From contig JAFGQV010000176.1 of NCBI GenBank assembly GCA_016935475.1, forward strand, positions 1 through 38,034: a stretch of 38,034 nt of DNA. Reading direction: 5' to 3'. The DNA comes from Methanosarcinaceae archaeon. GTDB lineage: Archaea > Halobacteriota > Methanosarcinia > Methanosarcinales > Methanosarcinaceae. The notes beneath the pieces were generated by a model. The model was given only the letters and a program-made list of their open reading frames with translations, ran no database searches and was not told the DNA's origin. Position 1 is the first letter of the stretch. Each line of letters opens with the position of its first letter. The position numbers were made by a program, and so were the translations under genes. Positions 1 to 38,034 of the stretch are shown here, in pieces.

Positions 1-33
1 CCGTTCAATCAATATCCCCTCTGGTCTTGCCAT
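1..33 (-). CDS. Start of an outward-reading gene in the repeat (partial, putative transposase)
   Basis: An ATG at 33 (minus strand) opens MARPEGILIER, after which the sequence runs off the window. The same start appears in the inverted copy at the right end. Only 11 codons are visible, so the family cannot be identified. A transposase is inferred solely because the frame lies in a perfectly repeated, sharply bounded sequence. Bases 84-161, between the repeat and the next gene, hold nothing recognisable. Confidence 0.4.
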   Translation of the reverse strand, partial: MARPEGILIER

Positions 34-83
34 AAAATAAAATTGTTATCAATTAGTAATAAAACTTTCGTTCATAACTATAA
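1..83 (-). repeat. Left copy of 83-bp terminal inverted repeat (probable IS end)
   Basis: Bases 1-83 are the exact reverse complement of 37950-38032, with no mismatch. Identity ends abruptly at base 84. The copy includes about 50 bp of leader and the first 11 codons of a reading frame that leaves the window. The simplest reading is the upstream end of a multicopy insertion sequence whose transposase reads outward. An alternative is that the sequence breaks here because this repeat could not be assembled through. Confidence 0.8.
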
Positions 84-161
84 TATCACTCATCTATCAC
101 ATTTCCAGATTTTATCTAAGACGCTCAAATTACAGAATTGGCCAGTTCCACACGTCTTCTT

Positions 162-890
162 TCACACACTCGACCGTCTAAATTGCACAGTCCCGACCGC
201 CAGCATCAGCGCCGCCGCCACCGCCAGCCCGATCATCCCTTCCACAGGCACGCCGCCCATGAACAGCTCCCGCACACTATCTATGGCATAGCTCACAGGG
301 TTCAGACGCGCTGCAAACCGGAGCCATCCGGGCATCACATCATATGGCATGAGCGCACTGCTTGCAAAGAAAAGCGGCATGCTGATCATGCTGTTCACCG
401 CGGCATATCCGTCGTGGTCGCTCAGGTGCAGGGCTATTGTTGCTGCAAGGGATGAAAAAAAGACCCCGAACATGAACAGGGTAATATATATCAGGATAAT
501 GTTCAAAGGATTCAGCACCCTCACCCCCAACAGGGTTGCAATCAGGAGGATCACCGTTGTCTGGAGCAGACCCCGGGTTGTGATGAACAGTATCTTGCCC
601 ATAAGGATGCTCTCCCTTGGAGACGGGAGTGCAAGGAACTTATTCAGGAAACCAAGTATCTTATCGAATATCATGAGCGAACCTCCCTGCAGTGAGGAGA
701 ACAACATGGTCATGACAAGTATACTGGGAGTGATGAACTCAAGGTAGTTATCAGTAAACGTGGTGGGCAGGGTAAGCCCGACAAGCACCAGCCATGCAGC
801 CGGCATCGCGAGGGAAGCGAACACGTTTACCCGGCTGCGACTCCATTTCCGTATATCCCGCTCAAAATAATAGAATACCTGTTTCATCAT
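162..890 (-). CDS. ABC-2 type transporter permease
   Basis: This 242-residue integral membrane protein is the permease half of an ABC-2 (DrrB-like) exporter, working with the ATPase encoded just upstream. The sequence shows a short polar N-terminus followed by about six hydrophobic segments. The C-terminal stretch around residues 180-205 (PYDVMPGWLRFAARLNPVSY) is the typical 'P...L.....NP.sY..d..R' signature of ABC-2 permeases. The start overlaps the stop of the ATPase gene by 4 bp (ATGA), so the two are translationally coupled. It is the last gene of the run cobN-ATPase-permease. The substrate is unknown. Its position after cobN suggests a role in metal, tetrapyrrole or surface-component traffic, but DrrAB-type pairs are very diverse. 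Confidence 0.9.
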   Translation of the reverse strand: MMKQVFYYFERDIRKWSRSRVNVFASLAMPAAWLVLVGLTLPTTFTDNYLEFITPSILVMTMLFSSLQGGSLMIFDKILGFLNKFLALPSPRESILMGKILFITTRGLLQTTVILLIATLLGVRVLNPLNIILIYITLFMFGVFFSSLAATIALHLSDHDGYAAVNSMISMPLFFASSALMPYDVMPGWLRFAARLNPVSYAIDSVRELFMGGVPVEGMIGLAVAAALMLAVGTVQFRRSSV

Positions 891-1654
891 CGTCTCCTGA
901 GCATACTCCTGAACTTATATCCATCAAAAACGGTTTGCTCTTCCGGTGTCCTGACGTTCTTGAGGAAAACATCATTCATGGATGCACCCTTTCCCAGACC
1001 CAGTTTCAGGTTCGTTGGCGAATCCACGGTAACAATGCTGCCCTTATCGATGATCGCCACCCTGTCACAGTGCTCATCCGCCTCTTCCATATAGTGTGTA
1101 GTCATGAAGATAGCCATCCCCTGCTCCCGCAGCCTCGATATATGCTCCCATATCTTCTTCCGTGCAGCCACATCCAGACCGATGGTAGGCTCATCAAGGA
1201 ACAGCACCTCAGGTTCATGCACCAGCGCCTGTGCCAGTTCAAGCCGGCGGCGCATACCCCCAGAATAGGTGTTCACCAGATTGCCTGCCCGCTCCCCAAA
1301 ACCCATCAGTTCCAGCACCTCATCCACTTTTCTCTCCCTGTCAGGCACATCATAGAGTTTGGCATACAGCATCACATTCTCATATCCTGTGAGTTTGATG
1401 TCAACCGCCATATCCTGCGGAACATAGCTGATGGATTCCCGCACCTTCTTTGCCTCTTTTATAATATCATAACCGCAGACCCGTGCAGAACCACTGGTAG
1501 GTCTTAGCAGGGTGGTAAGCATCATGACAGTGGTGCTCTTTCCTGCACCATTGGGTCCAAGAAGACCAAATATCTCGTTCCCGACCACAAGGTCGATATG
1601 ATCAACAGCGCACAGGCTACCGAAGTTTTTTGTCAGGCCATTCACTTCAATCAA
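887..1654 (-). CDS. ABC transporter ATP-binding protein (DrrA/CcmA-like)
   Basis: This 255-residue nucleotide-binding subunit powers the ABC-2 permease encoded downstream. Motifs in order are Walker A GPNGAGKST (33-41), Q-loop around Q80, signature YSGGMRRRLELAQAL (about 130-144), Walker B VLFLDEPTIGLD (150-161) and the H-loop in MTTHYMEE. The start appears to be TTG at 1654, giving MIEVNGLTKNF, the usual beginning of this family, with a GAGGGGAT ribosome-binding site upstream. The gap to cobN is 31 bp, so all three minus-strand genes are probably cotranscribed. Nothing is missing or unusual. The family (multidrug, lipid or polysaccharide export) does not fix the substrate. Confidence 0.93.
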   Translation of the reverse strand: MIEVNGLTKNFGSLCAVDHIDLVVGNEIFGLLGPNGAGKSTTVMMLTTLLRPTSGSARVCGYDIIKEAKKVRESISYVPQDMAVDIKLTGYENVMLYAKLYDVPDRERKVDEVLELMGFGERAGNLVNTYSGGMRRRLELAQALVHEPEVLFLDEPTIGLDVAARKKIWEHISRLREQGMAIFMTTHYMEEADEHCDRVAIIDKGSIVTVDSPTNLKLGLGKGASMNDVFLKNVRTPEEQTVFDGYKFRSMLRRR

Positions 1655-1685
1655 AGGTATCCCCTCGCAAATACTAGGTTTCTCA

Positions 1686-4600
1686 TCATTCTATCATTAT
1701 TTTCTTTTTGATCTCCTTAATTTTCTCGTTCCAGTCTGGGACTTCTTCCATTGTCATGATATCCACAGCCCCGCCCTGGAACTCCCCGTCCCCTGCAAGG
1801 TCTTCCATCCATCCCTCGATCTCAAGGTAGGTATTCTTAAGGTCTTCGAGCACTTCGGGATCGGCATTCCACAATCCCCGTGACTCGGCTTCCAGCAGGC
1901 GGCGGGCAATCTCTTCCAATGCATACGGGTTGTTCTCTTCAAAGAACTGCCGCATCTCTTCATCCAGCACAAAGGTCTTTGTGATGTCATCAAATATCCA
2001 GTCATCAACCTCCTGTGTAGACGCTTCCCATCCGTAGACCCTTCCGACCCTCTTTGAAATATCGCCCGCTCCCTTGTAGCCGTGCTGCTTCATCCCCTCG
2101 ATCCACTTCGGGTTCAGGAGCTTTGTCCTTGTCACGCGCCTGACCTCATCCGCAAGGTCCCGGACCTCCACATGCTCTGGCTCCCTGGTATCTCCGTAGT
2201 AGGCTTTCACATCCTTTCCTGAAAGATGCCGTGCTGCCGCCGTCATTCCGCCGTGTCCCCCAAAATAACAGCAGCAACCGAGCAGGTCATACTCATCGGT
2301 CACAACCTTGTTAAAGGTTGCATCTACGGTTTTCAGGCTGTCAGCAAACTGCTGGTGGGCGTCCCTGCCATTGATGTCCTTACCGTAGGCATAGCCGTTC
2401 CAGTAGAGATATACCTCAGCAAGGTCCTTTTCCTCCTTCCAGGCACTGGCATACACTGCAAGCTGCACACCCGCAGAATAGGTGCCGGGTTTGCTTGAAA
2501 ATACCCTCAGGGTGGCGTCGCGCCATTCACTGCCGTTCTTGACCATCTCAAGGGAATGCTTCCTGGGATAGTTCATCTCCAAAGGTTCGTCCAGTGATGC
2601 CACTGCCTGTATTGCCTCGTCAATGAATTCAATGCAGTTCGGGAAATTGTCGCGGATAATACCAGAGACCCTGACCGTGACATCGATCCTTGGTCTGCCC
2701 AGTTCCTCAAGCGGGATTACCTTAAAACCTCTGACACGTCCGTTACTCAGCCAGATGGGTTCAACACCGAGCAGATCAATGATCTGTGCCATTCCCTCCC
2801 CATCCGCCCACATGATGTCGCTTGCCATCCAGTAAAATGCCACGTTCTCGGGAATCCGCTCTTCTTCTGTCACATATTTATCGATCAGGACCTGTGCAAG
2901 CTGCTGACCCACCCGCCAGGCAGCCTTTGTAGGAACCCGGTTTGGGTCAAGTGAATAGAAGTTCCTGCCCGTGGGCAGCACATCATCCCTGCCCCTTGTC
3001 ACTAGACCCGATGGACCGGCAGGGATATACCCCCCGTCAAAACCATGGAATAACGCCTCGATCTCTCTGGATTCTTCTATCCTCAGGTCAAGGTCAACGA
3101 TGCGGTCCCTGATGGCTGCAAGTCCTGTATCCCTTCCTGTCCAGCGCTCACCCAGCACCGTGCCTGCAACTGCGGACATGTCCACATTGCCTTCCTGCAG
3201 GCATTTCCTGATAAGGTCCTTGCCCAGTGAGTCGACCTCTTCAAGGAGTTCACCGCTGGACCTGCCGCTGGCTGAAACTGCACCCTGGTCTGCAACGAGT
3301 TCATCAAAATCCAGTCCGATAAGCCCTGCTACCATCCGCCGGAGCGAAGCTGCACTGCTACCGCCGTCATAACGCAAAATGGAATTGATAAATTCAACAC
3401 GCTTCTCTCCCTCCGGCAGTTCGCCAAAGATGTGCATTCCACTCTGTATCTGTGTGTTCCGTATCCTGCTGAGAGCTTCATGCGTCTTTCTCACAACCTC
3501 ACTGAAGGGCATGCCGTCCTCAAGCCCGATTTCATTTTCTATATTCGATTTTGCCAGTTCGTCAAAGATCAGGTGCTCAAGTGCATGGGCACGGGCTCTG
3601 TCATGTTTTGACTGTTCATATTCCCCAAGCAGACGTTCCAGTTCTTCCAGTTCATCATAGAGCCCGCTTCCGGTCATAACGGTCTGGAGGTGGTCGGTAA
3701 GGGTGGCAAGAGCCCTGCGTTTGGCAATGGCACCCTCGGGCGGGTTGTCGGCATTGTAAATATAGAGATGCGGAATAGTTCCGATGGCAATGTCAGGATA
3801 GCAGTCACCGGACAAGCCCACACCTTTACCTGGCAGGAACTCAAGGTTGCCGTGTGTACCGACATGCACCAGCACATCAGCGTTAAAAGTATCTTCAAGA
3901 TAACGGTAGGTTGCCAGGTACTGGTGTGTTGGAGGGACCTCGGGATCATGCAGTATCTTACAGACCTGTCCATCGCATCTGGTACCTGCACATCCGCGTT
4001 TTGGCTGCACACACACAACTGCGTTTCCATAGGTGACGCCTGTGATAACGATCTTATCATCGTACACCATCGCAGCAGGTATGCCGTTCTTTTCCTCGCC
4101 CGGAGGATTACCCCATGCATCGATCATCTGCTGCCTGACCGCAGGACTCAGTGTGTTGAAAAACCCTTCATATTGATCATTTGATACAAAGCCCAGAACA
4201 CCACCGTTCTTAACGATCGCATCCACGGTCGTCCACCGGAACTCCGAGATCGCCTTTTTCTCCATGATCGTGTCAATGAGTTCCTTGCCACTGGCAGGCG
4301 GGTCAACCTGATAACCGGCATCACGCATCCGGTTCAGTATCCTTGCAAGACTTTCCAGTGAATCCAGGTGAGCTGCACTGCCAACAGTTGCCTCGACACT
4401 TGCACATGGCTTGTTGTGCAGGATAAAGGCCACCCTGCGTTCCGGAAGAGGTGTGCTTCGAAGCTGTATCCATTTCGCCACCCTTGCTGCCAGCCTGGCG
4501 CACCGCTCCTTGATCGGACGGCGTTCTATGTAGTTATCACGCATTTTGCCAGCGCCAATGATGATCGGCTCGATAACGCCTTCGAACTCTGGCATTGCCA

Positions 4601-5495
4601 CACTCCAGCCAATATCATCGCTAAGTCCATTCTTCTCTTCCCACTGCTCCAGTGTCGTATAGGAGGAGATAATGGGCTGGAATACCGGCACATCGAATTC
4701 CCGGAGCAAACCGACACCCTCTTTTGCATGTGACTCTTCGCGTGACTTGCTCATTATAAAGAACGGTGAGAGTTTTACAAGGGCGTCGATCACAGGTTCC
4801 CCGTTACACATAAAGTACTCTTTGATCACCTCATCCATACCTCTGGAACCCAGTTCCTCATCCCTCACAGAATACGTAAAGACCGGTATCACGGTCATGT
4901 CCCTGCTTTCAAGTTCCCTGATCAACGTATTCTCAATATCCAGGACATTGTTCACCCACGATGTCCTGGAGAACAGCATACCGACCGTTTTTCCTTTAAC
5001 TGGTTTTCGCCAGTTCAGGTACTCCTCGGTATTAAGGAACCGGTGTGGTGCATCCGGATGATACAGTCCCTCCCATGCAACCTTTGCCGGAGGAGCGACA
5101 TCATGTTCAACTCCCAGTATCTCCTTTTCAAGATAGAGCAGCAGGTTGACAAGATTCTCCTCCCCGTTATAGGTAATGTAAGAGTAGCAACTGGCTACGA
5201 TCCCGGGTTCCACGGTCGAGAGTGTCCAGTGGGACGGGTCGTGTCCAAGACAGATGATGGGAACCTTATCCTTCATTTCCTCTAATTTTTCATCAAGTTC
5301 TTCCCAGAAGAAGCTGTCCGTGTGGTAGAGCAGGATCACATCTGCCTCATCACAGGCATTCAGTGCATCCTCCATCTTTTCAGGTTCTTCTTCCAGTGTT
5401 CTCGTAGCATATGCGGTCAGTTCGAAGCCGAGTTTCTCACTCGCCGTAATGAGTGTTGGAACATAGGAGTTCCACATGATGGATGTAATTCTCAT
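1686..5495 (-). CDS. cobN: CobN-type metallochelatase large subunit
   Basis: CobN/BchH/ChlH family (PF02514), 1269 residues, full length. This is the porphyrin/corrin-binding subunit of class I chelatases, which insert a metal (Co2+ in CobN, Mg2+ in ChlH) using an AAA+ motor. The ChlI/ChlD fusion at 29887 is the likely partner. Visible hallmarks are HVGTHGNLEFLPGK (544-557), CYPD (565-568), and the C-terminal block that starts near residue 1070 and ends in the usual 'QGG' region. Four cysteines lie at 495, 502, 507 and 512, just before the HDPEVPPTHQYLA block, and a CCC triplet near 1073-1075 precedes YFGGHGG. The ATG at 5495 has a good AGGGGGC ribosome-binding site. Cobalt is the default guess. 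Other metals, or metal removal as proposed for the CobN-like HmuS, cannot be excluded. Confidence 0.93.
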   Translation of the reverse strand: MRITSIMWNSYVPTLITASEKLGFELTAYATRTLEEEPEKMEDALNACDEADVILLYHTDSFFWEELDEKLEEMKDKVPIICLGHDPSHWTLSTVEPGIVASCYSYITYNGEENLVNLLLYLEKEILGVEHDVAPPAKVAWEGLYHPDAPHRFLNTEEYLNWRKPVKGKTVGMLFSRTSWVNNVLDIENTLIRELESRDMTVIPVFTYSVRDEELGSRGMDEVIKEYFMCNGEPVIDALVKLSPFFIMSKSREESHAKEGVGLLREFDVPVFQPIISSYTTLEQWEEKNGLSDDIGWSVAMPEFEGVIEPIIIGAGKMRDNYIERRPIKERCARLAARVAKWIQLRSTPLPERRVAFILHNKPCASVEATVGSAAHLDSLESLARILNRMRDAGYQVDPPASGKELIDTIMEKKAISEFRWTTVDAIVKNGGVLGFVSNDQYEGFFNTLSPAVRQQMIDAWGNPPGEEKNGIPAAMVYDDKIVITGVTYGNAVVCVQPKRGCAGTRCDGQVCKILHDPEVPPTHQYLATYRYLEDTFNADVLVHVGTHGNLEFLPGKGVGLSGDCYPDIAIGTIPHLYIYNADNPPEGAIAKRRALATLTDHLQTVMTGSGLYDELEELERLLGEYEQSKHDRARAHALEHLIFDELAKSNIENEIGLEDGMPFSEVVRKTHEALSRIRNTQIQSGMHIFGELPEGEKRVEFINSILRYDGGSSAASLRRMVAGLIGLDFDELVADQGAVSASGRSSGELLEEVDSLGKDLIRKCLQEGNVDMSAVAGTVLGERWTGRDTGLAAIRDRIVDLDLRIEESREIEALFHGFDGGYIPAGPSGLVTRGRDDVLPTGRNFYSLDPNRVPTKAAWRVGQQLAQVLIDKYVTEEERIPENVAFYWMASDIMWADGEGMAQIIDLLGVEPIWLSNGRVRGFKVIPLEELGRPRIDVTVRVSGIIRDNFPNCIEFIDEAIQAVASLDEPLEMNYPRKHSLEMVKNGSEWRDATLRVFSSKPGTYSAGVQLAVYASAWKEEKDLAEVYLYWNGYAYGKDINGRDAHQQFADSLKTVDATFNKVVTDEYDLLGCCCYFGGHGGMTAAARHLSGKDVKAYYGDTREPEHVEVRDLADEVRRVTRTKLLNPKWIEGMKQHGYKGAGDISKRVGRVYGWEASTQEVDDWIFDDITKTFVLDEEMRQFFEENNPYALEEIARRLLEAESRGLWNADPEVLEDLKNTYLEIEGWMEDLAGDGEFQGGAVDIMTMEEVPDWNEKIKEIKKKIMIE

Positions 5496-5507
5496 AATAT
5501 TGCCCCC

Positions 5508-5660
5508 TTAGCTCAGGATATGGACCACGTAGTCTCCGATCACACTGCCATCTTCCAGCCGCGCAGGTGCTTCAAAGGCTGCAATGTACCTGCCGTCAGG
5601 AGAAACATCAGCCGCTATTGCGAGCCCCGGCATCCGATAATAGCGTTTTTTTAGTAACAT
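5508..5660 (-). pseudogene. 50-residue relic, beta-propeller-like C-terminus upstream of cobN
   Basis: A 50-codon frame (ATG at 5660, TAA at 5508-5510) ends 12 bp before the cobN start and on the same strand. Its middle reads ADVSPDGRYIAAFEA, which resembles the 'SPDG+yia' strand of TolB/WD40-like propeller repeats. The segment preceding it is only about nine residues and the DNA upstream turns abruptly AT-rich. I read it as the surviving C-terminal end of a larger propeller protein, or as a short leader gene of cobN. There is no clear ribosome-binding site at its ATG. Confidence 0.45.
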
Positions 5661-6076
5661 TATTAAAAATAAAGCTGGAAATTATTAATAGATTTTGGAA
5701 CATTCGTGTTACTTTATCATACAAAATATATTTTGTATTGAAACCCATTATCTTGAAGTATACTATATTTACTGATCGCCTTGCATATTGAAATCCGAAA
5801 GGAAACCTTACAGCTTTTTGGGAACAGAAACAACCATAAAATTAGTTAGTATACCAGATTAAAACGAAACATACTTATTTGGATTTAGTATTACAAAGTA
5901 AAATGATCATTAATAAAGTTATTACAATACTTGAAATCATGGAAATCCCGTCATCTGCATAGAAAAATAGGAATAGCCCGTGTATGCAGAAAAACTTTGC
6001 GGAGAATACGAAGAACGAATCCTCTGGTAAGAATGGGAAGATTGTCCCTGTACACCAGAAAACAAAGTGAAAAATT
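5661..6076. other. AT-rich divergent intergenic region
   Basis: This 416-bp region separates the minus-strand cobN run from the plus-strand DUF3344 operon. Apart from the palindrome at 5719-5738 it holds a TATA-like stretch around 5868-5880 (plus strand) and a 28-codon frame at 5984-6070. That short frame ends 6 bp before the next gene but has no support as a protein. No riboswitch-like structure was recognised. Confidence 0.5.
5719..5738. promoter_or_regulatory. 20-bp perfect palindrome upstream of cobN
   Basis: ATACAAAATATATTTTGTAT is a perfect 10+10 palindrome in the AT-rich region upstream of the cobN run, about 60 bp before the small relic gene. Its centre also resembles a TATA element, so it could be a promoter, an operator, or both overlapping. 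No known regulator site is matched with certainty. Confidence 0.45.
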
Positions 6077-7843
6077 ATGAAAAAACTACTAATATTCTTG
6101 CTATTGATTCTATTGATCCCGGTAACTCAGGCACAATATGCATTTGATGGCATACCCTTTGAAATCGCTGCTGAGGGTACGGTAAATGGAGGGGTGTATA
6201 TTGATGGCGGTCACGGGCTTGGATTTCCGCCCTATTCTCAGGATTTTTATGTGCCATCCGGTTCGATCAGGTGGGCACGCCTGTATATCGGTGCATGGGG
6301 TGGCACGGAAATGTATGAGGGATGGGTACGGACCGACCTGAATGGAAATAGTCTGGGTAACAGACTGCTGCTTGGCATCAACGATGATAGCGAAAACGTG
6401 TACTGCGCAGGTCATGGCGTTTACTGGATGTATTATGATGTAACCGGTGACATAACAAACGGGGAAAATGTCGTTACTATTGAAACCAGTCGGGGGGAGC
6501 CTGGAAACAAACTTGACGGGAGGGTATACGGAGCGGTTTTTGCTGTGGTCTATGAAGACACGAAAGCACCCGAAATCAGCTACATGATCTATGACGGGAA
6601 CGTAAACCTGCACGGCAGGGGGTGGAGCGGGAACCAGGGAAATGAGAATGAAAACACCTCTGTTTGTTTCGACAATATACCGGTTTCAGACAATACGGAA
6701 GGTGCATGTCTTACAGTAGCTTATCTTACCAGTTCAAAGGGGCTTCCAGATTACCTGCAATTTAATGGTTACCAGTTTGGTGTTACACCCCAGTATCTTC
6801 TGGATATGGGATATCAGACCGGGGTCACGGATATCGCCAATGAGGTGAGCGGTGATGCCTGCTCCGGCAAAGGGGAACACACCAGCTATTTCGATATGGA
6901 ATGTTTTGATGTCCCCGAATATGTGGAGACGAGTAACATCCTGACGTTTCAGAGGGGGCATGATCTTGATCGGGACGGGATGATAGGCGATGACGAAGGA
7001 GAGGATTACCTGCATCCGGTCCTTGCTGTACTGGTTGTGGAGCACGGTACAGCAATCAATCCGGAACCCGACCTGACGCTGGATGTTATAATCGATGAAG
7101 ATGTCATGGTCGGTGGTCAGACTGTTGAGATACCGGTACTGGTAGGCAATTCTGGACGTATGTACGATGGGGATTTTAAGATCGAACTGAAGGTTGACGG
7201 CAGTTTTATCTCCACTACCACCGGCTATCTGAGTTCTTCCGGCGTTTACAGGTCAGCAATTGAATGGAATGCCGTTGCAGGAGACCACATCCTTGAACTG
7301 GTTGTGGATCCGGACGATACCTTACAGGAGGCGGATGAAGATAACAATTTCTATGTGTCAGAAATACATGTCATGACCGGACCCGACCTGACGATCGAGA
7401 TCGGAGAGCCGGAAAAGGTCACTAATAATAGCAATCCTGTGGGGGCATCATCTCTTTTATTGATGCTAATGGTCTTCGGGGGTATCAGGAAGAAGAAAAA
7501 ACCGGTGTTTTCGATACTTCTGGTCCTCATGGCAGCGTGTCTCTGCGGATGTATTGGCTCCACAACAGAAGTCGAACAGATGGAATACATGATACCGTTG
7601 ATTGTCACGAATGGTGGTGAATCAAAGGCCCTGAATTTTGAAGTGAACCTGTATCTTGATGATGAACTGACCGATGCGCTACAGATAGAAGGACTGGATG
7701 GTGGCACTTCAAAGGAAGAGAAAATGATGATAAGGGTCACGAAGGGTAGTCATACACTGAGACTGGTGGTTGATGGAAAGGACCGGGTAATCGAATCGGA
7801 TGAGGAAAACAATGTCGATAAGATCGTGTATAATTTTACTTAG
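6077..7843 (+). CDS. DUF3344 surface protein with CARDB domains and an internal membrane hairpin
   Basis: A 588-residue exported protein. Residues 1-19 form a signal peptide (MKKLLIFLLLILLIPVTQAQ). A DUF3344 domain (about 22-325) contains the conserved elements YIDGGHG, YCAGHGVYW, NLHG and YLHPVLAVL. A CARDB beta-sandwich follows (about 333-430). A second CARDB appears to start at 'GPDLTIEIGEP' but is interrupted at 453-494 by two hydrophobic stretches separated by RKKKK, the second ending in a lipobox-like LCGC (489-492). The remaining CARDB strands then resume to the end. This suggests a re-entrant membrane anchor with both flanks outside, or an old fusion of a tail-anchored protein to a lipoprotein. 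It is first in a six-gene operon, and its end overlaps the next gene. The stop is TAG. Function is unknown. Confidence 0.8.
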   Translation: MKKLLIFLLLILLIPVTQAQYAFDGIPFEIAAEGTVNGGVYIDGGHGLGFPPYSQDFYVPSGSIRWARLYIGAWGGTEMYEGWVRTDLNGNSLGNRLLLGINDDSENVYCAGHGVYWMYYDVTGDITNGENVVTIETSRGEPGNKLDGRVYGAVFAVVYEDTKAPEISYMIYDGNVNLHGRGWSGNQGNENENTSVCFDNIPVSDNTEGACLTVAYLTSSKGLPDYLQFNGYQFGVTPQYLLDMGYQTGVTDIANEVSGDACSGKGEHTSYFDMECFDVPEYVETSNILTFQRGHDLDRDGMIGDDEGEDYLHPVLAVLVVEHGTAINPEPDLTLDVIIDEDVMVGGQTVEIPVLVGNSGRMYDGDFKIELKVDGSFISTTTGYLSSSGVYRSAIEWNAVAGDHILELVVDPDDTLQEADEDNNFYVSEIHVMTGPDLTIEIGEPEKVTNNSNPVGASSLLLMLMVFGGIRKKKKPVFSILLVLMAACLCGCIGSTTEVEQMEYMIPLIVTNGGESKALNFEVNLYLDDELTDALQIEGLDGGTSKEEKMMIRVTKGSHTLRLVVDGKDRVIESDEENNVDKIVYNFT

Positions 7844-8864
7844 TCTTATGATTGTTATCTCCCCGGTGTCTGCATCATATGCGGGGGACAGCCCGTTGAT
7901 GAACGTTATCCACGATACCCACAGGGGTGATGTTGAGTTCACCTTTGGAGACAGCATATATGGGGGGGAGATGATGTGCAATGACACATACACGGTCAAT
8001 TTTGAAGTTGATATCCCGGTAAACGGGAGCATAAGGGTTGCAAGGGCATATACGTACTGGGTATGGAGCAAAATCGGACTTGAAGGCATATATCCTCTGG
8101 TCAATGCCTCGCTCGTCCATGATGGTAGTGTTGTTCCGGTTTCATCCTTAGCCAGATATACCGATACAAAAGGATTTGTGGCAAGATATGACTTCTTTTC
8201 AGGTACAGATGTCTATGACCTGAGCAACCAGATACGCGAAGACGGAATGTATTCGATATCACTGGAGAATTCGGCAGAAGACGATCGGACGTTCTGTATG
8301 CAGGGAATCGGACTTCTTATTGTCTATGAATCAGAGGACATGCCTGTCATTGAATACTGGGTCAATGAAGGCTGTGATATGCTTTATGCGGAATACGGTA
8401 TCACCCCCAAGATGGCAACCACAACAACATACTTTGAAGGGGATGTGGATGTGGAAACGGTGGACAGGGCCGAACTGATCACAGTGTCCCCTTCAGGCGG
8501 CTACACCCAGGGTGCAAAACAGACCCGCAACAGGCTGTATTTTAATGAAAAAACAGAGGGTACACCGATTCTGGGAGATATCATAAAGCTGCTGTTCGGT
8601 AGCGGAAAATCATGGAAGGACGTGTACCTCACCAGCGAATCGGTCCAGATCGCCATAGACGAGCGGGAGGTTACTAATTATCTCAAATCCGTGGACAATT
8701 TCGCCAGTATCCAGGACAGCGGAGATTACCTTCTGGCAACAAATGCCATAATGGTACTGGAGTACGGGGATTCGACCGGGCAGGAAACTGAGGATACCCA
8801 TGGGTTTGGACTGCTGTCAGGTATCTTTTCGGTGATCATTGCCTGTGCAATAGCTAAAAGGTGA
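7812..8864 (+). CDS. DUF3344 surface protein with PGF-CTERM-like tail
   Basis: An exported protein of about 350 residues. The ATG at 7812 has GAGG seven bases upstream and is preferred to the in-frame ATG at 7800. Either choice overlaps the preceding gene. A signal peptide (to about ISPVSA) is followed by a single DUF3344 domain of the second subtype, marked by GDSIYGGE, ARAYTYWVWS, EYWVNEGCDML and TTTTYFEG. The C-terminus (HGFGLLSGIFSVIIACAIAKR) is a tripartite sorting tail: an HGF variant of the PGF motif, a hydrophobic stretch, and basic residues. The mature protein is therefore probably cut and lipid-linked by an archaeosortase, or simply membrane-anchored. It is translationally coupled to its neighbours. 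Its ligand is unknown. Confidence 0.78.
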   Translation: MSIRSCIILLSLMIVISPVSASYAGDSPLMNVIHDTHRGDVEFTFGDSIYGGEMMCNDTYTVNFEVDIPVNGSIRVARAYTYWVWSKIGLEGIYPLVNASLVHDGSVVPVSSLARYTDTKGFVARYDFFSGTDVYDLSNQIREDGMYSISLENSAEDDRTFCMQGIGLLIVYESEDMPVIEYWVNEGCDMLYAEYGITPKMATTTTYFEGDVDVETVDRAELITVSPSGGYTQGAKQTRNRLYFNEKTEGTPILGDIIKLLFGSGKSWKDVYLTSESVQIAIDEREVTNYLKSVDNFASIQDSGDYLLATNAIMVLEYGDSTGQETEDTHGFGLLSGIFSVIIACAIAKR

Positions 8865-8876
8865 TCGATATTGTGC

Positions 8877-9545
8877 ATGATTGAGACCAGTGGATTGTCA
8901 AAATATTATACGTTCGGCTCAGGAGGTCGGATTACAGCCCTAAATGATGTGAGCATAACGATCTCAGGTGGTGAGTTCGTTTCCATTGTCGGTCCGTCAG
9001 GGTCTGGCAAGTCCACGCTGCTCAATATAATCGGATGCCTGGACCAGCCGAGCACGGGTGATATCTATCTGGACAATGCAAGGCTGGATTACGGAAATGC
9101 TGCAAGTCTGGTCCAGCTGCGCAGGCATACAATAGGTTTTGTCTTCCAGGCGTTCAACCTTATTTCAAGCATGAACGCAATGGAGAATGTTGCCTATCCC
9201 ATGTATTTTAACAGGGTTCCTAAGCCTCAGAGGGAAAAGAGGTCGCTGGAATTATTAGAATCAATGGGTTTGGGAGAGCGGGCGTTGCATCTTCCCTCCG
9301 AGTTGTCAGGTGGTGAGCAGCAGAGGGTTGCCATAGCCCGGGCACTTGTAAACAACCCCCGGATTATCCTGGCAGACGAACCGACCGGTAACATTGATTC
9401 AAAGAACGGTAAAAAGATAATCGAGCTCATGAAACAGGTAAACAGGGATCAGGGGATTACGTTTCTTGTTGTCACACATGACATGAAAATGGCTGAAAAT
9501 GCCAGCAGGGTGATAAAAATGGTGGATGGTGAGATTGTTGATTGA
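8877..9545 (+). CDS. ABC transporter ATP-binding protein (MacB/LolD type)
   Basis: An ATPase subunit of about 222 residues in the MacB/LolD/FtsE branch, pairing with the FtsX-like permease encoded next. Motifs are Walker A GPSGSGKST (about 39-47), Q-loop FQAFNL, signature LSGGEQQRVAIARAL (about 143-157), Walker B IILADEPTGNID, and the H-loop in VTHDMKMAE. The 'ADEPTGNID' form is typical of this branch. AGGTGATC at 8859-8866 is a perfect archaeal ribosome-binding site. It could serve a TTG at 8871 or the ATG at 8877. The ATG gives MIETSGLSKYY, the usual family start. MacB-type complexes are mechanotransmitters rather than classic channels, and usually act on extracytoplasmic proteins or small molecules. 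Confidence 0.93.
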   Translation: MIETSGLSKYYTFGSGGRITALNDVSITISGGEFVSIVGPSGSGKSTLLNIIGCLDQPSTGDIYLDNARLDYGNAASLVQLRRHTIGFVFQAFNLISSMNAMENVAYPMYFNRVPKPQREKRSLELLESMGLGERALHLPSELSGGEQQRVAIARALVNNPRIILADEPTGNIDSKNGKKIIELMKQVNRDQGITFLVVTHDMKMAENASRVIKMVDGEIVD

Positions 9546-10719
9546 AGATTTCTCAATGGCTTTCAGGCAGTTACGCATGAAGAAAGCCAGGACCTTCCTC
9601 ATCCTGCTGGGAATATCGATAGGAGTTGCGGCTGTGGTGGGAGTTGCGTCCCTCGGGGAAGGTATACGTGTAAATGCTGTGGAAGAGATCCAGCGGTCAC
9701 ATGACCTGACATTGATCGAGGTATCACCCGGGCTCAGCAGCGGGAACCTTGTCCTGATAACGGAAGCAAAGGTGGATGCCATCAAGGATTACGGAGTGGC
9801 GGTCTCACCATATGTCAGTGATGCGTACGTCACCACGAATAAGACATATTTTGAGGTCATCGGCATCTCACAGGATTACCTGGATGTGAAAGGTCTTGAG
9901 ATTGATACCGGTGCCGTTTTTGAGGACGGAACACGCCAGATGGTTCTGGGAAGCGATATAGGAGAGAAATTTGAAAAAATCGAAGGTGCCGGGATTGGCG
10001 ATGTTATAGAGGCACAATACAGGTCATACGGAGAAGATGGCAGGTCCGTTGATAAGGACACGAACTTTGGTCTTGTGGGTGTGTTGAAACCCACGGGCAC
10101 CGATGCAGATGACCGTGTTTTCATTGATATCAATACTGCACTGGAACTTGATGAGAAGGACGTGTATGACGGAATTACAGTGAAGGTCGACAGGTCCGAC
10201 CAGGCGACGGCTGCAAGGGCTGCCATTGAGAGGCTCGGACTGTCCTGTTACAGTGCACAGGACGAAATCGATTCGGTCAACAAGATAATGAACGGTGTGA
10301 CCCTTGTCCTCGCCTTCTTCTCAGGCATATCCCTGATAGTGGGCGGACTCATGATCATTAACACGATGGTGGTCTCGGTATACGAGCGGACACGGGAGAT
10401 CGGGATTGCAAAAGCCACGGGTGCATCGGAGTTCGATGTCATCAGGATGTTCCTGTCCGAGTGCATCATAATAGGTATAGTTGGGGGGATACTGGGTGAC
10501 GTTCTCGGGATACTCTTTTCCCTGATGATAGATGGTGTCGGGAAGCCCATCCTGGTGGCAAAGCTGGGGATAAGTAATTTCGAGCACCTGACTGCAATCA
10601 ATATTGAAATACTGGTGGCAGGGTTTTTGGTATCATTGATCATATCCGTGATATCAGGGATCTATCCTGCATGGAGGGCTGCAAAGCTGGATCCTGTCAG
10701 GGCTTTGAGACAACTGTGA
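9526..10719 (+). CDS. FtsX/MacB-like ABC transporter permease
   Basis: A 397-residue permease overlapping the ATPase gene by 20 bp. It shows the family plan: a first membrane helix near the N-terminus (about residues 20-42), a large extracytoplasmic MacB-type core (about 45-255), and three C-terminal helices forming the FtsX domain (about 265-395). The latter ends in the typical YPAWRAAKLDPVRALRQL. The start is uncertain: ATG 9526 is used here, while TTG 9538 has a better-spaced GGTGAG. Its location between DUF3344 genes suggests that the transporter serves the DUF3344 surface proteins or their ligand. This is inference from operon structure only. Confidence 0.9.
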   Translation: MVRLLIEDFSMAFRQLRMKKARTFLILLGISIGVAAVVGVASLGEGIRVNAVEEIQRSHDLTLIEVSPGLSSGNLVLITEAKVDAIKDYGVAVSPYVSDAYVTTNKTYFEVIGISQDYLDVKGLEIDTGAVFEDGTRQMVLGSDIGEKFEKIEGAGIGDVIEAQYRSYGEDGRSVDKDTNFGLVGVLKPTGTDADDRVFIDINTALELDEKDVYDGITVKVDRSDQATAARAAIERLGLSCYSAQDEIDSVNKIMNGVTLVLAFFSGISLIVGGLMIINTMVVSVYERTREIGIAKATGASEFDVIRMFLSECIIIGIVGGILGDVLGILFSLMIDGVGKPILVAKLGISNFEHLTAINIEILVAGFLVSLIISVISGIYPAWRAAKLDPVRALRQL

Positions 10720-10725
10720 GTGGTG

Positions 10726-11661
10726 ATGAATATCAAAAAAAGTATTATAGCAATCCCAGTGATTATCGGTATCATGCTGGTCCTGTCCATGTTCCCGCCT
10801 ACCGGTGGGTGGCAGGGTGACGGGACCCCCCTCTATACGATCGCGGAGGGCGTCGTTGATGGCGGGGTATATGTGGATGGAGGTCACGGTTACACATATG
10901 AGAATCCCTATGTCGCGTATTTCGAGGTTCCTGAAGGGGCGGTGAACTATGCAAGACTCTACATACCGGTGTGGAACTATGATGACAGCGATACCATGGA
11001 AGTGACGGTCAATGGCAACATCATGGCGATACGGGAGGAACCTGACTATAACTCTGCATGGGGTGTTGCAGGATATTGCTGTAACGTCACAGGACTCGTA
11101 CATTCCGGGATGAACGAAGTATCGGTTAACTCGGACAATCCGGGCGGAGGTCCCTACGGCGTCGCTCTTGTTGCAGTGTATGAATACTCTTCCATGCCTC
11201 CTGTCAGGTTCTGGATAAACGAGGGGAATTATGCCCTGGCGTATACGAACAGGAAAGATACGACCACTACCACATTCAGTAACAGTATTCCCGGCAAGAA
11301 TGCCACCCTGCACACATTGCTGGTTGCAGGTACGGAAGGAGAGGTCGACGAACTTTACCTTGGGTCGGAGCTGATCGGCAGGGACGTCGGACGTTCTGCC
11401 ACCGGGAAATATTTTGACTTGCACAGTTTCGAAATTACCGTGAAAGAACCCGAAACCACACTCAGGTTCGAACGTGGGGACGAAGGTTATATTCACCCCA
11501 TCATTGCAGTACTCGTTTCAGGATCCGACACTGACAGGGAATATATGGAAATCCATGAGCAGCGCTCAGTTAATGGCAACAGTGTCCCGGTATCCGTGAT
11601 AGCTGTTTGCCTGATAACACTGGCAGCCATACTGCTAAAGTTTAGGAGGGGCCGGTCATGA
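10726..11661 (+). CDS. DUF3344 surface protein, C-terminally anchored
   Basis: A protein of about 311 residues. The ATG at 10726 (MNIKKSIIAIP) is preferred to an in-frame GTG at 10720 that abuts the permease stop. It has an N-terminal signal segment, one DUF3344 domain (about 30-265) of the YVDGGHG subtype, and the C-terminal HPIIAVL motif. The second GHG motif seen in related copies is absent (GYCCNVTG occupies its place). The C-terminus has a hydrophobic segment followed by KFRRGRS, an ordinary stop-transfer anchor without a clear PGF motif. The stop overlaps the next start (ATGA, 11658-11661), tying this surface protein to the S-component-like gene. Confidence 0.77.
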   Translation: MNIKKSIIAIPVIIGIMLVLSMFPPTGGWQGDGTPLYTIAEGVVDGGVYVDGGHGYTYENPYVAYFEVPEGAVNYARLYIPVWNYDDSDTMEVTVNGNIMAIREEPDYNSAWGVAGYCCNVTGLVHSGMNEVSVNSDNPGGGPYGVALVAVYEYSSMPPVRFWINEGNYALAYTNRKDTTTTTFSNSIPGKNATLHTLLVAGTEGEVDELYLGSELIGRDVGRSATGKYFDLHSFEITVKEPETTLRFERGDEGYIHPIIAVLVSGSDTDREYMEIHEQRSVNGNSVPVSVIAVCLITLAAILLKFRRGRS

Positions 11662-12755
11662 GATATGCCACGATCATAGCGTTGTTGATAATCTCGATTT
11701 TGCTGGTTCCGGTGTCCGTATCGGTTGAAGGTAATACAATCACCGCTGAAAATACCGCCCCTGACCAGGCATTAACGGTTACCATGGACATTCCCCTTAA
11801 CAAGGATATGGCTGTGGATGTGCTCGTAGCCGGACATTCATGGGAAAGGGCAAGAATAAATATAGAGAACAATGCAGATGAAACCCTGACCAATGTTTAT
11901 GTGAAGGTGGAAGTGCCTGAATACGTGGAGATAAGCATACCTACCCAGCCTGTCAGTATCGAACAGACCGATCAGGCAATAACGGCAACCATCGGTGATA
12001 TTGAACCGCATGGGCTGGTCACCATCCTGCTGGATGTAAAACCCCCGGGATCGATCGAGTTCAAGAAGGATGTGGTGTTTTCCATCACTGCAACCCATGA
12101 TACCGGCGAACTTGTCAGTGCACACCAGGTCAGGATCATACCTCCGCCTTCATGGGTGACATATCTCACAATCCTGGCAAGTCTGTTGCTGTTTATCGGC
12201 ATCATCGCCGCAGTAAAACGTTTTGGAATACTTGAGACGTTCACAACGGTCGACCTTATAACGATAGCACTCATCGCCGCTCTTATCGCTGTTGTTTTCA
12301 GGTACTTCAGCAAGCTGGTAAACCTTGGATGGTTTGACGGACTGGTCATTGCGATACCAACCGTAGCACTGATGATAGTGGCACTGCAGATGGTCAGGAA
12401 ACCCGGTACTGCCACTCTGTTGTTCACAGTCGTGCTGCTCATAAGCATGGTGATATGGGGTTCACACATCATGTGGCTGGGATTCTACCTGCTTGAAGGT
12501 GTTACCGTTGATCTTCTTGTGCTGCTGTTCAAAATGGACTACGCAGACAGGCGGCTCACCGCGGTAATTTACGGCGTCGCCAGAAGCGCAACTGCAACCC
12601 TGGTATTTTACATGCTGTTCGCACCTGTGGAGTGGAAGATCTACTATGCTACCTGGTACATCCTGCTCCAGCTTGGTATTGCCTGTTCCGGCGGTCTGAT
12701 CGGCGGTCTTCTGGGATACGAAACCGCCGTGAAAATGAGTGGAGCCCGGCTCTAG
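11658..12755 (+). CDS. ECF transporter S-component-like membrane protein with extracytoplasmic beta-sandwich
   Basis: A 365-residue protein. It has a signal/anchor segment (1-22) and an extracytoplasmic beta-sandwich of the NEW3/CARDB-like kind (about 45-160). One extra membrane helix follows (about 166-186), then about six helices (195-360). The membrane part starts FTTVDLITIALIAALIAVVF and includes MVRKPGTATLLFT (245-257) and a GxxxxLLEG segment, which resembles the YkoE-type S components of energy-coupling factor importers. The A and T subunits expected of such a transporter are the next two genes. Typical S components are only about 180-200 residues with no outer domain, so the extra domain is unusual. 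It might dock DUF3344 proteins. The start overlaps the DUF3344 gene by 4 bp and a good AGGAGG site lies upstream. The substrate is unknown. Confidence 0.68.
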   Translation: MRYATIIALLIISILLVPVSVSVEGNTITAENTAPDQALTVTMDIPLNKDMAVDVLVAGHSWERARINIENNADETLTNVYVKVEVPEYVEISIPTQPVSIEQTDQAITATIGDIEPHGLVTILLDVKPPGSIEFKKDVVFSITATHDTGELVSAHQVRIIPPPSWVTYLTILASLLLFIGIIAAVKRFGILETFTTVDLITIALIAALIAVVFRYFSKLVNLGWFDGLVIAIPTVALMIVALQMVRKPGTATLLFTVVLLISMVIWGSHIMWLGFYLLEGVTVDLLVLLFKMDYADRRLTAVIYGVARSATATLVFYMLFAPVEWKIYYATWYILLQLGIACSGGLIGGLLGYETAVKMSGARL

Positions 12756-12797
12756 GTTCTACTTTTGATGCCTCTGGAAGGTTTTGTTTATTGATTG

Positions 12798-12820
12798 TAT
12801 ATAATCTGTAAGATTATGTA
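12798..12820. terminator. Hairpin between convergent genes
   Basis: ATAATCT-gta-AGATTAT (12801-12817) is a perfect stem, extendable to ten pairs with one G-U. A second, weaker stem AAATCC/GGATTT at 12829-12851 follows. Both lie in the 128 bp between the convergent S-component and ECF ATPase genes, where a two-sided terminator would be expected. Confidence 0.45.
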
Positions 12821-12883
12821 CTCCAAGTAAATCCGACCGGAGGGTGGATTTTCTTGTAATGGTGAGGATGCGGCAGAATTGTC

Positions 12884-14626
12884 CTACAATGCCACATCAT
12901 TTGTTTCCAGATAGCGCTTAAACTCATCCACTGTCAGCATTACAGGAACATCGATCCCTTTTTTTCTGAGGTCAAGAGATAGCCTGGTGATAACCGGAGA
13001 TTCGATACATGTTTCCTGCAGTTCCTCTGTCATGGAGAACACATCACGTGTTGAGCCGTTAAGGAATATCTCCCCTTTTTTCATTACAATCGTCCTGTCT
13101 GCATACTCGGCTGCAATGTTCATGTCATGGGTTATCAGGATCACTGTTTTGCCAAGGTTGTTAAGTTCTTTTATCTGGTGCAGGAATTTATTCACATGCC
13201 CCCGGTCCTGACCGGTTGTTGGCTCATCCAGTACAAGGAGGTCAGGTTCCATGGCAAGAATGGATGCAACTGCCAGACGCTGGCGTTGTCCCCGTGACAG
13301 TGAGTGCGGATGCCTGTTACCGTATCCTTCAAGTTCCATCATTTCCAATGCTGCTTTGACCCGCTTATCCATCTCATCTTTGCTCACCCCAACGTTCTTC
13401 AGCCCGAACCTGATCTCTTCCATAACATTATCAGTGAATATCTGGTCATCCGGGTTCTGGAACAGATAACCCACACGCTGTGCCAGCTCGGCGGTTGACA
13501 GGTTGCTTATGTCTTTCCCGTCGATGAGAATCCTTCCCCTGCATGGTTTTAGCAGACCTATCAGATGGTTGCTGAGGATTGTTTTTCCGGCACCGTTATG
13601 TCCGATCAATGCCACGAACTCTCCGTGATTTACCTGTAAATTGATGTCCTTCAATCCGCTTGATCCGTCTTCATGATCATGCCACATTTTTTCGATAACG
13701 ACATGGGGGATTGTTGCCGGCGGAACGATGTCATTTTCAATAGAAGAGCTGCATGAGGAATCCTTTAATAACCCTGTCAGGAATTCCAGCATTGGTTCAT
13801 AGGTAGATGGTGCCTTAAGACCATACTTTGTTCTCAGGACATGGGATACCTCTGTAATCTGTGGAGGATATATACCGTTTCTTTTAAGGTGGTCATGCTC
13901 CTGTTCGAAGATATTGCAGGGATTCCCATCAAGTGATATCCTGCCGTTTTCCATTACGATCATGCGGTCTGCGAGTTTTATGACCTCATCGATCTTGTGT
14001 TCGATCAGGATTATGGTCATGTTCTTTTCCCTGTTCAGCCGTTTGATGATGTCCAGCACTTCTTTAGTGCCCACAGGGTCAAGGTCTGACGTAGGCTCGT
14101 CGAGGACGAGTATATCAGGCTCCATTGCAAGGTTTCCCCCAATCGCAGTTCGCTGCTTTTCTCCACCCGAGAGCGTGAAGATAAAATGATCTTGAAGATC
14201 CTCCATTCGAACTGCTTTTAGCGAGGAATCTACACGTTTGAGAATATCCTGTTTGTCAAGACCCAGATTCTCAGGTCCGAAAGCGACATCTTCACCAACT
14301 GTCAGGGAGAACAGTTGTGTGCCAGGGTTCTGGAATACCATTCCTACATGTAAGGCAATTTGATTGACTTTTTTCCCGCCGGTATCTTTTCCATTAAGCA
14401 CTATGTTCCCTTGCAGGTCGCCCCCTGCTACTTCAGGGATTAACCTGTTCAGGCACCGGACAAGAGTGGTTTTTCCACAACCGCTCGGTCCCACAAGCAG
14501 TATGAACTCCCCTGGCTCGATATTCAGGTTCACATCCTTGATAGACGGTGAATCAGAGTGTGGATAATAATAAGTGAGGTCTTTGATATGTAACCGGATG
14601 TTCTCCCGATCTTTTTGTTTGCCCAT
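12884..14626 (-). CDS. ECF transporter ATPase, fused A-A' subunits
   Basis: 580 residues containing two complete ABC ATPase domains in one chain, as in many archaeal and actinobacterial ECF transporters. Domain 1 has Walker A GPSGCGKTT (46-54), signature LSGGEKQR (152-159) and Walker B ILVLDEPTSDLD (172-183). Domain 2 has GHNGAGKT (342-349), LSRGQRQR (443-450) and LLVLDEPTTGQD (463-474). The second signature has R in place of the usual G, which is common in this family. It drives import together with EcfT, encoded divergently, and an S component, most simply the protein at 11658-12755. The stop is TAG. A GGAG site lies nine bases before the ATG. Confidence 0.93.
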   Translation of the reverse strand: MGKQKDRENIRLHIKDLTYYYPHSDSPSIKDVNLNIEPGEFILLVGPSGCGKTTLVRCLNRLIPEVAGGDLQGNIVLNGKDTGGKKVNQIALHVGMVFQNPGTQLFSLTVGEDVAFGPENLGLDKQDILKRVDSSLKAVRMEDLQDHFIFTLSGGEKQRTAIGGNLAMEPDILVLDEPTSDLDPVGTKEVLDIIKRLNREKNMTIILIEHKIDEVIKLADRMIVMENGRISLDGNPCNIFEQEHDHLKRNGIYPPQITEVSHVLRTKYGLKAPSTYEPMLEFLTGLLKDSSCSSSIENDIVPPATIPHVVIEKMWHDHEDGSSGLKDINLQVNHGEFVALIGHNGAGKTILSNHLIGLLKPCRGRILIDGKDISNLSTAELAQRVGYLFQNPDDQIFTDNVMEEIRFGLKNVGVSKDEMDKRVKAALEMMELEGYGNRHPHSLSRGQRQRLAVASILAMEPDLLVLDEPTTGQDRGHVNKFLHQIKELNNLGKTVILITHDMNIAAEYADRTIVMKKGEIFLNGSTRDVFSMTEELQETCIESPVITRLSLDLRKKGIDVPVMLTVDEFKRYLETNDVAL

Positions 14627-14704
14627 TTGTATTTTCTCCAGCCGTAGTCCCGTGTTGCAGATGTTTTTTAGCGATTAATTTTATTTGCAATAAATGTATT
14701 CATA

Positions 14705-14744
14705 AATGATATCATTACAAAAGTAACAAATAGTTTGATTTGTT
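14705..14744. promoter_or_regulatory. Palindromes in the divergent ecfA/ecfT promoter region
   Basis: The 142 bp between the divergent ECF genes is AT-rich and holds AATGATATCATT (14705-14716, perfect palindrome). It also holds an inverted repeat AACAAAT-6 bp-ATTTGTT (14725-14744). Either could be an operator controlling one or both genes. No known regulator motif is recognised. Confidence 0.35.
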
Positions 14745-14768
14745 TTATTTTTTGTGTGAAGGTGATAC

Positions 14769-15635
14769 ATGTTGAGATGGTTGTTCCGTTATGAACAGAA
14801 AGATACTGTTATCCACAGGCTGGACCCGAGAGTGAAATTAGTGTGGCTGTTCGGATTGTCAATCCTGACAGTTGTGCTGGGTGTTCCATGGTTACTGGTC
14901 CTGCTCTTCCTCTCAACTCTGCCTTTCTGGTTCATGTTGGCTCCCTCAATAAGCAAAATCAGGGCAATGGTCTGGTTATTTGGCGCCATTGTGTTGGGGT
15001 TCGTTATATCGCAATCTCTGTTCTATTACTGGGCTGAAGAACCTTTCTTGACCATTGTACCGTCTACTTTTCCGGTTATTGGATATTTGACCGGGGGAAT
15101 CTGTCTTTATTCTGACGGTGCAATGTACGGTTTATTCCAGTCTTTCCGTTTCATGACCACTGTGAGTGCTGCAATGGTGGTGGTGGCTACCACCCATCCC
15201 AGTGAGTTAATCATTGCACTTGTCAGATTTTCCTGTCTAAAGGTAGGAAACCGCGAATACCATATTGGTCTTCCCTATGAGATTGCGTTCATGGTTTCCT
15301 CTGCGGTCAGTTTTGCCCCTTCTATGATAGAGGAATGTGCCATTATCGTAAATTCGATGAAAGCAAGGGGACTTGAACTGAAAGGCGGTATAAGTACAAA
15401 AATAAAGGCTTTGAGATACCTCTTTGTACCTATGGTCATTAACATCCTGCGGGGTGGCAGACAAATTGCGATTGCAGCTGATGCGAGAGGATTTCGTGCA
15501 ACTGCGAACAGGACCTATGTGAAAGAACTCAAGCTTAAAGGTAATGATTACGTTTTTCTTCTGTATACAGTTGTTTTCACGGTAACCGGACTGTATCTGA
15601 GTTTTATTGGTTTCGGGGGCACAGCCCCAATCTGA
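14769..15635 (+). CDS. ecfT: ECF transporter transmembrane subunit EcfT
   Basis: 288 residues of the CbiQ/EcfT family (PF02361), the scaffold linking the ECF ATPases to the S component. The N-terminus has the characteristic HRLDPRVKL element (about 17-25) just before the first membrane helix. The cytoplasmic coupling region carries two Ala-Arg-Gly motifs, KARGLELKG near residue 199 and DARGFRA near residue 239, which insert into the ATPase grooves in solved ECF structures. There are about five to six membrane helices. AAGGTGATAC immediately upstream is a strong ribosome-binding site. The CbiQ relationship alone does not identify cobalt as the substrate, because EcfT proteins serve many vitamins and metals. 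Confidence 0.92.
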   Translation: MLRWLFRYEQKDTVIHRLDPRVKLVWLFGLSILTVVLGVPWLLVLLFLSTLPFWFMLAPSISKIRAMVWLFGAIVLGFVISQSLFYYWAEEPFLTIVPSTFPVIGYLTGGICLYSDGAMYGLFQSFRFMTTVSAAMVVVATTHPSELIIALVRFSCLKVGNREYHIGLPYEIAFMVSSAVSFAPSMIEECAIIVNSMKARGLELKGGISTKIKALRYLFVPMVINILRGGRQIAIAADARGFRATANRTYVKELKLKGNDYVFLLYTVVFTVTGLYLSFIGFGGTAPI

Positions 15636-16259
15636 GCTCGATATTGAAATCATGAAAAAGCAGGTGTAAAAGACGTGTTGCACACATAACTCAAAACACA
15701 TGAAAAGAATATCCTTGCCTGGAAAATACCGAACGTTGAAACATATGACTGAAAGTGGATAATATTGAGGGAACATTCCCTCTACCACTTATGACCGTAC
15801 ATAACCTAACTAATTTTGCATGCCATGGCTTCAACTTTTTTTCCACTTAAAGGTTATCCTGTCAGCCGCTTTGTTGGTAAGATATATTTTTATTTTAGTA
15901 ACATGAAGTAAAATATATTCAGATATACAAGTAATCAGGGTTTTATGCAGATATAATTGAAGAGTGCCATTACGATCTATACTCTAATTTAAAGATGTAA
16001 CTGCGCACAATACCATGGATTCATTCAAGGTTATAACGTACGCTGGATTGGTGTAACCAAATCGTCATTATTATATTTATAATTGTTTTATGCCTCCTTT
16101 TCACAAAATAAGGGCAATTAGCCGAGAAAAATGGAAAGGAATATATATGCCTACTAAACTACATATTCTTCACATTAGGTGTTACAAATAGTTAAATTTG
16201 TAATACTTATTTTATCTAAAATTGATATTAATGTTATGAAGGGTGAACGGTGGTATGAT
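15636..16259. other. Long AT-rich intergenic region
   Basis: About 620 bp without a supported gene. It contains the hairpin at 15753-15790 and, near the right end, an archaeal promoter candidate for the next gene: purine-rich GAAAGGA followed by ATATATAT at 16141-16148. That would start transcription about 90 bp before the ATG at 16260. A few frames of under 20 codons are present and not believable. Confidence 0.45.
15753..15790. terminator. Two-tier inverted repeat downstream of ecfT
   Basis: The inner stem GAGGGAA-CA-TTCCCTC and the outer arms AAGTGG (15753-15758) / CCACTT (15785-15790) form a nested hairpin about 120 bp after the ecfT stop. There is no long T-run directly after it, so it may be a processing site, a structured RNA element or a protein-binding site rather than a terminator. 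Confidence 0.4.
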
Positions 16260-17951
16260 ATGGAACGGAAAATCGAAATCAATGTCCGAAAAATTATCTT
16301 ACTTTTTTTGATTACATTATTTTTTATTAGCGAAGGGCAGGCAGCCCAGAGCGTGGTATCCATTGGTGATGTCAGTGTGGAAAGCGGCAACGATGTCATT
16401 GCTACCATCATGATCAATGATATTACCAATTACGGGACAGCTACAATTGAAGTCACATATGATCCAGCCGTTGCAGTGGTCACTACCGTGGAAAGCACTT
16501 CTGATTCCACTGTCACTGTGGCGAATTACGACAACAGTGCCGGTAGTGTTATTATCTCGGCATGGAACATAGCTGGAGTAAGCGGCGACGTGGAGTTTGC
16601 AGGTGTCAAGTTCAATGCGGTTGGCAGTGGAGGAAGTTCGACACCCCTGACCCTTGAAGTTAACAGTCTCATTGATACTTCATACAACAATATAGCTTCA
16701 ACCACTGATGACGGTACCCTTTCCGTAATTGCATCCTCAGACTCAAGCAACGGGTACGACGGTGACAATCCCCTGACGATTTTTTCCCATGATACGTTCG
16801 CAGGTAACCTGACCTATACCACTGGCAGTAGCTATTACAGCGGCAAGCTATATACGAATGCTGAATATGAAGTTACTCATTCCGTTTCTATCCCGTCCGG
16901 TGCTACTGTAGAGTTTGCAAGGCTCTATGCCTACTGGACATGGAGTGCGCTAGGTTCAACCGGACGATATCCTGACCTGAAACTCGTTTTTGACGATGAT
17001 GAACTTACCCCGGATGCGGAATATAATGACAGCAAAGGGTTCGAACCTTATAACTATCCCGGGGGAACATGGGCATATGATGTCACAGAATACATAACAG
17101 GGTCCGGAGATCATGAGACTTTGATCGTGAATACCGGACCTGATGGCAGTTACTTTGCAGTAAGTGGAGTTGGTCTGCTGGTGGTCTACAGCGATCCGGA
17201 TGGAGACGAGATGGAGTACTGGATAGCCGAAGGCTGTGATTACCTGTCATCCCAGGAGGAAGCGGGACTCACTCCTGAGGAATCCACCACAGAGACAGTG
17301 TTTTCCGGGTCAATCGACCCAACGGCAGTCGAAGAAGCCAGACTTACCACAGTGGTCCAGTCAGGAAACGATCCTGACGATATGCTGATGTTCAACTCCA
17401 AGAGCTGGACCGGAATATATGATGGTACACCCTATGCCGATCTGGATGTGGACGAGCAGGATGTACTGGATCACCTTGTTTATAACGATAATACTGTCAA
17501 AATGAGGGCAGTAGACGATTACATGGCGCCCTGCAACGCCTTTTTAGTGCTCAGGCACACATTGTCATCAGAGCCGACACCAACGCCAGCTCCGGCAGGT
17601 GGGGGTACGGTGTCCCTGACAGCCTATATCATCCCTGCAATATCCATCGAGGTCACCCCCTCGTCTGTCTATTTCGGTTCCCTCGGACCCGGGGAAATAA
17701 GTGCAAATCACGAGGTGCTCATCAAGAATAAAGGATCGAACACCATCGATGTGACATCAGAGGTTACAGATACTGCCCAGGACCTGTATGTCGACGGTCT
17801 GCAGATAAACAATGCAGGATGGTCAGTTTACGAGACACGGCTGAATCCAAGCGGCACGGTAAATGCTGATCTGAGGCTCAAGGTTCCTGTTGATTATGCC
17901 GGTGTAGGAGAAAAAGAAGGGAAACTGATGTTCTGGGCACAGCAGGTATAA
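16260..17951 (+). CDS. Cohesin-DUF3344 surface protein
   Basis: 563 residues from the ATG at 16260 (MERKIEINVRK). The frame is open further upstream, but this start is the one followed directly by a signal peptide. Domains are a cohesin (about 28-158, with the typical VSIGDVSVESGNDV, EVTYDP, SGDVEFAGVKF and STPLTLEV), a DUF3344 of the second subtype (about 162-440, with SYYSGKLYTNAEYEV, YAYWTWSALG and EYWIAEGCDYL), a Thr/Pro linker (PTPTPAPAGGG), and a C-terminal beta-sandwich of about 110 residues starting ISIEVTPSSVYFGSL and ending LMFWAQQV. There is no hydrophobic tail. Cohesins bind dockerins, and two dockerin-bearing proteins are encoded immediately downstream. It probably displays or recruits them at the cell surface. 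Confidence 0.8.
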   Translation: MERKIEINVRKIILLFLITLFFISEGQAAQSVVSIGDVSVESGNDVIATIMINDITNYGTATIEVTYDPAVAVVTTVESTSDSTVTVANYDNSAGSVIISAWNIAGVSGDVEFAGVKFNAVGSGGSSTPLTLEVNSLIDTSYNNIASTTDDGTLSVIASSDSSNGYDGDNPLTIFSHDTFAGNLTYTTGSSYYSGKLYTNAEYEVTHSVSIPSGATVEFARLYAYWTWSALGSTGRYPDLKLVFDDDELTPDAEYNDSKGFEPYNYPGGTWAYDVTEYITGSGDHETLIVNTGPDGSYFAVSGVGLLVVYSDPDGDEMEYWIAEGCDYLSSQEEAGLTPEESTTETVFSGSIDPTAVEEARLTTVVQSGNDPDDMLMFNSKSWTGIYDGTPYADLDVDEQDVLDHLVYNDNTVKMRAVDDYMAPCNAFLVLRHTLSSEPTPTPAPAGGGTVSLTAYIIPAISIEVTPSSVYFGSLGPGEISANHEVLIKNKGSNTIDVTSEVTDTAQDLYVDGLQINNAGWSVYETRLNPSGTVNADLRLKVPVDYAGVGEKEGKLMFWAQQV

Positions 17952-17999
17952 TGATTACTGAATACTAACTGGATAAACATATATATGAGGTGAGGTGGA

Positions 18000-19079
18000 A
18001 TGAAACCAATCAAGATAGCTTTGCTGCTGCTTATGGCATGCATTTTTGCATCCCCTGCATCAGCGGTGTATAATTATAACGGATATGACCTGATTACAGC
18101 GGCACACGACACGATAAACGGCGAAGTCTATGTCGGCGGTGGTCATGGCATAGCAGATGCCGTATCCCAACCATATTCTCAGGATTTTGCGGTTCCGTCC
18201 GGGACAGTGAACTTTGCGAGATTGTATGTGGGAGTATGGGGCAGCACTGAGACGTACGTTGGTACATTACAGACCACTTTCAACGGAAACGATCTTGGCA
18301 CGCTCACCCTTGAAGGCGAACTGGACTCTAATGCAAATGTTTGGTGTACCGGTCATGGTGTGTACTGGGTGTACTACGATGTTACATCCCTGACTGCAAG
18401 TGGCACCAATACTGCAGTATCAAGCACTGCCAAAATCAGTCCTTCTTTTGATGGCAGGATATATGGCATGGTGCTGGTAGCTGCAGTTGAAAACCCGGCT
18501 AAGACAGAAGTGGAATACTGGATCAACGATGGGCACTGGAACCTTAACAGCCTATTCAATACGGCAACGACCCTGTTCAGCGGAACGATAGCCAATCCTG
18601 ATGGCAAGTGCGCGATACTTTCCACCGTTTACCTTGCGGGAGATCCACTCGATGCCGATACACTTCAATTTAACGCAGGTTCCGTAATAACCGATGCTGC
18701 GGATGGGCGTGGCAGCGATGAATGGGGCAATTCCTGGCAGGGTGCTTTTGATATCGATGAATGGTGGAACAGTGCAATCAATGGAGCTTCCATTCTGACG
18801 GCTGAGAATAACGCAGCAACATTTGACAGGGGCACTGATCCATATCTCCATCCGGTACTGGCTGTACTGGAGGTCAGACCTGACATGCTTGGGGATGTGA
18901 ACGTGGACGGATCTGTCAATATTTTCGATGCTGTAAAAACCAGAAATCGTGCAATAAATCCGTCTTATATACTGGAATGTTCTTGGGCAGCGGACGCCAA
19001 TCAGGATGACTATATCAATATTTTTGATGCTGTGAAAGTACGAAATCGAGCAATAAATCCAGAATACCCGCTTCCGTGA
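18000..19079 (+). CDS. DUF3344 protein with C-terminal dockerin
   Basis: 359 residues. It has a signal peptide (to ASPASA, about 22), a DUF3344 of the GGGHG subtype (about 25-290, with YVGGGHG, WCTGHGVYW and YLHPVLAVL), and a type I-like dockerin (about 297-359). The dockerin shows two near-identical halves: DVNVDGSVNIFDAVKTRNRA and DANQDDYINIFDAVKVRNRA. Each has the D-x-N-x-D calcium loop and the following helix. The ATG at 18000 has a strong GAGGTGAGG site. The gene lies 48 bp after the cohesin-DUF3344 gene and is probably cotranscribed. The product should bind one of the cohesins encoded at 16260, 19175 or 21877, making it a plug-in component of a surface complex. Confidence 0.83.
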   Translation: MKPIKIALLLLMACIFASPASAVYNYNGYDLITAAHDTINGEVYVGGGHGIADAVSQPYSQDFAVPSGTVNFARLYVGVWGSTETYVGTLQTTFNGNDLGTLTLEGELDSNANVWCTGHGVYWVYYDVTSLTASGTNTAVSSTAKISPSFDGRIYGMVLVAAVENPAKTEVEYWINDGHWNLNSLFNTATTLFSGTIANPDGKCAILSTVYLAGDPLDADTLQFNAGSVITDAADGRGSDEWGNSWQGAFDIDEWWNSAINGASILTAENNAATFDRGTDPYLHPVLAVLEVRPDMLGDVNVDGSVNIFDAVKTRNRAINPSYILECSWAADANQDDYINIFDAVKVRNRAINPEYPLP

Positions 19080-19174
19080 AATTACAATCGATGAAAATTT
19101 ATTATTCAAATTAATATGCAGCACAAATCGCTGTCTATTATATAAAAAATTGTGAAAAAAACAGGAGGTACGAA

Positions 19175-21817
19175 ATGAGAATTAATAATATATTGCTGAG
19201 GACATTGTTAGTGTTAGTGGCAATGGCAGCAATGCCAACAGCCATGGCTGCAAACACTTTCTACCTTGCTCCTCAGGATAGTACAGGAATTTCAGGCAGT
19301 TCCACAACAGTGGATATGATGCTGGATGCAGACACAGACTTTGCAGGCTACCAAGTGAATATTAACTTTGATAACTCTATTGTTGATATATCCGGAGCAT
19401 CCTATGTCCTCTGGGGCTCAAGTACCATCTATAATGGCGGTACCTATATAACGGTAGGTAACATGGGAGCTTCTACAGGTGCTGGTACATATACCCTTGC
19501 AACTTTGACATTGGAAGGTCAAGCTGCACTTGGGGTATCTGACCTGACCTTTAGCAATACTATGCTGTCAGACCCTGGAAGTGAAGCACTAACTCATACT
19601 GCAACAGACGGTACCTACACAAACTACGTACCAGTGGTTACTGAGCCGGACATTGTTGTGACAAATATCGATCCGTACCAGAATATATTTGTGGACGCAA
19701 CCAACGTCTTTACGGTACATGTGAAAAACCAGGGAACTGCTGACGTGACAGGCAGTTTTGATGTGGCATGGGAGATAACCGATGGCAGCACAACCCTTGC
19801 CAGCGGTACTGAGACAATTACAGGTCTGAATATCGATGAAGAAAAGACCTTTGACTTCGAATGGGAACCCACGGTATTGCAGGATACCACCGTATCAGCT
19901 ATGGCAGATTCGGGAAGTGCGGTTTCCGAATCAGATGAGGACAATGACCTGTCAGTTACCTATGTATCAGGCACCAGCATCCTTCCGTTATCTGCGTGGG
20001 GATACGGTGGAGATGAACCACTTACAAACTACGAAACCGGTGAAGTGGTAGGAGACCTGATCTACACCTTTGGTGACTCTGCCTATCTTAGTAGCGGCTC
20101 ATGGTCTACATATACCGTGAACTTTAACATCGGCAGCGATACCAACCAGATAAGCAAAGCCGTAGAAGGCATAGGTAGTGGTACTGTGAAAGAGGCAAGA
20201 CTCTACATGTACTACAACTCGTACAAATCTACCTTGGGTACCTTGCCATCTGATCCTGAAGAGAAGTTGACTATGACTTTTGACGGGAACTCCATATCCA
20301 CAGATGCGAAATATGAAGATTCCCCAGGATTTGGTGCTTATGACAACAAATACGGCACCTTTGCCTATGACGTAACCCAGTATGTCACAGGTGACGATGC
20401 ATACCAGGCAGTATTGACCAACGATGGCGGTACCGATGGTCCAGCTATTTATAGTATGGCACTGCTGGTCATCTATGAGGACGGTTCCAAGAACAAGAAA
20501 GAATATCACATAGCAGAAGGATATGACCTGCTCACGCAGTATTATTACAGTTCCTCAGCTAAAAGATACTCTTACCATGTAGTTCCTGAAGATGCTACAT
20601 CCACCTTTTATATGCCTGAGGCGACAGGGGGGAATCCCACTCTGTTCACTGTTGCTCAGGCTACAGGAAGCACTCCTGAAAAGCATAGCAGACTTTACTT
20701 CAATACCAATTACTGGAGCGACCCATGGACGACCATTTTTGGTAGCACCGGAACTGACATTGAAGATGTGTCTGTATTAAACGCTGACCCCAACACAGTA
20801 GCATTCCAGGACAGGGGCGATGGCTACAGTGCCACAAACGCGATCCTGATCTCAGAATTAGGGTATGAGATTGACCTCGGTGGTAATCAGAACACAGAAA
20901 TTGGAAGGCACATCATGGTTCCAATCACAGCCAATGACCTTGAACAGTTCTACGGCACTGTGGAGATGAACCTGGAATATGATACTGGCTACTTCGATTT
21001 CGTGGCGGTCCACAGCAGTCCTGATTCCATAGTAACTGCTTATGATCCAGAAGATGATGGCGTTCTGGAGATGTCTGCCTGGAACCAGGATGGCGTAAAA
21101 GGAGACGTGGTGCTGGCAACAGTAGAGCTTTATGTTGATAGTGGCGCAGGAGAAAGCCCTGAACTTACTTTGAGTGTTGGCTTGTTACAGGATATCTATG
21201 GAAATGATATCCATGCATATGCTGTTCCCGCAACAATCAACATCATGGACCCGGATACTGATCTGAAAGTAGAGGCAACATCAACACCAGTATCACAGCT
21301 TGGCAAAGATAATGCCGGTATCCTCAACAGCAACGGAAGGCTGAGGCATACTGGAGATAACGAAACTGTGATTTCTGCGACTGTTACTGATTCCGGTCTC
21401 GGTATAAAGTCGGTTACAGTTGACCTGTCAGCCATTGGCGGCTCGTCCAAGACCCCGATGTCATTCAATTCTGGTAAATACGAAGTGACCGCAACCGCCA
21501 CTGCTGGAATTAGTCTCGTTCCTCACACATTTGTGGTTACTGCCACAGATAACGGAGGTAACACTGCTACAGACACTACCAACGAACTGACAGTGTACAG
21601 GCGCGGCGATGTTACTAAAAACAACGTGGTGGATATGGGTGACGCATTGTATATCGCAAGATATACTGTGGGAATTGAACCTGAAGGTTTTAACCTAAAC
21701 CGCTTCAAATTTGTTGGCGATGTTCAGCCTGCTGATGGCTACGATGAACATATCACCAACATGGGTGATGCACTCTATATCGCGAGGTATACTGTAGGTC
21801 TCGAACCGGCACCATAA
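19175..21817 (+). CDS. Large scaffold: cohesin-CARDB-DUF3344-cohesin-Ig-dockerin
   Basis: 880 residues with a signal peptide (to AMAA, about 26). Domains in order are a cohesin-like domain (about 28-150), a CARDB (about 158-265, starting PDIVVTNIDPYQNIF and ending SDEDNDLSVTYV), and a DUF3344 of the second subtype (about 270-560, with GDSAYLSSG, ARLYMYYNSY and EYHIAEGYDLLTQ). These are followed by a second cohesin-like domain (about 562-690, with MNLEYDTGYFDF and KGDVVLATVELYV), an Ig-like domain (about 695-800) and a dockerin (about 809-880) built from two GDALYIARYTVG helices. The first calcium loop is DVTKNNVVDMGD, and the second carries an insertion. Having both cohesins and a dockerin, it could link several partners, as a cellulosomal scaffoldin does. 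An AGGAGGT site precedes the ATG. Confidence 0.82.
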   Translation: MRINNILLRTLLVLVAMAAMPTAMAANTFYLAPQDSTGISGSSTTVDMMLDADTDFAGYQVNINFDNSIVDISGASYVLWGSSTIYNGGTYITVGNMGASTGAGTYTLATLTLEGQAALGVSDLTFSNTMLSDPGSEALTHTATDGTYTNYVPVVTEPDIVVTNIDPYQNIFVDATNVFTVHVKNQGTADVTGSFDVAWEITDGSTTLASGTETITGLNIDEEKTFDFEWEPTVLQDTTVSAMADSGSAVSESDEDNDLSVTYVSGTSILPLSAWGYGGDEPLTNYETGEVVGDLIYTFGDSAYLSSGSWSTYTVNFNIGSDTNQISKAVEGIGSGTVKEARLYMYYNSYKSTLGTLPSDPEEKLTMTFDGNSISTDAKYEDSPGFGAYDNKYGTFAYDVTQYVTGDDAYQAVLTNDGGTDGPAIYSMALLVIYEDGSKNKKEYHIAEGYDLLTQYYYSSSAKRYSYHVVPEDATSTFYMPEATGGNPTLFTVAQATGSTPEKHSRLYFNTNYWSDPWTTIFGSTGTDIEDVSVLNADPNTVAFQDRGDGYSATNAILISELGYEIDLGGNQNTEIGRHIMVPITANDLEQFYGTVEMNLEYDTGYFDFVAVHSSPDSIVTAYDPEDDGVLEMSAWNQDGVKGDVVLATVELYVDSGAGESPELTLSVGLLQDIYGNDIHAYAVPATINIMDPDTDLKVEATSTPVSQLGKDNAGILNSNGRLRHTGDNETVISATVTDSGLGIKSVTVDLSAIGGSSKTPMSFNSGKYEVTATATAGISLVPHTFVVTATDNGGNTATDTTNELTVYRRGDVTKNNVVDMGDALYIARYTVGIEPEGFNLNRFKFVGDVQPADGYDEHITNMGDALYIARYTVGLEPAP

Positions 21818-21830
21818 ACATGAAACCACC

Positions 21831-21866
21831 AAGTGATGTCCTGACGGGCATCACTTTATTTTTTTT
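21831..21866 (+). terminator. Intrinsic-type terminator after the scaffold gene
   Basis: AAGTGATG (21831-21838) pairs with CATCACTT (21849-21856) across a 10-base loop and is followed by a run TATTTTTTTT. It lies 14 bp after the stop of the 880-residue gene. It also sits inside the longest open frame of the next gene, which supports the later start used here for that gene. Confidence 0.75.
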
Positions 21867-21876
21867 GGAGATGCAA

Positions 21877-22437
21877 ATGAAACACATGAAAAATGGACAG
21901 TTATCGCTGGTTATTCTTATATTCATTATGACGACCCTTATTGTTCCGGCGTCAGCAGGTGAAGTCACCGTATCCATCGGAAACATAGCCGCAGACACGG
22001 ACGGAACATGTATGGTAGCCGTAGTCATGGAATCCGTCAGTAATTACGGTACAGGTGCCATAACTATAGAATATGATCCCTCTATCGTGCATGTTACCGA
22101 TGTAACGGGTTCCGAGGATTCTACTGTTGTTGCCTGGAATGCTGACAACGACATCGGTGAGGTGAAGATAGCAGCATGGAACCTGTATGGCATCAGCGGT
22201 CACATCGACTTTGCTACAATTACATTCGAGGATGCCGGGAAAAGCGGCTCCACCCCCCTGACCGTCAAGGTAGATGAACTTATCACCTATGACCCGGAGG
22301 GCAACCAGATAAAAATCGAGGCAAAGGCGATCAACGGAAAATACACATCATCTGCAAAATCAACTCCCGGATTTGGTTTGTTTGCAGGTGTGTCTGTGTT
22401 GTTGATTACCCTGCAGGTACTGAGCAAAAAGAAATAA
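21877..22437 (+). CDS. Membrane-anchored single-cohesin protein (PGF-CTERM)
   Basis: 186 residues from the ATG at 21877 (MKHMKNGQLSLVILIF), which has GGAG seven bases upstream. The open frame extends back to 21820, but that part overlaps a terminator hairpin. The protein is a signal peptide, one cohesin domain (about 27-155, with VTVSIGNIAADTDG, ITIEYDPSI, ISGHIDFATITFED and STPLTVKVD), and a C-terminal sorting tail STPGFGLFAGVSVLLITLQVLSKKK. PGF-CTERM tails are substrates of archaeosortase A, so this is a minimal cell-surface cohesin anchor. It could be the docking point for the dockerin proteins encoded just upstream. Its cohesin is close to that of the 16260 protein. Confidence 0.82.
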   Translation: MKHMKNGQLSLVILIFIMTTLIVPASAGEVTVSIGNIAADTDGTCMVAVVMESVSNYGTGAITIEYDPSIVHVTDVTGSEDSTVVAWNADNDIGEVKIAAWNLYGISGHIDFATITFEDAGKSGSTPLTVKVDELITYDPEGNQIKIEAKAINGKYTSSAKSTPGFGLFAGVSVLLITLQVLSKKK

Positions 22438-22469
22438 CAAAACCGGTTTAAGAGGTAATACTGTTTACA

Positions 22470-24545
22470 ATGGTAATGAACAAAATAAATCTACAAACAT
22501 TTCTTTCGTGCATCGTAGTAGCTGTGCTTGCGTCACTGGCTGTCCAGCCGGCACTGGCTGACTATAACTTTGAAGGCGTCCCTTATACGGATGAACTTGC
22601 CGGGGTAACACAGGGCACTGTTAGAGGCGGGGTCTATGTGGATGGCGGTCATGGAATCGGTTCTTCTCCCTACACCCAGTCTTTCACTGTTCCCGGTGGC
22701 ACAGTCAAATGGGCAAGACTCTATGTAGGGGTATGGGGTGGCAGCGAGGAAAAAAGCGGCAGCATAGCTGTTGCTTTCAATGGGGAGAATCTGGGCACAT
22801 TGGAACTTGAAGGGAAAAATGACACCAATCCAAATGTATACTGTTCCGGTCATGGTGTCTACTGGATATTTTACGATGTCACTGACATTACAACTTCCGG
22901 TCCGATAGATTCCGTTGTGACGACCGGCGGTGATTTCGATGGCAGGGTATATGGGATCGTACTTGTGGCAGTTTATGATGATCCTGATGCAGAAGAAGTT
23001 GAATACCGGATCAGTGACGGGAACCCGAACCTCCATGGACTTGGACTGGTAGCGGACGAGCCTGTAGAAAACAACGAGTCATATGCGTATTTTTCCGGAA
23101 TTGATCCCGACAGAGCATCGGCAGCTAGGCTGACAGTTGCCTACCTATGCGGGTCTCCCTATGAAAACGATTACCTGTATTTTAACGATGACAAGTTGAA
23201 CGGCGATGATGTTGCGTCCTCGACCGGTTATTTTGACCTCTTGACCTTTGATGTGACCGATATTCTGGAAGAATCATCTGAGGCAAAGTTTGACCGCGGT
23301 GACGAGTTCTATGTACATCCGGTGCTGGCTGTGCTCACCTTGGATATAGAGGCGGTCGACTGGAACATTGACGGAGTCCCGCTGCAGACCATTAAACAGG
23401 GTAATGTCAATGGGGGCATCTATGTCGGGGGCGGTCATGGTAAAGAGTATACCACCAGTTACACCCAGAACTTCACGGTGCCCAACGGGACAGTGAAATG
23501 GGCGCGTCTATATGTGAGTGCAAAGGATACACCCTGGATAAATGCATCCCTGAACGGGCACTTTCTTGGGAATTACACAAAACTGACAGATAATCCGAAG
23601 GTGTATGCAAACTACAAACCGGATCAAAGCATGTACTGGACATATTACGACAATGTGGAAGATTTCATTGTGAATGGTAACAATACCGCCACTGCAGACC
23701 TTGGTACCAATGCAGGCAACAACACAAAATCATGGGGAATTTCTCTGCTTGTTGTGTATGAAGGAGGGGATAATCCTGAGAATATCGAGTACTGGGTCAA
23801 TGAGGGAAATCCCCTGCTGCATGGTGACCACTCACCTTTTGATGCATATCAAAACACTACCAGCACTTCGTTTGCAGCTATAACGAACCTCGATAGTGTG
23901 AACAATGCAACCCTCTGGACAGCATATATATGGGGCAGTGAGGAGAGCGAGGGGGTGCCCAATGACAGTCTGTGGTTCAACTCGAACCTGATAGCAGAGG
24001 ACTCGTCGGATGGAGCAGGGACTGATGATCAGGGCAACATCTGGAGAGGTGGCTGCTTTGATCTGGAAAAATGGGACGTGACTTCCAGCCTTGCCACTGA
24101 TAATGTGGTCTTGCTCGATAGAGGTGGAGACGATCTTCTCTGTCCAGTAGGAGCAATACTCGTGTTAAAGCACATCTCAGAGCCCACCGCAGAAAACGGG
24201 ATAGTGCAACTTCATGCAACAATCCTGCCCACTGTCTCACTGGAGGTAACACCTGATTCGCTTTACTTTGGGACACTTGCACCGGGGCGAAAGAGTGACG
24301 AGCAGGAGCTTATCCTCAGCAGTAAAAGCAGCCATAGCATTGTCGTAACAGCCGATGTGACAGATACTGCAGGTGATCTTTTCGTGGATGGGTTGTTGCT
24401 TGATTCAGAAAGCTGGTCTGCCTACTCCCAGGAACTTGCAAAGGGAACTTCTGTGAATGCGAATGTTGTGCTTGGTGTGCCTGTGGATTACACAGGAGTC
24501 GGGATACAGGAGGGCTCCCTCATATTCTGGACAGGGGCAGAATGA
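22470..24545 (+). CDS. Tandem double-DUF3344 surface protein with shared C-terminal module
   Basis: 691 residues. It has a signal peptide (to QPALA, about 30) and two DUF3344 domains in tandem, at about 31-290 (YVDGGHGIG, YCSGHGVYW, NLHG, YVHPVLAVL) and 295-570 (YVGGGHGKE, then MYWTYYDN in place of the second GHG). The C-terminal 110-residue beta-sandwich starts SLEVTPDSLYFGTLAPG and ends GSLIFWTGAE. It has no hydrophobic tail. A stretch of the first domain is nearly identical in DNA to the gene at 25092, indicating recent duplication or conversion. The start is ATG at 22470 with AGAGGT upstream; ATG 22476 is an alternative. Confidence 0.8.
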   Translation: MVMNKINLQTFLSCIVVAVLASLAVQPALADYNFEGVPYTDELAGVTQGTVRGGVYVDGGHGIGSSPYTQSFTVPGGTVKWARLYVGVWGGSEEKSGSIAVAFNGENLGTLELEGKNDTNPNVYCSGHGVYWIFYDVTDITTSGPIDSVVTTGGDFDGRVYGIVLVAVYDDPDAEEVEYRISDGNPNLHGLGLVADEPVENNESYAYFSGIDPDRASAARLTVAYLCGSPYENDYLYFNDDKLNGDDVASSTGYFDLLTFDVTDILEESSEAKFDRGDEFYVHPVLAVLTLDIEAVDWNIDGVPLQTIKQGNVNGGIYVGGGHGKEYTTSYTQNFTVPNGTVKWARLYVSAKDTPWINASLNGHFLGNYTKLTDNPKVYANYKPDQSMYWTYYDNVEDFIVNGNNTATADLGTNAGNNTKSWGISLLVVYEGGDNPENIEYWVNEGNPLLHGDHSPFDAYQNTTSTSFAAITNLDSVNNATLWTAYIWGSEESEGVPNDSLWFNSNLIAEDSSDGAGTDDQGNIWRGGCFDLEKWDVTSSLATDNVVLLDRGGDDLLCPVGAILVLKHISEPTAENGIVQLHATILPTVSLEVTPDSLYFGTLAPGRKSDEQELILSSKSSHSIVVTADVTDTAGDLFVDGLLLDSESWSAYSQELAKGTSVNANVVLGVPVDYTGVGIQEGSLIFWTGAE

Positions 24546-24658
24546 GCAGGGTTCCAAATTCATGATGATGATTGTGCTTATCTGATGAAAGCACAATAGC
24601 AAGTTATATATTCCAACCGTATCACACGATAATACCAAAATGTCCAGTGGTGGCAACA

Positions 24659-25138
24659 GTGCTGAAAAAAATAATAATATGTATCACAATTTGCATAGCA
24701 TTGTCACAAACTGTATCGGCAATAGGTGTGGGTGTCACACCCGGTAACCTGAATTTCAGTGCACAGGCTGGTGGCTCGGATACAAAATCACTGTTTGTGA
24801 TAAATACCGGTACCGAGGTTTCCAATTATCGGGTGTATGTAGATGAGGATTATGCTGGCTGGTTCGAGATATCTCCTGATAACTTCAGTCTTGGAGTTAA
24901 TGAAAATAAAGAAGTGATATTAAAATTAAAACCCCCGCTATCCACAAAAGGAGAACTCGATTTTAAGGTATATGCAGTCTGTTCCTCACAATCTTCGGAT
25001 TTCAGTGTGGGCAGTGGAATCAAAGTGCCCGTACATGCCACAGTATCAAACTCAGGAATAATGCTGGGCATGTTACTGGCACTTGTGATCATTGGAGCAG
25101 GTGGTTTCTATTACCTTAAAAACAAGAAAACAAACTAA
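24659..25138 (+). CDS. Exported beta-sandwich protein with C-terminal anchor
   Basis: 159 residues. The probable start is GTG at 24659 (VLKKIIICITICIALSQTVSA), five bases after GTGGTGG. The longer open frame from 24572 would place a non-signal-like stretch in front. After the signal peptide there is one beta-sandwich (about 22-125, starting VGVTPGNLNFSAQAGGS, with FSLGVNENKEVILKLKPP). This resembles the NEW3/hydin-type domains that mediate surface interactions. A C-terminal membrane helix and KNKKTN follow. It has no DUF3344 domain. Its end overlaps the next gene by about 47 bp. It may be a small membrane partner of that DUF3344 protein. Function is not known. Confidence 0.62.
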   Translation: MLKKIIICITICIALSQTVSAIGVGVTPGNLNFSAQAGGSDTKSLFVINTGTEVSNYRVYVDEDYAGWFEISPDNFSLGVNENKEVILKLKPPLSTKGELDFKVYAVCSSQSSDFSVGSGIKVPVHATVSNSGIMLGMLLALVIIGAGGFYYLKNKKTN

Positions 25139-26798
25139 AATTAGTGACCTTGATGTAATAAAACAGCACATTTACCTCTCCATTACACTGATTGCCATCC
25201 TCTTTTCTTTCTCGACCCATATCGCTTTGGCAGACTCTGATTTTGAAGGCGTACCATATGAGGATAAGCTTAATGAAACAACCAGCGGCAGCATAAAAGG
25301 AAGTGTATTTATCGACGGGGGGCACGGTATCGGTTCTTCTCCCTATACCCAGAGTTTCAGTGTACCCGAGGGGGAAATAATCTTTTCCAAGCTGTATGTG
25401 GGCATATGGGGTGGAAACGAGGAAAAAACCGGCACACTTCAAACCACATTTAATGATCATGAGTTTGACACCTTGGAACTTGAGGGAGAAGGGGACACAA
25501 ATCCTGAAGTATACTGTGCAGGGCATGGGGTCTACTGGGTAGCCTACAATACCAGGGAATACACCACATCCGGTTCGAACACCGCAGTTGCAAGAACATC
25601 CGGCGATTTTGATGGCAGAGTCTACGGTATTGTCCTTGTTGCAGTATGCAAGGACGAAGATGGAGAACAGGTTGAGTACTGGATAAATGATGGGAATCTT
25701 AACCTCCATGGTGTGTCAGGGGACATCCCGGACGAAAATAACGAAGCATATGCGTATTTTTCCGGAATCGATACAGAAGCCTCGGCAGCCAGATTGACAG
25801 TTGCATACCTGTGCGGTTCTCCTTATGAAAACGATTACCTGTATTTTAACGATAACAAGTTGAACGGCGATGACGTTGCGTCCTCGACCGGTTATTTTGA
25901 CCTCTTGACCTTTGATGTGACCGATTTTCTGGAAGAATCATCGGAAGCAAAGTTTGACCGCGGTGATGAGGATTACATTCATCCCGTATTGGCTGTACTG
26001 ACGGTCTACAGCGGGGAAATGAAAGAGGATTCGGACCTTATAATCCAGCAGGTCAGCATTCCTGAACTTTATACTGATGTCGAAAATACAATTACAGCAC
26101 ATATTGCGAACATCGGAACCGGTCCTGCCTTCGGATTCAGTGCCGCACTCTATTCGGATGGGGAGATTGTGTCAAAGGCACAGGTCTCGAGTGTTAACAA
26201 TGGGCAGAACAGAAGTGTGGATTTCATATGGACACCTAAATCTGCGGGACGTCACGTCCTGAAGGTAATGGCAGACTATACTGATATTGTATCCGAATTG
26301 CGGGAGAACAATAACAATAACACACCCTTTACCGTGGATATACTTGACCGGACCCCACCCAATATCACGATAAGCAGTCCCCTGTACGATCAAATCTTTA
26401 CTTCTTCAAATACGGTCACAGTAGGGGGAACAATCGAAGAATCAAGCAGGAATACCACCATGCTGGTAAACGGTGCTGAAGCGTTACTGGCAGGCAATAA
26501 ATGGAGCGCTTCGGTTGTGCTTGAGCAGGGGATGAACTGGATTATAGTGGATGCCATTGACGAATCAAACAACACAGCAACAGAATTCGTCATTGTGCAC
26601 TGTGATTACGATGAAGTGATGTCTTTCACTCCCGGCAGAAGTACTCGCCTAAGCATCAATAATAGCAATGACTCAACCGCAGCTGCAAATTCATCTGCGA
26701 ATTCCGTGTTCGGGGGATCAGGTACATTTTTATCTATTTTATTTGCAGCACTGGTTCTTATCAGTATCATTGTGGTCGGGATACGGAGGCGAGAATGA
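25092..26798 (+). CDS. DUF3344-CARDB-Ig surface protein with membrane tail
   Basis: 568 residues. The start is unclear. TTG at 25092 and GTG at 25101 are the only usual start codons before the signal segment (IYLSITLIAILFSFSTHIALA, about 27-47), leaving an odd N-terminal extension that overlaps the previous gene. The domains are DUF3344 (about 48-305; FIDGGHGIG, YCAGHGVYW, NLHG, YIHPVLAVL), CARDB (about 312-410), an Ig-like domain (about 413-500, starting PPNITISSPLYDQIF), a Ser/Asn-rich linker, then a membrane helix and GIRRRE. Close to the double-DUF3344 gene upstream, with about 95% DNA identity over 153 bp. The end overlaps the next gene (ATGA). A surface role is clear but the ligand is unknown. 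Confidence 0.78.
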   Translation: MEQVVSITLKTRKQTKISDLDVIKQHIYLSITLIAILFSFSTHIALADSDFEGVPYEDKLNETTSGSIKGSVFIDGGHGIGSSPYTQSFSVPEGEIIFSKLYVGIWGGNEEKTGTLQTTFNDHEFDTLELEGEGDTNPEVYCAGHGVYWVAYNTREYTTSGSNTAVARTSGDFDGRVYGIVLVAVCKDEDGEQVEYWINDGNLNLHGVSGDIPDENNEAYAYFSGIDTEASAARLTVAYLCGSPYENDYLYFNDNKLNGDDVASSTGYFDLLTFDVTDFLEESSEAKFDRGDEDYIHPVLAVLTVYSGEMKEDSDLIIQQVSIPELYTDVENTITAHIANIGTGPAFGFSAALYSDGEIVSKAQVSSVNNGQNRSVDFIWTPKSAGRHVLKVMADYTDIVSELRENNNNNTPFTVDILDRTPPNITISSPLYDQIFTSSNTVTVGGTIEESSRNTTMLVNGAEALLAGNKWSASVVLEQGMNWIIVDAIDESNNTATEFVIVHCDYDEVMSFTPGRSTRLSINNSNDSTAAANSSANSVFGGSGTFLSILFAALVLISIIVVGIRRRE

Positions 26799-28312
26799 GG
26801 ATGTCAGCAATGATGTGGCTCACCACAGTGGTGCCCATCATCCTTCTGTTGTTCACGGGCACCTCTTATGCACTCTCAGATAACGAGTGGGATGCAACCA
26901 CCTGTATACTCAGCTATTCCAATCCTTCGATAGATAAAGACGGTTACACCATCGAAGTTGTGGATTTCGACGGATACGGTGGGGTTAATATTAGAGTATA
27001 TAAGGACGGAATTGTTACCGGTTCCAACATATTGAAAAACAACGATACGAAGTGGACTTGCATCGAGGAGGATGAAATTGAAATCAAAGGGCTCAGGATC
27101 ACGGACAAAGACAAATTCCCTGTTTTTGGAAACTGGCCCGATGACCCAAAGGCAGAGCTTACCATCAGAATCAAGAAGGTCCAGACCTCTTCGAGAATCT
27201 CTGTAACGATTGATGTGGATGATAAGGAATATCTTCTGGATGAGACGGTAACTGCCAGTATTACTGTTAAAAATGTGGGGGAAACAAAAGCTAATAACAT
27301 ACGCTTGAATGTCGGTGCAGAGGGACTGAACATAGTTGATGAAACCAAATACAAATATGTCAGTATAGAGGACGGCTCATTCAAATCTGAGAATGTCAGG
27401 TTCAAGTTCCCTGAGAGGCTTTCTGACAACATGTCCATATCTGCAAATGTAACATGTGACGATGGGGACGAAAATATCGGGGCGTGTGAGGAGATCAGAA
27501 TCAAGCCACCTTTTAAGATTTCCAAAATTACGACCGGCAGTGGAAGTCAAGATGCTAAGTTCTATACTATTATCGGAGTGACCAATGTTCAAAAGCGGAC
27601 GGTACATGCCGTGCTGGCAGATGTGCTTCCCATGGGGTTCAGTATTATCGACGGCAGTGTTACTGATGATAAACATGACCTGATCTGGGAATTCGATATC
27701 GGTCCGGGTGAGAAAAAAACTTTTTCTTATCAGTCTGTTACCAATCGCCCGGCAGTGTATAGGGTACCGACTCCCCATCTTAAATGCAATCTTTGCGGGC
27801 AGGAATATATGGCTGCCCCAGACTATTCTACAACCATCACAGTTCTTCAATCCCAGATAGATAATGGATATACACGTAACAAGCAACCAGAAGATACATC
27901 CACTGATAACCCCACCACAACACCTACTGCTACGCCCAGTGATAATGCTTCATCAGGAGGTCCTGATGTAAACCTTATGGTGAATGTCCTGGCAGCAGTG
28001 TCCCTGGAGGTGACACCAGGGTCCCTTGATTTTGGAACACTTGCACCTGGTAAGACCAGTCCGCAACAGACACTTTCACTCATTAACGGTGGCGTCATAA
28101 ATGCCACCATTACGGTAGATGTGACAGACGATGCAAACAACCTGTTCGTAGATGGAGTTTCACTCAATGATGGTAGCTGGGACCAGTTCGACATGATGCT
28201 TAACAGGAAGAGCGAGTGTGATGTTTCAGCCGCACTTGCCGTTCCGGGTACCTATGCAGGAGTCGGCAACAAGAAAGGAACGCTGATATTCTGGGCGGAA
28301 GGTTGCCAGTAA
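26795..28312 (+). CDS. Secreted multidomain protein with shared C-terminal module and CxxC
   Basis: 505 residues. It has a signal peptide (to GTSYA, about 27) and an N-terminal region (28-125) that has the look of archaeal S-layer-associated beta-domains but was not identified with confidence. A CARDB-like repeat (about 133-225) and a DUF11-like 'VLADVLPMGFSIIDGSV' domain (about 235-350) follow, the latter ending in KCNLCGQEY, a CxxC pair. A Thr/Pro linker leads to the same C-terminal module of about 110 residues found in the 16260 and 22470 proteins (SLEVTPGSLDFGTLAPG to GTLIFWAEG). It has neither a DUF3344 domain nor a hydrophobic tail. The ATG has a GGAGGCG site and overlaps the preceding stop. 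Confidence 0.7.
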   Translation: MRMSAMMWLTTVVPIILLLFTGTSYALSDNEWDATTCILSYSNPSIDKDGYTIEVVDFDGYGGVNIRVYKDGIVTGSNILKNNDTKWTCIEEDEIEIKGLRITDKDKFPVFGNWPDDPKAELTIRIKKVQTSSRISVTIDVDDKEYLLDETVTASITVKNVGETKANNIRLNVGAEGLNIVDETKYKYVSIEDGSFKSENVRFKFPERLSDNMSISANVTCDDGDENIGACEEIRIKPPFKISKITTGSGSQDAKFYTIIGVTNVQKRTVHAVLADVLPMGFSIIDGSVTDDKHDLIWEFDIGPGEKKTFSYQSVTNRPAVYRVPTPHLKCNLCGQEYMAAPDYSTTITVLQSQIDNGYTRNKQPEDTSTDNPTTTPTATPSDNASSGGPDVNLMVNVLAAVSLEVTPGSLDFGTLAPGKTSPQQTLSLINGGVINATITVDVTDDANNLFVDGVSLNDGSWDQFDMMLNRKSECDVSAALAVPGTYAGVGNKKGTLIFWAEGCQ

Positions 28313-28351
28313 AACTAGTTAAAATAATTTCAAAGATATGAGGTAAATGAT

Positions 28352-29425
28352 ATGCTTAAAAACTTAAAAAAAGCGATTACACCGATGTTGCTTGGTATAC
28401 TACTGTGCATGCTGGTGATACCGGCAACAGCACAGGAAATAAACGGATACACGGCTGACAAGCCACTTACGACCTACCAGCACGACTCCATCAGAGGCGG
28501 ATTGTTTTATACGACTGGCGACAGTTATTACAGCGGTAAATTGCATACAGGTGATACCTATACCGTATATCACATGGTCGATATTCCTGAGAGTGCGGTT
28601 GTGAAGTTTGCGCGGCTCTATAACTACTGGACCTGGGGCGCAAAGGGCACAACCGGAATATATCCGACTATAAGCCTGACCTTCGACGGCATCATATTGT
28701 CACCGGAAATTGAATATGATGACAGGAAAGGATGGGGCATATACGATTATCCCGGCGGTACATGGGCATATGATATCACCGATTATGTTGATGGCATCGG
28801 AAGCCATACTGTGGTCATAGAAAACACCGGACCGGATGGTGACTTCTTCTGCATGGACGGTATCGGACTGCTGGTAGTATACACCGATGAAACCGGAAAG
28901 GACATCGAATACTGGATCAACGAGGGCTGTGACATCCTCAACTCACAGATGGAGGATGACGTTACTTCCCTCTACGAGACATCGCCCGAAGAGACGGTCA
29001 CCGAAATGATGACTCCGACGATTTCAGATGGGATTATCAAGGCTGCTACATTATGGACCATTATCCAATCAGGGAACTGGGATGCTAATAACCTGCAGGT
29101 CAATGACATGATCTGGACCGGTATCTGTGACGGTACACCCCATCCGGACTTGGATGTTGATGTGCGGGACATCACAGGGTATCTGGTGTCCGGAACAAAT
29201 TCCATACGTTTCCAGGCGGTCGGGGACTATGCGGCTCCTTCCGGTTCATTTCTTGTGGTTGAAATGGAGGCAACTACAGGGGAGATATCGATGTCTGTAG
29301 AGCCAGAAAACACAGTTGAGGCAACATCAGAAACAAAAGATTCTCCCGGGTTCGAAGCGGTAACTATGTTTGGTTCACTCCTTGTCACCACTTTTCTGAT
29401 ATCCAGAAGATACAGGGAAAGGTAA
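28352..29425 (+). CDS. DUF3344 surface protein with PGF-CTERM tail
   Basis: 357 residues. It has a signal peptide (to PATA, about 27) and one DUF3344 domain of the second subtype (about 30-310, with GDSYYSGKLHTGDTY, YNYWTWGAKG, EYWINEGCDIL and TPHPDLDVDVRDI). A short Glu/Thr-rich spacer follows, and then a textbook PGF-CTERM tail (SPGFEAVTMFGSLLVTTFLISRRYRER). This predicts processing and lipid attachment by archaeosortase A. It is most like the DUF3344 part of the cohesin protein at 16260. It is the last gene of the surface cluster. GAGGT lies eight bases before the ATG. Confidence 0.8.
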   Translation: MLKNLKKAITPMLLGILLCMLVIPATAQEINGYTADKPLTTYQHDSIRGGLFYTTGDSYYSGKLHTGDTYTVYHMVDIPESAVVKFARLYNYWTWGAKGTTGIYPTISLTFDGIILSPEIEYDDRKGWGIYDYPGGTWAYDITDYVDGIGSHTVVIENTGPDGDFFCMDGIGLLVVYTDETGKDIEYWINEGCDILNSQMEDDVTSLYETSPEETVTEMMTPTISDGIIKAATLWTIIQSGNWDANNLQVNDMIWTGICDGTPHPDLDVDVRDITGYLVSGTNSIRFQAVGDYAAPSGSFLVVEMEATTGEISMSVEPENTVEATSETKDSPGFEAVTMFGSLLVTTFLISRRYRER

Positions 29426-29886
29426 AACGAAATGCCCTAAAGATTACAATCAAGATATCAAAGTTCATTGAGAACTGGATAGAATACAGTAGACTGCATC
29501 AAGGTATCGTGTGATCAGGGGATTAACAAGGTAGTGAATGTACATCTTCACCTGACCTACAAAGATGCTGTATGGGTTGTGATGTCTGGAGAGCAGATAT
29601 ATCGTATGCAAGAGATATTTTCGGGGGTTTTGTGCTCCCACTTTTTTAATGATGAGGTAATAACTGCCAGTAATGTGACTGCAGGTAATTTATATGCATT
29701 TTTTGAAGAAAAGTTTTAATTAGTATTACGTTTTTATAAAAATGTATCCAGAACTAGGTGAAGGTAATGATGGCATGCCACGCGGGATATAAGCCCCACG
29801 ACTCGATTATCTTATGAATAACATGGTCGGCTATCAAACCCGATTGGCCATATTCAACACCAAAAAAGTTATCCTACAGGTAAATT
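29426..29886. other. Intergenic region before the chelatase motor gene
   Basis: About 460 bp. It holds the transposase relic at 29455-29514 and an unconvincing 61-codon frame at 29534-29719 (GTG start, no recognised family). A TATA-like TTTTTATAAAAATG around 29731-29744 could drive the chelatase gene with a leader of about 120 bp. The break in the tight gene spacing suggests that the chelatase gene has its own promoter. Confidence 0.45.
29455..29514 (+). pseudogene. Transposase C-terminal remnant
   Basis: Twenty codons (19 residues plus TGA) read ISKFIENWIEYSRLHQGIV. This matches the end of integrase-core (rve) transposases, whose last conserved block is 'F..WI.YYN..RlHQgL'. No intact transposase precedes it, because the preceding gene is the DUF3344 protein. 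It is a short relic of an IS3/IS481-type element. Confidence 0.5.
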
Positions 29887-31899
29887 ATGAAAGACCACAC
29901 GATAAACGCCTATCCTTTCACTGCCATTGTAGGGCAGGAAAAGATGAAAAAAGCACTGATACTGAATGCTATTAACCCGAAGATCGGCGGAGTCCTGATC
30001 AGGGGGGAAAAGGGTACCGCAAAGTCCACTGCTGTGCGTGCACTTGCAAACCTTCTTCCCGAGATCGAAGTTGTGGAAGGCTGCATCTTCGGATGCAACC
30101 CCGGGAATACAAATGAGATGTGCAGCGCCTGCCTCGAAAAACTAAAGCAGGGAGAATTGAAGAGCGAGCGTCGTAAGATGCGGGTCGTTGACCTGCCTGT
30201 CAGTGCAACCGAGGACCGGGTGGTTGGAACCCTGGACATAGAACATGCTATCAAAAAAGGCGAAAAACAGTTCGAACCCGGAGTAATGGCTGCGGCTCAC
30301 CGGGGTATACTATATGTGGATGAGATCAACCTTCTGGACGACCATATCGTTGACGTGCTGCTGGATTCTGCTGCCATGGGTGTTAACACTGTGGAGCGCG
30401 AGGGAGTGTCGTTTTCCCATCCTGCTTCGTTTATCCTGGTCGGAACAATGAATCCCGAGGAGGGGGAACTGCGTCCGCAGTTACTTGACAGGTTCGGCTT
30501 ATGTGTTGATATCGAGGGTATACATGATGCCCCTGCCAGGGTCGATGTCATCAAGCGAAGGCTTGCATATGAGAACGACCATGAGGGATTTGCAGCAGAG
30601 TGGAAGGAATCCGAGATGGAAATGTGCAAGAGCATCATTGCTGCAAAGGATCTGCTTCCGGATGTTCGGATAACGGATGATATACTTGAATTGATCGCGC
30701 AGATATGCATCGATATGCAGGTGGACGGTCACCGTGCCGATATCACGATGATGAAGACTTCATGCACCATTGCATCCTTCAATGGGCGGACAGAGGTCAC
30801 AGAGGAGGATGTGAAGGAGGCTGCCGAACTTGTCCTGTCACACAGGATGCGAAGAAAACCCTTCGAGGAACAGTCCGGAAACCAGGAGAAACTGGACGAG
30901 ACGATTAACAAGCACAAAGAAAAGCAGCAAGAGAAGCAACAACAGGAAAGGGAGATGGAGCAGCCTGAACAAAAACAACATATGGAACAACCTCAGGACC
31001 CTGAGCAGAACAATGACACTTCCCATCACAGTCAGGATGTGCCAGATGAGGTTGATGTGACCACTTTTGAAACCGGGGAAACCTATCATGTAAAGCAGCT
31101 CTCAGCCAAGCAGATCCCGATGAGCAGGAATGGTTCAGGCAGGCGCAGTAAAACAAGAACTGATTCAAAGTCTGGCAGGTATGTCAAAAGTGCAATTCCA
31201 CATGAGAGGACTAACGATGTTGCATTTGACGCGACATTCCGGGCTGCGGCTCCGCACCAGATCAGGCGTGAAAAGAACGGGAAAGCGATCGCCATCGAAC
31301 AGTCCGATATTAGGAAAAAGGTGCGTGAGAAAAAGATCGGGAATACGGTACTTTTCGTTGTGGATGCCAGCGGTTCCATGGGTGCCCGGCAGCGCATGAC
31401 GGCTGCAAAAGGTGCGGTACTGTCCCTGCTAATAGATGCATACCAGAAACGGGACCGTGTGGGGCTTATTGCGTTCAGGGGCGAGGAAGCTGAACTCCTG
31501 CTCCCGCCTACATCCAGTGTCGAACTTGCCAAAAAGTATCTTGATATCATGCCAACCGGTGGTAAGACGCCACTTCCTCACGGTCTCACAAAAGGATACG
31601 AGGTCATACAGTCCGAGCTCAGACGCGAGCCTGATGCGTGTCCATTTCTTATCCTGATCTCAGATGGCAAGGCAAATGTCAGCATGCAGGGCAAATCGGC
31701 TATGGATGAGACAATAAGCATCGCATCACAGTTCAGGATGGACGGTATTCCTTCTACTGTTATCGATACCGAGGTGGGGGCTATCAGATTCGGATTTGCA
31801 CGGCAGATATCAGAAGCCCTCGGAGCCAGACACCTGAAACTTGAAGAACTTCGGTCGGATTCAATTGTAAGCGCAGTGAAATTTTCGATTGGTGGATAA
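29887..31899 (+). CDS. Fused ChlI/ChlD-type AAA+ and VWA chelatase subunit
   Basis: 670 residues. An AAA+ ATPase of the magnesium/cobalt chelatase type (about 8-325) has Walker A GEKGTAKS (40-47), Walker [11 protein letters not shown] (141-150) and [15 protein letters not shown] (187-203). Four cysteines at 66, 70, 79 and 82 form a probable metal or Fe-S site. A low-complexity Gln/Glu linker (about 328-385) leads to a von Willebrand A domain with MIDAS DASGS (493-497), [10 protein letters not shown] and LISDGKAN. ChlI and ChlD are usually separate. This single-chain form is common in archaea and serves as the ATP-driven motor of class I chelatases. CobN at 1686 is its expected substrate-binding partner. 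The two genes enclose the surface cluster. An AGGT site lies upstream. Confidence 0.92.
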
Positions 31900-32079
31900 T
31901 CCCAAACCCTCCTCAGATAATCCCGGGGCTTGGCGGTGTTCCAGAAGTTCGTTTAGCCTTTCCCGAGCAAGTTCATCGACTTTGAGCATCAGCTGGTGTG
32001 ATTCAGGCAAATGTTTTAAAAAATCCTTCTCTACACCAGTGCTAAAAAGAGCAATATTCCCAGAAACAATCAGGTCAAT
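31861..32079 (-). pseudogene. 72-codon coding-like extension in frame after the recombinase TAG
   Basis: Directly after the recombinase stop (TAG, 32080-32082), the same frame stays open for 72 codons to a TGA at 31861-31863. It reads like protein, for example VEKDFLKHLPESHQLML and DELARERLNELLEHRQAPGL. The end overlaps the 3' end of the ChlI/ChlD gene on the other strand. It could be a truncated gene, perhaps of the small 'ELLER...G.LS.EE' helical kind, or a C-terminal extension reached by reading TAG as pyrrolysine. It has no convincing start of its own. Confidence 0.45.
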
Positions 32080-33213
32080 CTAAATTTTAATTTGATGTAA
32101 CATCTCGTTAATCCTGGCTTCCACCAGCTCATTGATCTTGGATTCCATAAGTTGTGTGAGACTGTTCTCAATTGGCTTAGTACTGTTATCGAGCGTTTCA
32201 GCAAGTTTTTGATCTAAGATCAGGGAACATTGGCTGCAAAATTTTGAATCGTATGGATTTCTGGTCTTGCATCTGGGACACTCTATTGGCTTTAGCTCTT
32301 CCTGCTTTGCCTTGTTTTTGTCCTCTATGATACCCCTTGATGCAAGTATCTTGTTTTCGAGGTCCCCACCTGATAGATGAATATAGGTTGCAGGCATGTT
32401 GCTTTCTTTTGTCCATCCGGCAAATATCCGGAGTTCCATTTCGCTAAATCCCTGTTTAGATAACTCGGTTAATCTGCCATGCCTCAGAGCGTGAGGATGC
32501 ACTCTCTTTTTGATTCCTGCGCGTTCGGCAGTACCCAGGAGCATATTATTGATAGTGTGGTTGTCCAGTCTCTTGTATTTCCCGTTATACTTGCGATCCG
32601 TGATAAACAACGGTGCGTTATGATCATCTCTTTGTGGGTGCTGGTTGATCCACAGTTGCAAATCAGGGACCGAATCAATCAATCTTATCCTTCGCATTCC
32701 GGTTTTACCCTGGACAATCACAACAGCCCCGTACTTATCAAACTGGACGTTTCCCACATTCAAGCCCACTCCTTCACTTATCCTTACGGCGCTATCCCAC
32801 AAGAGCATGACAATGGCCCTGTCCCGTTGTTTGTTGCAGGCTGCCAGCAACTCTTTGACATCATCCTGGACTACCAGTTCATCTACAGGAAGGTTATTCT
32901 TTGGATTGCGGGTTCTGATGTTCTCAAAAAAGCCATTTTCAGGTTTTAGCCACTTGTAAAACGATCTGATTGCTATAATGTCATTGTGGACGGTTGCAGG
33001 TTTGTTGTTCTTCCTTCGATGAAGTATGTATTTCTCAATGTCTGTGTTTGTGATCCTGTCCGCGTCTTTGTTATCGTAGAACTTCAAAAAGGTATACACC
33101 TTCCACACTGTGCCCATGATGGTATTTTCTTTCCTGCCGTTTAAACGAAGGTAATCGATATACTTATCCAAAATATTTTCATTATTTCCTGTGGGTACTG
33201 GGTAGTTTCTCAT
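32080..33213 (-). CDS. Tyrosine recombinase/integrase with C-terminal zinc ribbon
   Basis: 377 residues. A SAM-like N-terminal DNA-binding domain (about 10-95) is followed by the catalytic domain with R144 (SAVRISEG), K170 (VQGKTG), H241-A-L-R244-H245 (HPHALRHG), W267 and the nucleophile Y277 (ATYIHLS). All catalytic residues are present. A C-terminal zinc ribbon CPRC-x10-CSQC (312-329) and a helical tail follow. It cuts and joins DNA at specific sites. The gene lies about 55 bp from a partial tRNA-Leu on the opposite strand, the usual arrangement of an integrase and its attachment site. The stop is TAG, with open frame beyond it. No ribosome-binding site is seen, and a TATA box about 27 bp upstream suggests a leaderless transcript. 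Confidence 0.9.
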   Translation of the reverse strand: MRNYPVPTGNNENILDKYIDYLRLNGRKENTIMGTVWKVYTFLKFYDNKDADRITNTDIEKYILHRRKNNKPATVHNDIIAIRSFYKWLKPENGFFENIRTRNPKNNLPVDELVVQDDVKELLAACNKQRDRAIVMLLWDSAVRISEGVGLNVGNVQFDKYGAVVIVQGKTGMRRIRLIDSVPDLQLWINQHPQRDDHNAPLFITDRKYNGKYKRLDNHTINNMLLGTAERAGIKKRVHPHALRHGRLTELSKQGFSEMELRIFAGWTKESNMPATYIHLSGGDLENKILASRGIIEDKNKAKQEELKPIECPRCKTRNPYDSKFCSQCSLILDQKLAETLDNSTKPIENSLTQLMESKINELVEARINEMLHQIKI

Positions 33214-33219
33214 ATGTTA

Positions 33220-33244
33220 GAATATGCGATATTCTATTATATAG
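33220..33244 (-). promoter_or_regulatory. Recombinase promoter with palindromic operator candidate
   Basis: On the minus strand CTATATAAT (33236-33244) lies about 27 bp before the recombinase ATG, placing the start of transcription at or next to the ATG. Between the two is the perfect palindrome GAATAT-gcg-ATATTC (33220-33234), well placed to block initiation when bound. Autoregulation by the recombinase is one possibility. Confidence 0.5.
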
Positions 33245-33270
33245 TTTGTTATTTTGTTAAGTACTGTAAA

Positions 33271-33326
33271 CAGGACTTAAGATCCTGTTGCGAAGGCATT
33301 CGTGGGTTCGAATCCCTCCCTCCGCA
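33271..33326 (+). tRNA. 3' fragment of tRNA-Leu(UAA), attachment-site scar
   Basis: The sequence matches the 3' part of a leucine tRNA. The anticodon arm is CAGGA-CTTAAGA-TCCTG with anticodon TAA. A long variable arm (TTGCGAAGGCATTCG) follows, then a T arm with GGGTTCGAATCCC and the 3' acceptor strand CCTCCGC plus discriminator A (CCA not encoded). The matching 5' half, which should begin GCGGAGG, is absent upstream. One T-stem position (U-U) is mismatched. It is not a functional tRNA. It is the displaced 3' end expected where an integrase has inserted an element into a tRNA gene. Confidence 0.8.
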
Positions 33327-33418
33327 TTTGGTTTTTTAGTGATGCCATTCGGTCTTACTTACGTAGAAGGTAGCTGCAATATAGGGTATTGCAAAGATGG
33401 TCAGGATAAACACAAAAG

Positions 33419-33610
33419 TTAATGTTTTATGGTTCGTTTTCCAATTTCGGTTGTAACAAGCATTTCAATTTCTGGAATATAAACACCGGAACTGGAACAT
33501 TCAGTACATTCCATTTCCCCAAGTGGCTTAGTGCCATCCGCATTAATGGTATTACCACATACCTCACAGACAGCTTTTTTTAATTTTTCCACTCCTCTCA
33601 ATTTATACAC
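33419..33610 (-). CDS. Small zinc-ribbon protein
   Basis: Up to 63 residues with two CxxC knuckles (CEVC near residue 15 and CTEC near residue 35), forming a probable zinc ribbon. Possible starts are GTG at 33610, TTG at 33601 (best spaced from GAGGTG) and GTG at 33592. The family is not recognised. Between it and the tRNA scar the minus strand holds a hydrophobic 25-36 codon tail (stop at 33336-33338, ending SKTEWHH). This may be another gene fragment. Bases 33611-33786, on the other side, are AT-rich with nothing recognised. Confidence 0.6.
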   Translation of the reverse strand: MYKLRGVEKLKKAVCEVCGNTINADGTKPLGEMECTECSSSGVYIPEIEMLVTTEIGKRTIKH

Positions 33611-33786
33611 CTCAACAACCGAATAAAATATAAAAAAATAGCAGCATCTATTTAAAATTATTGATTTGGTTCTCAGTCAGGGATAATGAAATTAAATTTA
33701 ATTGCATATGACACTTCTATCCCAAAGACACCTTAAAAAAGCCGCTTGCGTGCATTCTTGATAGTTAGTATTCGGATTGGTCGATA

Positions 33787-34593
33787 TCATTTGACAGCAG
33801 TCCCTTTGAAGAACGTGTAAATGAACGTGCCGTATTGCGATGCCGTCCTGTGCAGGTCTGCAATTCCTTTCTCAAATGTCTCTTTATCGATTATGCCCAT
33901 CTCAGGGGCGATATCCCTGACTCCTTCCACCATCGGGATTATCGTTCTCCTTACGAACCCCTCTTCCATGGCTGGTCTGCTGGAATCACTGTATACCATC
34001 CTTGGCGAGACCGTGACATCCTTAAAACCTGCTTTTTTCAGCAGTGGATAGACCTGCCTGCCGATAAGTGAATTACCATTGAGCCTTGCCTGTGATTCTA
34101 CAAGGCTGTTCCAGGCTTTTACTGCTGCTTCGGTCTCGGGGTGGAAGAAACAGGAGCCATGGTCCCCTTCGATGACAGTTATCGTTCCCCCGGTCTTCAA
34201 CACTTTTTTGAGTGCTTCAAGTGCTTCCACAGGCTTTTCCAGGTGTTCCAGCACAAAGCAGACAAAGATGTGGTCAAAACTTTCCTCCTCAAATGGCAGG
34301 TCAAAAATGTTCGCCACACGGAATTCCACGTTCGAGATGTTCTCTCTGGCAACACTTTGCCTTGCCTTGTTGAGCGAGTCCTCCGAGATATCAATGGATG
34401 TGATCTTTGCTTGCGGGCTGTTCTTTGCCAGAATGACGGTCTGGGCACCAATGCCACACCCGACTTCAAGTACGCAATCCCCTGCTGAATATATTGTATC
34501 ACTGTGTAGCAGTTCTTCCAGCGTGGCAGCCTGGTCATCCAGCCTGATGGATTCCCTTTCCGAATATCCGTGCACGTATCCGCTATTTTTCAT
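33787..34593 (-). CDS. Class I SAM-dependent methyltransferase
   Basis: 268 residues. Motif I VLEVGCGIGAQT (41-52) and the acidic residue in ITSIDIS (64-70) bind S-adenosylmethionine. NIFDLPFEEESFDHIFVCFVLEHL (about 94-117) is the usual post-II region, and a following GGTITVIEGDHG is motif III. The fold is that of the UbiE/Methyltransf_11 group. The C-terminal third probably sets the acceptor, which is unknown. It stands alone with about 140 bp before the next gene. It need not belong to the surface system. Confidence 0.88.
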   Translation of the reverse strand: MKNSGYVHGYSERESIRLDDQAATLEELLHSDTIYSAGDCVLEVGCGIGAQTVILAKNSPQAKITSIDISEDSLNKARQSVARENISNVEFRVANIFDLPFEEESFDHIFVCFVLEHLEKPVEALEALKKVLKTGGTITVIEGDHGSCFFHPETEAAVKAWNSLVESQARLNGNSLIGRQVYPLLKKAGFKDVTVSPRMVYSDSSRPAMEEGFVRRTIIPMVEGVRDIAPEMGIIDKETFEKGIADLHRTASQYGTFIYTFFKGTAVK

Positions 34594-34733
34594 ATCCCGA
34601 ACAACCTGATCTTATCTTCGGATGAAAGGCAGTTATGTTTTATCAAGGTTTTTATAATGACTGGGTGGCAAAAAATCAAATGATGTTTTTTCTTTTTGGC
34701 TGTAAAAAGGAAAACAGAAATAAACCCATCCTT

Positions 34734-35711
34734 TCAATTTTTCCAGAAATCCCGGTTCCTGTCCGCATCCACGACCTCCTGAAGTTCCTCAGGGTAGGGA
34801 TTGAACAGTGCATCATCGATGATTCCGGATTCATCGAATCTCATGACGTATGATCTCAATATCTCTATCAATCCCTCATATCCGATGAGGTTCTTCTCAT
34901 ACTTATTGATCACCTCTTTGAGGAAATCGATCTGATCTTCGGGTATCCGGTCTGATATCCGTGAGATGATCTCTTTTACTGTCCGTATGATGGAATCAGA
35001 TGTATGAGGATTCGAAAAAATGCTTTTAAGAAATTCCCCATAGTCCATAAAGATCTCATCGATAATTCTCTCCTGCCTGTTCGAAAGAAAATCATCCGAA
35101 TGGCTGCGGTTCTCATGATGATATGACATGAACAGATAACGATTCATGTGGTCAAATTCGACCAGTTCCTCTATCTGTCGTCCCTGTTTTATTTCCCGGA
35201 ACGCTGCAAAAGTGAAGAGATGGATCAGGAAATGGTTCCTTATCTTCCTATTCGTTAACCTGTCTTCCTCTTCCATGGGATAACCAGAGTATTTCTCCAT
35301 TATCTGCTCTGCAAAGAGCCCGCTCCCTTTTTCAATAACAGCCGCATCCTTTATCCCTGAGTATACCTTTATTTCCCTGATCCCGATGGTTGGAGACCTC
35401 GATTTGAATATGAATCCATCAACCTCCGGAAGACCTTCCAGAAAAGCAGTGGTGAATTCCCTCATCTCTTCGGTCACATCCCTCCCTGTTTTGGGCTGGA
35501 CCAGTCTCTTTTCACCATTGATCTTAACGATACGTATCGTGTCCCTCGGGACCCCGAGACCTATCTCCACCTCAGGGCAGACCTTGATGTACTCAACAAA
35601 CGGTTCAAGGTCCCGTACGATCTTGGAAGGCATGACCTGTGCATTATACCTGACCTTCCCAAACTCAAGACATTTGCTCACCAGCACAACAGGTTTTGGA
35701 AATCGTTTCAT
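34734..35711 (-). CDS. DUF523-DUF1722 (YbgA-like) protein
   Basis: 325 residues. The N-terminal DUF523 domain (about 5-150) has VSKCLEFGKVRYNA and CPEVEIGLGVPRDTIRI. The C-terminal DUF1722 domain (about 190-310, all helical) is the YbgA-like part. Genes of this type are often next to photolyase, as here (19 bp downstream of it). A role in photolyase function or in nucleotide/tRNA sulphur chemistry has been suggested for the parts. The exact activity is not established. A strong GGTGGTGAT site precedes the ATG. Confidence 0.85.
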   Translation of the reverse strand: MKRFPKPVVLVSKCLEFGKVRYNAQVMPSKIVRDLEPFVEYIKVCPEVEIGLGVPRDTIRIVKINGEKRLVQPKTGRDVTEEMREFTTAFLEGLPEVDGFIFKSRSPTIGIREIKVYSGIKDAAVIEKGSGLFAEQIMEKYSGYPMEEEDRLTNRKIRNHFLIHLFTFAAFREIKQGRQIEELVEFDHMNRYLFMSYHHENRSHSDDFLSNRQERIIDEIFMDYGEFLKSIFSNPHTSDSIIRTVKEIISRISDRIPEDQIDFLKEVINKYEKNLIGYEGLIEILRSYVMRFDESGIIDDALFNPYPEELQEVVDADRNRDFWKN

Positions 35712-35730
35712 GTTATCACCACCAGAGTTT

Positions 35731-37140
35731 TCACCTCATTGACCTGAACATAACAAGGCTCCTGTTCCTTTCCACTGCATGGTCGACAATCTGAGGGGGA
35801 TAATCCACATCTTCAGGGGGAGGTCGCTTTTCCAGCTTATGTATCGATGCTGCATCAAGACTACCCAGTTCAGGCAACCATTTCCTGATATATTCGCAAT
35901 CCGGGTCGTATTTCTTCTGCTGGAGCCAGGGGTTGAATATGCGGAAGAATGGTTGCGCATCCGCACCTGTTGAGGCTGACCACTGCCAGTTCCCGTTGTT
36001 CACACAGGGGTCGTAGTCCACGAGCTTGCTGGCAAAATACCTCTCGCCTAATCGCCAGTCGATGTGCAAATCCTTCACAAGGAACGATGCCGTTATCATC
36101 CTCACCCGGTTGTGCATGAATCCGGTGGTGTTTAGTTCCCTCATGCCGGCATCGACTATGGGGTAGCCTGTTTTCCCACTGCACCATGCATTAAAGGATT
36201 CGGGAGCATTGTCCCACAGGATGCCATCGTACTTCTGCTTGAACGCAGACGTAAAAACATGCGGGAACTCCGACGCAACGTGTGTGAAGAAATCGCGCCA
36301 GTGCAATTCATTGATCAGGGTATGACCGGCTCCGAGTTCGTCTCTCACAGAATGGTAGAACTCCCGTATCGAGATGGTGCCGAATTTATTGTGGGCTGAC
36401 AGCCCCGTCGTTCCCTGCAAGGAAGGGTAATCCCTGTCGTGGTCATAATTCTTAAAAGCTGCAAGGTCTTCCAGAACTGCTAAAGCATTGCTCCTGCCGC
36501 CCCGCACAAATATCTGCTTGTTTTCGGGTATTTTCATCTCCACCGGGATGTCGGTATCAGCCATATCGAGTTTTCCGGCATAGAAATTGCTGCCCTGCAC
36601 ACTCTGAACTCCCTTCACCCTTTGCACCATTACAGGAAGGGGCACTTCCATTTTTGAAGAAGCCCGGAAGAACTGGGTGAAAACGACATACGGTGTTCCC
36701 TTCTTCGTAAGGGCAGTGCCGGGTTCGTGGAGCAGGGAGTCGTGGAACTGGTGGAAAGCAGCACCTGAAGCCGAACAGACATTGCTGATTTCCTCGTCCC
36801 TTTTCCTGCTGAAGGGCGTGTAATCGGCATTCACGAAAACCGCATCGATCTTCATCTTTCTGATGAGTTTGCCGATAACGTCCTCAGGCAATCCCGAAAG
36901 GAAATACATCTTTCCGTTCCTTTCTTTGAACTGCTTCTTGAGGTCTTCAAGGGACTCGACCATGAACTGGAAGGCATTGTGGTTGAAGTTCTTTTTGCTT
37001 TTCCCGGAGAGCCGGGGGTCGAATATGAAACATGGGATCACCTCGTCCGAACGGTTGAGGGCTTCCATAAGAGCTGTGTTATCATCGATCCGAAGGTCCC
37101 GCCTGAAGACAAAAAGAGACCTGTGATATCGTTCCGGCAC
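35731..37140 (-). CDS. phrB: Deoxyribodipyrimidine photolyase (class I)
   Basis: 469 residues, full length. This flavoenzyme uses blue light to split cyclobutane pyrimidine dimers in DNA. The N-terminal antenna domain starts LFVFRRDLRIDDNTAL. The C-terminal FAD domain contains ELHWRDFFTHV, MHNRVRMITASFLVKDL and NNGNWQWSASTGADAQPFFRIFNP, the class I signature with the substrate-contacting and FAD-binding residues in place. The start is GTG at 37140, overlapping the upstream SOUL gene stop by one base. It is the middle gene of a three-gene operon. Presence in a supposedly anaerobic archaeon is not unusual for the Methanosarcinales. Confidence 0.94.
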   Translation of the reverse strand: MPERYHRSLFVFRRDLRIDDNTALMEALNRSDEVIPCFIFDPRLSGKSKKNFNHNAFQFMVESLEDLKKQFKERNGKMYFLSGLPEDVIGKLIRKMKIDAVFVNADYTPFSRKRDEEISNVCSASGAAFHQFHDSLLHEPGTALTKKGTPYVVFTQFFRASSKMEVPLPVMVQRVKGVQSVQGSNFYAGKLDMADTDIPVEMKIPENKQIFVRGGRSNALAVLEDLAAFKNYDHDRDYPSLQGTTGLSAHNKFGTISIREFYHSVRDELGAGHTLINELHWRDFFTHVASEFPHVFTSAFKQKYDGILWDNAPESFNAWCSGKTGYPIVDAGMRELNTTGFMHNRVRMITASFLVKDLHIDWRLGERYFASKLVDYDPCVNNGNWQWSASTGADAQPFFRIFNPWLQQKKYDPDCEYIRKWLPELGSLDAASIHKLEKRPPPEDVDYPPQIVDHAVERNRSLVMFRSMR

Positions 37141-37646
37141 TATTCGACCTCTATGGCGACTTCATTTCTCTTGATCTCGGGAGGGGTCCAGGGCGGGTCA
37201 TACATCATAAGGAAGAACTCACCCTTCGTTTTGATCCCCTTCTCGTTGAGCTTTTTATCAAGTTTCGCCCTGTTTTTTTTAAAGACTGGACCTTTCGCAT
37301 ATCCTGAAAAGGTGATCGTTGCCACTTTTCTAGGCGGCATCTCATGGATGAGTATGTCGCTCCTGTCAGGCTCAGGAGCGCTGTGAATGTCATAGCCCTG
37401 TGGCAGCACGAAGGACATGTCAATAGAACCATGCTTTGGTAATATGATCACCGGGGCTGTCATACTGATCGTGGTTTTCTGCCTGTTCTTACCGAAGATA
37501 TACCCTGCAAGAACCCGGAAACCAGAATCTGAATCATTAGATACCGTCGATATCAGTGTCAGTTCCCCGTACTGCCTGATCTCAACCCTGTCACCAAGCT
37601 CTTCGATTACATCATATTCAGCGTGTTCAACTTTCTCAGCTGTCAT
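37140..37646 (-). CDS. SOUL family haem-binding protein
   Basis: 168 residues of the SOUL/HBP family (PF04832). It starts VEHAEYDVIEELGDRVEIRQYGE, has GKNRQKTTISMTAPVII in the centre, and ends with YDPPWTPPEIKRNEVAIEVE. All three are family hallmarks. Eukaryotic members bind haem and other tetrapyrroles. Archaeal members are uncharacterised. It leads the operon with photolyase. A SOUL protein in the same window as CobN is notable, but it lies on the far side of the tRNA scar, so any link is speculative. The stop is TAG. Confidence 0.9.
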   Translation of the reverse strand: MTAEKVEHAEYDVIEELGDRVEIRQYGELTLISTVSNDSDSGFRVLAGYIFGKNRQKTTISMTAPVIILPKHGSIDMSFVLPQGYDIHSAPEPDRSDILIHEMPPRKVATITFSGYAKGPVFKKNRAKLDKKLNEKGIKTKGEFFLMMYDPPWTPPEIKRNEVAIEVE

Positions 37647-37949
37647 TGATACATAAACCCCCTTTATAGTTCATATCACTGCAAAGTATCGTTACTGTTG
37701 ATACCGCAGGAAGTGTTCATATTTTTCGATACTATCAGGTTAGCTTGAAGACTTAAAAGGTTTATCTGAAAGTTGGATAATATAGTATTTTGGATTATTC
37801 AAACAAAAAAATCATTTTTGTCTATAAGGAATAAATTAATTTGTTTTATATAGTTTTATTCTAAAATGATAATTTAATGGAAGAAAAAGTTCTTAATAGG
37901 TTAAATGATGAATATCAAAGAATTTATAAATAAACCCGAAGTGCGGGAT
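37647..37949. other. AT-rich region between SOUL gene and right-hand repeat
   Basis: About 300 bp with no supported gene. An 18-codon frame at 37877-37933 stops just before the repeat and may be the start of a gene broken by the insertion. A CCCG-loop-CGGG hairpin (37935-37947) lies directly at the repeat boundary. Confidence 0.4.
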
Positions 37950-38032
37950 TTATAGTTATGAACGAAAGTTTTATTACTAATTGATAACAATTTTATTTTA
38001 TGGCAAGACCAGAGGGGATATTGATTGAACGG
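37950..38032 (+). repeat. Right copy of 83-bp terminal inverted repeat (probable IS end)
   Basis: Exact reverse complement of bases 1-83. It begins TTATAGTTATGAACGAAAG and leads into an outward-reading frame. The two copies face away from each other, so the whole window lies between inverted copies of the same element. Confidence 0.8.
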
Positions 38033-38034
38033 CC
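38000..38034 (+). CDS. Start of the repeated outward-reading gene (partial, putative transposase)
   Basis: The ATG at 38000 opens MARPEGILIER before the window ends. It is identical to the frame on the minus strand at bases 1-33. There is too little sequence to name a family. Confidence 0.4.
   Translation, partial: MARPEGILIER

Follow-up and report, generated by a model that had tools for sequence, protein, structure and literature searches.

DUF3344 surface proteins with cohesin and dockerin modules belong to a larger chelatase and transporter locus of a Methanosarcinaceae archaeon, with a possible role in metal-cofactor acquisition

Introduction

In the clostridial cellulosome, dockerin-bearing carbohydrate-active enzymes are held on a cohesin scaffold. 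The locus described here lies in a window of 38,034 nucleotides, the whole stretch of DNA that was analysed (Methanosarcinaceae archaeon, assembly GCA_016935475.1, contig JAFGQV010000176.1, positions 1 to 38,034 of the forward strand). It resembles the cellulosome in its cohesins, the closest solved ones being those of the adaptor scaffoldin ScaB, in a dockerin with duplicated calcium loops, in an adaptor-like chain of cohesins and dockerin (protein P3) and in an anchored cohesin (protein P4). Unlike the cellulosome, it has DUF3344 as cargo, with no cellulose-binding module found, and its neighbours are CobN, ChlID, ECF and MacB genes.

Multi-cohesin scaffoldins were already known in ANME archaea, where chains of several cohesins with a dockerin resemble those described below and where dockerins also occur on substrate-binding proteins of the NikA/OppA and TroA types, according to the available portions of two reports (PMC9012536, PMC5244752). 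In contrast to the present locus, DUF3344 is absent from the main text of PMC9012536, and the available portions of both papers reveal no connection with a chelatase or an ECF locus. On the Methanoperedens plasmid HMp_v1, extracellular DUF3344 proteins are encoded beside NikR, CbiMNQO and EcfT/EcfA genes, as here, but the accessible part of that study does not read them as one system and mentions neither cohesin nor dockerin (PMC9674854).

Two bacterial systems are comparable in logic. The Hmu heme acquisition system of Bacteroidota likewise encodes a CobN-family chelatase, HmuS, together with surface capture and transport proteins (PMC12583661); its surface-protein and transporter families are different, and heme is the proven ligand there, whereas the ligand of the present locus is suggested by gene association. 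LhaSTA of Staphylococcus lugdunensis shares an ECF-type transporter with a tetrapyrrole substrate; in contrast, the available text describes neither DUF3344 nor a chelatase, and the S subunit found here bears an additional ectodomain (PMC7299338).

The four-gene set and its cohesin and dockerin modules

Four adjacent genes on the + strand, P1 to P4, encode proteins that each possess an N-terminal hydrophobic signal-like segment. P1 (16260..17951) consists of a signal peptide, a cohesin (residues ~31-155), a DUF3344 domain (residues 165-431) and a C-terminal module of ~110 residues that is common to P5 and P8 of the same locus. P2 (18000..19079) carries a signal peptide and DUF3344 and ends in a dockerin whose two calcium-loop repeats, DVNVDGSVNIFDAVKTRNRAIN and DANQDDYINIFDAVKVRNRAIN, are symmetric. 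In P3 (19175..21817), a signal peptide is followed by cohesin, CARDB, DUF3344 and a second cohesin, and by a C-terminal dockerin-like repeat (MGDALYIARYTVG, present twice), a predicted layout like that of an adaptor scaffold. P4 (21877..22437) has a signal peptide, a single cohesin and a C-terminal PGF-CTERM-like membrane anchor. The Pfam DUF3344 matches of P1, P2 and P3 have values of 2e-70, 2e-36 and 4e-43, respectively. These open reading frames, on which Pfam and independent cohesin profiles agree, bear out the initial annotation in its description of four adjacent exported proteins; the set of cohesin, dockerin and DUF3344 parts with an anchor is real, is seen again in other genomes, and is accompanied by no carbohydrate-active enzyme among the scanned window genes, in which the enzyme-bearing scaffold that defines a cellulosome was likewise not found.

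In the genome search with PF00963, the second cohesin of P3 scored 29.6 bits, above the cut-off, and those of P1 (22.6 bits) and the first of P3 (19.9 bits) fell below it; the P4 cohesin reached 24.5 bits against a Pfam cut-off of 24.1. With two of the four below threshold, these domains might be ordinary Ig-like or CBM-fold stalk domains that bind no dockerin, a reading that we regard as improbable, since an HMM built from cohesins of other genomes only recovered all four (domain E 6e-20, 6e-20, 4e-12 and 2e-6) and a profile built on the four themselves retrieved the solved ScaB cohesins as its best PDB matches (5e-12). The same other-genome HMM gave no match in 200 sets of shuffled proteins. 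Two further points argue against mere stalk domains: the neighbourhood contains dockerins whose symmetric calcium loops are intact, and the same domain pairing recurs in other families. The assignment of these domains as cohesins, made earlier from the open reading frames, therefore withstood the profile check. A direct PDB search with P4 alone returned no cohesin among its matches, and the AlphaFold model of P1 is too poor across the cohesin (pLDDT below 50) because the alignment is thin in that region.

The P2 dockerin scored 22.8 bits in the Pfam scan, against a PF00404 cut-off of 22.9, and 24.5 in the genome search; both of its calcium-binding F-hand loops are intact, and its profile also retrieves PDB dockerins. 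The P3 repeat scored 14.3 bits, below the PF00404 cut-off, and has an insertion in its second loop; searched alone against the PDB, its top match was a dockerin, at a weak E=0.13. Of the two dockerins proposed, that of P2 is thus convincing by profile match and duplicated loops, and that of P3 is weak by profile, though its repeat is symmetric.

The C-terminus of P4 (...STPGFGLFAGVSVLLITLQVLSKKK) displays a PGF-CTERM-like motif, and a PGF motif is also found in P9. The tail models of Pfam and NCBIfam all stay below their cut-offs in P4, as tail profiles do in P9; archaeosortase A (ArtA) is encoded in the genome (268 bits). The anchor assigned to P4 is consequently favoured by its motif and by the presence of ArtA, but not by the curated profiles.

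Gene content of the wider locus

The genome contains 10 DUF3344 (PF11824) domains, scoring 96-241 bits against a cut-off of 27.2, and all 10 of this incomplete genome fall in one locus of ~30 kb, where their companions are CobN, ChlID, an ECF transporter, a MacB-type ABC transporter and an ABC-2 exporter. The DUF3344 genes span positions 6077 to 29425, of which the four-gene interval (16260-22437) is only a part. Because P1-P4 sit inside this longer conserved locus with CobN, ChlID, MacB and ECF genes, and because further cohesins and dockerins are encoded in the genome (contigs C56 and C176), the idea of a self-contained four-gene scaffold had to be given up.

Downstream of P4, and also on the + strand, P5 (22470..24545) contains two DUF3344 domains and the C-terminal module common to P1 and P8, and P6 (24572..25138) is a small exported protein with a C-terminal transmembrane segment and weak BACON/Cep192-like similarity, conserved at 67-77% identity between families. 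P7 (25092..26798, the true start lying probably downstream of 25138) combines DUF3344, CARDB, the non-catalytic domain B Glucodextran_B and a C-terminal transmembrane anchor; P8 (26795..28312) joins a DUF11-like domain to the module common to P1 and P5, and P9 (28352..29425) has DUF3344 and a PGF-like C-terminal anchor. Upstream on the same strand, D1 (6077..7843), with DUF3344 and CARDB repeats, opens a conserved D1-D2-MacB cassette that continues with D2 (7800..8864; one DUF3344, C-terminal transmembrane anchor), a MacB/LolD-type ABC ATPase (8871..9545) and a MacB/FtsX-type ABC permease (9526..10719). D3 follows (10720..11661, +; DUF3344, C-terminal transmembrane segment) and adjoins the ECF-S gene in every locus seen. 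Plasmid carriage was considered and dropped, as D2 has no PLSDB match.

The chelatase genes flank this array: a CobN-type large subunit (1686..5495, -; NF004646, 2226 bits) and a ChlID-type ATPase subunit (29887..31899, +; TIGR02442, 892 bits), both assigned by equivalog-level profile matches. The ABC-2 exporter (162..1654, -; permease 162-890, ATPase 887-1654) belongs to a gene type that adjoins CobN/ChlID or DUF3344 genes in other genomes as well. The ECF transporter comprises a clear fused double ATPase, EcfAA (12884..14626, -), a clear EcfT/CbiQ transmembrane subunit (14769..15635, +) and a candidate S subunit (11658..12755, +) with an N-terminal extracytoplasmic domain, identified by position, membrane segments and a weak match to PF09819 (YkoE-like); its Firmicutes homologue matches PF09819 above the cut-off. 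The S subunit is as much like YkoE, of the thiamine-precursor type, as anything, which counts against a corrinoid ligand.

The EcfAA-EcfT-S arrangement with PF09819 indeed resembles YkoEDC, and the cohesin-dockerin part could operate as proposed below with another ECF ligand, namely nickel or cobalt ion, a thiamine precursor or biotin, or heme. The loci of two relatives have a NikL-type subunit gene and CbiM as neighbours; on the Methanoperedens plasmid DUF3344 is encoded beside NikR, and the authors of that study, in the accessible part of their text, proposed biotin for nearby ECF genes (PMC9674854); LhaSTA, as described in the available text, imports heme through an ECF transporter (PMC7299338). 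Such a ligand is nevertheless rather unlikely in our judgement, given that CobN/ChlID and corrin-biosynthesis neighbours point to tetrapyrroles and that no biotin or thiamine genes occur among the annotated neighbours. A cobalamin or other riboswitch, sought as a clue to the ligand, was found neither in the window nor in two further loci (L092/L093).

The DUF3344 domain itself gave no such clue either. Its predicted fold, a double beta-sandwich, is generic, and no tetrapyrrole binder is among the best structural matches; in the sequence comparison no Cys was conserved, His and Met did not exceed about 40% of sequences, and no convincing conserved metal-binding residues emerged. The lack of metal-coordinating residues, the generic fold and the missing riboswitch all speak against the corrinoid reading. 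Among the top Foldseek matches to models of DUF3344 are PNGase F-type glycoamidases (probability 0.80-1.00), so that DUF3344 might be imagined as an extracellular enzyme that acts on glycoproteins, for example an amidase like PNGase F, and that the scaffold displays as in a true cellulosome. With overall TM-scores of only 0.15-0.27, with many non-enzymatic double jelly rolls matching equally well, and with no conserved catalytic pattern apparent, we consider this very improbable.

Recurrence in other genomes

Chains of DUF3344 and cohesin were found in nine sampled genomes of three families, and chains of cohesin, dockerin and DUF3344 with separate cohesin anchors recur in other genomes. Cohesin is nonetheless not an obligatory partner of DUF3344, since three DUF3344-positive genomes (G008, G048 and G052) gave no cohesin match. 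The genetically tractable methanogen Methanosarcina acetivorans also carries DUF3344, giving a match in each control search. A Firmicutes genome carries nearly the same gene set with SLH anchors, in the contig order DUF3344(SLH)-EcfT-DUF3344-ECF-S-EcfAA-CobN-ChlID-ABC2. The proposal that DUF3344 takes the place of the catalytic cargo is not supported, given these loci without detected cohesin or with SLH anchors. As to novelty, ANME archaea were already reported to have proteins with several cohesins and a dockerin (PMC9012536), and for the Methanoperedens plasmid the available part of its report notes surface proteins with DUF3344 next to NikR and EcfT/EcfA genes (PMC9674854), but the combination of DUF3344, cohesin and dockerin was not found in the literature searched.

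Of 60 relatives, 14 carry the ECF-S gene; all 14 are DUF3344-positive, and the gene is in 0 of 44 DUF3344-negative genomes (p=7e-12, with shared ancestry ignored, as in all co-occurrence statistics for DUF3344, ECF-S and CobN). CobN lies at most 16 kb from DUF3344 in 8/8 complete CobN-positive genomes. It is not obligatory, because 6 of the 25 DUF3344-positive genomes tested gave no CobN match, three of them assembled on 1-2 contigs (G216, G140 and G148). In a phylum-wide sample, ECF-S reaches a convincing score in only 2 of 63 DUF3344-positive genomes; this figure and the six genomes lacking CobN count against the corrinoid reading. D1-D2-MacB are consecutive in 21 of 45 sampled DUF3344-positive genomes, from nine families, and elsewhere DUF3344-MacB modules adjoin genes of a BtuFCD-type importer (BtuD/BtuC/Peripla_BP_2) or of corrin biosynthesis; CbiM, CbiL, CbiF and CbiH-CbiC genes are among these neighbours.

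This linkage bears on the possibility that DUF3344 proteins are adhesins or structural proteins of the cell envelope, their transport and chelatase neighbours reflecting a shared surface or island context rather than a ligand. DUF3344 forms a cluster of ambiguous function in a fibrillar-adhesin screen (PMC9210967), and its tandem chains can be very long; in addition, adhesins commonly have jelly-roll-like folds and CARDB repeats, and ANME archaea occur as aggregates. Tight co-occurrence with one ECF-S gene would be unexpected for a plain adhesin, however, as would repeated linkage with CobN/ChlID, BtuFCD and corrin genes in several families and one bacterium, and we hold an adhesive or structural role to be unlikely, at perhaps one chance in several.

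Proposed function and significance

In this genome and many relatives alike, DUF3344 genes lie among genes for the transport and metallation of vitamin-B12-like molecules, so that the probable catch of the scaffold is a scarce metal cofactor and not cellulose. We give an even chance to DUF3344 being the extracellular arm of a system acquiring corrinoids, metal tetrapyrroles or cobalt, with cohesin-dockerin pairs as one optional tether. P1-P4 would then form the tethering part, in the surface arm of a nutrient locus of ~30 kb: P4, fixed at the cell surface, would present its cohesin, P3 could serve as an adaptor with its two cohesins and dockerin, P2 would dock through its dockerin, and P1 would offer another cohesin, so that together they might hold several DUF3344 modules as a cell-surface array. 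What these modules would capture is a metal-containing tetrapyrrole in short supply, with a corrinoid (cobamide or precursor) as the most likely candidate, or possibly cobalt or nickel itself. At the membrane the ligand would be taken over in this genome by the ECF transporter, whose S subunit bears an ectodomain, and in other genomes by a BtuFCD-type importer; once in the cytoplasm, it would have its metal inserted or removed by CobN/ChlID. Movement or release of DUF3344 proteins or of the ligand may be the task of MacB and the ABC-2 exporter. An uptake role of this kind, to which genomic association points, has precedents in LhaSTA as a tetrapyrrole ECF importer, in the available text of its report (PMC7299338), in HmuS as a CobN-family heme de-chelatase (PMC12583661) and in ANME archaea, where ABC substrate-binding proteins of metal type bear dockerins (PMC9012536).

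More tentatively, and with less than even confidence in the two parts jointly, array-holding cohesin-dockerin scaffolds of methane-cycling archaea may present DUF3344 as a surface receptor of a new class, with corrinoids or related metal tetrapyrroles as ligands, cellulosome-like in build and cofactor-scavenging in function, and the receptor-transporter-chelatase core may extend to an Asgard archaeon (no CobN in the stretch seen) and, with other anchors, to Firmicutes.

For the large DUF3344 family, which lacks an assigned function, the linkage found supplies a testable one. The need of S-layered archaea for cobalt and nickel, in methyl-transfer and MCR cofactors, is high; if true, the proposed role would explain how they draw scarce cofactors from the environment or from partners, and the cohesin-dockerin assembly would serve nutrient capture, not polymer digestion. 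The abundance of cohesins and dockerins in ANME archaea, so far unexplained, would thereby gain a concrete reason as well.

Domain composition of the four putative scaffold proteins

The four open reading frames of the initial annotation, P1 (16260-17951), P2 (18000-19079), P3 (19175-21817) and P4 (21877-22437), were found at these coordinates, each beginning with a signal-like segment, and strong Pfam scores confirmed DUF3344 (PF11824) in P1, P2 and P3. Because the cohesin scores of the window proteins lay near the Pfam cut-off, a cohesin HMM was built, with 24 cohesins from other genomes as seeds. The HMM matched all the annotated cohesins (those of P1 and P4 and both of P3) and had no match in 200 shuffled sets, its independence being incomplete in that the seeds were recruited with a model including the window's own cohesins. 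Three proteins bearing seed cohesins meet or exceed Pfam's own cut-off, and a PDB search with a profile made from the window's four cohesins led to ScaB cohesins; structure prediction gave no confirmation of the P1 cohesin. The dockerin of P2, borderline in the Pfam protein scan and above the cut-off in the genome scan, has two intact, nearly identical calcium loops, and that of P3 is weak (14.3 bits, Pfam), with an insertion in the second loop and the helix MGDALYIARYTVG repeated in both halves. As to the anchor proposed for P4, the C-terminal end is PGF-like, but the curated tail models were not reached. Archaeosortase A is encoded in the same genome.

P1 and two downstream surface proteins, P5 (22470-24545) and P8 (26795-28312), have in common a C-terminal module of ~110 amino acids, 40-51% identical (17553-17951, 24180-24545 and 27890-28312), lacking both a Pfam match above the cut-off and a membrane anchor, which may be a further surface-attachment module. 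Of the surface genes, that of the small membrane-anchored protein P6 (24572-25138) ranks with the best conserved between families, at 67-77% identity.

Genomic context

The genome (1.8 Mb, incomplete at 76%), of which the window is one contig, yielded ten DUF3344 domains, all within the window. The DUF3344 genes are flanked by an ABC-2 exporter (162-1654), the chelatase subunits CobN (1686-5495) and ChlID (29887-31899), a MacB-type ABC pair and an ECF transporter made up of EcfAA, EcfT and a putative S subunit that bears an additional ectodomain. In this candidate S subunit (11658-12755), an N-terminal extracytoplasmic domain precedes the membrane segments and could be a docking point for surface proteins.

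The set is not the self-contained one that had been proposed: six more cohesin matches lie on contigs C56 and C176, and more dockerins on C56, so P1-P4 need not pair only among themselves. C56 (L020, 7417-14846) encodes three paralogous proteins of ~760 amino acids with C-terminal cohesin and dockerin, ~570 residues of which have no Pfam match, adjoined by a single-cohesin protein with an anchor-like tail; these genes are a second scaffold set.

ChlID is followed by a XerA-like tyrosine recombinase (32080-33213), which also matches a zinc ribbon; the locus is patchy in occurrence and missing from a genome of the same genus (G001), which, together with the recombinase, may hint at mobility. Past the locus (33787-37646) are genes for a methyltransferase, a 2-thiouracil desulfurase/DUF1722 protein, a photolyase and a SOUL heme-binding protein.

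Recurrence in other genomes

Among 60 genomes, this one included, DUF3344 occurs in 16 and the ECF-S gene in 14, all 14 being DUF3344-positive (hypergeometric p=7e-12, uncorrected for shared ancestry). The order EcfAA-EcfT-D3-ECF-S, in which D3 is a DUF3344 gene (10720-11661 in the window), is kept in other families, often with D1-D2-MacB after it, a cassette of two DUF3344 genes (6077-7843 and 7800-8864) and MacB. In a phylum-wide sample of 295 genomes, DUF3344 was found in 63 and a convincing ECF-S score in only two; in that sample the core consists of D1-D2-MacB and long DUF3344 proteins in place of ECF-S, and CobN, ChlID and ABC-2 genes often accompany it. Of 45 DUF3344-positive genomes sampled, 21 have D1, D2 and MacB in direct succession, most loci being contig fragments. 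Neighbours elsewhere include BtuD/BtuC/Peripla_BP_2-type importer genes and CbiM, and one genome has CbiL, CbiF, CbiH-CbiC, CbiM and a NikL-type subunit. In each of eight CobN-positive genomes that are complete or almost so, 4.8-15.5 kb separate a CobN gene from a DUF3344 gene (joint chance about 4e-12 under independence); CobN had no match in 6 of 25 DUF3344-positive genomes tested.

A Helarchaeota contig carries DUF3344, EcfAA, EcfT and ECF-S. A Firmicutes contig has four DUF3344 genes: three lie upstream, two of them encoding SLH domains as well, and the fourth lies between EcfT and ECF-S. The contig also carries an ExbB-like gene, EcfAA, CobN, ChlID, a further ChlI-like gene and genes of ABC-2 type. 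In this Firmicutes locus (L093, 1-7698) SLH domains anchor DUF3344 proteins, and the ExbB/MotA-like gene perhaps provides an energised step.

The suggested survey of domain co-occurrence placed DUF3344 and cohesin on one chain in 9 of 45 sampled genomes (families f1, f2 and f10). The best parallels come from f10: L125 encodes cohesin-DUF3344-cohesin-dockerin, then cohesin-dockerin; L141 a similar chain, then a number of cohesin-dockerin chains together with two cohesins whose tails are anchor-like; and in L123 DUF3344-cohesin-dockerin is followed by cohesin-rhodanese (7391-8521), whose tail is PGF-like. The parts list is therefore a recurring arrangement, not an obligatory one: the cohesin search had no match in some DUF3344-positive genomes, and cohesins are present in 20 of 44 DUF3344-negative relatives.

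The initial view of this assembly as undescribed is right only in part. Multi-cohesin proteins with dockerins are already reported for ANME archaea (PMC9012536), as is cohesin and dockerin abundance (PMC5244752). In the open-access main texts searched, two papers mention DUF3344, and a link of DUF3344 to cohesins, CobN or corrinoid uptake was not found. A Methanoperedens plasmid carries DUF3344 beside NikR, CbiMNQO and ECF genes, which its description does not read as one system (PMC9674854).

Fold and proposed function of DUF3344

The P2 model has pLDDT mostly >90 over its DUF3344 part, an all-beta, two-sandwich fold. A search of the PDB led to PNGase F-type enzymes, double jelly-roll capsid proteins, malectin-like ectodomains and BcsB; given the low TM-scores of these matches, the fold names no ligand. 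Furin was also matched, in agreement with the likeness to the P-proprotein domain reported earlier (PMC9210967). Most of the conserved positions hold Tyr, Trp, Gly, Asn or Asp. The main rival explanation would give DUF3344 a role in adhesion.

The simplest account joins a receptor array on the surface to an importer and a chelatase. DUF3344 proteins would form the array at the cell surface, tethered in part by putative cohesin-dockerin pairs in this genome, and would feed an importer, ECF here and BtuFCD-type elsewhere, after which the CobN/ChlID chelatase would handle the metal in the cytoplasm. Each step has a precedent: substrate-binding proteins with dockerins in ANME (PMC9012536), heme import by an ECF transporter (PMC7299338) and a CobN-family de-chelatase within a heme locus (PMC12583661). 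The putative ligand of such a system is most likely a corrinoid or another metal tetrapyrrole.
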